Below, piece by piece: positions 1-64,000 of a stretch of DNA of 64,000 nt (the first letter of the stretch is position 1; each line of letters begins with the position of its first letter). The stretch is from positions 38,979 through 102,978 of the forward strand of contig JAPJBO010000820.1 of assembly GCA_030068145.1 (NCBI GenBank), read 5' to 3'. The notes under the pieces are model-generated. The model had not been told where the DNA came from and did not search any database. It saw nothing but the letters and a program-made list of their open reading frames with translations. Both the position numbers and the translations under genes were made by a program. The stretch comes from Diplonema papillatum (taxonomy: Eukaryota; Euglenozoa; Diplonemea; Diplonemida; Diplonemidae).

Positions 1-1594
1 CGTGGAAAAATGAGGACACGTCACCAAAAAACAGTAAAAACGATGAGGGGTGGAAATCGCTTTTCGGCATCGGCATCCGAGCATTAGGAGACGGGGAAAA
101 ACTGATTCAGCTTTACTAGACACTGGGTGATTTCTGTCTGAGGGGGTCAATGTGGTTTCGGTTCCGCATCTACGACTACATGGCCAACTGTACGACAGAG
201 CGATGATTCTGCTTGATGCCCTGCAGCAGGCGAGTGGGTCTCGTCGTCACCAACCAGTACTGCCCCTGGTCATTAAGGAGAGGGATGGATGTGACCGTGC
301 TTCCTGGTGGCACTGTGTTCGTCAGCTTCCCACTGAACGTTCCCCCTTGTACCAATCTTGCATGTGAAGACGGCGAGTTGAACCTTGAACGCGCACGCCA
401 TCAGCAGCAGAGTTATGGCATCCGGGGGTGTGCCAACCCTATTCTGAACTGTCGCTTCCGCCCATCTGCCTTACAATACCCGCACTCAGGGGCTGCGCGA
501 ATAGATTCTTCTGCAAGAGGGCATGGGGGTTAGCTTTCTCTCGGAACTGAAAGAAATACCAAAAGCTAGCTGCTGTTAAGCAGCTGTAGAAGGACCCGTT
601 CTTAGGTGCGGTCGGTGAAAGTTTCACCCCCGCTCTTACTATGGCTTCGCGCAGCGGAACAAGTTTCACCCGCCACAACCTGTCCATTCACTTCCTCTGT
701 GTGCTGTCCCACTGGCCGCACCAGAGCTTCGTCCCCGTGCGTTCTGGCCTGTGCTTCATTGCGACAACCAGTCCATTCACTTCCTCTTTGTGCTGGGCGG
801 TGTAGGCGGCGGCGTCTTCCTCGTTCTCAAATGGAAGCTCGTCCACTGTAACGAGTAGATCCATTTTTCACTGCAGAACAGATACAGAGGCCACCCCTGC
901 CTGTGACCAGTGACAAGGGTACCCAGGCCGGCCGTGGGGGGTGTTTGGGGGTTTGTTTGCGCATGGCTATTTTGCCATCCAGTCGCCCACGTGGAAACGT
1001 AAAAACTCATTCTCGATTCGATACTCGAACTCAACTTTTGTGGTAATGTGGTTCAAAAGCAGGTTCAGAAGGTACGTGGTTCAGGGCGTGCGTAAGCAAA
1101 GTGATAGGATAGCTGGAGAAGTCTTCAGAAGGTGGTGAGGGTCATGACTGTGTTCTGCCAGGACAGATGGTGAGTAACCTAAAAGTATATACGACAACTT
1201 CTGAGACGTTCTGGCCTGCAGACACGAATTGCATTCCTCGGACAGCAGGTCGACTACTTCGGCTTCGTCTCTGTCTTCGTCGTCGTCGGAATGGCGCAGA
1301 TGGCGCCTTTTCAGCCTGGGAAGCTGGAAATGGTTTTGTTGGGGTGATACCACCTACTGTTTAGCAGAATAGTTCTGCAGAGTTCTACAAAGCTGCGAAA
1401 AGCGCTGCAAAGCGCTGCAACAAGTTGTGGAAAGGTTGTGTTTTGATCTGGGATTCTGTGAGGATTTCTGCTAAAAAATAGGTGGATCCCCCAAATTGTA
1501 TTGTTTTGAATGGGCTTCCCGCCTACCGTGATGCGTCTCGTCGGCGCCTCTTGTGGCAACCCTGGCGGGTAAGCCCATGAAGGTATACCAAAGC
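1..1594. other. No gene recognised
   Basis: Short open frames occur on both strands, but none resembles a known domain and none is long or consistent enough to call. The stretch near 1180-1210 contains a fragment similar to the 31-bp tandem unit that begins at 1595. I see no RNA gene here. Confidence 0.4.
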
Positions 1595-2052
1595 TATAGG
1601 ACATGTAAGACAACTTCTGAAACTATGTCGGACATGTAAGACAACTTCTGAAACTATGTCGGACATATAAGACAACCTTTGAAACTATGTCGGACATATA
1701 AGACAACCTTTGAAACTATGTCGGACATGTAAGAAAGCCTTTGAAACTATGTCGGACATATAAAACAACCTTTGAATCTATGTCGGACATGCACGACAGT
1801 TCTGAAACTATGTCGGACATGTAAGACAACTTTCAAAACTATTTCGGACATGCTCAGAAACTGTGTCGGACACGGTTAGACAACTCTGAAACTATGTCGG
1901 ACATATAGTCAACTTCTGAAACTATGTCGGACATATAAGACAACTTTTGAAACTATGTCGGACATATAACAGGTTGAATTAAACTTTCCACAATCACGAA
2001 ACTTTCTCGGACATATAAGACAACTCCTGAAACTATGCCGGACATATAAGAC
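1595..2052. repeat. 31-bp tandem array
   Basis: About 14 head-to-tail copies of a roughly 31-bp unit built around ACTATGTCGGACAT followed by rTAAGACAACyTyTGAA. Copies differ by a few substitutions and small indels; one is interrupted near 1970-2000. There is no coding potential. It behaves as an intergenic minisatellite. Confidence 0.9.
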
Positions 2053-2060
2053 AGTTTGTT

Positions 2061-2400
2061 CTTTTTTTTAACATGTCGACGCCCGTAGGCAACGGCTTCA
2101 CTGGGCCGGGTTTACTGTCGGGTTAGAAACTAGACTGATACTGAAAGAAAAATGGAAACGGGGAGGAATTCGATTGTCGGGGCTTCCTGCAAACTGATCC
2201 CCCCATGAAGGCCTTCTAGTGATGGCCGGGTAGGTCAGGTGGAGCGCCCGAGACTAACTAGTAGCTGCCTGAAGCCAACCGTCCTAGTTTCTAAGACATG
2301 TGGATCATTCAACGACGTATCATTGTGCAAGTCTACTCTACTAACGTTTGTTCCGATTCCGGTTGGCCTTCTTGCGTTGGCCGGCCGGATCGGGGGTGTT
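2061..2400 (-). repeat. Dispersed retro-repeat, copy 1 (partner at 12585-12900)
   Basis: This segment aligns almost base for base with 12585-12900. Both begin at a run of T and contain the same block (ATGTCGACGCCCGTAGGC ... GAATTCGATTGTCGGGGC), then diverge near the motif CGGATCGGGGGTGT. Read on the minus strand the element ends in a run of A, which suggests a poly(A)-tailed short retroelement. No ORF is shared by the two copies. Confidence 0.75.
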
Positions 2401-2627
2401 TGGTGGCACAGGAACACGACACAGGGACACGAAAATATTTTTCTCTTCATCTCGCACGAACCAACAAAATGGTCACTGGTTCGGTTCCTCGCTGCGTCGA
2501 GCGTTTGTGAGCTCAGTAGTACCGGTACTGCTGCAGTGGTGGTGCTTCCACAGATTTCCTGGCGGGTCACGCGAACTTCCGGAAGGATCGTTCAAATACA
2601 AAAAATGAAATCGCCCGCGTTTTTTTC

Positions 2628-2700
2628 GCCCGTGGTCTAACGGGTAGCACACCCACTTGTGGTTCTGGGGGTACTTGGTTCGATTCCTCATCTGGGGGTC
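2628..2700 (+). other. tRNA-like segment (His-like head, probably a pseudogene or SINE head)
   Basis: The sequence has an A-box-like GTGGTCTAACGGGTAGCAC, an anticodon-like loop with TTGTGG, and a B-box-like GGTTCGATTCC at about the right spacing. The T-stem and acceptor stem do not pair properly, so it is unlikely to give a normal tRNA. It is best read as a decayed tRNA or the promoter head of a tRNA-derived SINE. Confidence 0.35.
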
Positions 2701-3550
2701 AGATTTTTGGCTATATCGAGTTCCAAAAAGGTGCCGATACACGCCGAGGATAGCTCTTTCCATCCCAAAAAAAGTTTCCGAATTTTGCTCAAAAATTGGC
2801 TTAAACATGGCGGATCGCACGACGCAAAATCTATGACACGTTTTCGTGGAATGAGTGTTATGCCTTCTCTTCTTGCACGTGGCGCTCGCGTTCTTTTTCC
2901 TGCCCCTCAGGCTGAGCGAGTTTCCGGTCTTCACCTCATACCGTAACAGCATCGAGGTGATGAACCACCCCGTCGCAAGCCGCGACGCTGCAAGAGTACT
3001 TCTGGACCCACCGGCGACTGCTTCTGGTGTTGGCTGGCGGCGGGCACGTGGGGAGGAGCGATCCCCGACGCGAGGAAGGCGTCGGGGATCGCGGCCGAGG
3101 CCGCTGCCTGCAATTGCAGATCCACGCAGCAGATGAGCTGCGATAACGAACCTTGTGGAGCTGAACTCAGGCTGCACAGGTGGGCCTTCTACAACGGTAG
3201 CACGGTAAAATGGAGGAAAACTGCAAACGGTGTGAAAACCCATGCCACACAAGCCGAGTAATGTTGGTTGATCCGGCGCCGTAAGGATTTGCGGCACGTC
3301 GCAGTGGATGAAGCGAGGATAGTTTGTTGTACACGGTATCAACATATTCGAAGGAAACTCGAAGTAATACACACGTTGCCACGAAACTGTCAGAAAGATG
3401 GCGAAGCCAATCTTTTTTAGACTGCTGTGTGCGACTGTTCGAGGGAAAGAAACTGGCCATGCAACCAGCTTGATGAGAGATCTACGATATCACGGATGAA
3501 CAAACACGTGATGTTCATTTTTCCGCGTATCGCTACCCGGTTCGCAACAT
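2701..3550. other. 3' flank of the FBF1-like gene; no gene recognised
   Basis: No domain or convincing ORF is visible. A long minus-strand open frame (2473-3372) crosses the tRNA-like segment and reads as random sequence. The region presumably holds the 3' UTR of the gene ending at 3551. Confidence 0.4.
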
Positions 3551-4866
3551 TCACGCGAAGTCTTCCGGGCTGGCAAGAGAGAGCAGGAATGACCTTTGTT
3601 CCTGAACGATGTCGTCCTCCTCGTTAGCAGCGGACGTGGATCCGATCAAGCTGAGGCCCCCTGCCCTGGGCACGAGAGGTGATGTGCGACCGGTGATGCC
3701 GAGGTACTGCGGGCCTACAGCAATGTTTTCGGGATCTACATGCAGCTTTTGGAACGCAGACGGTATGACGTCTTTAAAGGGTCCTTTTGGGTGATTGCCA
3801 ACCGCGCGAAGCGCCACGCGCCTGTCGCCATCTCCCTTGCGCGGTGGGAGAGACGGGCGCTGCGACTTCTCGAAGTCGATTCTCTTCTTGATGGCGTTCA
3901 GGTCACGTCGTTCTTCATCCTGTGACCGCTTTTGCACTTCAAATTGCTGTTTCGTCTGCTCGATGAATTGCCGGTCTGCCGCTGCGTCACGGCGAAGCTG
4001 CAATGCTCTTTCGCTTTCTTCTTCGACTTTGGCCATGACCAACTCCAGCCGCCGCTTCTCGCGCTCGACAACACCAGCCTCCTCTTCGAATCTTCGCGTA
4101 GCCTCCGCTCGATACTCTTCCAACCGCCGGTACTCGCTTTCGGTGAACTTTCTCTTCTCGTTCAGCTCTTGCCTCTCGGCGGACATTTCACTTGTCGCCT
4201 CCTGAGCTGCAATCTTTGTATCATGTGCGTCGCGCTCCTCGATTCTCACACGCTCCATGAGCCGGGTCAACTCGTTCTTCTCCTTGCTGAGGTCCAGCCG
4301 TTGCTGCTGCACTTCCTGCAGCCACTTGTACCTCTCCTCGTCGAGTTCACTGATGGAAAGTTGATATATCAACAGGAGTATGGTGTTCACACACAGAGCA
4401 ACGAATGATTCATGAGTGTTGTATCTGTTCCACCACTGAAAAGAGTCTGACGAATGAACAACAATGGCACACCTGCGTCTGGACTCGAGTGCCAACATTT
4501 CCTTGTGAACTTCTTTTGCGTGCTGCATGCGCTGCTGCTCAACAATGTCACGAAGGGTATTTGCCCGAGCCTGGCTTTCCTGCAGGTTCCTGAGCTCTTC
4601 CTGGTGCCGTTCAGAGAAAGTCGCGATAGACCCCTCAAAGCGAGAGCAAAGCGACGTGACGCGGTGTCGCTCCTTCTCGAGAGCCTCGCGCTGCTCTTCA
4701 AGCTGATGCTGGAGAGCTGTCTGCGCCAACATCTGCTGCTTGATGTGCTGTTCTTTCTGCTGGAGAAGGTCGTCTTGATGATCGTGTGCTTTTTCGTGCA
4801 GCGAGCTCACAGCTCCAACTGAGTCTCGTACCTCGTGAAGCAACTGTTGCAGCTTTTCGGCTGTCA
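3551..4866 (-). CDS. FBF1-like transition-fibre protein, C-terminal exons
   Basis: These exons encode a long charged coiled coil ending in a proline-rich tail and an acidic EEDDIVQEQRSFLLSL segment. The layout and many residues match my recollection of the C-terminal region of FBF1 (Fas-binding factor 1), a ciliary distal-appendage / transition-fibre protein. The frame looks continuous, but 4472-4350 is best read as a 123-bp GT-AG intron: removing it replaces an uncharged WWNRYNT stretch with unbroken coiled coil (ESRR|SELDEERYKW). The exon starts at 4866 after an AG, with no ATG; a phase-1 donor at 17576 joins in frame (EA-L-TAEKLQQLL). Other coiled-coil proteins remain possible. Confidence 0.7.
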
Positions 4867-5020
4867 CTTGATGAGTCGCGAATAACTGAAGCGTTTTTTA
4901 TTTCGGTGCGCTTACTGGGGGGGGTCGAATACAGGAGGTACCTTGAATAGAAGAGGTACCTTGAATACAAGAGGCATTTTGGAAATCTGAAAAAAAGTTG
5001 GATTTTTTCTTGGTCCGCAT

Positions 5021-5315
5021 AACAGACCTTTTTCGACGGTTTTCTGATCGCGATGAGCTCCGATGAAGAGAACCGCGAAAAATAGACCCGGGGACCAAGA
5101 ATTATGTGCGTGGTTCGTGGGTCTTTACCAGATGCGGGGCACCGGGCGTGGAACCCACAGGTTTTCAATGGAAAGGACGGGAATCGACCCACTGGTTGGT
5201 GACATTTCTTTGCAGGCCCGTGTAGCAGATCTTTTTCGGCGAATTTGTGCTCGCGTTCAGCTCCGATGAAGAGAACCGTGAAAAATAGACCCGGGGACCA
5301 CAAATTACGTGCGTC
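5021..5315. repeat. Direct duplication of about 90 bp inside the FBF1-like intron
   Basis: Two copies (about 5021-5110 and 5222-5315) share a T-rich start, CAGCTCCGATGAAGAGAACC-like sequence and AAAATAGACCCGGGGACCA. They are separated by about 110 bp. No coding function is visible. The segment lies in the 12.7 kb intron. Confidence 0.7.
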
Positions 5316-6310
5316 TTTCAAGAAGAAGGGAGTTCCCGCGGTTTCCGGGTTTGCGGTACTTTTTTCCATTTCTTTTTCGGGAAAATTGCAGGATCGGCAC
5401 GCCGAATAGAAGAGGGGCTAATTCCCATTAGGGTAGGCGGTTTTTTTTTTTTGGCCCATGTCCGCGCGTGCGTAAATTTTTGGGAACCCCCGGAAAAAAA
5501 AAAACTTTTGCCAAAAAAAAACTTTTGGGATCTGTGCATTGGAACCGGTCGTGAGAGCGACTGCAGGCGTTGTCACGAGCGTGTCCGGCTCGCGAAAAGT
5601 CGAAAACCTGTTCATCACACCGATACTTCACGGCGATGCAAATCGCGTAGACTTTGTTTACCTCAGTGTGTATTGACTTTGAAGCTGACTATGCCCGGTG
5701 CTGGGTTGGTGCGCTGGGCAAGCAATATCGTGCTACTTTGACGTTGGTGTCAATCTAAACAGCAAGATTTGCGTAGCTCCTGCTGGACGCAGTCGAAGCA
5801 CGCGGGATACAAGCACAGCCTCAGCCTCGAAAGTGTGCGCGGTTTTACCGGCAAGGCATGTCGGGAGGTTTTGCCACTGTGGTGCGATTATCACACAGAA
5901 CCAGTCCGGGGCAGTGCACGCGTCTATGCCTTCCGACGCCTCAAGCAGCTACTAGTATCTGAGACTCGACTGAGGAGGCATGAAAAGGACGCGGGGCAAG
6001 CGATGCGTTCACGGTGCTTGCGACTTAGTGCACTTGACCGGCGGCAATGCCTTGTGCCGCGGTATATTTGCGAAGAAAACGGCACTCGTCGCCTGACAGT
6101 CTAGACCGCACATCCCTGAGCATAACTGCCTTCGTTGCACACGGCGTCTAACCAATTGCCGTGTGCTAGAAGCATCTGCCCTCCGTGCGGATGTCGAGAC
6201 ATCAATGGTCTCTTTCGATGTGGGTGAGGTACATCTTGTGAGTCCGGCGCCGTTTGCTACGCATCAGAAGGTGGCCACTGGCCCTGATGACAATACATTG
6301 CAGTACGACT
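5316..6310. other. Intron sequence, no gene recognised
   Basis: The stretch contains A/T-run-rich DNA near 5430-5530 and moderately GC-rich unique sequence after it. Short plus-strand open frames (for example 5698-6104) have no recognisable domain. It lies within the intron between FBF1-like exons. Confidence 0.4.
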
Positions 6311-9300
6311 ACAATTCCCATTATAGTACACTTCCTTATGTTTGTGCCCATTCTCGAGGGACAATTCCCATTATAGTACACTTCCTTATGTTTGTGCCCA
6401 TTCTCGAACACTATTTAACTTTTTGCCCATTCTCGAACACTCGCTAACTTTTTGCCCATTCTCGAACACTTTTTAACTTTTTGCCCATTCTCGGTAACTT
6501 TGTGCCCATTCTCGAACACTATTTAACTTTTTGCCCATTCTCGAACATTCCAGTTTTTGTGGTGAAAATGTCACTTCCCCGAGACATTTGCCTCAGGTTT
6601 TACCGCGAGAACAGCTGAGTTCACTGATTCGAAGACGGTACCCTTGCTAACTTCAGGCCGCAGCCTCTTCGGCATCTACACTCGGGTTCTTGGTTGCTTC
6701 AAGCTCTTCTACACGTGACGGTGGTGTGCGAGCTACCCCGTTTAAAAACCCGGCACAGACTTCACTGAGTTTGCTCGTCTTGCTTGCAAATTGTGCGGCG
6801 GCCATTGAGTGACCTTAGTTCACTGACCTACACCAGGAGAAGCAGCTTGCAAACTTTGCAGCAAAGTGATTCAAAAAGTTTGACCGAAATTTTTTGGGTC
6901 AAAAAATTTCGGTCAATTTTTGGGTCAAAAATTTAGGACAAAATTTTGGGTCAAATTTTTTGGTCAAAAATTCGGGGTCCAATTTTTTTGGTCAACTTTT
7001 TTTCAGAGTTGAAGTGGCAGCGGTTACACTTGGCACATGGCTGCATGATGGCAGGAGAAATGGCTCCTGCCATGCGCCCTGGCGGCTCGCCGGCAATTCC
7101 AGTCTCTCTCTCAGCCTGCCAGCCTGCGGCAGGGAGGACAAGATCCAGTCACCAGCCGCCAGCTCCTGATTATTTTCGACGACTGGCACTTTTTCTTTGC
7201 AGCTTCTACTGTAAGAGTAGCACATCACTCAAATCTTAATTGGCCCGCTCCTCCTCTGGAGTCATTCGTGACGTCGCGCCCGTCGCTGGTTACTACTCGT
7301 GGTAAAACAGTGGCTCTGATTCTGAAGAGGTTTCGGCACAGAATTTGGAAGCGCTACAAGTAGAACGGGCTGGTCACTCGCGCATACCTGAATTATGCAC
7401 GAATCTGTGTGCACAATACCTTTAGAAAACCGTTTACCCGTAGTCTGCGGTGTCAGTGACCCAGTGCGCAACCAGGATACCGAGCCGGGACGCAGCAGCC
7501 AACCACAATGCTGGCACCTTGTTCGAGGAACGGATCCGACGGAAATCGGAATCGGAAATGGCGAACCCAAAAATGGCTGGGATTTTTTGGATGTATGGGT
7601 GGTGAGTTCGAATCCCACCCTGGGCAATTTTCAATGTTCGAGAATAGGCGACTGTTCGAGAATGGGCAAAAAGTTAAAAAGTGTTCGAGAATGGGCAAAA
7701 AGTTAGCGAGTGTTCGAGAATGGGCAAAAAGTTAAATTGTGTTCGAGAATGGGAATTAGCCCGCACCGAATGGGCAAATCTAAGAAAACCGTGCTGTAAT
7801 GGGCACTCGAAAACACCGAATGGGCAAATCTAACAACACCGTGCTGTAATGGGCACCAGCCCCGCTAGAGAGCTAAATTGAGAATTTCAATTTACCAACC
7901 TCTAGACTCGGACAAAACCGTGCTGCAATGGGCACCAGCCCAACTGGGAATTAGCCCGTCCAAATCGGGACAATTCCCATTATAGTACACTTCCTTATGT
8001 TTGTGCCCATTCTCGAACACTATTTAACTTTTTGCCCATTCTCGAACACTCGCTAACTTTTTGCCCATTCTCGAACACTTTTTAACTTTTTGCCCATTCT
8101 CGGTAACTTTGTGCCCATTCTCGAACACTATTTAACTTTTTGCCCATTCTCGAACATTCCAGTTTTTGTGGTGAAAATGTCACTTCCCCGAGACATTTGC
8201 CTCAAGTTTCACCGCGAGAACAGCTGCGTTCACTGATTCGAAGACGGTACCCTTGCTAACTTCAGGCCGCAGCCTCTTCGGCATCTACACTCGGGTTCTT
8301 GGTTGCCTCAAGCTCTTCTACACGTGACGGTGGTGTGCGAGCTACCCCGTTTAAAAACCCGGCACAGACTTCACTGAGTTTGCTCGTCTTGCTTGCAAAT
8401 TGCGCGGCGGCCATTGACTCTGATGATGATTGAGTGACCTTAGTTCACTGACCTACACCAGGAGAAGCAGCTTGCAAACTTTGCAGCAAAGTGATTCAAA
8501 AAATTTGACCGAAATTTTTTGGGTCAAAAAATTTCGGTCAACTTTTGGGTCAAATTTTTGGGTCAAAAATTTAGGTCAAAATTTTTGGGTCAAAATTTTT
8601 GGTCAAAAATTCGGGGTCCAATTTTTTTGGTCAATTTTTTTTCAGAGTTGAAGTGGCAGCGGTTACACTTGGCACATGGCTGCATGATGGCAGGAGAAAT
8701 GGCTCCTGCCATGCGCCCTGGCGGCTCGCCGGCAATTCCAGTCTCTCTCTCAGCCTGCCAGCCTGCGGCAGGGAGGACAAGATCCAGTCACCATCCGCCA
8801 GCTCCTGAATATTTTCAGACGACTGGCACTTTTTCTTTGCAGCTTCTACTGTAAGAGTAGCTCATCACTCAAATCTTGATTGGCTGCGGCGTTGCTTACC
8901 GCTCTGAGTCTCTCCCGCTTCTCCTCGGAGTCATTCGTGACGTCGCGCCCGTCGCTGGTTACTACTCGTGGTAAAACAGTGGCTCTGATTCTGAAGAGGT
9001 CGAACCCAAAAATGGCTGGGATTTTTTGGATGTATGGGTGGTGAGTTCGAATCCCACCCTGGGCAATTTTCAATGTTCGAGAATGGGCAAAAAGTTAGGC
9101 GACTGTTCGAGAATGGGGCTAATTCCCATTCTCGAACACAATTTAACTTTTTGCCCATTCTCGAACACTCGCTAACTTTTTGCCCATTCTCGAACATTGA
9201 AATTTGCCCAGGGTGGGATTCGAACTCACCACCCATACATCCAAAAAATCCCAGCCATTTTTGGGTTCGCCATTTCCGATTCCGATTTCCGTCGGATCCG

Positions 9301-10382
9301 TTCCTCGAACAAGGTGCCAGCATTGTGGTTGGCTGCTGCGTCCCGGCTCGGTATCCTGGTTGCGCACTGGGTCATTGACACCGCAGACTACGGGTAAACG
9401 GTTTTCTAAACACAGATTCGTGCATAATTCAGGTATGCACGAGTGACCAGCCCGTTCTACTTGTAGCGCTTCCTAATTCTGTGCCGAAACCTCTTCAGAA
9501 TCAGAGAGTTTTACCACGAGTAGTAACCAGCGACGGGCGCGACGTCACGAATGACTCCAGAGGAGGAGCGGGAGAGACTCAGAGCGGTAAGTAACGCCGC
9601 AGCCAATCAAGATTTGAGTGATGCTACTCTTACAGTAGAAGCTGCAAAGAAAAAGTGCCAGTCGTCTGAAAATAATCAGGAGCTGGCGGATGGTGACTGG
9701 ATCTTGTCCTCCCTGCCGCAGGCTGGCAGGCTGAGAGAGAGACTGGAATTGCCGGCGAGCCGCCAGGGCGCATGGCAGGAGCCATTTCTCCTGCCATCAT
9801 GCAGCCATGTGCCAAGTGTAACCGCCACTTCAACTCTGAAAAAAAATTGACCAAAAAAATTGGACCCCAAATTTTTGACCAAAAAATTTGACCCAAAAAA
9901 TTTGTCCTAAATTTTTGACCCAAAATTTTTGACCCAAAATTTTTGTCCTAAATTTTTGACCCAAAAAATTTCGGTCAAATTTTTTGGATCACTTTGCTGC
10001 AGAGTTTGCAAGCGGGCCAATTACCATTCCAGCACCATTTTCAAACTTTTTGCCCATTCCAGCACTATTTCCAAACTTTTTGCCCATTCCAGCACTATCG
10101 CAAACTTTTTGCCCATTCCAGCACTCTGCCCAAACTTTTTGCCCATTCCAGCACTCTGCCCAAACTTTTTGCCCATTCCAGCACTATTTCCAAACTTTTT
10201 GCCCATTCCAGCACTATTTCCAAACTTTTTGCCCATTCAAGCACTATTAGTATTACCACCCTTTACCAATATTATGGCAAAATCAACACTGCAATTTCCA
10301 TACCTTCGGGTTTTACCATCTGCAGGGGGGGGCTAAATACACGGGAGCCAAGCTTCACGTGTTCGGCGGTACTGCAGCCACG

Positions 10383-10600
10383 GGCCTACGGGTCAAGTGG
10401 CTCCCGATTTCCCAGACTAAAGCATCAAGGCTTGGCGCACCTCTTGGCGCTCGCGCTGATTCGCGGCTGAACGCAAGCTCGTCGAGACGGTCAGCCGCAG
10501 GGCAGAGCGGACGGGGTTGTGGCACTGTGCTGCCTCCGACTCAAGCTTTGCAAGCTGTGGTTGACCGTCACGTTCCTGGACCAGGAGCGGCCTTTTTCTT
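10383..10600. repeat. Dispersed repeat shared with 39470-39640
   Basis: The blocks ACGGGTCAAGTGGCT, CTCGTCGAGACGGTCA, and CAAGCTTTGCAAGCTGTGG followed by TTGACCGTCACGTTCCTGGA occur in the same order at 39475-39635, inside the receptor intron, with indels. It is a dispersed repeat of unknown type captured inside the fold-back element. Confidence 0.65.
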
Positions 10601-11061
10601 CTCTTCTTTCTTCTACAGAAGTCGCCTTGTCCTGCGGCCAAGACGGAGACAGTCCGGACAACACGTAGCCAAGCTGCACGAGCCGATTTCGTCCAAGGGC
10701 GCCCACCAAAGCGCCACCTACAAACGCTCCGCCGACGTGCGCCACCTACACTACGGGTCGTTCCAAAATCACTCTACAGTAGGAGTCTACTTCTCCACTG
10801 ATTTTGCGGAATCTTCTACGACCGGCAGGCCGCAGCAGTCTCGAGATGGCGACGCCACAGCACTGGGCGTCGCCCTTCGCGACCCGCCGACCACTGATGA
10901 CAAAACCGGGTTCATCACGCTACTTAGTACGCTTGCGCAGTGGCTCGTAATAGCCTACAAAGGTTTCACAACAGTCACTGACAGCTTGACAAACGTGTCA
11001 CGCAGTGTGGGGGACAGCCACTCGATGGCTCAGAATGGCTGAGATTTCGAAAAGTTTGTTT

Positions 11062-11312
11062 TGGTGAAAACCCTGGGGTAGGGGGGCAAAAATGCCGAAA
11101 AGACAGTGCGAGACTTAGCTAGCTATTTGGCCAGCTACATGTAGCTCTTTTTAGCTATTTATCACTCATTCCACGAAAAGTGTCACAGATTTGGTGAAAA
11201 CCCTGGGGTAGGGGGGAAAAAATGCCGCGACACTTAGCTAGCTATTTGGCCAGCTACATGTAGCTATTTCTAGCTATATATCACTCATTCCACGAAAAGT
11301 GTCACAGATTTG
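11062..11312. repeat. Tandem duplication of about 130 bp
   Basis: Two adjacent copies share GGTGAAAACCCTGGGGTAGG, a self-complementary AGCTAGCT...AGCTACATGTAGCT stretch and CACTCATTCCACGAAAAGTG. Part of the last motif recurs near 16996. It lies inside the fold-back element. Confidence 0.75.
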
Positions 11313-12496
11313 GAACAATTTCTGGGGGAAAGAGTCGATCCCATGACAGTAGAAGAGGGATCAGAGTTTTCTTGTACGGAGGCTGCTTGTGCTGCGGTAA
11401 AATTAGATGCTGCTACCGCAGGAAAACCCGTGTATCAGTCGCACCGCAACGGACTGACTGTCCGGTGCGCTCACTGTGACCCAGTAAGGCATGGATTCAT
11501 GACGGCAACGACTTCAGAATGTACGTACTGTGATAGGCACACAATGATGGGCAAAACGAGTCACTGCGAGTGCTGGATCTGCTCCAGCCTGGAGTGGGCA
11601 AAAAGTTTGGATAAAGTGCTGGAATGGGCAAAAAGTTCGAAAATAGTGCTGGAATGGGCAAAAAGTTTGGAAATAGTGCTGGAATGGGCAAAAAGTTTGG
11701 AGATAGTACTGGAATGGGCAAAAAGCTTGGAAAAGGTGCTGGAATGGGCAAAAAGTTTGCGATAGTGCTGGAATGGGCAAAAAGTTTGGAAACGGTGCTG
11801 GAATGGGCAAAAAGTTTGCGAGAGTGCTGGAATGGGCAAAAAGTTCAAAAAGGTGCTGGAATGGGAATTGGCCCGTTTGCAAGCTGCTTCTCCTGGTGTA
11901 GGTCAGTGAACTAAGGTCACTCAATGGCCGCCGCGCAATTTGCAAGCAAGACGAGCAAACTCAGTGAAGTCTGTGCCGGGGTTTTAAACGGGGTAGCTCG
12001 CACACCACCGTCACGTGTAGAAGCTTGAAGCAACCAAGAACCCGAGTTTAGATGCTGCGGCCTGAAGTTAGCAAGGGTACCGTCTTCGAATCAGTGAACG
12101 CAGCTGTTCTCGCGGTGAAACTTGAGGCAAATGTCTCGGGGAAGTGACATTTTCACCACAAAAACTGGAATGTTCGAGAATGGGCAAAAAGTTAAATAGT
12201 GTTCGAGAATGGGCACAAAGTTACCGAGAATGGGCAAAAAGTTAAAAAGTGTTCGAGAATGGGCAAAAAGTTAGCGAGTGTTCGAGAATGGGCAAAAAGT
12301 TAAATAGTGTTCGAGAAAGGGCACAAACATAAGGAAGTGTACTATAATGGGAATTGTCCCTCGAGAATGGGCAAAAAGTTAAAAAGTGTTCGAGAATGGG
12401 CAAAAAGTTAGCGAGTGTTCGAGAATGGGCAAAAAGTTAAATTGTGTTCGAGAATGGGAATTAGCCCGTCCAAATCGCAGAGGCCGGTGAAAAAAA

Positions 12497-12568
12497 TTCC
12501 CCGGCCGGGAATTGAACCCGGGTCACCCGCGTGACAGGCGGGTATACTGACCTCTATACTACCGAGGA
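12497..12568 (-). tRNA. tRNA-Asp (GTC)
   Basis: Read on the minus strand, this 72-nt sequence folds as a full cloverleaf. The acceptor stem TCCTCGG/CCGGGGA has 7 bp with one wobble. The anticodon arm CCCGC-CTGTCAC-GCGGG carries anticodon GTC, and the T-arm CCGGG-TTCAATT-CCCGG is perfect. There is no intron. A run of seven T lies just downstream (minus-strand AATTTTTTTCACC), as expected for a Pol III terminator. It is nested in the FBF1-like intron, next to satellite DNA and a poly(A)-ended repeat. Confidence 0.92.
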
Positions 12569-12584
12569 TGTAGAAAAAAAAATT

Positions 12585-12900
12585 TTTTTTTTTTAACATG
12601 TCGACGCCCGTAGGCAACGGCTTCACTGGGCCGGATTTAACGTCGGGTTAGAAACTGAACTGATACTGAAAGAAAAATGGAAACGGGGAGGAATTCGATT
12701 GTCGGGGCTTCCTGCAAACTGATCCCCCCATGTAGGCCTTACTAGTGACGGCCGGGTAGGCCAGGTGGAGCGCCCGTGACTGACAGATGCAGCTGCCTGT
12801 GGCCAACCGTCCTCGTCATAACATGGTTGTCATTGTATGCGTACACGTTTGTTCCGGCAACTTAGCCTTCTTTCGTCGGCTAGTCGGATCGGGGGTGTGA
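12585..12900 (-). repeat. Dispersed retro-repeat, copy 2
   Basis: Near-identical to 2061-2400, including the T-run border. On the minus strand the poly(A) end faces the tRNA-Asp gene and stops about 20 bp upstream of it. The two copies diverge after about 320 bp. Confidence 0.75.
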
Positions 12901-14151
12901 ACGGTGGCTCAGGTCTGCACTGTGACTTTCGACAACGGCCCTGCCGTTACTGCCATATTCTCGTACTTATGTGCAACGCGCATGCACGTATGCATCGAAG
13001 CATGTACACATTCAGCCGTGTACCATGTGTACATTCGCTCAGTCTCGCTAGTCAGTGCACAAGTCCCAGTGATAAGGGCTCGAACAGCAAGTTGTCAAGG
13101 CATTAGCGTAACAGGCTACAGAATAGGTCTAAGCCTACACTGTCTGACCTTGCTTCAGGTAAGGCCGGCGACCTGAGCATTAACTCAGGTGTTGACTGCA
13201 CTAGAGAAGCTTACAGGTAACGATGTAATTCACAAAGCAATAGGCGGCATCCGGCGCGCTCTACACGACGTCACAGCGGCGACTCTTTCAAACGAACGGT
13301 TGCGCCGACTTGCGGGGACACGGTCATTTGCAGCCAAGCCCTAAGACTCAGCGAACGCCTTCGACGATGTTGACAATCTCCGCGGCTGAAACAGATTAGT
13401 GTCCAACGCGAGCGGCATCGCAATCCGTTGGTGGGATGATGTCGCTTCAGCCTGAACCCCTGGCATTGCGGACGTTAGTGCAAGGTATTCACCAGGTTCA
13501 ATTCAGGGTTGGAGACCGTTCACTTTTTCTATTCGGTTGGAAGGGAGGACAGAGTTGTTGATTGAGTTTGAACAGGTGCCAGAGGTGGTGATGCAAGTCA
13601 TCGCATGCTGCAGGCGCGCGGTCTTCGGACAACCGCACAGCAGGCTGCAGGTGTAGCAGGCTTCTCGTGCAGTTGTAAACGGACGAGCCCGCTCAGGCCC
13701 ACTCACCCGGACTACTGCTGGTAGTTGAAACCGCAGCCTGCATGTCCAGGGCGTCCTCGAACCGGAGCGTGCCAGTGCAAGAGTCCAGGTCCGGTGTCGG
13801 AGAACGATCCGATTCGTGCTGAGGCCCGGCGAGTTGACTGCCATTCGAACTGATATCCGGCCCAGGTACCAGTTGACTCGAAAGCAACGGAACCACAGGC
13901 GAACTCAACTGCGATAGAACGGTCTGAGAGCTCCAGGCCGAGAGCATGTCGCTCGAGACAGCAGGAGCTGCAGCATTGCTCCACAGCAGATCATCGTCGT
14001 TGAGCTGCCGGTATCCCGGTAGTCCAAAGAAATGCTTCTTCAGCACACTGTGAACGCCTGTCTCACAGCGACACGGGACTGGCCTGCGCGTGACTGCTAA
14101 CAGGTCCGACCCGGTAAAAAAACCCGCGATGCAGTGACTCTACCCCCTGCA
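12901..14151. other. Intron sequence, no gene recognised
   Basis: Minus-strand open frames at 14046-13693 and 13844-13503 (about 115 codons each) overlap in different frames and show no recognised domain. They lie just downstream of the R2-type LINE and may be its 3' region. Nothing else is supported. Confidence 0.35.
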
Positions 14152-14428
14152 TCAGGGTGAATCCGCTTCGTCCGGTCGCGCCCCACCAGATGCAATGACG
14201 ATCCTTGCCACCCCTCGGGCTATAGAAAAGCTCAAGCGGTGGAAGAGGTCCTGGCAGGCGGCCGAAACGGTCCGGTCTTCACGGAGGGCGTTGGCGCGGG
14301 CAATGTGCCGCAGCTCCGTGATTGCTCCTGGGCACCAGGCCCCGTGTCTACAACTAGCGGCACCGCCTTCCATTCCCGCGGGTCTGGCTCATTGGCGATG
14401 ATTGCGTTGTAGACACGCTCCTTGACGG

Positions 14429-15502
14429 CTACAGCGTACGCGGCTGCTGCGCCCGGTACGTGACAGCGACGTCAAGTAGGACGGTGGTGCCATCCCGGAC
14501 GTAGCTGATGTCCGGGCGCTTGCGCCGCGCGTTAGCGAACACGGCTCGCTCGATGGAAGGACCGAGCAGTCCTCGTCGAGCGAAGTCGGCGACGATGTCG
14601 CGCAGCGCGTTGTGAAGGCGCGTTCGGCGGCCGCTGCCGAAACACGTCTGGGCGTGCGATCCGTTGACGTCGGTCGCACCGTGTCCGCAAAGGCTGCGCT
14701 CCCCCGGCGCGGCCGCAATTGGAAGCCCCAACCGAAGCCGGACTGCCACCGCCAGCTCGGCCGGAGACAACCACATTGCGGTATCCGCCTCAGGGTTGCC
14801 GTACAACCACGCCGAAGCGTGCTTGCCGGAGCCGCTTTGGATCCGCGCCCGGATCCGGTCTTGAGCCCGGGTCAGGGCCTGACCCTGCAGTTGGCCGGAG
14901 TGGCCGAGCTCCTCCGTCAGCGACTCGAGAAGGTTCTTCCTCTTCTCGGTGGCCAAGGCGGACGACCATGCCTTCTGTCCTCGCCCCTCGTACTCGGCTC
15001 GTGCCTGCATGACGTCCTGGATCTTCTCCAGGACGGATTCATAGGTTGCAAGGCGCGGGTCGACGAGGGACGCTTGGACGGTGTCGTCCTGCTGCCACGT
15101 GAGGTGTGGCAGCAGGGCCGGGGCCACGAGGGCGGGGAGATGCGGCCCCCCGTCCAGCGCCGCGGCGATGTGGGCAATCCCGCTCACGTCCGCACAGCTG
15201 TGGAGGCCGAGGCCGCCCATCCTGACGGGGAGTGACGCCTGTGTCCACGACGCGTCATCGGTTTCGATCCCGGTGATCGTCGCGAGACAGGACTGGGTGA
15301 CGCGGTCGATGCCCGCGTAGTCGAAGACGGGCCCTGTCGCGCGCATGAGGTGCACCACTCCAACGAAGCCGGCACAGAACTTCGTCAGCGTGAGCGCCAC
15401 GTGCGCGTCAGGTAGGGACGCGATCACCCTCAGCTTCCTCTCGGCGCCCTGTGCCACCCGCTCAACGAACGCGCGGATCTTCTCCGGCGATCCGCACGGC
15501 AC
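14429..15502 (-). pseudogene. Thumb and restriction-like endonuclease part of the R2-type LINE
   Basis: This frame of 357 codons holds the post-RT region (SLPVRMGGLGLHSC, a typical RT-thumb marker), a Cys-His cluster (CGHG...HAQTC) and the PD-(D/E)XK-like KRPDISYVRDGTTVLLDVAV. It is out of frame with the RT ORF because of the 26-bp duplication, and it ends early at TAG (14429) through a further frameshift. In intact relatives it is one polyprotein with the RT and nicks the target DNA. Confidence 0.75.
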
Positions 15503-16630
15503 ACCCAGGTGCTCGATCTCATCGAGGGAGCACGTCTCGATATCTCATCGAGGGAGCACGTCTCGATGCCGTCTAGGCCCGCCGGTACCTCGGCGCCCGG
15601 GGCAATCGCCAGTCTGCACTTGCCCCTATTGAGGCTCAGACCGACTGCTGCGGCTCGCCGCTCGAACTCGCACAGCCATCGCGCGATCGAGTCGAGTTCC
15701 CCGCCCGTTACCCCGTCGTCGAGGTAGAACGTCAGGAGCTCGAGGCTGGCCCGGCTCAGCGCTGAGTGGTTGGGCGCGGCCTCCGGCTGCTCCTGAGGTG
15801 CCGGCTCCTGTGCTACTGGCCCGGCGCCCTCCGGATCCTCGGGGGCGCCTCGCGGTATCTGGGCCACCGGCGCCGGCGGAATCGGGCCCGGGAGCGCGAG
15901 GGCCGGCTCTCCGGGCTCCGCCGGGCCCCCGTGGGCTGGGTCCTCGGGTGGCGGTTGCGCTGGCCCCGGCTCGTGCGGTGGCGGTGGCCCCTGCTCAGGA
16001 GGGCCCTCTCCGCCTTCCACGGCTCCTGCGGGGTCCGCGGGCTCCTCCGGCCGCGGAGCCTGAGCGCCCGCCCCCGGGGCCTCTTCCGGCGCCGGCTGGA
16101 CTGCCGGGCCGACCTGTGGCGCTGCCGCAGCCTCGGCCGGCGGCGGCGGCGGCGCGATGACGTCCTGCAGCGCCAGGCTGAAGAGGAGAGGCCCCAAGGG
16201 GTCCCCCTGTTGCACCCCACGCTCGGAAGTGAGCGTTTGGTCTCCAACTTGCAGTATGGAGTGCTTCCCGTATGCCGCCATGGTGTACGCCAAGACCTGG
16301 GGGGCATGCCTGCTGGCGCTTTGAATGATCGCCTCCCTCTGCAGGGAGTTGAATGCGTTCGCCAGGTCGATCTGGAGGATGCCCTTGCCCGCCCCGCCTT
16401 CCCTGCGGCACATGGCCGCCACCCTACGGACGGCGAGAATTCCCGCGTCCGCTCCGGCCTTCACCCCGACACCGACCTGTCCGCTTCGCAGGAGCACGCT
16501 TTGCCCGAGCTCCTTTACCACCCGGTCGGACGCGAGGACCTTTCCGGCCACCCTCCGCAGAATCTCGCCGCAGGCGATGGGCCGGATGCCGCCCCCTCTT
16601 TTCACCAGTGGGACCAGCTTGGCCCCTTTT
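15430..16630 (-). pseudogene. Reverse transcriptase part of the R2-type LINE
   Basis: The open frame (extending upstream to 16812) contains GGGIRPIACGEILRR (RT domain 1-2), LQIDLANAFNSLQRE (domain A with catalytic Asp), GVQQGDPLGPLLFSLALQ (domain B) and LLTFYLDDG (domain C). About 150 residues of Pro/Ala/Glu-rich low-complexity sequence lie between B and C, where only a short spacer is usual. The frame is lost at a perfect 26-bp tandem duplication (15516-15541 and 15542-15567). Removing one unit would run directly into the RLE frame at LDEIEHLGVPCG. Confidence 0.8.
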
Positions 16631-16640
16631 TTTTTTTTGC

Positions 16641-17575
16641 ATGAGGCACCCGCAAGTGTCCTCGCAGGTAGGGGCGTTACTGGGCCCGCTTTGTGCCGGA
16701 AGGCACGCCACGCGCTTGTTTTCCTTTTGTGTCGCAGGCGTCGAGGTGTGTTGGAAGAGGGCGGGTTGCTTTCCCTGGAGGGTGGGTGTAGAAAGTGCTT
16801 TGGTATAGGCATCAGCGCGTGGCGACAACGTTACCGAGAATGGGCAAAAAGTTAGCGAGTGTTCGAGAATGGGCAAAAAGTTAAATTGTGTTCGAGACTG
16901 GGAATTAGCCTTAACTTTTGCCCATTGTAGAACATTGCTAAATCGTCACTTCTGGGACTCGATACCGGAACATTCGCTAACTTTTGTGCCCATTATCACT
17001 CATTCCACGAAAAAGTGTCACATTCACTTTCCACTTCTGGAGTTTGTCTTGCGTGAACAGAACGTTTTGCTGGCAATGCTGACACTTTCTTCCGCAAGGA
17101 GCTAACCGCTCTTTCGCAAACTTGCCTTACGACCGTAACGACGTGCCTTGATGAGATGATGTTCTTTACCAAGAATCCCAACACTGCCTACCCTGAAATT
17201 GCCATTCCTTGAGCAGTGTACTTAGACAACCAACAGACAGGTTTGTCAGACAACGACTTGCTTCGTGATGGTGATGGACGGACCGCATCGGTGTAGTCCG
17301 TCACGGTGCTAAATTTAAACTCCAGGGTGAAAAATGCTGGTAGTTTCTCAACACAGACTTTCTAAACTTCGCGCTTTTTAGCGTTTATTGTGGTTTAGAG
17401 GTTCGGTTTTTCGTGGTCAATTGGAGTAAACACCGGCTTCGGTTGAAAAACGTTTCATAGGGAGGATTCGCACAGCAAAAGTTCTCTACCACAACGGATC
17501 CTAACACCACCCATCTCGTGGGCTTGGATTCAAACGGTGTGATGTCAACGTAGGTTCTGAAGGAAAGTCCGTAAC
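16641..17575. other. Intron sequence with satellite fragments
   Basis: Short 29-bp-type satellite units (GAATGGGCAAAAAGTTA) occur at about 16830-16900 and fragments to 17000. The CACTCATTCCACGAAAA motif of 11062-11312 recurs at 16996. From 17000 to 17575 I see no gene. The splice donor of the upstream FBF1-like exon is the GT at 17575-17574. Confidence 0.5.
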
Positions 17576-18532
17576 ATGCCTCAAGGGATTGGTCGTGCTG
17601 CTGTTTGTGTTGCTTCAAAGCCTCGGCATGACGGGCTTCCATGTTGGAGAGCTCGATGCGTTTGAGTTCAGAGAGGTGCTTAAGTTCAGATTGCATGCGC
17701 AATTGGAGTTCTTCGGTTTGCTGGCGGGACGCGACTTGATATGCCTCGAGCTGCGACTTGTAGGATGCGTGCTCCCTTTCGCGGAATCCGGCATCCTCTC
17801 TCTCTCGTCGTTCCCGTTCAAGCTTTGACAACGTTTCCGCGTGCGACTGCTCCCGATCAAGTCGCATGCGACGATCCTCGTCTTCTTCGCGCACCTTCTG
17901 TTCTGCTTCAACCTTCTCTCGCAAGCGTCGGTTCGAATCTTGCTCCTCTAGCGCCGCCCAAAACCGGTCTTCCCTTGCCTTCCTCTCCAATATTTCCCTC
18001 TCTTCTCTGGCTTCCTTCTCCTGCTCGTACTGCCTGTCCCTTGCTTCCCGATCCCTTCGGTATCGCTCTTCTTTCTGATGTCGATCCCTCTCCGCCGCCA
18101 CTATGCTCAAATTCAGCTCCTGGAAAATTCCCTTCACATCGTGTGCGAGCCTTTTCATCAGTGCAGAAGCCGCTACCTCCTCATCCGCTAGTAACTGCTG
18201 CTTTCTTCGCTCCAAAGCCCTTCGCTGCCGCCTCTGTTCCCGCTGCCACCGCCACCTCTCCTCGTCTCTCTGTTCACGGTAGTCGCGAGCGCCGTCTCCT
18301 TTCGTGTCTTCATTTCTTCTGTCCGACTCTCTGCCGCTCAGAGCAGCGTGATCGCGATTCGGGGTTCGATCGCTTTTGTAAGCGTCCGCCTCGCTCTTTG
18401 CAGCTAATGAGTGGACACGAGGCGACACAGGTGGCTTGCCTCCCGCCCCTGGGGTGTCGCTCTGTATCGTTTGCCGCGGTATGGCTGATACCTCGGGAAT
18501 AAGATCACCGTCGCTGACGCCTTCGCTGCCTG
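17576..18532 (-). CDS. FBF1-like protein, upstream coiled-coil exon
   Basis: Encodes about 318 residues: a Pro/Ser/Asp-rich start, then an Arg/Glu/Gln-rich coiled coil (REQRDEERWRWQREQRRQ ... QHDQSLEA). The exon ends at 17576 after GCA-T with donor GTTACG; the phase matches the acceptor at 4867, giving QSLEA-L-TAEKLQQLL. In human FBF1, as I recall it, a QQHEESLE-type segment occupies the same position. No ATG lies near; a GTG at 18428 is only an internal codon, and an AG at 18533 is the likely acceptor. Another open minus-strand frame (about 18707-18524, PVHFLQRVGEVCKELSRLH) may be a further exon, but it does not join in frame. Confidence 0.65.
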
Positions 18533-19470
18533 CGCGTGTGGTGTTGTGATACAGATGAGTTCAATTCTTCTGACCACGCTGGAACAGAAGTTGCGAGCCC
18601 GTTGGCTGCCGTAGGCATACCGTTGTTAATCTTCGTTATATGAAGCCGCGACAACTCCTTGCAAACTTCTCCCACGCGTTGCAGGAAATGAACAGGTGGG
18701 TATCGAATGCGAGGTCAGCTCGAAACAAGATATTGTAAAGAGTCAGAATCCCTTCCATAGACGATCTTTCTCCCACAACAACCCAGTTGAACCTCAGAAG
18801 CTGGAGCTGAAGTTCGAGTTCAGATGGCTTTCACCCGCAAATCTGGTATGTCTTGGGTCCAAATATTTCGGGCTATTGCAGTTAATACACTGCCAAATTC
18901 TCAATTCGACTTAATACACTGCCAAAATGATTACAACACCTCCGGAGCTTAACGTTGTATCAAGAGAGATCGCTTTCAGGTGATTCACAGTGGATGTCAG
19001 TGTTTGAGACCCCAATTTCAGTGTCTTCAAATTTCGCAGCACTCTTGTCTTGTCTGCTCAAAAGTGTGGGGCCCGAAATTCAGTGTGTTCAAATATTGTA
19101 GCAACTCTCAGATTTCGTCTGTACAGGAGCACTTGATTGTGTGCGTGGGGGTACCATTCCAGAGTATTTGCGTTTGGCTGCCTGCCTTTCTCAACGGTCA
19201 ATCTGAGATTTTCGGTGTGCAAGCTGAGATTTTGGCTTGTCCGCACAAGCTGGGAGCTCATCCAGAAATTCACTCCTCAGGTGCATGTATTAAGTCTGAT
19301 AAAATTTTGGGCAGCGTATTGAGTCTAATTTTTTTTCGAAGTGTATTAAGTCGAATTCAAAATTTGGCAGAGCATTAAGTCGAAATTGAAATTTCATTGG
19401 TGTATTAACTGCAAAGACCCAATTATAGCTATTTATTGGGAAAAATAAATTCCCTCTGGTGGAAATGGCT
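18533..19470. other. 5' side of the FBF1-like gene; no gene recognised beyond a possible exon
   Basis: Apart from the possible upstream exon near 18524-18707, the region is AT-moderate DNA with short internal repeats (TTAATACACTGCCAAA type near 18880-18925). Earlier exons of the FBF1-like gene may lie here or beyond but are not identifiable. Confidence 0.35.
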
Positions 19471-19740
19471 TGCGGAGCGTGACGATAAATTTCGTTTATT
19501 TTTTGACAGGATTCCGTTGTGTTTACACAGGCCGGACAAATAAACGAATTTATTTTTTTCCGATCTCGGAATTTATTTTGCGCCGCCAGCTATTTTCAGT
19601 CGAAACAAATAAATGAAATTTATTGTCCCTAGGGAAATAAATTCGTTTATTTTTCCGACTGAAAATAGCTGGCGGCGAAATAAATTCGTTTATTTTTCCG
19701 ACTGAAAATAGCTGGCGGCGCAAAATAAGGTCGTAGGCAG
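19471..19740. repeat. Inverted and direct repeats around AAATAAATTCGTTTATTT
   Basis: CGACTGAAAATAGCTGGCGGCG occurs twice in direct order (about 19649 and 19701) and once inverted (about 19583-19606), each flanked by self-complementary AAATAAACGAATTTATTT-type sequence. The block forms a cruciform-like border upstream of the ORF at 19892. It resembles the terminal structure of a non-autonomous transposon. Confidence 0.65.
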
Positions 19741-19891
19741 AAATCTGTAGGGGAGACCCCTCGCAAAATTTTTTTTCTCCCTGTGGTGAGTGAAATCGCG
19801 TGTTTTGAGCTCGTTTTGAGTCTAATTCATCCTTTCTGATCCTGCCAACTGTGAAAACAGCCCAAGGACAGAGGAAGAAATCAAAATCCCG

Positions 19892-20371
19892 ATGCCGTCG
19901 AAGCGCCAGCGCGAGGCAGATGACATTCTGAAGAACGCCAAGGTGCCTGCAAAAAGTGCACCTGTGTACGAGGCGGAGTGGGAAGCGTTCGCAACGTTTG
20001 CCAAAATCAAAACGAGGAAGCCGTCAAAAACTGACTTTGTCCTGTACCTGGACAAATTGCACGAGTCACAGAAGGGCTCGTCGGTCGCGAGTATACTTTC
20101 TCGCTTGGCATCGACATACTACCAAAAGTATAGCCAGAAGCTTGCAGTTGAGTACCCTGAGTTGTACGATCTTGCGCGCAGCTTCCGCAGCGGCGAGAAG
20201 CCGAAGCAATCTCCTGGGCTGTCCAAGGAAGACGCCATTGCATTCATGCAAGGCACATTGATCTGTGACCTGTCACTTACAACAACTCCACTCCTACACA
20301 ACGTTCTGCTACGCAATGTCTCAGACACACAACGTTCTGCCGCGCACATTTGCTACGCAACGTTCTGCTAA
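19892..20371 (+). CDS. Possible tyrosine-recombinase core-binding fragment
   Basis: The first about 115 residues look coding: a basic start (MPSKRQREADDILKNAK) followed by PVYEAEWEAFATFAK, then helices as in the SAM-like core-binding domain of Crypton or DIRS-type tyrosine recombinases. The catalytic R-H-R-Y domain is absent. The frame runs into a tandem repeat at 20290 and ends soon after, so this is a truncated copy or a first exon. Its position between inverted-repeat blocks fits a mobile element. I am not certain of the family. Confidence 0.4.
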   Translation: MPSKRQREADDILKNAKVPAKSAPVYEAEWEAFATFAKIKTRKPSKTDFVLYLDKLHESQKGSSVASILSRLASTYYQKYSQKLAVEYPELYDLARSFRSGEKPKQSPGLSKEDAIAFMQGTLICDLSLTTTPLLHNVLLRNVSDTQRSAAHICYATFC

Positions 20372-20470
20372 ACACCAACGTAACTGCAATGCAATATGCT
20401 CAACGTCTTACACAACGTTCTGCCGTGCACATTTGCTACGCAACGTTCTGCTAGACACCAACATAACTGC
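20285..20470. repeat. Tandem repeats of CACAACGTTCTGC
   Basis: Imperfect copies of an about 80-bp unit, each with GCACATTTGCTACGCAACG and TTCTGCTA-ACACCAACrTAAC. They interrupt the 3' part of the open frame at 19892. Confidence 0.75.
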
Positions 20471-20526
20471 AAAGCAGTATGGTTTTCTTTCCATCCTCGG
20501 GAATTTATTTTTCCCAATAAAATCAT

Positions 20527-20720
20527 TTATTCGGCAATAATTTCCGCCAATTTTGCCTCGGTGTCGGTTTTAGTCCCTCGGGAGGCCCTCGGGGGGGTTT
20601 GCAACCCTCGCCACTCGCTCCGCTCGTGGCTCGGGGTTGCAAACCCCCCCTCGGGCCTCCCTCGGGACTAAAACCGACACCTCGACAAAATAAACGGAAA
20701 TTATCTTGCCGAATAAATGC
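20527..20720. repeat. Fold-back hairpin, arms about 85-90 bp
   Basis: The left arm (TTATTCGGCAATAATTTCCG ... TGTCGGTTTTAGTCCCTCGG) pairs with the right arm (CCTCGGGACTAAAACCGACA ... CGGAAATTATCTTGCCGAA). The short loop is GC-rich (CACTCGCTCCGCTCGTG). A similar small hairpin with a Cys/Leu-neutral GC-rich loop occurs at 41347-41433. Confidence 0.85.
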
Positions 20721-21576
20721 TTATTATTCACTGTGATTAATAGAGGAAAAAGGCACTCGAGTTTTTTATTTTTTGGCCACGAGTGCCGGGAGTGCCCGAA
20801 TCGTCCGTTACAAAAAACCTGACACCACGAGCATCTAAGGTGACAGAAGGGAGCGCGCAGAATTTTTGAGCAGTTCGAGTCGACTTTGAGCTCATCCGGA
20901 GTCCTAGGTGCAGAAACAGAGCTGGCTGGAGTGCCTCAGAGTCGAGAGATGAACCTCTGTGCCTGAGGTCCCTCAGGCTTTGCCTTCTGCAGAGAATTGC
21001 CCCGTTTGGTGCAGTTCCCTTCAGGAAACCCCCGTCTGCTGTGAATTCCTGCAACAATTCGTTCTCGTACATTTGTGAACGTGCAAATATCACCACTGGC
21101 GTTCCGTCTGCACCGATGGCAGCGCCAAAGATGGCAGCAAAGGCAGCACCAAAGCGTTCTGCCAAGAAGCTCTCAGAGGACCGCCTCGCACCGCTCTTTC
21201 TCCTTCTCTTTCGTCATCAGCACAGCATTCCTCGTGTGTTCCGACTCACTTTCGGTTGTGCATTAGTCATTTACTTGGTTGGCGACCATTTTTATTCACT
21301 TTTGTGTCATTTATGTGCATCACACATCCTCATTTTTTTGTGCTGTCCCATATTTTTGGAGCCGTGACATAATGAGCGTTTGCGTGACAAAATGAGCGTT
21401 TGCGTGACATAATGAGCGTTTGCGTGACCCGAATAATGGAGTGAAGAAATTTTGTGACCCATGCAAAAATTTTGTTTTTGCTGCATTTCTCATTGGTAAT
21501 CTACCCTTAAAATACCGTATTTCTGAGTACATGGGTGTTAGGACCACCCTTAGCGAGTCTAGAGGTAACCTTTTGC
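20721..21576. other. No gene recognised
   Basis: A minus-strand open frame of 142 codons (21165-20737) and overlapping plus-strand frames (21041-21367) have no recognisable domain. The triple repeat TGACATAATGAGCGTTTGCG sits at 21366-21425. Confidence 0.35.
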
Positions 21577-22505
21577 TCAGTCCGGCGTTTGTGCAAACCC
21601 GAACATTTTTGTCCAGTCCGGCGTTCGAGCCTTTTTGCCCAGTCCGGCGTTTGCGCAAACCCGAACCTTTTTGTCCAGTCCGGCGTTTGGGCAAACCCGA
21701 ACCTTTTTGTCCAGTCCGGCGTTTGCGCAAACCCGAGCCTTTTTGCCGGTCCGGTTTGTCCAACCCGAATTGTTTTGCTCAGTCTGGCGTTGGTGCAAAC
21801 CGAACCTTTTTGTCCAGTCCGGCGTTGGTGCAAACCCGAGCCTTTTTGCCCAGTCCGGCGTTTGTGCAAACCCGAACCTTTTTGTCCAGTCCGGCGTTTG
21901 CGCAAACCCGAGCCTTTTTGCCCAGTCCAGCGTTTGTGCAAACCCGAACCTTTTTGTCCAGTCCGGCGTTTGCGCAAACCCGAACCTTTTTGCCGGTCCG
22001 GTTTGTCCAACCCGAATGTTTTGCTCAGTCTGGCGTTGGTGCAAACCCGAACCTTTTTGTCCAGTCCGGCGTTGGTGCAAACCCGAACCTTTTTGTCCAG
22101 TCCGGCGTTTGTGCAAACCCGAACCTTTTTGTCCAGTCCGGCGTTTGCGCAAACCCGAGCCTTTTTGTCCAGTCCGGCGTTTGTGCAAACCCGAACCTTT
22201 TTGTCCAGTCCGGCGTTTGCGCAAACCCGAACCTTTTTGCCCAGTCCGGCGTTTGTGCAAACCCGAACCTTTTTGTCCAGTCCGGCGTTTGCGCAAACCC
22301 GAACCTTTTTGTCCAGTCCGGCGTTTGCGCAAACCCGAACCTTTTTGTCCAGTCCACCCGAGCCTTTTTGCCCAGTCCGGCGTTTGTGCAAACCCGAGCC
22401 TTTTTGCCGGTCCGGTTTGTCCAACCCGAATTGTTTTGCTCAGTCTGGCGTTGGTGCAAACTGGAACCTTTTTGCCCAGTCCGGCGTTTGCGCAAACCCG
22501 AACCT
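21577..22505. repeat. 36-bp minisatellite, open in all six frames
   Basis: Roughly 25 units of a 36-bp repeat: CAGTCCGGCGTTTGCGCAAA followed by CCCGAACCTTTTTGTC. Some higher-order units carry CCGGTCCGGTTTGTCCAACCC. Each unit centres on the 12-bp palindrome GTTTGCGCAAAC (or GTTTGTGCAAAC). Because 36 is a multiple of 3 and the unit has no stop in any frame, six overlapping ORFs of about 150-380 codons appear. None looks like a protein family; I treat them as artefacts of the repeat. Confidence 0.9.
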
Positions 22506-22605
22506 TTCCGCTCGTGGCTCGGGGTTGCAAACCCCTCGGGCCTCCCTCGGGACTAAAACCGACACCTCGACAAAATAAACGGAAATTATCTTGCCGAATA
22601 ATGTA
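22505..22605. repeat. Second copy of the fold-back right arm
   Basis: About 95 bp from TCGTGGCTCGGGGTTGCAAA to AATTATCTTGCCGAATAA duplicates the right arm of the hairpin at 20527-20720. The minisatellite therefore sits between two copies of the same arm. Confidence 0.8.
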
Positions 22606-23252
22606 CAATAATCCATTCGTTTCACAACCGTGTAATAATATCTAATAATTTCTGATAAAATCTAATAATTTGGGGCGGATTTCGGAAATCTAATAATAGG
22701 TAATAAGTGATTGTCTGCCAGTTTTCAAGGTAAAAAAACTGGACCCAGCTACCAGGGTACTGCAAACGTATCGAATGAAAGCTAGAATGTACAAACTAAG
22801 CCAGGTATCCCGGCTTAGGTTCGGCTGCATCAGTGTTGGCTTTCGACATACTTCTGTGTGGGTTCGGTAGACCGCCAAAAATTTGACCCAAAATTTGAAA
22901 CAGTTTTCGAACGTCTGAACAAAAACAGATCGATGGCAGCGTACTATCCTCACTCCCGTTAAAACAAAACAGGTTTGAAGGAATTGCGCACAAACAAAAA
23001 GGGACGTAAGTGAAAATGCCCGTTGTACATCGTGACGACATTGATCTTTCTACTGTGAAGTGGAAATACACCAGCAGATCAAAGAAAGGGGGGAAAGGTG
23101 GAAAATGCAGATCAAACGGGAGTAGAATGTGCGCACGCTGATCCGTCTCTTGACTTAGATTGCCGTGTTTGTGAAAGCTGTCGAGGGGCCCCTCCATAGG
23201 TTCTCGCATGATTCGTTCGCCTTTGTAACACTATCCGTTTGTAGTAAACCCC
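22606..23252. other. No gene recognised
   Basis: The first 100 bp are rich in TAATAATTTC / TCTAATAAT. The rest is unique sequence with only short frames. Confidence 0.4.
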
Positions 23253-24645
23253 GTACCTACCCCCCCGTGAACATGTCACCCCCTTTTGTGCAAAAATCCG
23301 CTAGGGGGTGACATACTCAAGGGGGGTGACATACTTAAGGGTTTGCAGAGGTCATCTGAGCCTCGGCTGGGGGGAAACGTCCTTAGCAGCCCTTCTAGGA
23401 CACGACCGAGGCAGAACGCTGGGCCCATGGCAAGGTACCAGATGCTGAAAGACCCGCCCGACTTCCAACCCCAGTTCCTCAGGACCCCCTGCCGGCAGGG
23501 AGACCCTGCCGACGCGCTGGACCTCAACGCAACAAGCAGCAACAAGCTCGGACGACTGGGCATAACGCGTCGCAAGCCGAACCAATGTGCCACATTGACG
23601 ATCGGACGCGTACAAAGCAGACCAGGCACGAACGTGAAGAGAGTGATGATTGAACCGTTGCGCAAAGCAGACCAGTGGCATGAATGACGTAAGTGATACG
23701 TGATTGTCATCATACCGACTTCCCTTACCTACATTGTTCTGTCGGCCAGAGGCTTTTAGCCTAGGAGACCTATTGCGGTTAACGGTACGGCCCGATGCAA
23801 GAGAATGAGATCTCCCGTGATCCACTGCTCTCCTTCTCGCGCACAGCAGACATAATGGCCGCTGTGTCCAGGCCGCTGCTTCCGGCTCAGCATTCGCTCA
23901 AAATTCTGCATTGAACGCCCCTCAGATTGCAAGTGCAAGACACTAGCAACAATTTTACAAACTTCCTTCTCTTGTTCACAGTCCGTGCTTCAGCAAATCG
24001 TGTTGGCAAAATGATAACATTGCGAGGTCTGGATGTGTTTCGAAGTAGGTCGTTCCATCAGGTGCAGCCACCGGGAACAAGCCGAACAATCCACTCTCAA
24101 GAAGTTCCGATGCATCCTGATGGGCGTTTCCTTGAAATTTCTCAGGTATACACTTGCGGATTTGGGACAATGGCGGACAGTGTTCCTGTCTCGACGTCTT
24201 GCTGAAGAAAAGTCGTGAGGTCGTTGCAAGCGTCATTCGCAACCGACGCAATGCGGTTGACCATGTTGTGCATTGAAGGAACTCTAGGATGGCCCCAATT
24301 AGCAGCTGTTGCCCAAGTTTTGAATCCCGCGAAACCTCTCATTTACAACGTTGTTGGCTGCTTCAAGACCACGTGTCACTTCGGCGGTCGCGCAAGCAAC
24401 CAAAGAGGCGAGGATGAACGCTCCGATTAGTCTGCTGCTGTGCATGCTCACCGGTGCTGAGGCGGCGGTGAAAGCGGAAAACTCACCAAAAAAAAAACCG
24501 TTCAAAAAAAAATTCGCTGCGCGGGGCCACTCCCCCCCCCACTGGGACAACAGGACAAAACCTTGAGTATGTCACCCCCCCCTCTCAGGCCTTGGTACTC
24601 AAGGGGTTTTTGGGGGGTGACATGTTCACGGGGGGGGGTAGGTAC
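23253..24645. mobile_element. TIR element carrying a USP-like gene
   Basis: The ends are inverted repeats: GTACCTACCCCCCCGTGAAC at the left, continuing CATGTCACCCCC, with the complement at 24613-24645. A second inverted pair (ACATACTCAAGG / CCTTGAGTATGT) lies just inside. No clear target-site duplication is visible and no transposase is recognised. The interior holds the pieces of a deubiquitinase listed separately, so this looks like a non-autonomous DNA element that captured a gene, or an uncharacterised element. Confidence 0.65.
23756..24445 (-). pseudogene. USP-type deubiquitinase pieces inside the TIR element
   Basis: On the minus strand, in order: a start with a hydrophobic segment (MHSSRLIGAFILASLVACATA), a USP Cys box (FRGIQNLGNSC, about 24316-24345), a QD-type box (GNAHQDASELLESGL, about 24110-24130) and a His box (GHSGHYVCCAREGEQW, about 23870-23825). 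This is the order of the C19 ubiquitin-specific protease family. The pieces are in different frames and the spacing is short, so introns or frameshifts break it. Catalytic Cys and His are present. Confidence 0.5.
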
Positions 24646-25056
24646 ACGTATATTATTTACTCACGGATACTATTTACTTCACGGATACTACCGTACTTGG
24701 AAAAAAGGGTGTGGGCCTCCACCGTCAGGTGGGCCAGGCTAGTTCCGGGGTGGCTCCCTGGGAGGGACAGGGACGGGGTTAGTCACGCCTTAGCAGTCCC
24801 AGGGCCTCTCCCCACCCACCTGTATGTGTTCTCGTGGTCACCGCTACCGCGTTGACCTTTCCCGAGAGAGAGAGAGTGAGTTTGAATAGAGCATCTATTT
24901 GGTATCGGAAAGTAGGTGCGAGATCAGGCTAACCTTGTGCGCTAGCTTCGTTTAACCGAGAATCTAATAATCAGGGCTTACCCCACATTCTCGCTTTCAT
25001 TTTATTTCCATTCTCTTTTTATTCCATACACACACAACTCACACCCCCTCTTCCCA
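24646..25056. other. Upstream region of the gag-like ORF
   Basis: No gene is visible. There is a duplicated TATTTACT-CACGGATACTA motif at 24653-24695 and a GAGAGAGAGAG run at 24863. It may contain the 5' end and promoter of the element whose ORF starts at 25057. Confidence 0.35.
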
Positions 25057-25830
25057 ATGCCTGACTGCGAACACTGTGGAGGAACCTTCGATGCGAAAGG
25101 TCTTACCGGGCATCAAAAAGCATGCAAGAAAAGGCAACGAGATGAGGAAGAGGAGGAAAGAGAGGAGAAAGAAGAAGAAGAAGAACACACCGAGGGGGTA
25201 GAGCCCGGCCTGGCGGCCGTGTTACAGGAGCTCCGGCGGCTCAACTCGAGAGTCGCCGGGCTCGAGGCAGGCCAGGCGAGGAGGCCGGCGAGGGCGACCG
25301 TCGTGTCGCCCCCATCGGAGGGGAGCGACGACGACGGGGCCGAAGGCCTCGACGAGCTCGACGAGCTCGTGCTCCAGCCAAAGAAGTGGCTGGACTTCGG
25401 TCAGACGGGCCCGGTGGCCCGTGAACTTCTCGTGGCTCGACTGAAGGTCGAGCACGAAGAGCTGCTGAGAGGCAGCATGGGACACGAGGCGAAGAGCCTC
25501 CTTGCCCTGTTGGGCAAGTTGCTGAAGGGCGACCTCGAGGCCGCCGTATTCGAAGTGGGCACCCGCCTCCGTGAGCTGGACGGGAGAGCGCGGCGAGGAC
25601 CCCGATGGGGGAGCGAGTTCGCCCGCACCATGCGGGGCCGCAAGCAGGACCCCGACTGGGAGAAAGCGGAGAAGGCGGCCAACAGCCACGCCCGAGGGTG
25701 GGGCGGAGGCTGGAACGCCCACGAACCGCGCGGCCAACGGAGCGCCCCCAGTCGGGGCTCTTCCGGGGCTTCGGCCCGCTCCCGCTCCCCGTCGGGAAAG
25801 GGGGGCAAGGGCGGCCGGGGCCGCAAATGA
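25057..25830 (+). CDS. Gag-like protein with N-terminal CCHC-type finger
   Basis: A 257-residue ORF from a good ATG. It begins with CEHCGGTFDAKGLTGHQKAC (C4, C7, H19, C23), then a long acidic Glu run, a heptad region (LAAVLQELRRLNSRVAGLEA), a helical middle and a basic Ser/Arg/Gly tail (GRGRK). This layout suits the first ORF of a DIRS-like or other retroelement, but I cannot match a family. The ORF at 25882 follows after about 50 bp. The finger resembles the C-terminal fingers of the Penelope-like and OTU ORFs in this window. Confidence 0.5.
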   Translation: MPDCEHCGGTFDAKGLTGHQKACKKRQRDEEEEEREEKEEEEEHTEGVEPGLAAVLQELRRLNSRVAGLEAGQARRPARATVVSPPSEGSDDDGAEGLDELDELVLQPKKWLDFGQTGPVARELLVARLKVEHEELLRGSMGHEAKSLLALLGKLLKGDLEAAVFEVGTRLRELDGRARRGPRWGSEFARTMRGRKQDPDWEKAEKAANSHARGWGGGWNAHEPRGQRSAPSRGSSGASARSRSPSGKGGKGGRGRK

Positions 25831-25881
25831 AGTTGGGCGTGGAACAGTCGGCTGGGATTTGGTCCCCCCAGGCCGAAGACC

Positions 25882-26330
25882 TTGATGGACCCGGCGAGAG
25901 CGAGGCGGCTCCTCGACACTCGTCTGTGGGAGAGCGGCACCGCGAGCGATCAGGCGAAGGCCTTGGTCAAGACCGCACGACAGACGGGGGTGAACTCCGA
26001 CGACCCCCTCCAGATGGCGCAGTACATCGCGCAGCTCGGGCGCGGTCGCCATCACTCCACCGCCACCCGGACGGTGCTAACGAGCTTCCAGCTGTTTCTG
26101 GACTCGGTGCCGTCACCGCCGAAGAGCCTGGCAGACCAGATCGCTGCCTGGGGGGCTTGGCTCATCACCGTGCGTCAGGTTTCCGGCTCGACGGTCGGCA
26201 ACGGACGCTCGCGGAACATATATCTGCAGACGGTGGAGTCGCTGTGGTACGATAGCAAGTACCTGACCAACCGGATAACGGCCCACCTCAAACCCACCCA
26301 CACTGGCCACTGGGCAGCTTTCTGTGCTCG
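25882..26330 (+). CDS. Possible tyrosine-recombinase N-terminal segment, fused in frame to hAT sequence
   Basis: Residues 1 to about 140 of an ORF running to 26697. The sequence (AQYIAQLGRGRHHSTATRTV ... WGAWLITVRQVSGSTVGNG) has the helical, Arg-rich look of a tyrosine-recombinase core-binding domain; no catalytic domain follows. The frame instead continues into hAT-type sequence. This is probably the truncated end of the element starting at 25057, joined to a hAT remnant. Confidence 0.3.
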
Positions 26331-28083
26331 GGAGAAGCGCGACCGTGTGTTCGGGGCACTGGGCGAAGTACGCAGCTTATCGGTGAAGAACGTGGAGCAG
26401 AAGACGAGGGTGGACAAGCTCCTAAATACGCAAGAGCTGGAACAACTTGCTACCCAGGTTACTGAGTGTACTGTGAAAGAGATCTCCGCGTCCCCGTGCT
26501 GGGCGTTTCTAGCAGATGAAACCATGGACACCAAGAAACTGGCACGGGGTGTTTGTAAGGTACCTGGTCCGGCGTACCCCAGACTCTCCCCTTCAGGTGA
26601 AGGAGTCATTCGTCTGCTGTCGCCCCCTCCGAGGAGCTCCAAATGCACGCAATGTGAAGGACCATATCGTCTCAGCGTTGGAGGCCATCGGGATTAACTC
26701 TTGGCGGACTTGTGTTGGGTGCTGTACTGACGGGTGCAATGTGATGTCCGGGAATGAAGGCGGCGTCAGGACTCTCGTAACCAAGGAAGAGAGTGGGTTT
26801 TTGGTGTGGATCTGGTGTTGTGCGCACTGCCTGAATTTGGCTTGCAACGACGTCAGCGGAGCCGACCACCAGGTCGTCAACAATGCCCGGGCAATGATCT
26901 GTTCGACGTACAGCGTCCTTTACCGCGGCAGAGGCGATGGTTCGAGGAAGCTTCGGACTCTGCACGAGGCAGTGCAGGCGGCCACCGCACTTAACAACTT
27001 CTCGTGGTGGAGGGAGCTGGAAGTAGGGGCGGTAGCAGACACCCGGTGGGTGTCCCATGAGAGGGCAGCCACAACAATTGTGCGGGTGTTGCGGGGGCTT
27101 TAGGTCGCATTGGTGACCTTGGCAGATCCAGCTTCGGGAGAGGTGCCTGCGGGGGTGAACGATCTGCTCGCACAGTATCGCTCGCCATCGAATGTGTTGG
27201 GGATTTTCTTCTTTGCAGCACTCTGTCCGATGCTCAGCAAGATGAGCAGCCTGTTGCAGAGCGCATGCTTCTGCTACTTCGACCTCCCCTCTGTTCGTCG
27301 GCAGTATGTCGGGAAGATAGAGCATTGCGCGACTCTCCGCAGGCCTTCGCTGAATACTACAACTGCCACGTTGTAATCAACGCGGCTTACAATGAATTGG
27401 CAGGCTTCGCTCCTATCAACGCGGCATTTGTTGTTGCATACCACGCTGAGCACGCCCGCCCCTACCTCGACGCCCTGATAGTCGCAATCAACAAGCGGCT
27501 CGAATCATCTCCTCTGCTGACCGCGATGAGCAGCCTCTTCGACGTTGCGGGCCCGGTTCTTCGCCCTGGCGGTGACGAGACTATAGCACTTGCTCATCTG
27601 AGGACCATCCTCAGCTTCTACAAGCAACCACGGCAGCTGAAGACTTCCAATGGCGGCCCCCGTACGTGTATTTCAGTCAGCTATTTGTACAGAATGCCGA
27701 ATCTGAATTACCTGGTGTTCTTACTGCTTTCAGAGCTCTGTATCAGAATCTCTCGGACGATCCTGTGTCAAAGCGGTATTCAAACACAGTCCGCCTGTTC
27801 CTTGACCGCCGTGACCTCCGTGAACATTTCCCAAGTCACAGAAATAATAAGCATCTCGCTCTTGATGCCCCTGGCAAATGCGAGCCCTGAGCGTCTGTTT
27901 TCAATGCTCAAATTGCTGAAGACCCGGCTTCGAGCAAACATGAGCGATGATTCGCTGCACGAGCTCCTGACACTTCTCCTAGTGGCAGAATACAGCGATA
28001 CAGACGGCCTTGCGGAGAACCTCATGCGCACCTTTGTGGATGCATTCAGAGGAACACAGACAGCAGAAATTTTGCCCATTTGA
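26331..28083 (+). pseudogene. hAT-superfamily transposase remnant
   Basis: Blocks in order: SPCWAFLADETMDTKKLA (the catalytic-Asp region ADETTD), CCTDGCNVMSGNEGGV with WCCAHCLNLACND, VADTRWVSHERA, and the C-terminal dimerisation box ANASPERLFSMLKLLKTRLR. Spacing and order are those of hAT transposases. A 37-bp GT-AG segment (about 26560-26596) would restore frame between the first two blocks and could be a small intron. An in-frame TAG at 27101 and a shift near 27340 show decay. Confidence 0.75.
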
Positions 28084-28259
28084 TGAATATGTCACCGCTC
28101 GCGACTGGATTATGAGCTGGCGGAAGTCCCAGATGGAGTAGTAACTGAGTCATTCTTCAGGGCAATGCATCGCGCTTGCATCGGGCCATCGAAACTTACT
28201 GCCCTTGGTGCATTTTCCCCTTCCGTTCTGAGTGTCGTGGAGCCGCCTCCCACGTGATG

Positions 28260-28560
28260 TAAGCCGTGGTTACTTTGACAGCCCGACTAGCACCCAACCC
28301 CACAGGGAACAGAAGCATTTGGAAAACCTCCGAAAAGCTTGATCCAGACTGGTGGAGGTTGAAAAAACGCCCGCAAAATGTGTCGCCAAACTGACGGGGT
28401 GACCATAATTGACCCATAAAGGACCCATGAAGACCCCTCTTTTGCCGAACGAAGTTGTGGAGATGTGTCGGCTCTGCCCCAAGACGCCGTACATCGGCGA
28501 AAACGGCACTGAAACACCGCTCAAAACCACCCCATAGTAACGGTCTAAATCTGCAACCAT
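28260..28560. repeat. Dispersed repeat shared with 50150-50400
   Basis: Both copies contain GCACCCAAC-ACAGG-AA, CATT-GGAAA-CC-CCGAAA and AAAACGCCCGCAAAATG in the same order and orientation. A 25-bp direct duplication of TAACGGTCTAAATCTGCAA lies at 28537-28580. There is no coding function. Confidence 0.65.
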
Positions 28561-28739
28561 AGTAACGGTCTAAATCTGCAAATCCCGGAAGCCTTCAAAC
28601 TAATACCCTGTGCACACAACACCGCGGTGAAAAAAAATACAGGGGATAGTCCCTCAAGGTTTCATTCCCCACTTTGGGAGCCGTACACTCCCCTCTTTAC
28701 AACTTTCTATTTTCTATTTTGCATCCCTTTCCTGGACGA

Positions 28740-29045
28740 CATCTTCCTCGAAGAAGACTTGATGCTAGCATCAACCATGCATGAGAGGCAGTGCTCTGCC
28801 TAAACATTAAACTAAGATTTCCCCCCCCCCATGGCATAGAGAAAGAAGAACTACTCTACGGCACCAGAAAGTCCAAAAAACCATGGTAAAGAAAGTAGAA
28901 GGAGAAAAAAGAAGTTGTCGACAACGAAAGAAAGAAAAGAACAGAAAATAGGACTCTGCATTCCGCGAAGAAGACTTGATGCTAGCATCAAACACATGAG
29001 AGGCAAGTAGCGCCTGAACACGAAGCTAAGATTTTCCCCCCTACT
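28740..29045. repeat. Direct duplication around GAAGAAGACTTGATGCTAGC
   Basis: Two copies (about 28748-28830 and 28968-29042) share the motif, the short palindrome TGATGCTAGCATCA, ATGAGAGGCA and an AGATTTyCCCCC end. They are separated by an A/G-rich stretch. Confidence 0.75.
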
Positions 29046-29099
29046 ACAACAAACCAGACTCACACCGCAGTCCTGTCTGCAGACACTCAGGTTCCACGC

Positions 29100-29442
29100 T
29101 GATGATGGTCCGCCTTATGTGTCCGTGGCTTAAAGGACCGAAACACGGCGCAGACGGGACCAGTGCGGTGTTGAGCACATACCCGCACATATCCATTCCA
29201 AGCACGTTCTTGCAATCCCACCCACACCCCCATTTTTCCCCTTTCTTTTTATTTACTTTTTCCCGCCCGATGTCGCTGATGACTAACGGACCGCCGGACC
29301 CGTCCCAACGGGGGTGCTTATGGAAGTTGCAATGAAGGCTTAGACCGGTACGGGCTACATGGCAACCCCTGCTCAATAGTGCTCGCCTGCCTTGATGGCA
29401 CTTGCACCTTAAAGAACTCAATGCTCAACATGTAGAATCGCT
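29100..29442 (+). repeat. 3' end of a third Penelope-like element (inverted orientation)
   Basis: GATGACTAACGGACCG, CCCGTCCCAACGGG and GAAGGCTTAGACCGGTACGG with GCTACATGGCAA match the 3' flank of the element at 56981-61476 (56530-56960), but in plus orientation. The coding part of this copy is not present. It abuts a LINE remnant. Confidence 0.65.
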
Positions 29443-30088
29443 GTGAAGTACGGACTGGAGCCGTGCGGTCACGACTGGGCAGGCGGTCCCCTCGACGATG
29501 TAAAACGAAACGGTGAACCGTACTTGCCACTGGGCAAGTCCCCAGCAGAGCGGAACCACGATATCCGCTCCGACCTGAAGACGCGGCTGCGGGCGAGACT
29601 CGTCGCGAGGCGCGGCAGTTATGCCGGCATCGCCGACGTCGACCTTGACGCCACCAACGCGCTGTGGAAATCGCGGGCCTGCCCACCCCAGACCGCGCGG
29701 CTTATCAGAGTGGCGATCGCCGGAGGCGTCAACACGGCGCAGCACACTTCGCGGATGCATCAGGGAGGTGACCCCGCATGTACGAGCTGCGGCAACGGGA
29801 GCGTCGAGGACGAGGCGCACATCTTCTGGCGGTGCGGTGCCTACATCCCGATCCGCGCGAAAGCAGAGTACGCGGTGCCTCCTCGAGCACGGAATTGCTA
29901 CGACGCGCACGAGAGATCTGGTCGGGCCGGTTCAATCCCTCATGGCGGAGATCCTGGCAGAACGTGCGAGGCACGTCAACCAAGAATGGAAGGACCGCAA
30001 AGCGAGAACTCCGTGGGAGCTTTGCGGGCAGAATCCGGTGCGAAGGTACGATTTCCCGTATCAGCGGATCGCATCCTTTGACCCATGA
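29443..30088 (+). pseudogene. C-terminal fragment of a LINE ORF2
   Basis: The frame contains RLIRVAIAGGVNTAQH and a Cys-His cluster CTSCGNGSVEDEAHIFWRC, a common end of LINE ORF2 proteins (CxxC...HxxxxC). After a shift near 29900 it continues as SLMAEILAERARHVNQEWK to the stop near 30086. No RT remains. The finger resembles that at 53450-53510. Confidence 0.6.
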
Positions 30089-31010
30089 AAGAGGGAGCAG
30101 CAACGGCAAATGACACCGGTGGTGGTCACCTTCAACCACGGGTGTCCACGAACAAGCGGCTCAATATACAAGCGCTTTTTGGCGGGGATGAGTGCGAGTT
30201 CCGAGGGAGTGGGGTAAAGTTGGGACATGGCTACCGGCTCAGGTTCCGGGCGGTTTGCTAGTACTTGCTTGAAGTGCAAGTGGGCCTCGTGTTCGTGAAC
30301 GAAAGGGTAGGTGGTGGGGGTCTGGTACTTCTGGCGGCCGAACGTGTACTCATCGGGGGTCCGTCGTGTGCGCTCACAGATTTCCAAATTCACCGCATTC
30401 TCCGCTTGTGTGTATGCGGCTTCGTTTTGCTGTATGAGGCGGCGGATGCGCGCGTCTTCTGCGGCGCCTGGGTCAAAAGCCCTTTCAACCGCCGGGCCAA
30501 TCTGTGGGCGGGACGGCCCCGGGCCAAGGCTGGTCTCCCCTGCTACCATACACGACAGCCCCGCTGCCACCAACGCCCCTCGAAATGTATTCGAACTCCA
30601 GATGCTTGCCGATTTGTGGCTGTGCATGAGCAGTTCACCCAAAGACTGACGGAGAGCCGGGAGCTGCTTATCGTCCGCTGTGATCCGTTCGTCGTAGACC
30701 ACGATTGTCATCAACAGAATCTCCGACGCCCAATTCTGCCACCCGCCAGTGGTGAACCCCCTGGCTCTCCCCTGTACCTTCAGATACTCCTTCACTGTGC
30801 TGGCACCCCCTCCAAAAGCACTCAGGTTTGCCTTCGTCCACTGGGCGTACTCCTGTGCTCACCTTTTACCCGGTCCCCGCGCACTGCGGGCAGCTGCGTA
30901 GCTGGTTTCGGCTTCTTGCTGTCGGTGGGTTCACGCGGCAGCAGCCAGTTCTCGATGCTCTGGCTCATCTGAGCAGTCTTGCGCTTCTGACCAGACTGGG
31001 ATGGCTTCAT
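30061..31010 (-). pseudogene. Possible N-terminal part of a TTF-finger transposase
   Basis: Two frames: 31010-30822 (basic start, KRKTAQMSQSIENWL) and 30795-30061. The second ends in RGHPWLKVTTTGVICRCCSLF, which resembles the TTF-type zinc finger of hAT-related transposase genes. It stops abruptly where the oppositely oriented LINE fragment begins, so it appears truncated. The middle (about 190 residues) is helical and charged with no family match. The assignment is tentative. Confidence 0.3.
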
Positions 31011-31980
31011 TTTTTGTTAGGGGGGTTGTGGGTTGTGGTCGGATGGCTGTGATGAATGTAGATGAGTTGAAGTGAGCGAGTTCGTTTGACGAGCTGAAGG
31101 TACAGAAGCTACAGCAAAGTACGTTGAAGTATGTTACTGTTTTGAGGGCATTGTCTCGTGTGGGTTTGTGAATCGTGCTCGGTTCCTAGAAGGAGCACGG
31201 GTCGATGAGCAGTCTGGTTTATATGGAGAGGGCTTTCACTTGTCGGGGGGGCATGGGTGTGGTTCGTTTGGTTGTGGATGCGGTTGTGGTACTCAATTCA
31301 AAGCTCATTCGAACGACGTTCTCGTCGCAACTTCAGAAGACAAGGCCCCTCGTTTCGAAGTCACGAAAAGGTTCAACGCAGGCCGGACCCAGCAGCGCCT
31401 CCGGCGCCTCCAGCCCCACACTGGCCCCGCCTGCGGTGTGGGACTGCAGGCGCCCGGGGCACCCCGGCCAGCCCCACACTGCTGGACCAGCCAGCCCCAG
31501 AGCCCTCACACTGCCTCCAGCGCACCACCCCCCAGTGCTGATGCTAAGGCCCCTAAACTCGGCATCGTTGTCAGCCGGACGGCAACGAGGGGTGGGTGGG
31601 TACCCACTCGGCACCGGGGGGTCTGGGAAATACCCCAAAAACAGCCCCCAAAACGACCCACCCCCCCCCCACCCAACCCTTGAAAGTAGTGCCCCGTGGC
31701 GGTTGGTTACGAACCACAATCCCCCCTTTTTTTAAAAAACGAATGAAGGAAGGAAAAAACATGAAACCAAGTTGTGCTCGCACCGGAACAGGACTCCAAA
31801 GGACCCACTGATGAGCTCTGACTTTGGATTGGTCTGCGTTCAAGAGCGAAACATGAGACGAAGAACGAGGTGCACACACAGGGGATTAGTTTCTAGCGTT
31901 TATTGTGGTTTAGAGGTTCGGTGTTTTAGGGTCTCCGGTTGACCATTGAGGCTGTGAGGCGGGTGTTATGTGGGTAGTAG
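31011..31980. other. No gene recognised
   Basis: The region has GC-rich and C-run sequence (31640-31670) and a T-run at 31725. Plus-strand frames near 31168-31735 overlap in three frames and are proline-rich; I do not support any. At 31890 the motif TAGCGTTTATTGTGGTTTAGAGGTTCG repeats a stretch at 17381-17405 downstream of the FBF1-like donor. Confidence 0.35.
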
Positions 31981-32288
31981 GTATGCTTAAATACGGCTAG
32001 CCATGTTTGTAAGTGTTGCGACCGACACCAAGAAGAAATTCGCTTTGAATTTAGTCTTGGGCCCCCCACGCGCATGCATGTTGAGCAGGGGTTGCCATGC
32101 AGCTCGTATCGGTCTGTAATATGCGTTCTTACTTCCTTTGGGTTGAGGAGGACGTGCGGTGGGAGGGTCGGGTAGTAGAAAGAGAAGGTGAAGGGCTAAA
32201 AAAAAAATATTTCTTTTTGCGTAAGTGGCGACTGCTTGTTGTCCTCCGCAGTTAAGGTACTCTGAATACACTCTGGCATCGTGGCTGG
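31981..32288 (-). other. 3' untranslated region of Penelope-like element 1
   Basis: TTGCGACCGACACCA, GGGCCCCCCACG and ATGTTGAGCAGGG-TTGCCATG match 56540-56640 downstream of the second Penelope-like element in the same relation to the ORF. This defines a shared 3' UTR for the family. Confidence 0.65.
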
Positions 32289-35200
32289 TTATCTGGTCGT
32301 AGCTCCTGGTTTGCGGTGTTTAGTTTTGCACCACGGTTTGTGGTGTCGTAGGCTTGTAAATTGTGGTTTGTTCGGAGTCTGTCCGTCGCTGTGACAGTAC
32401 GGGCAAATCTCCCTTTTGCCTGCTGAGCTTGCAGGCGTGGTGCTGTGGCGTGGTGGTGTGCGTCGTAGTTTCTTCTTGCAAAAACGCAGGTGGATGCTCA
32501 GGCCGTGAATGCCTTTTATTGCAGTGCCAGTTTTCGTCGTTCGTGTGTGGCAGTTCGGACATTGGAGTGCCTCCGTGTCGGGCGTGTGGCCCGGAGTAGG
32601 CTCTAGGCCACGCATTTCTTCGAGAATTTGTTGGGTTGGCGTGGCAGTGCCGCTGCTCTTGTCGGATGATGGGACGACGGTGGTGGATTGAGAGCTGCGT
32701 TGTGCGGTTTCGTTCCCCGTGCGCGTTGGGGCCTGAAGTGCGGCGTGCGGTGTTGAGTTTGTCATTGCGTCGTCGTCGAGGTGGCAGGGAACCGGTTCGT
32801 GTACAGGTTCTGTTGGGTCAAACGTATAGAAGAGTACATTCGTACTCTGGTCGGTGTAGCCGCGATTGGCTGAATGCGTGACGTTGGCGTTGTCGAAGTG
32901 TGTCCATCTTGCGTCATTGTATGGGGTATCGTTTAACACGTGTACAGTGTAGTGTCCTGCGTTGTCTCGTCCTGCGTGGGCAACAACTGCTCTGAGCTTC
33001 AGCGGTTGTGCCTGGTTAGGCACCAGCAGCGTTTGGTCAGCTGCAACCGCTTGGCGATTCTCCCTTGTGTGCTGATTACGTGTTATGCGTAGAACGAGGC
33101 TTCCTTGTATCCTGCTGATGCCGTGTTGCATGGTCGTCTTATTGGAGGTTCCGCACTCGCATCTGTACGTGTCCGGTTTGTGTGGGGCACAGTGGAAGTC
33201 CAGGCATCCTTGTACCGTGCTTGCAACAGGGGCGATGACAGCCATGTCGTTCCAGTGACCGTTCGTGTTGTTGTGCTTGCATTTGGCACAACGCGTTGTC
33301 GTCGAGTACCAGTGTCGTATGGCGTCGAAGTTGTCAGACTCGCCTGGTTGACAGCATGTGTGTTCTGCGTTTTCGTCTACGATTGACGCGAGTACCACCC
33401 TCATTGCTTCCTCAAAGTCGTGTTGTTGGCCCGCTTCGAAGGGATGTTTCAGGTTCTGGTGCAGTCTAACGACGGTGTCCGGTGTTCTTATCCGCTGTGT
33501 CCAGTCGTACGCAGCCAAAGTGCATTCCCCTGTTCTGTGTGCTGCACATGTGACGTATTTCGATATCTGTTCGGCGAGGTTGGTGGCCGAGATCACGTTA
33601 AGTACCGCTTGTAAATAGCATGTATTTACAGCTGACAGGGTTTGCCGCATCGTGGTCTTGGGGTTCCTTGTTCTGGTAGTTACTCTGTTGGCGGCGAAGG
33701 CGGCGATTGCTGCGGCGACGGTGATTGGAGCGACGATGCTTGTAACTCGTTCGGCGACTGTAAGCGGTCTAGGCGGTTGCAAGGGCTGCGAGTTGCGGGA
33801 AGACGGTTCGCTGGCTAGGTCTAGAGGGATGAAGTTCGCCGGTTTGTGTTTTCCTGCGTACTCGGGTTCGTCGATACGCTGTTTTCCGGCTTTGTGTCTG
33901 GCAATCGAGAACCCGAGGAACGGCTTGAGTTGATTCAGCAACCGTGGCAGGTTTGCGAACTCTTCAGTCAGCCAAGCGTTCCAAGGTGCGTACAGGATAC
34001 GCGGGTTGTGCCCTCTCTCGATCATGGAGTACACGCTCCTTTGAATCTCCACGCGCAAGTCTTGCCAGTGGTTGGTCTGTCGTATCGCTCTGATGAGAGC
34101 GCCTTTGAAAATTCCACTGGCTTGCGACTTGGGGGCTGTGGAGAGCTCGTGGGTGTAGCGTGTTCCGTAGTTCTTTGGCTGGATGGAAAGGCGTATGTGG
34201 GGTGCATGGGGTGGGTCAGGTCGTTCTACTCGTATGCGTACTCCGAGAAAAACGACGTCGTCGTGTGCCGTTGTGGTGTTCTTGTAGCGCATATGGTAAA
34301 GGTGTTGAGGTGGAGGTGTCGTCCCCCAGTTGAGGAAGTCATCGATGAAGCGGAGCGTATGCGCGTGTGCTTTCGCCTCTTCGATCTTGCCTTCTTCTAC
34401 GAGCTTGTCAATGTAGGCTTTTTCAATCCGGTAACAGAACAGATTCGCGATGTCAGAGCTCGCGTTACCTCCCATGGGAATGCCGTCAACCTGCCTGTAA
34501 ACGTTGTCACCCTGAGCGATGAAACTGTTGTTGATGATCATAGTTAGCAGTTCTTTGATCTGTTCTTTCGTGTAACCTCTTGTCTTGTCACTTGTTTGGC
34601 GGGTGAAGGCGAACGTCTTTTTGCCTTTTTGTTTAGCTCCACGTGTGAGATTAGGATTCCCTTCTGCTTCTTCGAACTCAAATGCTTCCTCGATCGCTGC
34701 GCAGACTTCTTCTATGATTTTCTCTTGCGAGAGCTTCGTGTACATGTCTACGAAGTCGTGTGTGGTGGGTATTTTGTAACGGAGGCGGGTGAGGTTCTGC
34801 TTTATGTGCAATGTAACATCGTCTGGTCCTTCTGTGAACCAAACCCGTTTTATTCCCGTCTGGCGAAAGTTGATGCCGTCTTTCTTTTTTAGGGCTCGCA
34901 TGACACCCTTGAGGATTCCCGAGAGCTCGAGATGGGCATTCGTAAGGGTCGCTTTAGGGGTCTCTCTTCTGGTTTGCTTGACTTTTTTATCGGCGGTTAC
35001 GCCGGCTATCCATCGGAAAGACGGTTCTGCTTTGTGTAGCTTTATCGTCCCGTAGAGATGGGGTAGCCCTTTGTGAAACGGGAGGTCTAGGTCTGCCATC
35101 ATTCGGCGGTGTTCGCTCTCGACTTGGCTCTTCGTAAGGTTTTGTTGTTCGTACGTTTCGCTTGCTTCGAGCTGCTGCCGTAGTGCATGGATGTATTGCG

Positions 35201-35339
35201 TTTTGCAGCAGTATCCGAAGTCGTGAGTTGTTTTGTCGATGGGGAGGATCACCAGCTGTTCCTTGATGGCTGCGAGCTCTGCTGTAGCTTTCGCGTCGAG
35301 TTTCTCGTCGTCTCCCTCGTAGCTCGCCGGGTGAAGCAC
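32289..35339 (-). CDS. Penelope-like RT fused to a USP-type deubiquitinase (element 1)
   Basis: One uninterrupted ORF of 1016 codons. The RT holds LVILPIDKTTHDFG (29-42), LYGTIKLHK (95-103), FVDMY (A, Asp198), GIPMGGNASSDIANLF (B, 286-301) and RFIDDF (C, 330-335), the Penelope pattern. After a hydrophobic stretch (524-540) comes a C19 protease: Cys box NTCYLQAVL (Cys564), GQQHDFEEAM (637-646), zinc pairs CAKC (684) and CEC (727), His box HAGRDNAGHYTVHV (His796). Two C-terminal CxxC-H-C fingers follow (927-954, 979-1004). It starts just before RT motif 1, so the GIY-YIG region of element 2 is missing (5' truncation). All catalytic residues are present. Confidence 0.85.
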   Translation of the reverse strand: MLHPASYEGDDEKLDAKATAELAAIKEQLVILPIDKTTHDFGYCCKTQYIHALRQQLEASETYEQQNLTKSQVESEHRRMMADLDLPFHKGLPHLYGTIKLHKAEPSFRWIAGVTADKKVKQTRRETPKATLTNAHLELSGILKGVMRALKKKDGINFRQTGIKRVWFTEGPDDVTLHIKQNLTRLRYKIPTTHDFVDMYTKLSQEKIIEEVCAAIEEAFEFEEAEGNPNLTRGAKQKGKKTFAFTRQTSDKTRGYTKEQIKELLTMIINNSFIAQGDNVYRQVDGIPMGGNASSDIANLFCYRIEKAYIDKLVEEGKIEEAKAHAHTLRFIDDFLNWGTTPPPQHLYHMRYKNTTTAHDDVVFLGVRIRVERPDPPHAPHIRLSIQPKNYGTRYTHELSTAPKSQASGIFKGALIRAIRQTNHWQDLRVEIQRSVYSMIERGHNPRILYAPWNAWLTEEFANLPRLLNQLKPFLGFSIARHKAGKQRIDEPEYAGKHKPANFIPLDLASEPSSRNSQPLQPPRPLTVAERVTSIVAPITVAAAIAAFAANRVTTRTRNPKTTMRQTLSAVNTCYLQAVLNVISATNLAEQISKYVTCAAHRTGECTLAAYDWTQRIRTPDTVVRLHQNLKHPFEAGQQHDFEEAMRVVLASIVDENAEHTCCQPGESDNFDAIRHWYSTTTRCAKCKHNNTNGHWNDMAVIAPVASTVQGCLDFHCAPHKPDTYRCECGTSNKTTMQHGISRIQGSLVLRITRNQHTRENRQAVAADQTLLVPNQAQPLKLRAVVAHAGRDNAGHYTVHVLNDTPYNDARWTHFDNANVTHSANRGYTDQSTNVLFYTFDPTEPVHEPVPCHLDDDAMTNSTPHAALQAPTRTGNETAQRSSQSTTVVPSSDKSSGTATPTQQILEEMRGLEPTPGHTPDTEALQCPNCHTRTTKTGTAIKGIHGLSIHLRFCKKKLRRTPPRHSTTPASSAGKREICPYCHSDGQTPNKPQFTSLRHHKPWCKTKHRKPGATTR

Positions 35340-35589
35340 TCCAACCGAGGTTGGGTTATTGTTATGCCTATTCTAGAGCCTTCCCGCAATCGTCGTCTTT
35401 CTGGCGACGCTACGGGAGAGCTCGTTTCGCTATTTCCGTCGTGGCAATATTATCCGTTCGAGCTGCTTTGAAGCCGAATCACATTCGCATGCATCTACAT
35501 ACGCTATGACTCCGCTTTCCCAAGGACAGTTTTGCAGACTCGAGTTTTTCTTTTTCCCTCTCTGATTTTCTTTTCCTTGTTCACTTGCC

Positions 35590-35890
35590 TTTCCAGTTTG
35601 CCGGCCCATTGGCTAACATAAATGTTTGCACAAATTAAAGTATGTCCCGGCTGTCGGTTAGACTCGTGGTTTCTTTTCCTTTTTCCCTGTCGCTCGCCTT
35701 TCACCTTCACCGGTCCATTGGCTAACATAAATGTTTGCGCAAATAAAGTAAGTCCCGGCTTTCGGTTGTAGACGCTGATTGTTTGTTTTTTTCCCACTTT
35801 TTTGTTTTCCTTTCCCGGTTGCCGGTCCGTTGGCTAACATAAATGTTTGCGCAAAATTAAGTAAGTCCCGGCTGCCGGTTGTAGACACAT
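35590..35890. repeat. Three tandem copies, period about 111 bp
   Basis: Each copy contains CCATTGGCTAACATAAATG, TTTGCGCAAA-TAAAGTA and GTCCCGGCTGyCGGTT. They sit just upstream (on the minus strand) of the Penelope-like ORF, where tandem or LTR-like duplications are common for this class; whether they belong to the element is unknown. Confidence 0.75.
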
Positions 35891-36605
35891 TTCAATTTTT
35901 GGTCAACTGGCAAATCGGACGTATCGTGTGGTAGATATTTGCAAAGACTTCTATCAAAGAAGCTATTTAGCGTGTTGTCAGTTTTCTCACTTCCGTCCAC
36001 AGAGCGGATGGTGAGGCACGTCGTCAGAACTTTCTGTTCCGCCACGTGGCTTTTGAGGACATTTGATAGCAGTTCCGAAGAAGTGCATCAATGTTTTGAA
36101 ACAAGAACAACGAACTCTGCGTTTATACTGTCGTAAGCAAACAAACAGAAGGTACAACGAAGGGGGGCGGCGGAGAGGTGTGGTAAGGGAAAGAGACCCG
36201 CGGGGCGAACTTAAAGCTTTTGCAGTTTACGATGGAAATAGTCGCCAGCAATGGAGGCCCAATACGCACACACTACCTACCCCATCGTCGACCCGGAAAT
36301 AGCCAAAACGGCCCGGAAAGACCGCACCGCGGAAGCGAGCGGGAATAGAACTTGGCTCGGAAGTGCCCAGTTTGACCTCATCCTCATCATCGTTGACTCT
36401 CCCGACGGACGACATCATAAAGTAAAGTAACACTAGCCGCATGCGACTAAAAATCTTTAGTGCCCCCAAAGAAGAATCCCCATTTAACCGGGTTCGTCTT
36501 TCTGCTTGGTCGTGGCTGAGGCGAACTGTGCAGGATTAAAACTGTGTGTTGATACTGCCGGCGGCCGATCGGTGCCGAGCGGACTCTCGTTTGCGTCCAG
36601 CACGA
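35891..36605. other. 3' flank of the receptor gene; no gene recognised
   Basis: A fragment at 36370-36425 (minus-strand ATGATGTCGTCCGTCGGGAG and following) matches 51274-51325 and is probably a shared 5' piece of a LINE family. Otherwise nothing is identified. Confidence 0.4.
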
Positions 36606-39216
36606 TCACTTCGACCCGGTTCCTCGACGAGTAGGCTGGTGCTGCGGCGTTTTGCAGTGTCTTTTGATGAGAACGCACAACGACACGTCGTCGAGTGCGT
36701 CCGCAGGGTCCAACAACCTCCGAAGCTCGTCGACAAACGAGGTGCTGGGAACGTCGTTGTTTTTGATGAAAGCCTGCGCCCCATTGGACTCGCATCCGCT
36801 CTCCGAGAGGAACTTCGCGATGACGTCGCCGACCGTGGGCGACGGGTCCTTTTGGGCAATCTGCTGCAGTTGGTACATCCACTCCTGCTCCTCCACGACA
36901 GTGCTGCCTTTCAACTCGTTGATGGTGACGGTGTTGTTGTGTGTTTTGATCGAGTCTACAGGCGCAAAATCGTACCCCTGCAACCGTGCCACCTCGAGGT
37001 TGACCACCGTGACGCTCCTCTTATGATGCCTGGCAAGCGCTGCAGCAGATTCGACGTGTTGGAACGCTTGTTCGATTCCCTGCCCGAAAATCGCAAACCC
37101 CCTTGTGTGCTTGTTTCCGATGTTCCCCGAGCTCACCTTGATCGACACGCACGCCAGCGCCAAGTTCTTCTTGACCGAGTGCATAAGTTCCAATGCTGCA
37201 TGCGCAGCCTTGTCTGACGACGTTCTCACCGGGACTGCATTTCCAGCAACGCCCCAACTGACCACAAGTTCCCCGGGCTTCGTCGTGTTGATGGCGTGGA
37301 GCACTCCGTATCCGATAGACGCTTCCACCACTGATAGAACTGCCTCGAACGTTCCAGGAGACATGTCCTTGCCGCGCTCGGTCAGGAGGCTGATGATGAG
37401 GATCGCGCCCCTCTGTTGTTTGATGGCGCCGACGCTGATTTGGGTTGCCGACGGGCCCTGCTTTTGCTTGGCGACGGTGAGGGCTCTGGAGGATCGATCC
37501 GTGTATCGAGAAGAAGCCCTCGACGTTCTAGAGTCGTTTTTGCTGATGAGCGTCGTGGTGTCGTTTGTCTCGGAGAGAACATCGTCCTCCGCATCCCCGT
37601 CGTTGAACAGGGTTTTCGGCATGAATGATTTGTATTCGATCAGCATGGCGCACATGGCTTGGAATCCCATGATCAAAGAACCGAGTTCGGTCAGTCTACT
37701 GGTCTTGGTCAAATCCATCTCATCCATTCGCATGGCACGCACGTCTTCCATGTCGTTTGCGAGAGAGATCAACGGGAGGGTGATGAACGTGGCAAGGAAC
37801 ACCAATACGAACAACGCTGCCACGGACATCATTGCGTTGACGTTCACAGCCCGGTACAGCGATTTGTTCGCCTCTTCGAAGATGACCTCTTCCGGGACGA
37901 TGTTCACGATCAAATAGCTCAGCTCGTACCGCTTCCTGTTTCGCCCCCACCTCCGAACTTCCGCGCGAGCCGTTTCAAAGTTGATCATCACCGGTTCTCC
38001 GTTAATCGTCGTAGAGAAGATATCACTGGTCATGACGAATCCCTCGGCGAGGTTTTCACCGATGATCCCCATAGCCACGCGGGTCCAGCTGCTGATCTTC
38101 GGCGAGTTCATGTCGTGCAGGTACGCCTTTTCTTCCTGCTTGTTCTTGTCCGAAGATACGACGACCCTCAGCAGATCTCGATCGATCAACAACACCAACG
38201 AACGCGCGTCGATAGCCATGCTTGGCATGTGCGAGACGAAGTTTGCCTTGACGTAGCTTCGAATCTGCGACATAGACGCGTTTGAGTCTTGTGCTTCTGT
38301 GATCTGTGCCATAGCTTCGGTGTAGAGATGAAGTTGGGTAACTTTGACGGTTTCGAGTTGGACACGGTTCCCCAAGTCCTTTGATATGTCCCGGAGAGCT
38401 GTGTTCCACAAGTTTGTGCCGACGACTTGAATCACGCAAAACAGCAATAGCACAGACAGCCCGAGGAACGCAGAGATAGGTAGCGAGCACCCGCCTGTCT
38501 TCCGCAGCCCACTGATCTTGTTGTACATGAACATGAACAGAAGAATGAACAGGACCCCGCAAACCACGCAAATCACCACCAGCTGAATCCTTTCACTCGT
38601 CCACGTCTTCAACACGCCATCGTCGCCGATGGCGTCGAAATTGCCGAGCAAAGTGTTGAGATCCTTTTCCATGCTCCTCGCAACTTCGGCGGGGGTTCCA
38701 CCTTGCAAGAACAACAGGTCCCACCCTGTCTTGATCGCGTTCAGGCATCTGTTCACCAACGGTCCGCATCCGCCTGCCGGTCGAGCGGCAAGGTCACGGT
38801 CCCAGAACTCCGGGAAGCTCGACATACTCTGGCAGATGCTAGAAGTACGCGTAGCTGAGCAGTAGTTGTTCCACAGTGTCTCGCTCGTCATGGTGTCGGT
38901 GTGCGTGGGTTCCTGTGTTGAGCTGAACGGCAGCATGACCTGCGCGTCGACCAGCGCTTGAATGAACTCGAAAGCGAGGTCTTTATTCCGGGTGTGATTT
39001 GTGATCCCAGCCTCCCATGCGTCGCTCACTCCTCTGCCCGCAGACCCCGGCGTCGCTGCCAGCCGAATGTCGACTCCGTTCCTCGACAGGTAGCCCGGAA
39101 GCCGCGAGGCTCTGGTAACCCATTCAAACCCTACCGCCACGTCTCCTCTCCGCATCATCCACGTCATGCTCGAGGGGTCTTCGCCGAAGCATTCCGGGTT
39201 CACCAGCTGTTCCTTC
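36606..39216 (-). CDS. Receptor with solute-binding ectodomain and degenerate cyclase domain, exon 2
   Basis: The exon begins after AG at 39218-39217 and completes the codon split at 42471. In order: the second half of an extracellular solute-binding domain (WMMRRGDVAVGFEWV ... EFIQALVDAQVM), a membrane segment (IQLVVICVVCGVLFILLFMF), a second (FLGLSVLLLFCVIQVV), a Cache-like sensor region, a third (SVAALFVLVFLATFITLPLI), a HAMP-like linker, and a region with the outline of class III nucleotidyl cyclases (GNIGNKHTRGFAIFGQGIEQ). The metal-binding aspartates and the Asn/Arg of the active site are not visible, so it is probably a pseudo-cyclase. With exon 1 the protein is about 1,124 residues. 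Stop at 36606. Confidence 0.7.
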
Positions 39217-39474
39217 CTGTTTTCATTGTTTTTGTGTTTACGGCGATATTCGCTCTTGCCTGTGACGGCGTTCATTGAGTTGTTTGTATTAGTTCACTTA
39301 CAGTAGCTGCTGATCTGCTGCGATGGTCTGCGGTTTCCAAAGCGGAGCGATGGCGGAGCTGCGGGCGGGGGAGGCTGATTATGATCCATGGATTGCGCGA
39401 ATTTCTGATGAATAAGTTTTTTTTCCTTCGGACAGTGAATGTCGGCGCTCAGATATCATTTCTTCTGTCATCTG

Positions 39475-39735
39475 GGCGTACGGGTCAAGTGGCTACCGAT
39501 TTCCCAAACTAAAGGCTTGGCGCTTGCGCTGAACCTCGTCGAGACGGTCACAGGGCGAAGCGGACGGAGTAGCAATGTGACTCAAGCTTTGCAAGCTGTG
39601 GTTGACCGTCACGTTCCTGGACCCGGAGCAGCCATTTTCTTTGTGTTTCCGACGATCCCGAATGGCGCACAGATTGGTGCACTTTGACCTTTTGCGTACT
39701 TGTGAAGTTCAGTTTAGTGCGTGCTTGTGGTGATC
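39475..39735. repeat. Dispersed repeats in the receptor intron
   Basis: 39475-39635 matches 10383-10600. It is followed directly by a second family (39640-39735: TTTCCGACGATCCCGAATGG ... GAAGTTCAG-TTAGTGCGTGC) that recurs at 56302-56400 and, more weakly, at 43381-43480. Confidence 0.7.
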
Positions 39736-40715
39736 GGTGGGGTTCCCAAAAGGAATGTTTGTTTTATCTTCGAGCTAGACTTGATCTCGTGCATTAGCCA
39801 AGTGGTCCATTCTGTTGCTTTTCCGCTGGGCTCCTGATAGCGAACTTGCGCGCATACAGTGTGACTGCTGTGTTGTGGGCTGCTACTTCATCCACAATTT
39901 GTCTACAGGTTACATCTATATGTCCAAAATTCACGTGGTTGGAATATGTCGTTCATCTTTTTCTTTCTTCTTCTAGTTGACCCCCCCAATTATCACGGAT
40001 TTTCCGAGGGAATCTGCGAGGCTTGACGAATCTACATGCAGGGTGTCTGTTCTTCGGGGGGAATCATTTTGTTTTGATTTCGAAATGCCGGGATAGGTGG
40101 AGTGACCCCGCAGGGTGTCCAAAGCACCCTTAGGGTATCACCCCATCGTAAGTTGTTGTTCGGATTTCTTTATTCCTTTCCTCTCGTTGAACGAAAACCA
40201 CTGCTGAAATGCACAGCAGCAATGCCTGACTCAACCACTGAGGGTGCCCGATAGAGATTATTTGCCAGACAGTGGGTACGTGCTACAACACACAGGTGAC
40301 AACAGTATAGGGCAACAACCAGGAACACACTGTAGGTGAGCAGCGATACCTCCCGAAAGTGAGCCAAGGGCGAAGGACGTATGTGTGCGGCTGCTGCGGC
40401 AGTTGCCCGGTGGTAACCCCACACGCAGAACACGGGGAAGGGGAACGTGTTTTCCCGACTACTTTGAAGCCCCTTGCCGACCGTAGCATCCGAGGAAGGT
40501 GCAAACATGGAGGGTGCTACGGTAGCCGTGCACGGGTCTTGGGCGCGTGCCTCGTGCAGGGCGGGTGCTTTGTGATCCGCCGCGAAGTTCTCTCCTGGTG
40601 CAGTCCGGAGAGACCGGCGCCGACTTTAAGATTAAAAGTAAGAACGTGTGTCATTTGCGTCGCTTGGTACTGTCCATTCTACGTGTCATCTTGCACTGGA
40701 AAACTACTCGTGCAG

Positions 40716-42390
40716 AAATAGCTATTTATTCTCGAGAAAAAGGTAGTTTACTGCCTGTCACTTGACTTTTCTGCGTCCTTGAGAGCTACTTTTCTTACAC
40801 GCATAGCTACTTTTCTTGCACGCATAACTACTTTTCTTGCACGCATAACTACTTTTCTTGCACGCATAACTACTTTTCTTGCACGCATAACTACTTTTCT
40901 TGCACGCATAGCAGTTTTGGTTTCCAGGTGCTTTTGTGGGCAATACAGGTGCATTCGTGGGCAATCCGGTGTCTTCGTGGGCAATTCAGGTGCATTCCTG
41001 TGGAAGTCACAGTGCCAAAGAACAGCAAGGGACAAGGTTGACGCGCATGATCTGACACTACTGAGCGAACGGAAGAATGATTCGAATGGCAGGACCAGCT
41101 CATTCGTTGCAGGATGCGGAGCAGGAGTCGGAGACCGCCAGTGCCATGGAAACTTGGGATGCTGACGTGCAGCGTACACTGTGTGAGCCGACTGTGCTGT
41201 TGTACACGACAGGAACTTGGCCAGTAGCTGGTGTGTGGCACGCCATCTTTCTTGGCCTTCGGCGTCTCCCACACCCTGTGCGTAGCTCTCTCGGACGCAG
41301 AAAAGTCAGGTGATGCGGCAGTAAAGCAATCTTCTTACCTCGAGACGTCGTTTTCTTGCACTCGGTTTTCCAGATTGCCACTCGAGCCCTGCGGGCTCTC
41401 GTGGCAATCTGGAAAACCTCGTGCAAGAAAACGACTTTTCTCTCGGTGAATAAATAGCTATTTCTACCTGGCACGCGCTTTTCTGCACTCTTGGGTTGCT
41501 ACTTTTCTACACTCTGGACCTACTTTCTACACTCCAGGCCGATGCTGTTTTCTAGTATAATGCAGCACAAGAACACAGGATTCCAATGAACCAAAACAGC
41601 AAAGTAGGCAATTCTTGCTGGTTTAGGCCGTGGCATGACTTGCTTTTGAGAGTGAATAGCATGAATCCGCGCCGCCTGCGAAATGATGCAGAAAGAGGCA
41701 AGAACAAGTCTAGATGATGCCTGTGTGGCACGGGTCGGTTTTGAGAGTGAATAGCAGGAAACCGTGCCACCGATGTTGTAGACAACTGCTGGCTGGGTGC
41801 GACTCCTTTTTGGACCCCACGAACATCACCTGCCCCCACTCTTGACTTTCTTGACAAAGTCTCGCAATTTTGGAAGCGGCCAATACTTGTCCATCAGTAC
41901 ATTGATCAAAAGCCTTGTGCCGCTTCCAAAATTGCGAGACTTTGTCAAGAAAGTCAAGAGTGGGGGCAGGTGATGTTCGTGGGGTCCAAAAAGGAGTCGC
42001 ACCCAGCCAGCAGTTGTCTACAACATCGGTGGCACGGTTTCCTGCTATACACTCTCAAGACCGACCCGTGCCACACAGGCATCATCTAGACTTGTTCTTG
42101 CCTCTTTCTGCATCATTTCGCAGGCGGCGCGGATTCATGCTATTCACTCTCAAAAGCAAGTCATGCCACGGCCTAAACCAGCAAGAATTGCCTACTTTGC
42201 TGTTTTGGTTCATTGGAATCCTGTGTTCTTGTGCTGCATTATACTAGAAAACAGCATCGGCCTGGAGTGTAGAAAGTAGGTCTGGAGTGTAGGAAAGTAG
42301 GTCCAGAGTGTAGAAAAGTAGCACCCTGAGAGTGCAGAAAGTCGCGTGCCAGGTAGAAAACTACCTTTTCTCGAGAATAAATAGCTATTT
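40716..42390. mobile_element. Fold-back element with a 430-470 bp hairpin
   Basis: The ends are inverted repeats AAATAGCTATTTATTCTCGA (40716) and its complement (42358-42390). The right part is a long palindrome: 41453-41880 pairs with 41919-42390 around a 38-nt loop, with a handful of mismatches. The left part has six copies of a 21-bp unit (CTACTTTTCTTGCACGCATAA, 40790-40912), then GTGGGCAATnCAGGTGCATTC repeats, then a small hairpin (41347-41433). No transposase is visible. It lies wholly inside the receptor intron; a transcript of that gene would form a long double-stranded hairpin. Confidence 0.8.
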
Positions 42391-42470
42391 AGGCCCCCCT
42401 CTATTTTTGACGTAACTGCCAGGTGGTTTACAGGAACAGTCATGTACCTAATAGATAAACCCAAACACAC

Positions 42471-43234
42471 CAGGATGCCATCATCTGCAGCGTCTTGAGA
42501 CCAGCCGGGCCGTTGATTGACACGGTGCCATCGTTTTCAACCACGGTGCCAGCATTCTCTCCGCTGAGGAACAGCATGGTTAAGCAAGACGTCATCGCCG
42601 CACTTTCGACAACATCGATGTGGAGAGGCATCCACGCGGGGTCGCCACTCCGGATGCGTACCTTGTCTCTCAGTTCGATCAAACTCTCCGTCCACGCTTC
42701 CCACGTATCGGTGCGCATCTCAACGCTGTTGTTCGCGAAGAGGTCGCTTCTGTAGTACATGTACAGCGCATTGGCTTCCCTCGGTATAGTGAGCGCCTTC
42801 CCGTCGGAGTTCCGCGTGAAGAACTTTGTCCGGATACCTTTCAGCAGTGATTCTGGAAGAGGCATCAACTGTTCGGCCAAGGGTAAAATCCACGGGTTGT
42901 TGAAGTCGATGACTTCTAGGTTGCGGTCCTTCGCGTCCATCAGGTCAGCGACAATCGGGAACTGCTCGTCGTCGCTTGCTCCGCCCGTGAGGTCACGCAA
43001 CGAGACTTCGTTTATGTTCAGGTTCGGGTACTTGCGGTTCAGCGACTCCAGGAACTCGCAGCCCTGAGCCACAATAACGCGGATGATGCCGTTGGCAACG
43101 GAAATCTTCTCCCCATCAGTCCCGTTGAACAGCAGGTCGCACCTCCTGTTGCAGTAGGAGCAGTCCGCATTCGCCTTGTAAACGAAAGCGGCCACGAGTA
43201 GGTACGCCAATGGCCCGACCTTTGGCGGTCCCAT
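42471..43234 (-). CDS. Receptor with solute-binding ectodomain, exon 1
   Basis: Starts at ATG 43234 with a signal peptide (hydrophobic LAYLLVAAFVY then ANA-DC). The next about 230 residues have the fold signature of bacterial extracellular solute-binding proteins (type 2): CEFLESLNRKYPN, DFNNPWILPLAEQLMPLPE, TIPREANALYMYYRSDLF, TWEAWTESLIELRDK and SINGPAGLKTLQMMASW. In bacteria such domains bind sugars; here it is fused to a membrane receptor (exon 2). A LINE poly(A) tail ends only about 13 bp upstream of the ATG, so the native promoter has been displaced by, or replaced with, LINE sequence. Confidence 0.7.
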
Positions 43235-43380
43235 CTTTTATCGTGCTTTCTTTTTTTTTTTTTTTTTCCGACGACAACTAGTGTCAGACTAGCCTACCCG
43301 AAGGCAGTTGATTCCTTTAGGCAAGATTTCTCTACCGGCGGAAGTTGTTTGGGTTAACGTCTTTTTTTTTCTTTTTTTTT

Positions 43381-43861
43381 GTGTTACCGTCGATCCCGAA
43401 GGACGATCAGTTTGGTGTCTTGCGACCTTTGTTTGTTTGGCAAGGAGTTTTGGTGACGTGCTTCAGTTAGAGAAAGAAAATAAGAAATTGAGGTGCCAAA
43501 TCAGTTTGCTCGCTCTCTTACCGGGTGCTCAATTCACTTCTCAGCCAGTTTGCCCACTCTGCGGCTTTGTCTTCCGACTCTTGCACTCGTATCCGCTCGC
43601 AAACACTCTTCATTACAGCTTTGTTGCACCGCGAGAATTCGATCAGCACTTCATTTAGCTTCGGCTCTCTGCCGAAGAGGGATTCGAGCCCAGCGGGTTC
43701 TGAATAGCTCTGGAGGTGTGCCGCGTCGTTGGCAGTCAGGACGTGTCCTGCATTTCCGGGCTGCTGGCATCCTGGCACCGTGCACTGTCGCCTCGTGTGT
43801 CGTGGCATGATCGCCCGCCGCACTAGAGCCTGCAGTATATCGGTGGCGCCGTGCCATTTTC
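43381..43861 (-). repeat. Short retro-insert in the LINE 3' region, with a 101-codon ORF
   Basis: This segment lies between two T-runs and is absent from LINE copy B, where one T-run joins directly to CTCGCGCCGTCTC. On the minus strand it ends GATCGACGG-AACACAAAAA, like the short repeats at 39640 and 56304, so it appears to be a separate poly(A)-tailed insertion. It contains an ORF (43823-43518) with CTVPGCQQ...H...H, a possible C2H2-like finger, otherwise unknown. Confidence 0.5.
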
Positions 43862-44146
43862 GTTTTTTTTTTTTTTTTTCTCGCGCCGTCTCTATATGAA
43901 AAGAAGTGCGTAGTTTTGCTTTATTCTTTTACTTGTTTGTTGTCGACAACATATTGTGGTTGAGGTGTCATTCAGATGAAGATCTAAAGCCGCCCACGTC
44001 AAATTTTGTTAAGCAGCGGCTGCCAAAACTTGCCGTGACACCTATTTGATGCAAGGTAAAGGAGAAAGTTGGAAGTAATTGGGAAGTTGATATTTTGTTG
44101 GGACCCTCGTAGCTCGCTGGGTCAGGCGCGCCAGGTAAGTGCTGGG

Positions 44147-45289
44147 CTAGTTCCTGTCTGGGCTCGGACTGTGAAGTCCTCTTGGGTTTCCGTCGCAAGT
44201 TCTCTCGTGTATGCTTACACCGAACCAGTTTGCGAATGGGTTTCCGGACCTTGTTGTCGCTATACCACAGAAGCGACACTTCGGCACGGTGGCTTGTGGG
44301 TCAGGAAGTTGTGTTTCTGGGATGTTCGCGGGAGGGCTTGCCTGCGAATCTTGCGTTTGTGACGGCGTCTGTCGTGGCAGCTCTGGTGTAACAGGTCGAG
44401 CTGGTGGCTGTTCCCTTGAGTCCAGTCGAACGGAAGGCTGTTCTGGTGACTCTGGTTGAGCGGCCAGATGTTCTGGTTGTTCTTCTGATGGTTGGGGGAC
44501 AACACGCGGGCACGCCTGTTCCTCTGTACTTGTCGCTGAAGCAGAAGAGTTGCGGGGAGGGTCTGCGTTTGGGTTGTGGAATCTTGCGAACAGGCTTTCG
44601 GAGTACGGTCCCTGTATTGGGATGTAATGCACTTGAGCGATATAACCTAGCATTACGGGGGTCCCTGACTCACCTACTGTCTGCGTGTGAAACCTGTTTC
44701 TCTCGTCAATGGAAAACAGGTGTATTTTCACGTTTTTGAGCTTTGTGTAGGCCACGAGTGAAAGGTAGTCGCCCCAGGTGTAGTTCTCGCGGAGTTTTGC
44801 AATGTACTGGGAGAGGTCAAGGTCGGGTAGGAAGATCCTCAAGTCACTCTTGTGCGATTCCCAGTAGTCTGCTAGCTCGTTGCGGAGGGCCATCTGGTCT
44901 CCCTGTTTGTAAGACAAGCTCAGGAACAGGCAGTTTCCATTTCCAGCTACGGAACGCGGCTGCAATCCTATTGTCCTCAGTCTGGACATGAGTCTCAGCT
45001 CTCGTTTGAGAAGCCTGTCACGTGAGTTGAGGTTGTCACTGTCTTTAGGGGGTTTCGGTGGTTCGGCATTGGGGAAGAAGGTTGGAATGTGGGTTTCTTT
45101 AGAGAGTGAGGATACCACTTCGCTTACTTTCTTTGTTCTCCGACGCCCTACTCTTTTTTGTTCTTCTACGATTGGGAAGCCTGCGTAGTAAGATACAACG
45201 CAATTTTGAGAATTCGTAGTCCCGCCTCGTTCGCCCTCTAGGTGTCCCGCTCGCAAAGATAAAACCAAAGCTCTCGATAGTGTCCACAT
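44147..45289 (-). CDS. OTU-type cysteine protease ORF of the LINE (ORF3)
   Basis: A 380-codon ORF starting 33 bp after the ORF2 stop. Residues about 105-225 form an OTU domain: VAGNGNCLFLSLS (Cys120), LRNELADYW, TWGDYLSLVAYTKL and YIAQVHYIPI (His221). The Asp usually three residues before the Cys is Asn117, so the triad may use another acid. A Pro/Glu/Ser-rich linker leads to a finger CRFCGIAT...WFGVSIHERTC (about 337-360). OTU proteases remove ubiquitin; in a retroelement this could protect element proteins from degradation (inference). LINE copy B lacks this segment. Confidence 0.75.
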   Translation of the reverse strand: MWTLSRALVLSLRAGHLEGERGGTTNSQNCVVSYYAGFPIVEEQKRVGRRRTKKVSEVVSSLSKETHIPTFFPNAEPPKPPKDSDNLNSRDRLLKRELRLMSRLRTIGLQPRSVAGNGNCLFLSLSYKQGDQMALRNELADYWESHKSDLRIFLPDLDLSQYIAKLRENYTWGDYLSLVAYTKLKNVKIHLFSIDERNRFHTQTVGESGTPVMLGYIAQVHYIPIQGPYSESLFARFHNPNADPPRNSSASATSTEEQACPRVVPQPSEEQPEHLAAQPESPEQPSVRLDSREQPPARPVTPELPRQTPSQTQDSQASPPANIPETQLPDPQATVPKCRFCGIATTRSGNPFANWFGVSIHERTCDGNPRGLHSPSPDRN

Positions 45290-45321
45290 TTCTCATATCG
45301 GCTATTTCGGTGCCGGGCTTC

Positions 45322-48300
45322 TTAGACCGAATACGTCGTGATCAGCGTCGACCATCGGGCGGCGAGCGGGTCATCGCACAGGGCTTTCACGCGTCTCGCG
45401 ACGTGTAGTACCGCCGGCCCGTGCTTCAGCGCAAAGTCTTCAAGGAGCTCTTTTACCACCGGCGGGCGACGCGTTGTGGCGCTTCGGATGTCCGACACTT
45501 CGTTGTGTGTGTCGTCGTCGGCAAGCAGCACGTGTTCTGCGGTCGCCAGCTCGCAACACCGTCTACACTGCACGCGGGTTCCCTTCGGCAGTATCGACCT
45601 TCTCACGATCGCGAGCAGGAGGTCCACCGCCCCTGGGACCGTCTCCAGCGCCCTGAGGGTGCTTCCTCTCGTCGTCTTCCCCGTCGCCATCTGCCGAATC
45701 GCCCTCGTCGCGGTCTTCGCTCGTCCGTACTGGCACAATCGCCGCACGTACTCGGCTGGTCCCTTCTCCCCGTTTCTCCAGTGGAGGTGTTCCACATCCA
45801 ACGCCGGCGTTCCCTCACGTAGAGTGATCGACGCCGCCTCATCCGCCCGGTTGATGTGCTGGTTTTCCGCGTGACCCTTACTCCACCGCAGGCACTCCGC
45901 GTACTCGCCAAGGCACTCTGCCACCGGGTCTCCGATACGTCTCCGCTGCACTCGTTGTATTGCAGCCTGACTGTCGCAGTACCAGACCAGCTGGTTGGCC
46001 AGCACTCCGCAAATCCTCAACGCCGTTGCCAGGAGCAGCATCGCCGCCAATTCAGCGTCGGTACTCGATGTAACCGTCCCTCGCAGGACGGCGCCGATCT
46101 TCTTCGCGCCGATCGATACACCTACTGACCCACGTGCCTCTTCTTCTACGAAACCGCCGTCGCTCGCCACTACGGTGTTCCGTGTTCCTCTGCACTGTGA
46201 ATTCACCAGCTTCACGGTCTGAGCAAGAAGGCTTGCCCCTTCTGCTGTCTCTCGAGGGGCCCTGCGGCGGAAGCCTTTCGTCGGGAGGTCGTCCCCCACT
46301 CCGTCCCGCTTAAACGCCAAATACGCCCTCGTTTGCTGCATTGAGGCATAGGACTCGACGGTTTGGCACGCGTACCCATCCTTGCAGCCAGCGAATTCTT
46401 TAATGCCCCGGCTGTAGCGGTGCTTCGGGAGTAGGCTCGACTGTGCTGCCGTCAGCTTCGGTGCTCGGGGGTCGAAACAGGTCGACAGACTGTGCATCGA
46501 GAGGGTGGGGAGCACATGTGTCGTGTAGAACGCGCACCTTCGCCGGGTAGAACGGTACAGGTGCGAGTTCGTGTAGTCCACGAGTCTCGCTACCCTCTCC
46601 AGCTTTTTTGCGCCATTTTCACATCCTCCGGCGTGTCTCTTCGCGTGTATGCACACGCCCAGCAGCACGGCCTTGTCCACGGTCTCACGGACGGGGTTCG
46701 AACTCCACTCAAAGGAGCTTTTCGCCACGACCACGACTTTCTTCTCCTCTAGCTCCAGCCCCTTAGAATTCGCCCAATTCTGCACTCTTCCGAAAGTGTA
46801 CGGGAGTCGAGCTCTTGTCGTGCGAGCGACCAAATCGTCGACGTACATTCGCGCGTCTGCTTCCGCCGGGGGCTCACAGGTGTACACGATGAAAAGGAGC
46901 ACGCTTAGCGGCGAACCCTGCAAGACCCCGCGGTTGAGGGCAACGGGCGCCGTGAAACCTTCGTGATGCGCAATCGTCACCGCTTGGTTCTCGATAACCC
47001 TTGCTATTGTTATTGCCCACTCGGGGCCTAACCTGCGTCCAACTGTCTCTATTAGCCTTCCGTGGGGAATCGAGTCGAAAGCGGCCATCACGTCCACAAG
47101 CAACAGCAGGTGCTCGTCGTCCTCGTTCGATGCAACGTCGGACTCCAGCCACTCCTTCGCAAACAAAGCTACCTGCGCCGCTCCGCTGCGTTGCCCGCAA
47201 CCGTACTGGAAGCCGCAGCGCTTGACGTACTCTAGGACCAAGGGTCTCATCTTCAAGTACACCGCGGTATGGAGCAACTTTGCGAAGAGGGGCATGATCG
47301 CAATCGGTCGGTACCCTCTCGGATCGGAAGCCCTCAGCATCTTCCCTTTCCAGAAGAGAAACACCCAGGCCACTCTCTGTCGCTCGGGAACTCCCTCACG
47401 GACCCATCTGCTTAGTTCGACTGACGTCGCTGCAATCGCTTCGTCTTCCATTTTCAGCAGAAACTTCGGCGAGAAGTCAGAGGTCCTCGCAGTGGGTCGA
47501 ACGGCTTTGGCGGCTTCTCTTATATCGTCGGGGGAGATGGCTATCGGGTTGGCGTTCCTTGGAAGTAGCACCGGAGGTTGCGGGACGTCGGATGCGTACT
47601 TCTTCCGGAGAAAACTCGTGAAGTCTTCCGGGTTCTCTAACAGCGGGGGCTGGTATGGTGCAGCAAGATTCGGCGATTTCCGCAGGGGGGCTAAAACGTC
47701 CAGCTTCCTCCGGATGCATCGAATTTCGGCGTTCAGCCTTCGTCTCTGCTCTACATCGGCTTCGCCCCGTGCTACCATCCTTCGGTGAAGAGCTTTCTGC
47801 AGGCGGGCGGTTTTCGTGCCGCGGGGCCGGGGTGGGGGTGCTGCCGCACTGGCGTCCAAGGCGTCTAGAAGCTCAGGAAAGGTCGCCTGGTGCAGGCTCT
47901 GGCGCGCGGCTGGGTACCCCATCGCTGGGGGCCTCCTCATGTACTTATCGAAACTGAGGGCCAGTATCGCGTGGTCACTTCCGCCGGTGAAGCGGATGAA
48001 GTCCAGGCTCCATCTTGATCTACGTGGAACGAAAGCTCTGTCCAGCGAAGAGTTTGCATTCGATCTCGAGAACGTCGTCCGTGACCGCACCAGCTCTTGT
48101 ACATGCTCTTGTCGCATCCGCCTCTCCACCTGGGGGGTCGTCCTCGGGTTGAAATCGCCGACTACTGCCAGGTCGGTCGAGCATTCTCTTGCTCGGAGCG
48201 CTATCCATTCTCCAAGTCGCTCTACGAGCACGTCGCGCTTGTGACACGGTACGTACACACTCACTACCCTCAGCGTCTCTCCCGCTATTCGAAGGTCGGC

Positions 48301-48807
48301 ACTGCACGCACCATACCCCGAGTAACATTGCGAGACCGTCACTGTGGATTGTCTTTTCACAAGAATGGCCGTTCGTGCTATGGGGCGGTCGCCGGAATAG
48401 GGGCAGACCCCTATCACAACTACCGCCCACCCGGCCCGAGCAGCGTATTCCCGGAAAACGGTGGGTTCACGGCCGATTTCGTTCACCGCCAGCAGATCGG
48501 CGGCAGGCAAGCGGGCGAAGTATCTCTCCAGACACATCTTTGCGGAGGCGTTGCACGACAGCAGCAGTATTCGTCTCTCGAGCGGTAGGAAGCCGTGGGC
48601 TCTCACGGCCGGTATGATCAAGGGGAGCACTTGTCGAGGGGCAGGGGTCGACCCCGGCGGCGCATGGTTCGCTCCTCCGGGCGGGTCGGTCAAAGGGCGG
48701 GGCTGGGAAAGGCAAGGTACTCTAGGACGTGCGAGATTGTTTGACTGCGATGGTGGAGTTCGACATGGGGTGACGGGTGCGATTCTTGCTTGAACTTGGG
48801 GTAGCAT
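45322..48807 (-). CDS. LINE ORF2: APE endonuclease, reverse transcriptase, RNase H, zinc cluster
   Basis: An intact 1161-codon ORF. APE-type endonuclease: LLAVNEIG, AVVGDFNPRTT, SLDRAFVPRR and GGSDHAIL. RT: RGYRPIAIMPLFAKL, LLLLVDVMAAFDSIPHG (A), NRGVLQGSPLSVLLF (B) and ARMYVDDLVA (C). RNase H: VASDGGFVEEE, TDAELAAML, WYCDSQAA and NRADEAAS, with all acidic residues present. It ends with a CRRCC...H cluster. This order fits I, Ingi or LOA-type LINEs. It copies element RNA into DNA at a nicked target. No frameshift or stop is seen, so it looks functional. Confidence 0.88.
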   Translation of the reverse strand: MLPQVQARIAPVTPCRTPPSQSNNLARPRVPCLSQPRPLTDPPGGANHAPPGSTPAPRQVLPLIIPAVRAHGFLPLERRILLLSCNASAKMCLERYFARLPAADLLAVNEIGREPTVFREYAARAGWAVVVIGVCPYSGDRPIARTAILVKRQSTVTVSQCYSGYGACSADLRIAGETLRVVSVYVPCHKRDVLVERLGEWIALRARECSTDLAVVGDFNPRTTPQVERRMRQEHVQELVRSRTTFSRSNANSSLDRAFVPRRSRWSLDFIRFTGGSDHAILALSFDKYMRRPPAMGYPAARQSLHQATFPELLDALDASAAAPPPRPRGTKTARLQKALHRRMVARGEADVEQRRRLNAEIRCIRRKLDVLAPLRKSPNLAAPYQPPLLENPEDFTSFLRKKYASDVPQPPVLLPRNANPIAISPDDIREAAKAVRPTARTSDFSPKFLLKMEDEAIAATSVELSRWVREGVPERQRVAWVFLFWKGKMLRASDPRGYRPIAIMPLFAKLLHTAVYLKMRPLVLEYVKRCGFQYGCGQRSGAAQVALFAKEWLESDVASNEDDEHLLLLVDVMAAFDSIPHGRLIETVGRRLGPEWAITIARVIENQAVTIAHHEGFTAPVALNRGVLQGSPLSVLLFIVYTCEPPAEADARMYVDDLVARTTRARLPYTFGRVQNWANSKGLELEEKKVVVVAKSSFEWSSNPVRETVDKAVLLGVCIHAKRHAGGCENGAKKLERVARLVDYTNSHLYRSTRRRCAFYTTHVLPTLSMHSLSTCFDPRAPKLTAAQSSLLPKHRYSRGIKEFAGCKDGYACQTVESYASMQQTRAYLAFKRDGVGDDLPTKGFRRRAPRETAEGASLLAQTVKLVNSQCRGTRNTVVASDGGFVEEEARGSVGVSIGAKKIGAVLRGTVTSSTDAELAAMLLLATALRICGVLANQLVWYCDSQAAIQRVQRRRIGDPVAECLGEYAECLRWSKGHAENQHINRADEAASITLREGTPALDVEHLHWRNGEKGPAEYVRRLCQYGRAKTATRAIRQMATGKTTRGSTLRALETVPGAVDLLLAIVRRSILPKGTRVQCRRCCELATAEHVLLADDDTHNEVSDIRSATTRRPPVVKELLEDFALKHGPAVLHVARRVKALCDDPLAARWSTLITTYSV

Positions 48808-48959
48808 GGGGGGGGGCTCGGTGATGACATCGGTCGGCCGCTCGTCTTCCGGTTCGGAGGGGGAAGCGTCTGATGTGACGGGGGAGGAATTGACTGATAT
48901 GATATTTGCTCTTGAAGTCAGGTCGGTTCGGTTGATTGGTTCGGGGGAGCCAACCCCGG

Positions 48960-49658
48960 TTAATAGCTTCCACCATCGGGGTCACTCTCTGTTCTGGTCC
49001 TCACCGCCGGCGGCGTCGCCCCTGACCCCTCCCCCGGCTCAAGCATACGTTTGGGCGCAGGCGTTGCCGGGGCCGCGTCCGCGGCCACCCTGCCAGTCTT
49101 CCCGCCCCGGCCGCGCCCTCCCCTCCCTCTCTGTTGGGTCCCTGCCGGCTCTGCTTCCAGTGCGACGCCCCGGCCCTGCCGCGTTTCTCCACCCTTCTCT
49201 GCCGCAGGGCCCGTTTCGCCGTCCGATAGCAGCTCCATCTCGTCGCTTCGAGGGGTACCACCACCGCCTCCCCTTCGCACTACCTCAGCGCTGGAGTCCG
49301 CCTCGGCTTCCACGATGTTTGCAAGCTTTCCAAACTGCAGTTTCCTGCCCATAATTCTGTACTCGGCTCTCTGCAGTGCCGCCTCCTGGTCATCGCTCAG
49401 TCCTCGTATCACGAAACCGTTCTTTCCCTTTCCCATCCCGTACACAGGCTCCACCTCCCATCCGTCGAAGATCCCCATCTCACCCATGATCATCCTGACC
49501 TCGTACTCCCCCAGGAATCGGTCCACACCAACCACGCCGTACTCGGCCTGGATCCGATCCCAGTACCTGTCCTTCTCCCGTCGCGTCTGCTCCCTCGACC
49601 GCACGAATACACCATCCTTTTTCAATGCGATCGAAGCGCTGTCGAGGTATTCCGCCAA
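48960..49658 (-). CDS. LINE ORF1 (gag-like RNA-binding protein)
   Basis: A 232-codon ORF upstream of ORF2 on the same strand with a 150-bp gap. The N-terminal half is ordered and mixed-charge (YWDRIQAEYGVVGVDRFLGE, VIRGLSDDQEAALQRAEYRI); the C-terminal half is Gly/Arg-rich (RGRGGRGRGGKTGR), as expected for RNA binding. No zinc knuckle is visible. The role is inferred from position. Confidence 0.6.
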   Translation of the reverse strand: MAEYLDSASIALKKDGVFVRSREQTRREKDRYWDRIQAEYGVVGVDRFLGEYEVRMIMGEMGIFDGWEVEPVYGMGKGKNGFVIRGLSDDQEAALQRAEYRIMGRKLQFGKLANIVEAEADSSAEVVRRGGGGGTPRSDEMELLSDGETGPAAEKGGETRQGRGVALEAEPAGTQQRGRGGRGRGGKTGRVAADAAPATPAPKRMLEPGEGSGATPPAVRTRTESDPDGGSY

Positions 49659-49800
49659 CTTCAGTATACCGGCCTCCGTCGCGTTGTCCGCGAACAGCCT
49701 TTCTTTTTGTGTTTCCGGCGATTATCGCGCAGTCAGTTGCCTGTGACAGCGTTCTTTTTAATTGCTGCTAAATAGTCGAAAAGGTTGCTTAGATTCGCTG

Positions 49801-50086
49801 CTTTTTTTTTCCCGACGACAAGTAGTGGCAGACTAGCCTACCCGAAGGAGGAGTTGATTTCTTTAGGCAAGTTTACTCTACCGGCGGAAGTTGTTTGGAT
49901 TAGCGTCCTTTCTTTTTTTTGTCTCGCGCCGTCTCTTAAGTAAGTGAAGAATTTCGTGGCCTCCTGCCTCGTTGTCGCCCTCTAGGTGTCCCGCTTCGTA
50001 CAGATATCTCATATCGGCTATTTCGGAGCCGGGCTTCTTAGACCGAATACGTCGTGATTAGCATCGACCATCGGGCGGCGAGCGGG
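49801..50086 (-). repeat. 5'-truncated LINE copy B
   Basis: From the T-run at 49801 it carries the same 3' UTR as copy A, then CTCGCGCCGTCTC, then CCTCTAGGTGTCCCGCT and the last about 70 bp of ORF2 (TAGACCGAATACGTCGTGAT). It ends at 50086. The OTU ORF and the 480-bp insert present in copy A are missing. Confidence 0.8.
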
Positions 50087-50149
50087 GCTTGAGTCAAGCC
50101 GAACCTAAGGGAAATGTGGGCCGCTAGCGCCGAAGGCGCGGTATGAAGG

Positions 50150-50400
50150 TGTGTAATATGCGCTACGGACCGGCAGAAGGCAATTCCTCAAGGAAAACAC
50201 ACAGAAACCGAAAACGCAGCCACAAAAACAGCCAGACTGGCACCCAACAGACACAGGAAACCCAGAAACATTCGGAAATCCCCCCGAAAGGTTGATAAAA
50301 CGCCCGCAAAATGCAACCTGGCCAGTTGGCCCGTCTATGACTCTCAGACCAGGACAGCGTTGCAAGGAGACAAAAAATCCAAAAATAGTCAGAGAATCAA
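50150..50400. repeat. Dispersed repeat shared with 28260-28560
   Basis: Contains the AAAACGCCCGCAAAATG and CCGAAA-GrTTGA blocks of the copy at 28290-28380 in the same order. No ORF is supported. Confidence 0.6.
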
Positions 50401-51271
50401 CCCCTTGCTATGCCATGTCTTGCCCACGCAGGTTCGTCCACAGCAGCACCGGTGGACCGCTTTCATCGCGATGAAGAGATTGCGGAGATCGGCGTCTTCT
50501 ACGTCCTAAACATGTCGGCAATAGTCGCAAACAGCCGTGGCACCACAGACTTCGTTGACTATTTTTGGATTTTTGTTGACTATCAGGTTTAGGCGGTTCT
50601 ACTCGCAGCGCCACCTTCGTTACTGGACGCTGCTTGTTGCGTTGTTCGCCGTGCAACGAAATGAAACAGTGCGGCGAGCGAGACGTTTGTGCGCCAAATG
50701 CGGCACCCGAGTCTTGCCGAACTGCATGGGTTTATGCAGGCGAGGGAGAGGAAGGGTATGCACATCGACAGATTGCTGTCATCAACGCTGAGCAATGACT
50801 CGCACTGCAACAGATGTAGGGTCCACGGCGCACCGAACCTGTTGTTGCTCAGTCAGTCGCTGAACAATTGCTCGGTGACAGCCATCGACTGCTGACAACA
50901 AATGGCTTGGTCAACAACATCGGTTGTGGTGCGAGACATGCTCATGCCCTTCGAGAGGAGTATAAAGAAGTGCCAAGTCTGACAGTTTACCAAAATCAGA
51001 TACGTCGCCGAATAATAATTGTTTGAGTTAGATACGATACGTCACCGAGGACGCTGAACTAACCGTGCCTAACTTGTGCCCGCGCCTAGTCATCGGACGC
51101 ACCACTGCTGAACCAGACGGCAGCAACGGCTAGCTGCAGCAAGCCTTGGTTGACAGGCATGAAATAGTTCCTGGCCCCTGGCGCGACCCCTGGTGTTGTG
51201 GGATTGGGCATTAAGAGCAACTAAGTGCCGGCGCCATGAAGGAAGGCAAGCACTGTTCACGGGCTGATGCC
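50401..51271. other. No gene recognised
   Basis: Short frames only; nothing with a recognisable domain on either strand. Confidence 0.4.
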
Positions 51272-53930
51272 ACTCGATGACGTCGTCCATCGGAAGAGTC
51301 AATACTGACAAAGATGAGGTCAGGCTGGCCATTTCCAGGTCAAATGACACTTTGGCGGTGCGGACTTATTTGGTCGCCTCAGTCTCCGTTCGCCCTTTCT
51401 TGCCTGGGACCGTCTCCGGGTCTCCTGTAAGGAGCGACTTTCGCCCTCCTAGGCGCTGCGCTGGGTCCAAACTGAGCACAATCCGACCAAGGGTTAGCTG
51501 TAACGTCGAAGATCTTTGCAAAAGCTTCTGGCCTTCGGGGAGCACGTCCGACGCCGGCCGATGCAAGTCACCGACATCACTGGTGAGGAGCTGCGAACCA
51601 TCCTCCGGGAGGAAGAAGAAGTCCTCGGCGTGCGGTGTGAACAGGTGGCGCATGGACGAGCTGAAAGCCCTGCCCGTCCCACTCATGGACGCATTCGCCA
51701 GCTTCTTCAACCTGGTTGAAAAGGAGGGGCGGTGGCCAGAAGGGCTGCTGACGGCGTTGGTGTCGCTCATTCCAACGACCCATCGCCCACCAACATGCGG
51801 CCCACCACGGTCACCAGCTGCGTGTACCGCCTTTGGGCGTGAAATCATGGCGTGGCAGGAGGAGTGGGCGCTCCCCCCAGCATGGCTTCCGGACGCGGCA
51901 CTGCTGCGACGACGCCCTCATGGAGATGGCGACGCTCGTCGAGGAGACGCTGCTCGACGAGTCGAAGTCGCTCGTCGTCCTGGCCTTGGACTTTGCCAAG
52001 TGCTTCGACAGGGTGCCGCACGGGGTTGTTTGCTTGCGGAAGAGACTGGACGCCCGCATCCACAAGCCGTTGCAGGCGATGTACCGCGGGCTGAAGCGGC
52101 GGTTCAAGCTGCCGCTAGGTGTTGGGGCCTACTTGAGGTCACCAACGGCATCCTGCAGGGCTGCCCGATCTCGGTCATCCTGATCAACGCGCTGTTGTCA
52201 GTGATGCTGAGGGCGGTGCCGGTGGCGTCGGAGTCGTATGCCGACGACGCCACACTGCACGCATTCAACGAGCCCGCTGTGCAGAAGGCAGTCGACGTCG
52301 TGAGCCGGTTCTGCGACGTTTCGGGCATGCGCCTGAACGTGAAGAAGACGGTTAGCCCTCGGGATCCTCGAAGGCAAGACGCAGCAACGCATGCAGCGCC
52401 CCTACCGGTCCACGCTGCACATTGGCGAGGGCGACGGCAACGAGGTCTTCCCCACCGTGTCGTCCACAAAGGTGCTGAGTGGCAGGTTGAACACCTCGAC
52501 CAAGAGGTGCGACCGCACCAACGACACACGGCTGGAGGCCCAGAGTGGGCTGATGGACGCGTTAGGTCTGTCGCCACTCCCCTTCGACGAGCGGTGCGAG
52601 ATCGCGAGCTCCAGCACGCTGGGCAGCGCACTGTCTAGGTGTCAATACACACCCTTCACGAAAGCGGGCCTGAAGAGTCTCCGCACCAGGATTGCGCGAG
52701 GGGTCTTTGGGCCGGTGAACAGGTGCACCTCCCGGAGCGTTTCCGCGGTGCGGTCCTGGCGAAGGGCCACCGGGTCGACCCCGTGCTGGCGCGCCCTTAC
52801 TGGGTGCTATGCTCACTGCTGGACTCGTGCGAGCGGTTGCCGAGCGTGCGCGAACGCATGTACGCGAGCGCATCTGCCGGCTGTATGGTGGACAGGGCGG
52901 GATGCTCGGACGGGGTCTGGGTCCTGTCGGTATCGCGATCACCGACGGGCTCCCCCAGGTCGGGGCTGAATACGACGGGTTTAACCTCGGCACCATGAAG
53001 TGCAAGGGCGGGTCCTGCTGGACATGCGACGGGCCGAGCGGCACCATGTGTTGCGGGGGCAGCTGCGACAGTCCGCCTGGACGCAGCTTGCTGCGGAGCA
53101 CTCGTCCTTTGACGGGGTGCAGCACGGTGTAGACTACGTGCGCACGAACGAGGAACGCCGCCGAACGACGGCGAGTGCGGCGCTGCGGAAGGCCCTCACG
53201 ACCATCCTGGCCGGGGGCGTCTTCTACGCAACGCGCTGGGGGCGCGGCGCCGGCAACGGAGACCACCGGGGGGTCTCCGGCGGCAGCGGTGACGCTTCGG
53301 CCGCGTCCCCCGCCGCGTCCTCCTCTTCTGCTGAAGGGCCCTCCGGACCCTCCTCGGGCGACGAAGACGATTGGACCGCATCGGCTGATGCCTTCGACGA
53401 GGTGGCCTCGAGCAGCGAAAGCGCTCCCCGGGCCTGTGGCCGTGACTGCCCCGACTGCGAGCTGCGGGTCCCCGACACCGCGGAACACCTGTGGTGGGCA
53501 TGCCCCGCGCGTACGGCAACATCCGGAGAATGGACTGCTTCGCGGCCCTCATGCGGGCTGACCGCTCGCGCTGGCCCTCCTGCACTCGGGTGCACGGTGT
53601 CATCACCGTGGGACGGATATTGATGCCACGGCCCTGCATCGCATGGTGGGAACGATCCTTGCAGCCAGGACTGAGGCGAGCCTTGCGCGCTGGAAGTCCG
53701 CGCCAGTGACCCACGCCTGGGTGCTGGCTGCCTCCGCACAGGCGACCGCCCACAGATTTCGGTACAACGACCTCCCGGATGCGCCGCGGAAATGGAATTT
53801 TGGCGCCCCGATGATGCGCGCTCCGAAGGGCTTGTTGGCAGCGCTGCGGTTGACCACCTTTGAAGGGGTCTCCAACATCGAGCTCGCTCTGGACTTGAGC
53901 TGATCACAGGGATGGATGTCAAGCACTGCC
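51272..53930 (+). pseudogene. Degenerate LINE ORF2
   Basis: RT blocks appear in order but in several frames: RMDELKALPVPLMDAFASFF with GRWPEGLLTALVSLIP (51650-51780), RPTTVTSCVYRLWA (51800-51845), VVLALDFAKCFDRVPHG (A, 51980-52025), NGILQGCPISVILINAL (B, 52150-52195) and SYADDATLHAF (C, 52235-52265). Later DARTGSGSCRYRD-type text and CGRDCPDCELRVPDTAEHLWWAC (53440-53510) form the C-terminal zinc cluster. At least four frameshifts are needed, so it is dead. The start (GATGACGTCGTCCATCGG) recurs at 36370-36425. Confidence 0.75.
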
Positions 53931-55186
53931 CCAAGAGGCCGAAGGTTCAGCGCCCCGCTGGCCCCGTATCGGTGGCCGAACGGGGTCAGCGGCTAGGAAC
54001 GATGCTCGCGGTGGTATGCCGCCTATGCGAGACTCTGAAGCTGTCCTCACCGCTGCCGACGGCGAGACTGGAGAGGGTGAAGAGCCTCCACACGCTCGGT
54101 GTGCCGCGGGTGATCGGCGGGCTGCAAGTACGTCCCGTCTTCGCGGCGGGCGCGGAAACGGGCTGTCCTGGAGGCCTGTGCCACGCGTGCCCTGCCCGTC
54201 GGTGGGCTGACAAGCCAAGTGTGGGGTAGGGACGTGTTCTCGCAGTACGACTCGGCTCTACGCGCTGAGCGCGCTCAGAAGTGGGAGGTGGCCGGTGCGG
54301 CTCCGCTCTGCGCATCCAGTGCTGGTGCCCGCGAGGGCGTTTTCAGGTCTGCGACAAGTGCGCGAAGAAGAAGTGTTCGTTGTGCGCTTCGAGCTCACAG
54401 TGCACGCCGGAGCAGTTTGCCAGGACCACCACGAGCCCGGTGACGGTGTCCTCACGCAGTGCTGCGGAGCGCACCACCTGACGCGTTGCGGCGGCTGCGC
54501 CAACGCCTCCGTGTGCTGCCGGAGTGGCCACCACCGGGCGGGAGACCGACCAGACGACGCCGGCCGACGAGAACGAGGGACCTGCGCCTCCGGCAGGACC
54601 GCAACCGGCGACGGCAGCGCCCCGACGCGGGCTCCGACGCAAACGCTGGGAGACGAGCGAGGAATCCTCCGGCTCCGGCCTGGGAGACTCCCCAACGATC
54701 GATCGCGCGGCGCCGCTGCGGCGGCGTGCTGCGGAGGACCCTTCCGTCCCACGCAGCCCCCCCCCCAGGGCGGCGGCGCGCCGACGCCACAACTCCCGCC
54801 AGCACCCCCGCCCGACGAACGCCGCCCAATGCGCAGCCCCCGGCTGCGTCCATCCGGCGCGCGAACCGACGCAAACGCGAAGAAACGAGTGAAGGGACAT
54901 CCGACGATGGCTCCGGCCGGGAGGCCGCAACAACGCGTTCATCTGCTGTGACGTAGACACGGAGTGTGCACAGTGCGTTGCTCAGGGTAGTCGAAGGCCT
55001 GACAATCACACTGTTGCAACAGATGTACACAGCTTCTGGCGGTAGATGGGTGGTCGGTTGTGGTGTTGGAATTGGAAAATACGGGAGGTAAGAAAGTTTG
55101 CGGTGGTGTAGGGTAGTTTGTACACCTCCGTTCTTGTAGGCGACTTGAATGTGGCGGTACGCCACAGCCTCCTGTGCCGGCCAAGC
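53931..55186. other. GC-rich region, function unclear
   Basis: Long overlapping frames on both strands (53912-54960) are typical of high GC content. One plus frame has a Cys-rich run (CDKCAKKKCSLC) and could be the tail of the LINE, but I cannot decide between frames. 54960-55186 shows nothing. Confidence 0.35.
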
Positions 55187-56122
55187 TCACTTCATGCCTG
55201 CAGCAGGCGATGCGATAGCCAGGTACTTCTTCTGCGTTGCTTTGTATCGGTCAACGTCGAGGAGCTTCGCGAGAACTTCTGACGATATGGGCGGGGGCAA
55301 GGTTGTTCCCTGGGACTGCCCGCATGCGGCTTGTATGTGACTATAGGCAGCCTGCATCGCTGCCAAGAAAGGTGCGTGTCCGGTCAGGCGAAAGACGACA
55401 CCGCAAGCAGCGAGTTCTTCGTCTGAAATATTCTGCTTGCCACTCACAATCAGCGGCAGGTCAGGCCCGGCGGCCTCTTGAATGCTCGCCCACTGCGACA
55501 CGGACGGAGCACCAATGAGGTGGAACCCGTCGACCCCGGAAGTCTTGTACATCGCAAGCCGTTCACAGAGCGACTCGATCCCCTCGGCAGGAAGCGAGCT
55601 GGACCTGGCGAACACGCAGAGAGCCGGGTCGATCTCGTTCTTGCACGCCACAGCGGCCGACAGCTTCAAAAGGTGCTCCCGGGCATTCGTCAGAGCAAAG
55701 CCTCCGGCGCTGCCTTGCACGGTGGTCCCCGCACTCGCGTAGGCAGCCGGAAGAATGGTGTCCTCCAACGTGAGCCCCGACACGCCGGCGCCGGCTAGTT
55801 TTTCCAAGCTGCGCTCGACGCTGAGGGCGTTGCCAAACCCGTGGTCCGCGTCCACCAGCAGCGGGATCGAGCGCCTCCTCGTTATCCGAGCGCAGAGGTC
55901 GGCGACCTCGTCGACCGTCGCCAGCAGCAAATCCGGGGCACCGCACGTGACGTGGCTGGCGACGGACCCCGCGAGTTGCATCACGGGGCCGCCTGCCTCT
56001 TCGACCATGTGGGCACTCATGTTGTCGAAAACGGATACCGGACTTATCACTCTCCCCCTGGCGTTGAGGAGCCGCCGAAGTCGGATTCGATTCTCCGTGT
56101 GTGCGTGCAGTGCACTCCTCAT
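55187..56122 (-). CDS. Oxaloacetate decarboxylase / PEP mutase family enzyme
   Basis: A 311-codon single-exon ORF from ATG. It fits the isocitrate lyase / PEP mutase superfamily: ISPVSVFDNMSAHMVEEAGG, PLLVDADHGFGNAL (metal-binding Asp), GLTLEDTILP (catalytic Glu region), PALCVFARSSS and TGHAPFLAAMQAAY. Length and motif order match the bacterial oxaloacetate decarboxylase subgroup, which converts oxaloacetate to pyruvate and CO2 with Mg2+. The substrate could differ within the family. No intron or targeting peptide is evident. It sits alone between a LINE remnant and a Penelope-like element; the bacterial character and lack of introns suggest possible transfer. Confidence 0.8.
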   Translation of the reverse strand: MRSALHAHTENRIRLRRLLNARGRVISPVSVFDNMSAHMVEEAGGPVMQLAGSVASHVTCGAPDLLLATVDEVADLCARITRRRSIPLLVDADHGFGNALSVERSLEKLAGAGVSGLTLEDTILPAAYASAGTTVQGSAGGFALTNAREHLLKLSAAVACKNEIDPALCVFARSSSLPAEGIESLCERLAMYKTSGVDGFHLIGAPSVSQWASIQEAAGPDLPLIVSGKQNISDEELAACGVVFRLTGHAPFLAAMQAAYSHIQAACGQSQGTTLPPPISSEVLAKLLDVDRYKATQKKYLAIASPAAGMK

Positions 56123-56301
56123 TTGCGACCGGGGAAGTGGCGCGTCGGGTTCGTTTGCCTAGGGTCAAGAGCGTTGGAGAATGGTCGAAGATAAAGAGTG
56201 GTGTGGTGTCACCTGGGGGGGGGGGGGGGGTCGTTGTATAATGGTTTAGCTTGAAGGGAATTGGAAAGGTTGAAAAAGGTTTTGGGGGTCACCGTCGGTT
56301 T

Positions 56302-56405
56302 GTGTTTTGTGTTTCCGACGATCCGAATGGACGTACAGATTGGTGTCTTTCGACCTTTTGGATGCTTGTGAAGTTCAGCTTAGTGCGTGCTTGTGGGTTT
56401 TTTTT
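56302..56405 (-). repeat. Short retro-repeat, 3' end
   Basis: Matches 39640-39735 (TTTCCGACGATCC-GAATGG, TTGTGAAGTTCAG-TTAGTGC). On the minus strand it ends ATCGTCGGAAACACAAA, then A-rich sequence. It is followed by a T-run and CT-rich stretch (56398-56525). A run of 17 G lies at 56214-56230. Confidence 0.65.
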
Positions 56406-56529
56406 TTTTTTTTTTTTGGGGGGGTAATTATTTTTTCGGGGGTTCGCGTAACCCTTCTTTTCCGGAAGATAACGTTATCTTTTCTTTTCTCTCTGGCACT
56501 CTTTTTCTCTCTATCTCTCTCTTTGGCTA

Positions 56530-56960
56530 GCAAAGCGACTATTGCGACCGACACCACGACCACACCCGTATTGAATGTGATCAAGGGCCCCCCACGTTCT
56601 ACATGTTGAGCAGGGTTTGCCATGTAGCCCGTACCGGTCTAAGCCTTCATTGTAACTTCCATAAGTAACCCCGTTGGGACGGGTCCGACGGTCCGTTAGT
56701 CATCAGCGATATCGGGCGGGAAAAAGAAAACAAAAAGAAAGGGGTAAAAGGTGGGTGTGTGGGTGGATAAGCTCGTGGTAGGTTGTTCGGAAATAAGTAC
56801 AACCTCAAACTACGCCTAGCACAGGGCCAGGCGGTATATGCGTGCCTCCATCCTCTCATGTTAGTGTGCGTTCACCCGTACAGACACTTCGAGTTCTCCC
56901 GTTCGTCAGGGTAAACGGGTGCGGAGTGTAAAACAGACCAGCCAACAATCAAGAATCCGA
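56530..56960 (-). other. 3' untranslated region of Penelope-like element 2
   Basis: Shares blocks with the 3' flank of element 1 (31981-32125) and with the fragment at 29270-29440. No hammerhead-type ribozyme core with both conserved boxes was found. Confidence 0.6.
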
Positions 56961-56980
56961 TGAGGCTGAAACGACGTGGA

Positions 56981-59900
56981 TCAGAACCTCACATCCGCGA
57001 GTCGGCAACGTCTCTCATGCGCCCGGAGTCCCCTCAGACCTTGAAACTTCTGGCCATCCTTCGTAGACTCGATGGAGCAGTGTTGACATCGCAGCACCGG
57101 GGACTCCGCCAACTGCTCAAGCAACTGACCATGCGGTGTCAGACATTGGGAGTTCGGTAAGGGCGGGCAGGATGGTGAACTACCAAGGGGGTAGAGTAAG
57201 TCAGGTGATCCTTCCGACTGTCGGCCCATCAAATTACCAGCTGAATTTGGGGGTGCAGACGAGTCGGGCAGTCGATCTTGAGTAGGAAGCACCATGGAGG
57301 GTGACGGGGCACGGACTGTCATGTTGTGGGCACTCCGGGAGATCCGGACAAAAGCCGCGAGGTAAACGTCACCCCACGGAATGTCGTCGACGAAAGTAAC
57401 TCGCAGGTCGTCGAAGAGGATCCATCCCGTATCTTGTGCAACGTATGTGACGAAATGTCCACTACCCGTATCCTCCCCCATGTGCACCACGACGGCTGCG
57501 AGGCGTAGCAGATGGTCCGGTGGTCCGAAGAAAGGGGGCAATTCCACGTCATTCTGGCGCCGGGCACCGTTTCTCGTGTAGATGCCAAATTGCATCAGAA
57601 CACAGTCAGCTGTCAGACGGAGGTCCATATTCTCAACCACCGTGCCTACAGCCTTGCAGTCGCACACTCTCTCCGGATTTATGAACTCGTGCACGTAGAG
57701 AGAATCTTCCAGTCTCCTCCCGCAAGGGATTTGCAGACATTGTACCGCCTGACTGTCGGAAGAAGCGCGTCCACATGCATTACACCGTGCCGAGTTGGTC
57801 CAGTGGTTCTCCAGGCATGCTAGGAAGAGCTGGTAGCCCGGGCAGGGGGTCCCTGTTTCGTCCGGCCCCAGCGTCGTATTGGTCGCGTTGAGGATCGCTA
57901 CCAAAGCTTCGTGTGCATCGTGTTGTTGTGCATCGCAGAAGTTTGCGAACATGCTCAGGATGGCTTCGACACCCATTCTCCGGCAATCCCGGCTGCGCTG
58001 GTCACCACTGTTGCGAGAGCTTGCCAGCATAGCAAAGTACGCTAGGAAGTCCCCGAGAAACCCACGGCAGTTGGAGAGGTCTTGCGCAAGGCTCCAGTAC
58101 ATCTCTCTGATCGGTTCAACCCGTAGCAGGAGCTGCAGCACCGTACCAAGGAAGCACGTGTTACCCAGATTCGGGAGGCCGGTGGGGCCAAACAGCGTCG
58201 GGTCATGTCTCACGGAAGGCGGGCGCGTACAGACAATTGATCGGCAGCACGTGGATGGAGGGGGAACTGTCGGAATCGGCTTGTGGGTGTTCGAGCAGCG
58301 TCGCTTTGAAACTTGTTGTTCGTCCTCCTCAGCCTTTCGCTTGTGGCCTTTCCGTGTGGACTCACGGTGGACGGTCGAATCAGTCTGTTGGGTCGGTGCT
58401 TCGGTGGGCGGTGATCGGGGGGAGTCATCTTCAGCTTCTGGAGCAGGTTGGGGGCGGCCCTTGTACTTCACGAAGGGTTTTTCCGCCAGTAGGCGCTCGA
58501 TCGCACGGTCCGTGGCAGCCGGCTCTGGCAACGATAGTGTGCGTTCCACCTCGTGTATGAGCCAAAAGAAATGCGCACGCACCTTCCCGCAATGTTCGCC
58601 AAATTTGGCCTCCGGGTAGGTATCCAGCAGCCATTTGCGGAATCCACTCTTTAGAACGCTCTTACGGTAACCACGCCGCATGAGTTTCAGAACCGCGTTG
58701 TTCATTTCGGTCTTGAAATCATATATGTTGTTGGCGATCCTACCGTTGCGAACGAGGGCCCCAATGAGGATGCTCGAACCGAAGTTTGATGGGGCCGTCG
58801 AGAGGACTGACGTGTACGCGAGGGGTCGGTACGGGTAGGCTTTCGCCTTGTCCAAGACCGACAGTCGCATGTACCTCCTTCCAGACGCGTCGGAAACCTC
58901 GTGCCGTATCCGTATGCCAAGGAAAGTCGAATCCCCCACGCACGAGTTCGTCTGCTTGTACCTCATGCTGTAGACGGACTCGGGTGGAGGTTTCGTCCCG
59001 AAACAAAGCAGATCATCGATAAAACGGCGCGTCATGCTGAGGAGTGTAGCCCGTCGGATGTCTCTTTCAGCCAGGAGTCTCATCATGTACCTCTTCTCCT
59101 TTGCGTAGCAGAAGAGATTGGCAATGTCTGGAGAGGCGTTAGCGCCCATCGGGATACCCAGTATTTGCCGCATGAGGATACCGTTCACCAGTACGTACGT
59201 GTTCGCCAGGCAGAAAGCGAGGAGGGCCTTGAGGTCGTGTGCAGAATACGCTGCCTGCTGCGAGCTCAGATCCGTCACCAGCCTAAACGCAAAACAACGT
59301 TTCTTCTTCTGCGGCCCATGCTGGCTCTTCGGTCGTACGAGGACCAGTTCATCAACCCGTACGCCGAGCCGCTCGGCCTCCGCTGCAAAGGCCTCGTCGA
59401 TGGTGCCAGCAATTTCCTCCAGCAGCTCCTCGAGTCCCAGTTGGTCGTACATGGTCGTAAAATCAAACGTACCAGCGACCAGGCCCGAGAGCTCGTCAAC
59501 ATGCGTCTTCAGGAAGAAGGCGGTGTCGTCACTGGACTCCGTGATCCAGAAAAATCTAAACCCGGTCGCATTGAACCGGTCACTGTCTTCCCTTCGCAGG
59601 ATCTCCATGACTGATTTCAACAGGCCCGTTAGATCTAGCTGCGCATCCGTCGTCGATGAAAATGTTGCATCAGGGCGGCGTGTTTCGCGTTCAGGAAAAG
59701 TCTCCTCCGGGCCCACAGTGTTTTTGCGGGAGACCCCGGCAATGTACCGCATGGTTATCACCTCCTTGTGCAGTTTCAAGGTGCCATAAAGGTACGGGAG
59801 GGTATTCGTGGGGCTCAGCCCTTTTTGCTCCAGGTACGTCTTGTGGTCTGCCACGACTTCTTCCGGTGTCTTCTCGCTCGGGGCGTAGTTCACGCTGTGG

Positions 59901-60214
59901 TTAACCTTCGTGTACAGATCCTGGTTGTAGAATCTTCGACATACGAACCCGAAGTCGTGAGAACTTTTGTCGACCGGGAGAATCACGAGGTCCTTGTGCA
60001 GCTCTCGCAGGCGCCGACGCGACGCAGTTGTTACCTCCGGCTCGGCACCAATTCGCGTCACACCGACGGTCGACATTATTTTCTCCCGCAATAGTGTGGC
60101 GAAACTAGGCGGGGAGTCACTAAAGTACCCTTCGACGAACACAGTCACCGCTTTATCAACCTCAGTACAAATAGCTTCGTCACCACCATCCGGGCGGAAC
60201 TTGCGACCCTTGTC
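56981..60214 (-). CDS. Penelope-like element 2: RT plus USP deubiquitinase part
   Basis: The open frame (nominally from 60535) becomes meaningful at LLFDKGRKFRP near 60225. RT: LVILPVDKSSHDFGF, YLYGTLKLHK, FDFTTMYDQL (A), GIPMGANASPDIANLF (B), RFIDDLLCFG (C) and STFLGIRI. A basic NLS-like run (KGHKRK...SKRR) follows, then a complete C19 USP domain: GLPNLGNTCFLGTVLQ (catalytic Cys), DAQQHDAHEAL, CNAC and CDC zinc pairs, MGEDTGSGHFVTYVAQ (catalytic His) and WILFDDLRVTFV. It ends in finger CQHCSIES...GLRGLRAHERRC. It is out of frame with the GIY-YIG part only because of a 5-bp tandem duplication (60215-60224). Confidence 0.85.
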   Translation of the reverse strand, partial: DKGRKFRPDGGDEAICTEVDKAVTVFVEGYFSDSPPSFATLLREKIMSTVGVTRIGAEPEVTTASRRRLRELHKDLVILPVDKSSHDFGFVCRRFYNQDLYTKVNHSVNYAPSEKTPEEVVADHKTYLEQKGLSPTNTLPYLYGTLKLHKEVITMRYIAGVSRKNTVGPEETFPERETRRPDATFSSTTDAQLDLTGLLKSVMEILRREDSDRFNATGFRFFWITESSDDTAFFLKTHVDELSGLVAGTFDFTTMYDQLGLEELLEEIAGTIDEAFAAEAERLGVRVDELVLVRPKSQHGPQKKKRCFAFRLVTDLSSQQAAYSAHDLKALLAFCLANTYVLVNGILMRQILGIPMGANASPDIANLFCYAKEKRYMMRLLAERDIRRATLLSMTRRFIDDLLCFGTKPPPESVYSMRYKQTNSCVGDSTFLGIRIRHEVSDASGRRYMRLSVLDKAKAYPYRPLAYTSVLSTAPSNFGSSILIGALVRNGRIANNIYDFKTEMNNAVLKLMRRGYRKSVLKSGFRKWLLDTYPEAKFGEHCGKVRAHFFWLIHEVERTLSLPEPAATDRAIERLLAEKPFVKYKGRPQPAPEAEDDSPRSPPTEAPTQQTDSTVHRESTRKGHKRKAEEDEQQVSKRRCSNTHKPIPTVPPPSTCCRSIVCTRPPSVRHDPTLFGPTGLPNLGNTCFLGTVLQLLLRVEPIREMYWSLAQDLSNCRGFLGDFLAYFAMLASSRNSGDQRSRDCRRMGVEAILSMFANFCDAQQHDAHEALVAILNATNTTLGPDETGTPCPGYQLFLACLENHWTNSARCNACGRASSDSQAVQCLQIPCGRRLEDSLYVHEFINPERVCDCKAVGTVVENMDLRLTADCVLMQFGIYTRNGARRQNDVELPPFFGPPDHLLRLAAVVVHMGEDTGSGHFVTYVAQDTGWILFDDLRVTFVDDIPWGDVYLAAFVRISRSAHNMTVRAPSPSMVLPTQDRLPDSSAPPNSAGNLMGRQSEGSPDLLYPLGSSPSCPPLPNSQCLTPHGQLLEQLAESPVLRCQHCSIESTKDGQKFQGLRGLRAHERRCRLADVRF

Positions 60215-61476
60215 GAAGAGAAGAGTAGTTCGCTGCAGGTGTCGAGGAGGTGTGCCTGCCCACACGCATGGCCCTGAACGTGGTATCCTTGCAGCAGATA
60301 CTTTTGACACGGGCAGTCCTCGGGCGGAGGGGCCGGCTCCGGGGTCGTCTGTCTTGAAACCTCCGTGAAGTTGGAAAGGAGGACCCCAAGGGGGGGGTTG
60401 AGTGACGTAGAGACCCTCGTGTTGATGAATTCCGTGGGGTCGGCGAGGAGGGCACGGAGTTGGGCATCGTGGCGAAAGATGGCGGCAAGTTTGCGCTCGT
60501 CCAGCAGCTTGCTGACCTGCTGGATGCAGAACCACGGGGTCCGTGCCGCACTTTTCTTCTTCTTCGCGAGGTGGTTTATTTCACCAAGCCGTGCCGTGAG
60601 CAACCCGTCCAGGATTCCTACCTTCGGGTGTTGTAGGTGCTCGATCATGAAACGCCGAATCCACGTCCGAACCCTGTACACCCGGCTCTTCATCCACGGG
60701 TTCAAGTCGTACCCCCGTAGTGCGTCCTCCTCAAGTCCGAAGAGGTGCTGCAGCTGCCTGCGGATACCGAAGAATCTCCCCCGTCCCTGGTCGATCCGTA
60801 TCTGCTCGCCGTCCACGTGAATCCACGGTTCCCCACGCTCGCGTGAAGCTCCTTGGGCGTTCCTTTCGTTGCCCGGTGCCTTTGAGAACGATGGTGCAGC
60901 GCGGGGCTTTTTTCTCCGTCTGTTCAAGTCGCTGGCTGTCCTCACCGTGTTGAACATCGGTTGCAGCATCGCGATGAACGCCATCTCTATCGGCTCCGAC
61001 ACCCTGTCGAACGAACTCCCGTCGGAGTAAAACGCGCCGGGGATGTCGTATAGCACGAACGCGTACGGCGGGGAAGGGAGGTTCTGCAGGTGACGCTTGA
61101 ACTGGTCCTGTTTGCTGTTCCTGCCAGACCAGTGTTTGGCGACCCTTTCCTGCATTGTCTTGCCCGTCTTGCCAACATATAACAGGTTGGCATGCGAGTC
61201 CACGAGTCCGTAGATGAGACCCGAAGCCTTGTAATTGCTCGGGTTCGCCGGCTGCTGGAGCTTGAGCGTCGCGTATGTGTGTGCGAGCTTCCTCCCGTAT
61301 CTTCTTAGGAACCGGCTCGTGAACTCCACACCTTGCTCCTTCCATTTCGACCAGTCGATCTGTGTCGTCTTCTCCGTCTTCGTACGAATACAGTCGGTTT
61401 GGAAGAAGGGTGCGAGGAATGGTTTCGCAAACTCCGGGCGCCGCCGCATATCCTCGTCGGCAGGCGGTACTCGCAT
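60215..61476 (-). CDS. Penelope-like element 2: N-terminal GIY-YIG endonuclease part
   Basis: Begins at ATG 61476; the open frame runs to 60145. Residues about 85-180 form a GIY-YIG nuclease: ASGLIYGLVD, NLLYVGKTGK, MQERVAKHWS (catalytic Arg) and EPIEMAFIAMLQPMFN (catalytic Glu, Asn). Then come a helical region and a CPCQKYLLQGYHVQGHACG cluster, which in Penelope-like proteins precedes the KFR motif. An N-terminal rather than C-terminal GIY-YIG domain places it with the permuted (Chlamys/Naiad-like) group. The nuclease would nick the target to prime reverse transcription. Confidence 0.85.
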
Positions 61477-62221
61477 CCTGACACGTTCCAGTGGGGTTTT
61501 GTGTCGGGTCGGGTCGCTGCAAAACCGGACACTGGGGAGGTTCGTGGGGGTCGGGCGTTGGGTTGTAGTGTTGTAGAGGGGTCGTGAAGGAAGGTCTATT
61601 AAGGAAGGTCAATGATGGACAAAAAGTCGGAAGATGGACGAAGAAGAATTGACAGCACGTAACGTAACGGAAGTAGTGATAGGGAGGGGCGAGTGGACGG
61701 GGTGGCTTGTTCGTCTGGGCAGTCGGTGGTGCTATTCACGGGGGGTAGGGAATACACGCTTCTGAACTACTGCTACTAGTTTTTTTGTCAGGCTCAGGGC
61801 CCGGCGCGTCTTTTGTCGGTCTTTTGGGGTTCAGTTGTCGTACAATGGAACAGTCCCGGTTGGTAGTAACGAAACCGTACGGGGGCAGGATGGAGTACAC
61901 CTAAACTCTGCCCGGTCTCGATGCCGTGGTCGGTGGTACAGCGGGGCGAAGTCGATTTGGGTGGACCGTCTCCCTACCTGTACCGGTTGCTTCCTTTTCT
62001 CGTCGGTTGTGCACAAGGCGGTTTTTTTTCGGACTCTGTACGTCCCTCGCGTCAGAGCCCTCAGAAAGCGAGCGGGTTCTTTTTTTGAGAGGTCACCCCG
62101 CGGCGTTTGGGGTGACTGGGTGGGTACGGCCGCTCCGTCCACCTAGGTCCCGGAATGAACCGGGTTCCCCTGTCGTTGATGGGAGAAGGACACAACAAAC
62201 ATAGCACTCACATTCCGTCCA
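61477..62221. other. 5' flank of Penelope-like element 2; no gene recognised
   Basis: Presumably includes the 5' UTR of the element (61477-61600). Direct GAAGGAAGGTC-ATTAAGGAAGGTC repeats lie near 61590. No other feature is supported. Confidence 0.4.
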
Positions 62222-63130
62222 GGGGAACAGTCTAAATCATCCGCTCTATGGTTTTCCGCGATATCGTCGCGCTTCGCGTCTTCGGCTCGTGTCCGTGGAT
62301 GGGTCTTTGGCCTGGGACGGAGCCGCCGACTGGGTATCGGGCATAGTCGTAGTTGGGGGGCTGAGAAGCAGAGGTGATAGGGCAGGTAGTCGGCAGCGGC
62401 ATGTAAACAGGGGCACGTAGTGCAGGGAGAGGAGGGCGGTGCGCCGCGCTGGCACTAATGTGTATGTCAGTCAGCAGGCGGCCGTGGCATTTAATATCAA
62501 CGGGCAGCCCGGTTGGCGGTCTACTCGGTGATGCACGTCGAAGGAGTTAGACCGCCATCCGGGGGCCGGGGTATAGAGCATCGTTCCGAATAGGGGGGTT
62601 GTCTTGTGTCAGGTGGCGCAGCAGCTTGTTTGGTGGAAAAGCGTCGTGTCCGCAGGCTCGCCAGTCAGCAGGTGTTTGTGTCGTCCAGCCGTGTACCATG
62701 GTTCGGGTAAGCGGCCCCCCGACGGTGCATCGCGGGTACGGGCCGGATACTAAGAGGTACAGGTGTAGCACGCGGCTTTGAACGGTGGCGTCTTGTGTCG
62801 AGTTCGGTGGTGTGGTCGCCTGGAAGAGTACAGTGTCGAAAATGCACGAACCATTGAACATGAACTCACATCTCGTCCGGGAGACTGTTCTTATCCGCCT
62901 AACTGTCTTCCGTGCTATCGTCGCGCTGAGTGTTCCCGGCTCGCGTCCGTGCGTGGGTCGCTGGTCTTAATGGAGCAACGGACTGTACAGGGAATAGGCG
63001 TCGCCGGGAGCTGAGGAGTCGAGTAAGTGATACGGTAGACAGTCGGCAGCAGCGTGTTGCGTCGAGTAAACAAGGCCGCATAGTACAGGGGAGGGGGGGT
63101 CAGGGTGTTTATTAAGATTTGGCCTAACCC
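62222..63130. repeat. Diverged direct duplication of about 250-300 bp
   Basis: 62222-62455 and about 62860-63095 share TCTTCCGyGCTATCGTCGCG, CCGGCTCGyGTCCGTGCGTGGGTC-like text, GTAGTCGGCAGC and GTAAACA-GG. The copies differ a lot. A T-runless spacer with unrelated short frames lies between them. Confidence 0.55.
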
Positions 63131-63154
63131 GTAACATGTAACAAGTGCGGGTGG

Positions 63155-63187
63155 TGGTGGGGGGGGGGGGACCCCCCCCCCCCCCTC
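63155..63187. repeat. G-run/C-run inverted pair
   Basis: A block of about 12 G is followed by A and about 15 C. It can form a hairpin or a G-quadruplex and could also reflect assembly slippage. Confidence 0.7.
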
Positions 63188-63234
63188 CTGCATGGCTGGC
63201 AGGTCACCCGGTGTCAAGCGACCGACTCCGCAAC

Positions 63235-63345
63235 TGCCGCTGGCCAGGTCAGGCTGGCACGAAGGAGTTACGGAGGGCGGCAGCTTGGGCAATGCCGACT
63301 TTGCGGAGGCATTCAACGGACGACGATCTGTCGCAGTGGACACAA
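63235..63345. repeat. 95-bp direct repeat, copy 1 (copy 2 at 63826-63922)
   Basis: Both copies carry AAGGAGTTACGGAGG, GGCAGCTTGGGCAATGCCGA and GAGGCATTCAACGGACGACG. Copy 2 lies inside the small ORF at 63613; copy 1 has only the end of that frame. Confidence 0.85.
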
Positions 63346-63612
63346 GGAGCTGAGCCCTGCGCTCCTTCCCAAAAACGCCAAGCAGCTCCTTTCGCTTCGC
63401 TGCGAGGTTATCCTTACCCTAATCTTGGCATCCGCGGAGTGCCCGTCCCGCGAGCGCTGTTCCAGAAACGGGCTAAAAAAACAAGAGTCGAGGGCCGAGG
63501 AAACCTTTCGGTATTTAGTATGTACACTAAAACAAGGATTAATCATCTCTGCTCTCGGTAGCTATTTATTCCCGCAGGGAGCCTGAGATACAGTAAATAC
63601 ACAACAACAAAC

Positions 63613-63939
63613 ATGACGGATGCCGCCTTCTTCATTGAAGCTGTTGCAGACGGCACGTTTGGAGAGTGCGTTGAATGGAGTGAGGAAAGGGTGCTTGCTC
63701 GTATCCGCGACTTGCGTGGTTCGCAAACACAGGACGCGCAAGCCTTTCAGGCTGAGCTTGCTGCCGCAAGCAACCCAAACTTGGGAATTAGCTCCAACAA
63801 TGAAGGAGTGAAATTCTGTGTGTGGCACGACAAAGGAGTTACGGAGGACGGCAGCTTGGGCAATGCCGACGTTGCGGAGGCATTCAACGGACGACGATCT
63901 GCCGCAGTGGACACAAGGAAGGATGGGATACTCGCGTAG
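63613..63939 (+). CDS. Unknown small protein, 108 residues
   Basis: An ORF from ATG with an acidic, helical N-terminal half (FIEAVADGTFGECVEWSEER) and a C-terminal half that lies in the 95-bp repeat. No domain is recognised. Upstream is the palindromic fragment TAGCTATTTATTCCCGC, similar to the ends of the fold-back element at 40716. It may be part of a mobile element or a first exon. Confidence 0.35.
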   Translation: MTDAAFFIEAVADGTFGECVEWSEERVLARIRDLRGSQTQDAQAFQAELAAASNPNLGISSNNEGVKFCVWHDKGVTEDGSLGNADVAEAFNGRRSAAVDTRKDGILA

Positions 63940-64000
63940 TGTACCAGCAAGCTGCCACAGCACGTGCAGTGGACCGGAGAGGTCTTCACGGAACAGGAGG

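Follow-up and report, generated by a model that had tools for sequence, protein, structure and literature searches.

The element described here, from the apparently free-living marine flagellate Diplonema papillatum, is on the sequence evidence a multi-copy jumping gene in which a deubiquitinase is fused to the copying machinery. We analysed a stretch of 64,000 nucleotides (the window), whose minus strand carries a GIY-YIG domain, a reverse transcriptase (RT), a USP (C19) domain and a C2HC finger in a coding part at 56984-61476. Taken as one joint reading, it is probable that the locus holds, in damaged form, a Penelope-type retrotransposon that is autonomous and was recently mobile, that the single protein of this element combines GIY-YIG endonuclease, RT, deubiquitinase and C2HC finger, and that ubiquitin cleavage is the function of the added domain. 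The sequences themselves show many near-identical copies that share a 3' end in oligo-C tracts, begin at varying points and in places stand head to tail; relatives with intact single frames; a USP kept by purifying selection; and a related element that has an OTU protease where the USP would be. The features of the window copy, with one lone piece elsewhere in the window, are as follows.

56218..63097, with gaps, minus strand: whole element copy (element A), with the 5' UTR side at 63097-61657, the coding part, and the 3' UTR side down to 56218.
60223..61476, minus strand: frame 1, corresponding to residues 1-418 of the intact relative at 96% identity (tblastn), open to 60145.
About 61090-61221, minus strand: GIY-YIG domain (PF01541, 24.9 bits, cut-off 22.6), in ORF 60145-61476.
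56984..60220, minus strand: frame 2 with RT, USP and finger, corresponding to residues 420-1499 of the intact relative at 91% identity (tblastn).
58544..59986, ends approximate, minus strand: RT core, from aligned relatives, with a fairly confident AlphaFold2 model (pLDDT 77.8, pTM 0.74; 17 sequences).
Motifs of the RT core, in order: VILPVDK ... PYLYGTLKLHK ... DFTTMY ... GIPMGANASPDIANL ... RFIDD ... FLGIRI.
57383..58183, minus strand: USP/C19 domain (PF00443, 71 bits, E 1.6e-19; residues 785-1051 of ORF 56981-60535), in which catalytic Cys, His and Asp and the zinc Cys align with those of relatives.
57005..57088, minus strand: C-terminal C2HC finger, C-x2-C-x19-H-x3-C by pattern search.
29218..29376, plus strand: lone piece resembling the element's 3' UTR, 98.7% to L023 7719-7877.

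These matches confirmed the GIY-YIG domain, RT, C19 protease and terminal finger that an earlier note had placed on the minus strand. The note had also taken 56981..61476 for one element; the domains do lie there, but they are split into two frames and the similarity reaches from 56218 to 63097. Comparison of the intact copy L023 with the window by blastn gave 92% identity at 61489-56391, 90% at 62595-61657, 81% at 63097-62850 and 98% at 56308-56218.

A search of the organism's own genome with element A returned 41 matches (39 scored of 1410 candidates), with an identical uninterrupted 1585-aa frame in 14 of the 41 rows and a 1590-aa frame in five. Sixteen loci, chosen among these rows for long frames, were read for the whole frame, and all 16 contained the complete GIY-YIG, RT, USP and finger architecture in a single frame (1499 aa in 13, 1497 aa in three), so that the full-length copies which the earlier note had proposed to seek in this genome were indeed found. 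Because of the 41 matches and the whole architecture in one frame at every locus read, the RT-USP fusion is, as judged from these copies, neither a one-off nor an assembly artefact. GIY-YIG and UCH matches at or over the Pfam cut-offs also fall within one ORF in three subfamilies (P0005, P0008 and L037; the GIY-YIG of P0005 is only just at the cut-off, 22.6 bits against 22.6), and by these profile matches the architecture is also present in diverged subfamilies.

Copies of the main subfamily were 99.3-99.97% identical over the aligned parts and lay on different contigs, with the 3' end in common and the 5' ends ragged. The 3' junction carried a C-run of at least 5 in all 12 copies and of at least 9 in 10 of them; among 2959 background flank windows, runs of at least 6 occurred in 1.5% and of at least 9 in 0.1%. 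The tail of an upstream copy adjoined the 5' end of L023 and L025 (two of the 12 copies examined, which may reflect a single event), and C230 carried two copies in a row. A retroelement that landed beside a host deubiquitinase gene, or a chimeric assembly, would accord with the database name 'putative ubiquitin carboxyl-terminal hydrolase 16', but either is an extremely improbable account of many near-identical one-frame copies on different contigs with a shared 3' end and ragged 5' ends. No relatives were found in the viral contigs searched.

The assignment of the C-terminal region to C19, made in the earlier note, was borne out by Pfam and by a profile search against the PDB, which matched USP36 (chain 8bs3, E 2.4e-17, profile positions 588-860) and, among other solved USPs, chain 6tbm_Q, USP8, USP7 and USP15. 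The failure of profile searches on C19, which the note had named as evidence against its reading, therefore did not occur, and RT and USP also share an uninterrupted frame in relatives. The domain is like USP36, USP8 and USP7 in that it matches them by profile along most of its length and has their catalytic and zinc residues; unlike them, it sits in a retroelement protein and spans about 290 aa. The catalytic Cys and His were kept in all eight USPs compared (four close relatives), as were the two Cys pairs of the zinc-binding fingers, and the third catalytic residue was Asp or Asn in seven, the remaining one, P0015, being ambiguous. Modelling of the USP domain, as the note had suggested, yielded an unusable structure (pLDDT 40.7).

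Pfam RVT_1 was not reported for window ORF 56981-60535 at E 0.1, and wherever it was reported it fell below the Pfam cut-off; RT-like motifs were visible in the window ORF on alignment with relatives, and we take them to resemble those of the Penelope/telomerase-related clade. The RT profile gave four matches in the PDB, all at E 0.5 or worse and none an RT. Since the profile had no meaningful match among solved structures, the element is placed with Penelope by its anatomy rather than by an RT phylogeny. That anatomy comprises a GIY-YIG domain that reaches the Pfam cut-off within the RT frame of P0005, P0008, L037 and L038, N-terminal to the RT in P0005 (GIY-YIG at residues 86-129, RT at about 470-980), together with the tandem or partial-tandem arrangement seen in L023, L025 and C230. 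No hammerhead ribozyme reached the Rfam gathering threshold in five sources (the window, L023, L033, L034 and L037); to our knowledge this motif is not universal in Penelope-like elements, and its absence was not treated as disqualifying. Among retroelement subclasses, the part of PMC12910113 available confines GIY-YIG to Penelope-like elements, and the available part of PMC11167929 describes Penelope-like elements as forming pseudo-LTRs through tandem or partial-tandem copies.

Two further elements in the window carry a deubiquitinase domain.

31890..35339, minus strand: divergent USP-bearing element (lineage B) with RT, USP (about 32826-33629; PF00443, 60.3 bits) and two fingers.
44020..45209, minus strand: 5'-truncated related element in which an OTU protease (about 44657-44944; PF02338, 38.2 bits) replaces the USP, with the same kind of finger.

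Lineage B was 27% identical to the ORF of element A (310 bits), and no GIY-YIG match was found upstream of it within the window. Its further copies were 99.6-99.9% identical over the parts compared, and one of 13 long frames of the B-like subfamily was read for the whole frame. A protein search with element B scored none of 8000 candidates and was insensitive, because the B relative P0017 surfaced in another search. The OTU copy in the window was identical over 1190 bases to L038, whose 1544-aa frame encodes GIY-YIG, RT, OTU and finger, with the OTU (PF02338, 36.2 bits against a cut-off of 23.3) inside the RT frame between RT and finger. The OTU protein had 116 matches in the genome (108 scored of 3012), including six rows at 99-100% with the 1544-aa frame, of which one was read. 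A LINE-OTU fusion, in which ORF 44147-45289 would be part of the LINE at 45322-48807, was rejected, as L038 places the OTU in a related Penelope-type element. Among other relatives, P0015 combined RT, fingers and USP at 46% identity over about half of the query, and P0028 had an RT with a GIY-YIG match of 17.6 bits, below the cut-off, and was a very distant outgroup in the RT tree. P0013, predicted on a long contig and 42% identical, had RT and finger without a deubiquitinase, which indicates that members of the clade can do without the domain. Pattern searches found the same kind of finger in relatives with USP, with OTU and without deubiquitinase.

The relatives bear on whether the domain does anything for the element. 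It may be passenger cargo, a captured host exon without function, as Penelope elements capture host DNA (PMC3846280, in the part available) and P0013 lacks the domain; we regard this as quite improbable, given that dN/dS (NG86) was 0.21 and 0.18 for the USP against 0.28-0.62 for the linkers, that the catalytic residues are kept between lineages about 27% identical, and that an OTU occupies the same slot. By these ratios the USP is under purifying selection, and with RT values of 0.06 and 0.05 it evolved several times faster than the RT. USP and OTU folds are best known for cleaving ubiquitin. This also speaks against a role in processing, in which the protease would cleave the polyprotein of the element itself as retroviral proteases cleave Gag-Pol: the linkers that flank the domain on both sides in the alignment and the single-frame proteins of 1499-2210 aa would suit such a role, but Pfam, read up to E 1, reported no ubiquitin-like domain for P0005, P0008, L037 or L038, and we consider it improbable.

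We dropped the proposal that USPs were captured several times, as the test against one clade had counted L050 as host, yet L050 groups with the elements (100/100). With L050 treated as an element, the best full USP tree placed all eight element USPs on one side (support 38/84), and the one-clade constraint gave AU p 0.24-0.31 in three tests; a single clade of element USPs is thus neither shown nor rejected by these alignments. The reduced USP tree was built without P0015, L037 and L049, and both USP trees with host rows omitted the window row. The RT tree rejected the USP carriers as one clade at p 0.0042 (eight rows against P0013, P0019 and P0028) and, with the OTU element, at p about 1e-40 (seven rows against the OTU element, P0013 and P0019), p-values that are soft because the groups were named after the matches had been seen, branches are long, and P0019, on a contig of 2.5 kb, may be missing its end. 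P0027 was left out of some RT trees, the window row out of the RT tree with the OTU element, and P0028 out of the second tree of that analysis.

In the mechanism that we propose, the GIY-YIG domain would nick the target, the RT would copy the RNA at an oligo-C/G sequence by target-primed reverse transcription, and a deubiquitinase linked to them in cis would take off ubiquitin that otherwise limits the reaction. As OTU is an unrelated deubiquitinase fold in the USP's slot, we argue that ubiquitin cleavage is the selected function, and the data suggest that ubiquitin removal helps the element to spread. The likeliest substrate may be ubiquitin attached to the protein or RNP of the element itself, a first guess, frankly guesswork, to which we give about an even chance. 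The earlier note had offered as candidate roles that the protease might shield the RT or RNP from ubiquitin-dependent turnover or might counter host silencing. Somewhat less probable than protection of the element's protein is that the deubiquitinase works at the insertion site on chromatin or repair proteins, for instance ubiquitinated histones, and so would open the target or steer its repair. The domain belongs to the same protein as the endonuclease and the RT, along with a possibly nucleic-acid-binding finger, and among the solved USPs that match its profile along most of its length are USP36 and chain 6tbm_Q, the latter of which we take to be the SAGA subunit Ubp8, acting on H2B. For the OTU and Ulp1 domains of transposases, Bao et al. 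2010 suggest a connection with DNA repair (PMC2836005, in the part available). USP profile similarity is uninformative on substrate, however, as USP8, USP7 and USP15 match too, and this account differs from action on the element's own protein or RNP in substrate only.

We hold at slightly short of an even chance the proposal that the clade keeps, between RT and finger, a modular slot for a deubiquitinase, which USP or OTU fills and which is empty in some members, and that conflict with a host ubiquitin pathway has made ubiquitin removal a regular, host-facing part of retrotransposition. That a single clade includes members with USP and one with OTU separates function from fold and points to ubiquitin cleavage itself as the selected trait. 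Craig et al. 2021 reportedly described the Chlamys and Naiad groups as Penelope-like elements with an N-terminal GIY-YIG. The present element is like them in having GIY-YIG ahead of RT in one frame and unlike them in the deubiquitinase and C2HC finger behind the RT; it shares head-to-tail copies and 5' truncation with Penelope elements generally. Terminons and Athena elements are likewise Penelope-type with accessory enzymes, but they are endonuclease-deficient, and the accessories named in the available part of PMC6431247 are exonuclease, esterase/lipase, GIY-YIG-like, Rep and structural ORFs, with no deubiquitinase among them. In the available parts of PMC2836005 and PMC6431247, Ginger1 DNA transposons carry C-terminal OTU or Ulp1 domains and Helentrons carry OTU, and the former source gives a Trichomonas protein with transposase and peptidase C19. 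These resemble our element in that a protease of the ubiquitin or SUMO type is fused to a transposition enzyme and varies from family to family; they differ in being DNA transposons as opposed to an RT-endonuclease protein. The earlier note knew of no described family with a USP domain; this held for retroelement proteins, for which no report was found in the open-access literature searched, but transposases with OTU or Ulp1 and with C19 are in print, as far as the available part of PMC2836005 goes, and the general idea is therefore not new. The family raises a testable general question, whether hosts use ubiquitin to restrict reverse transcriptase complexes and whether mobile elements counter this. 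Annotation can label such elements as host deubiquitinase genes, and the hydrolase 16 name given above is the one under which such proteins appear in database annotation.

We examined a minus-strand element (element A), Penelope-type by its anatomy, for which the earlier note had proposed a GIY-YIG, RT, USP and terminal finger architecture. All of these parts were present and together matched residues 1 to 1499 of an intact relative. They were split over two ORFs, with a frame change between residues 418 and 420, and the window copy is therefore damaged. Its likeness to the intact copy spans 56218 to 63097, gaps included, and intact single-frame copies are present at other places in the genome. 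The features of the window are as follows.

12497-12568, minus, tRNA gene
31890-35339, minus, element B: RT, USP and two fingers, 27% identical to the ORF of element A (Pfam and pattern search)
36606-39275, minus, 889-aa ORF with no Pfam match above its cut-off
44020-45209, minus, 5'-truncated copy of the OTU element beside a LINE, identical to L038 (an intact copy elsewhere in the genome) over 1190 bases
44147-45289, minus, OTU ORF, the 3' part of a third element kind (comparison with L038)
45322-48807, minus, 1161-aa LINE-type ORF (Pfam: RVT_1, 48.5 bits; endonuclease/exonuclease match weak and under its cut-off at 16 bits)
55187-56122, minus, 311-aa phosphoenolpyruvate phosphomutase-family ORF just beyond the 3' end of element A
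56981-60535, minus, RT, USP and finger ORF of element A (ORF, Pfam and pattern search)
60145-61476, minus, GIY-YIG ORF of element A (ORF and Pfam search)

The assignment of the C-terminal region to a complete C19 protease was borne out. Pfam UCH scored well above cut-off in window elements A and B, in the B-like relative L037 and in the related database proteins P0005 (the intact element A protein), P0008, P0015 and P0017. A profile from five aligned members, one of which stops before the USP, spanned most of the domain in many solved USPs (60 shown of 84 sequences matched), the best being USP36 (E 2.4e-17). The catalytic Cys with its preceding Asn, the His and the two zinc Cys pairs were conserved in 8/8 USPs compared, four of which are close relatives, and the third catalytic residue was Asp or Asn in seven of them. 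The invariant columns of another five-row alignment agreed on the catalytic and zinc residues. NG86 dN/dS between element A and A85, a subfamily about 85% identical to it, was 0.21 for the USP, 0.06 for the RT, 0.28 and 0.60 for the linkers and 0.13 for the finger; between element A and the window copy the values were 0.18, 0.05, 0.35 and 0.48, and 0.28, respectively. By these values the USP is constrained, yet evolves faster than the RT. The value for element B versus L037, 0.32, is weak because dS is saturated.

We then surveyed the family in the genome assembly (271,365,524 bases, 2910 contigs). The published assembly is about 280 Mb with about 2500 reported retroelement-type gene models, and the words 'Penelope' and 'ubiquitin' are absent from the main text of that paper (PMC10161547). 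With the RT-USP frame as query, 41 rows were obtained (39 scored of 1410 candidates). Fourteen of them, 91% identical, share a stop-to-stop frame of 1585 aa; in five others, at 85%, the frame measures 1590 aa. The full-length copies that the earlier note suggested looking for were found: all 16 loci fetched from these rows, selected for long frames, encoded GIY-YIG through finger in one frame, with ATG-started lengths of 1499 aa (13 loci) or 1497 aa (3 loci). Within their aligned parts, main-subfamily copies matched L024 or L026 at 99.3-99.97% identity, and P0008 represents a further subfamily (67% identity to P0005). A PF00443 search yielded 149 scored of 935 candidates, with matches in 0/14 control genomes. 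A count by eye gave 54 rows with 85.3-85.9 bits and another 41 with 76.5 bits, together 95/149. The USPs of the two rows read among the 54 were 99.6-100% identical to that of P0008; the 76.5-bit rows include known element A copies, the remaining rows of both groups being assigned from score alone. At least one higher-scoring row, L050, also groups with the elements, and weaker B-like USPs are missing from this list. Most UCH matches scored in this search are thus probably retroelement copies. In nr the element proteins P0006, P0008 and P0017 carry the name of a Diplonema papillatum ubiquitin carboxyl-terminal hydrolase, 16 or 26. Two gene models with element-like parts, P0009 and P0014, bear the names ribosomal RNA-processing protein 12 and magnesium/proton exchanger and are possibly fused models.

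RT and USP also share one frame in diverged members (L037, P0015 and P0017); the earlier note had suggested a search for such architectures. In L037 a single frame of 2210 aa begins with a long, repeat-rich N-terminal region and goes on through GIY-YIG, RT and USP to two fingers; its length recurred in 13/45 scored places, one of which was read. The extension ahead of its GIY-YIG contains repeated 'TYEPQPYLP'-like units (frame start at 768). The upstream stretch of element B as far as 36840 at least is shared with relatives L010 and L014, and L011 and L020 end at 35313. The OTU element carries an OTU protease in the place of the USP: L038 encodes GIY-YIG (27 bits), RT, OTU (36.2 bits) and finger in a single frame of 1544 aa. 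Its protein had 116 genomic matches (108 scored of 3012 candidates), including six rows with the 1544-aa frame at 99-100% and further groups near 67% and 40% identity, most of the latter with one internal stop. P0015 has the order RT, five fingers, USP; in P0017, which bears the label Diplonema papillatum, RT and USP occur without a C2HC-type finger; P0013 and P0019 have RT and finger without USP, the 2.5-kb contig of P0019 possibly cutting off its end.

The RT tree without distant outgroup contained one 100/100 split, separating {P0017, OTU element, B, L037} from {A, A85, P0008, P0013, P0015, P0019}; its root is uncertain and branching inside the former group is not well resolved. USPs occur on both sides, OTU on the B side, and P0013, without deubiquitinase, on the A side. 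A single RT clade of USP carriers was rejected in tree tests, softly, given post hoc groups, long branches and a perhaps truncated P0019. The USP tree is compatible with one capture or several. Either an ancestral USP would have been lost and replaced, or there would have been repeated gains of deubiquitinases; a modular deubiquitinase slot follows in either case.

Because two unrelated deubiquitinase folds occupy one slot, with catalytic residues kept and purifying selection, ubiquitin cleavage is the likely function of the slot domains. As to substrate, we rank first, with about even confidence, protection of the element's own protein or RNP; action at the insertion target, on chromatin or on repair factors, ranked second, is less probable, and polyprotein processing, third, is quite improbable. 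The earlier note knew of no described family with a USP. Text searches of open-access literature found none for retroelements, but related fusions are in print: PMC2836005 and PMC6431247 describe Ginger1 transposases with OTU or Ulp1 domains, Helentrons that carry OTU and a Trichomonas transposase joined with peptidase C19. Rotifer Penelope-type elements have known accessory domains; no deubiquitinase is named among them in the available text of PMC6431247.

Oriented element A copies shared a common 3' end and had variable 5' ends, starting near 413, 641, 720, 848, 910, 1684, 2038, 2283 and 2784, and at 272 in L023 and L025, whose 5' ends adjoin the tail of another copy. A C-run of 5 or more marked the 3' junction in 12/12 copies, and of 9 or more in 10/12; the element itself may contribute part of it, so the shortest runs are uninformative. 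Among 2959 flank windows, runs of 6 or more occurred in 1.5% and of 9 or more in 0.1%. We infer from these marks that insertion would proceed by target-primed reverse transcription at oligo-C targets, a mechanism they fit. The right-hand flank of copy L033 was found inside the flank of L026, with the C-run in place and the element absent; their left-hand flanks do not match, and the pair therefore falls short of a clean empty site. Copy L028 is bordered by a direct repeat of some 55-60 bases, judged by eye.
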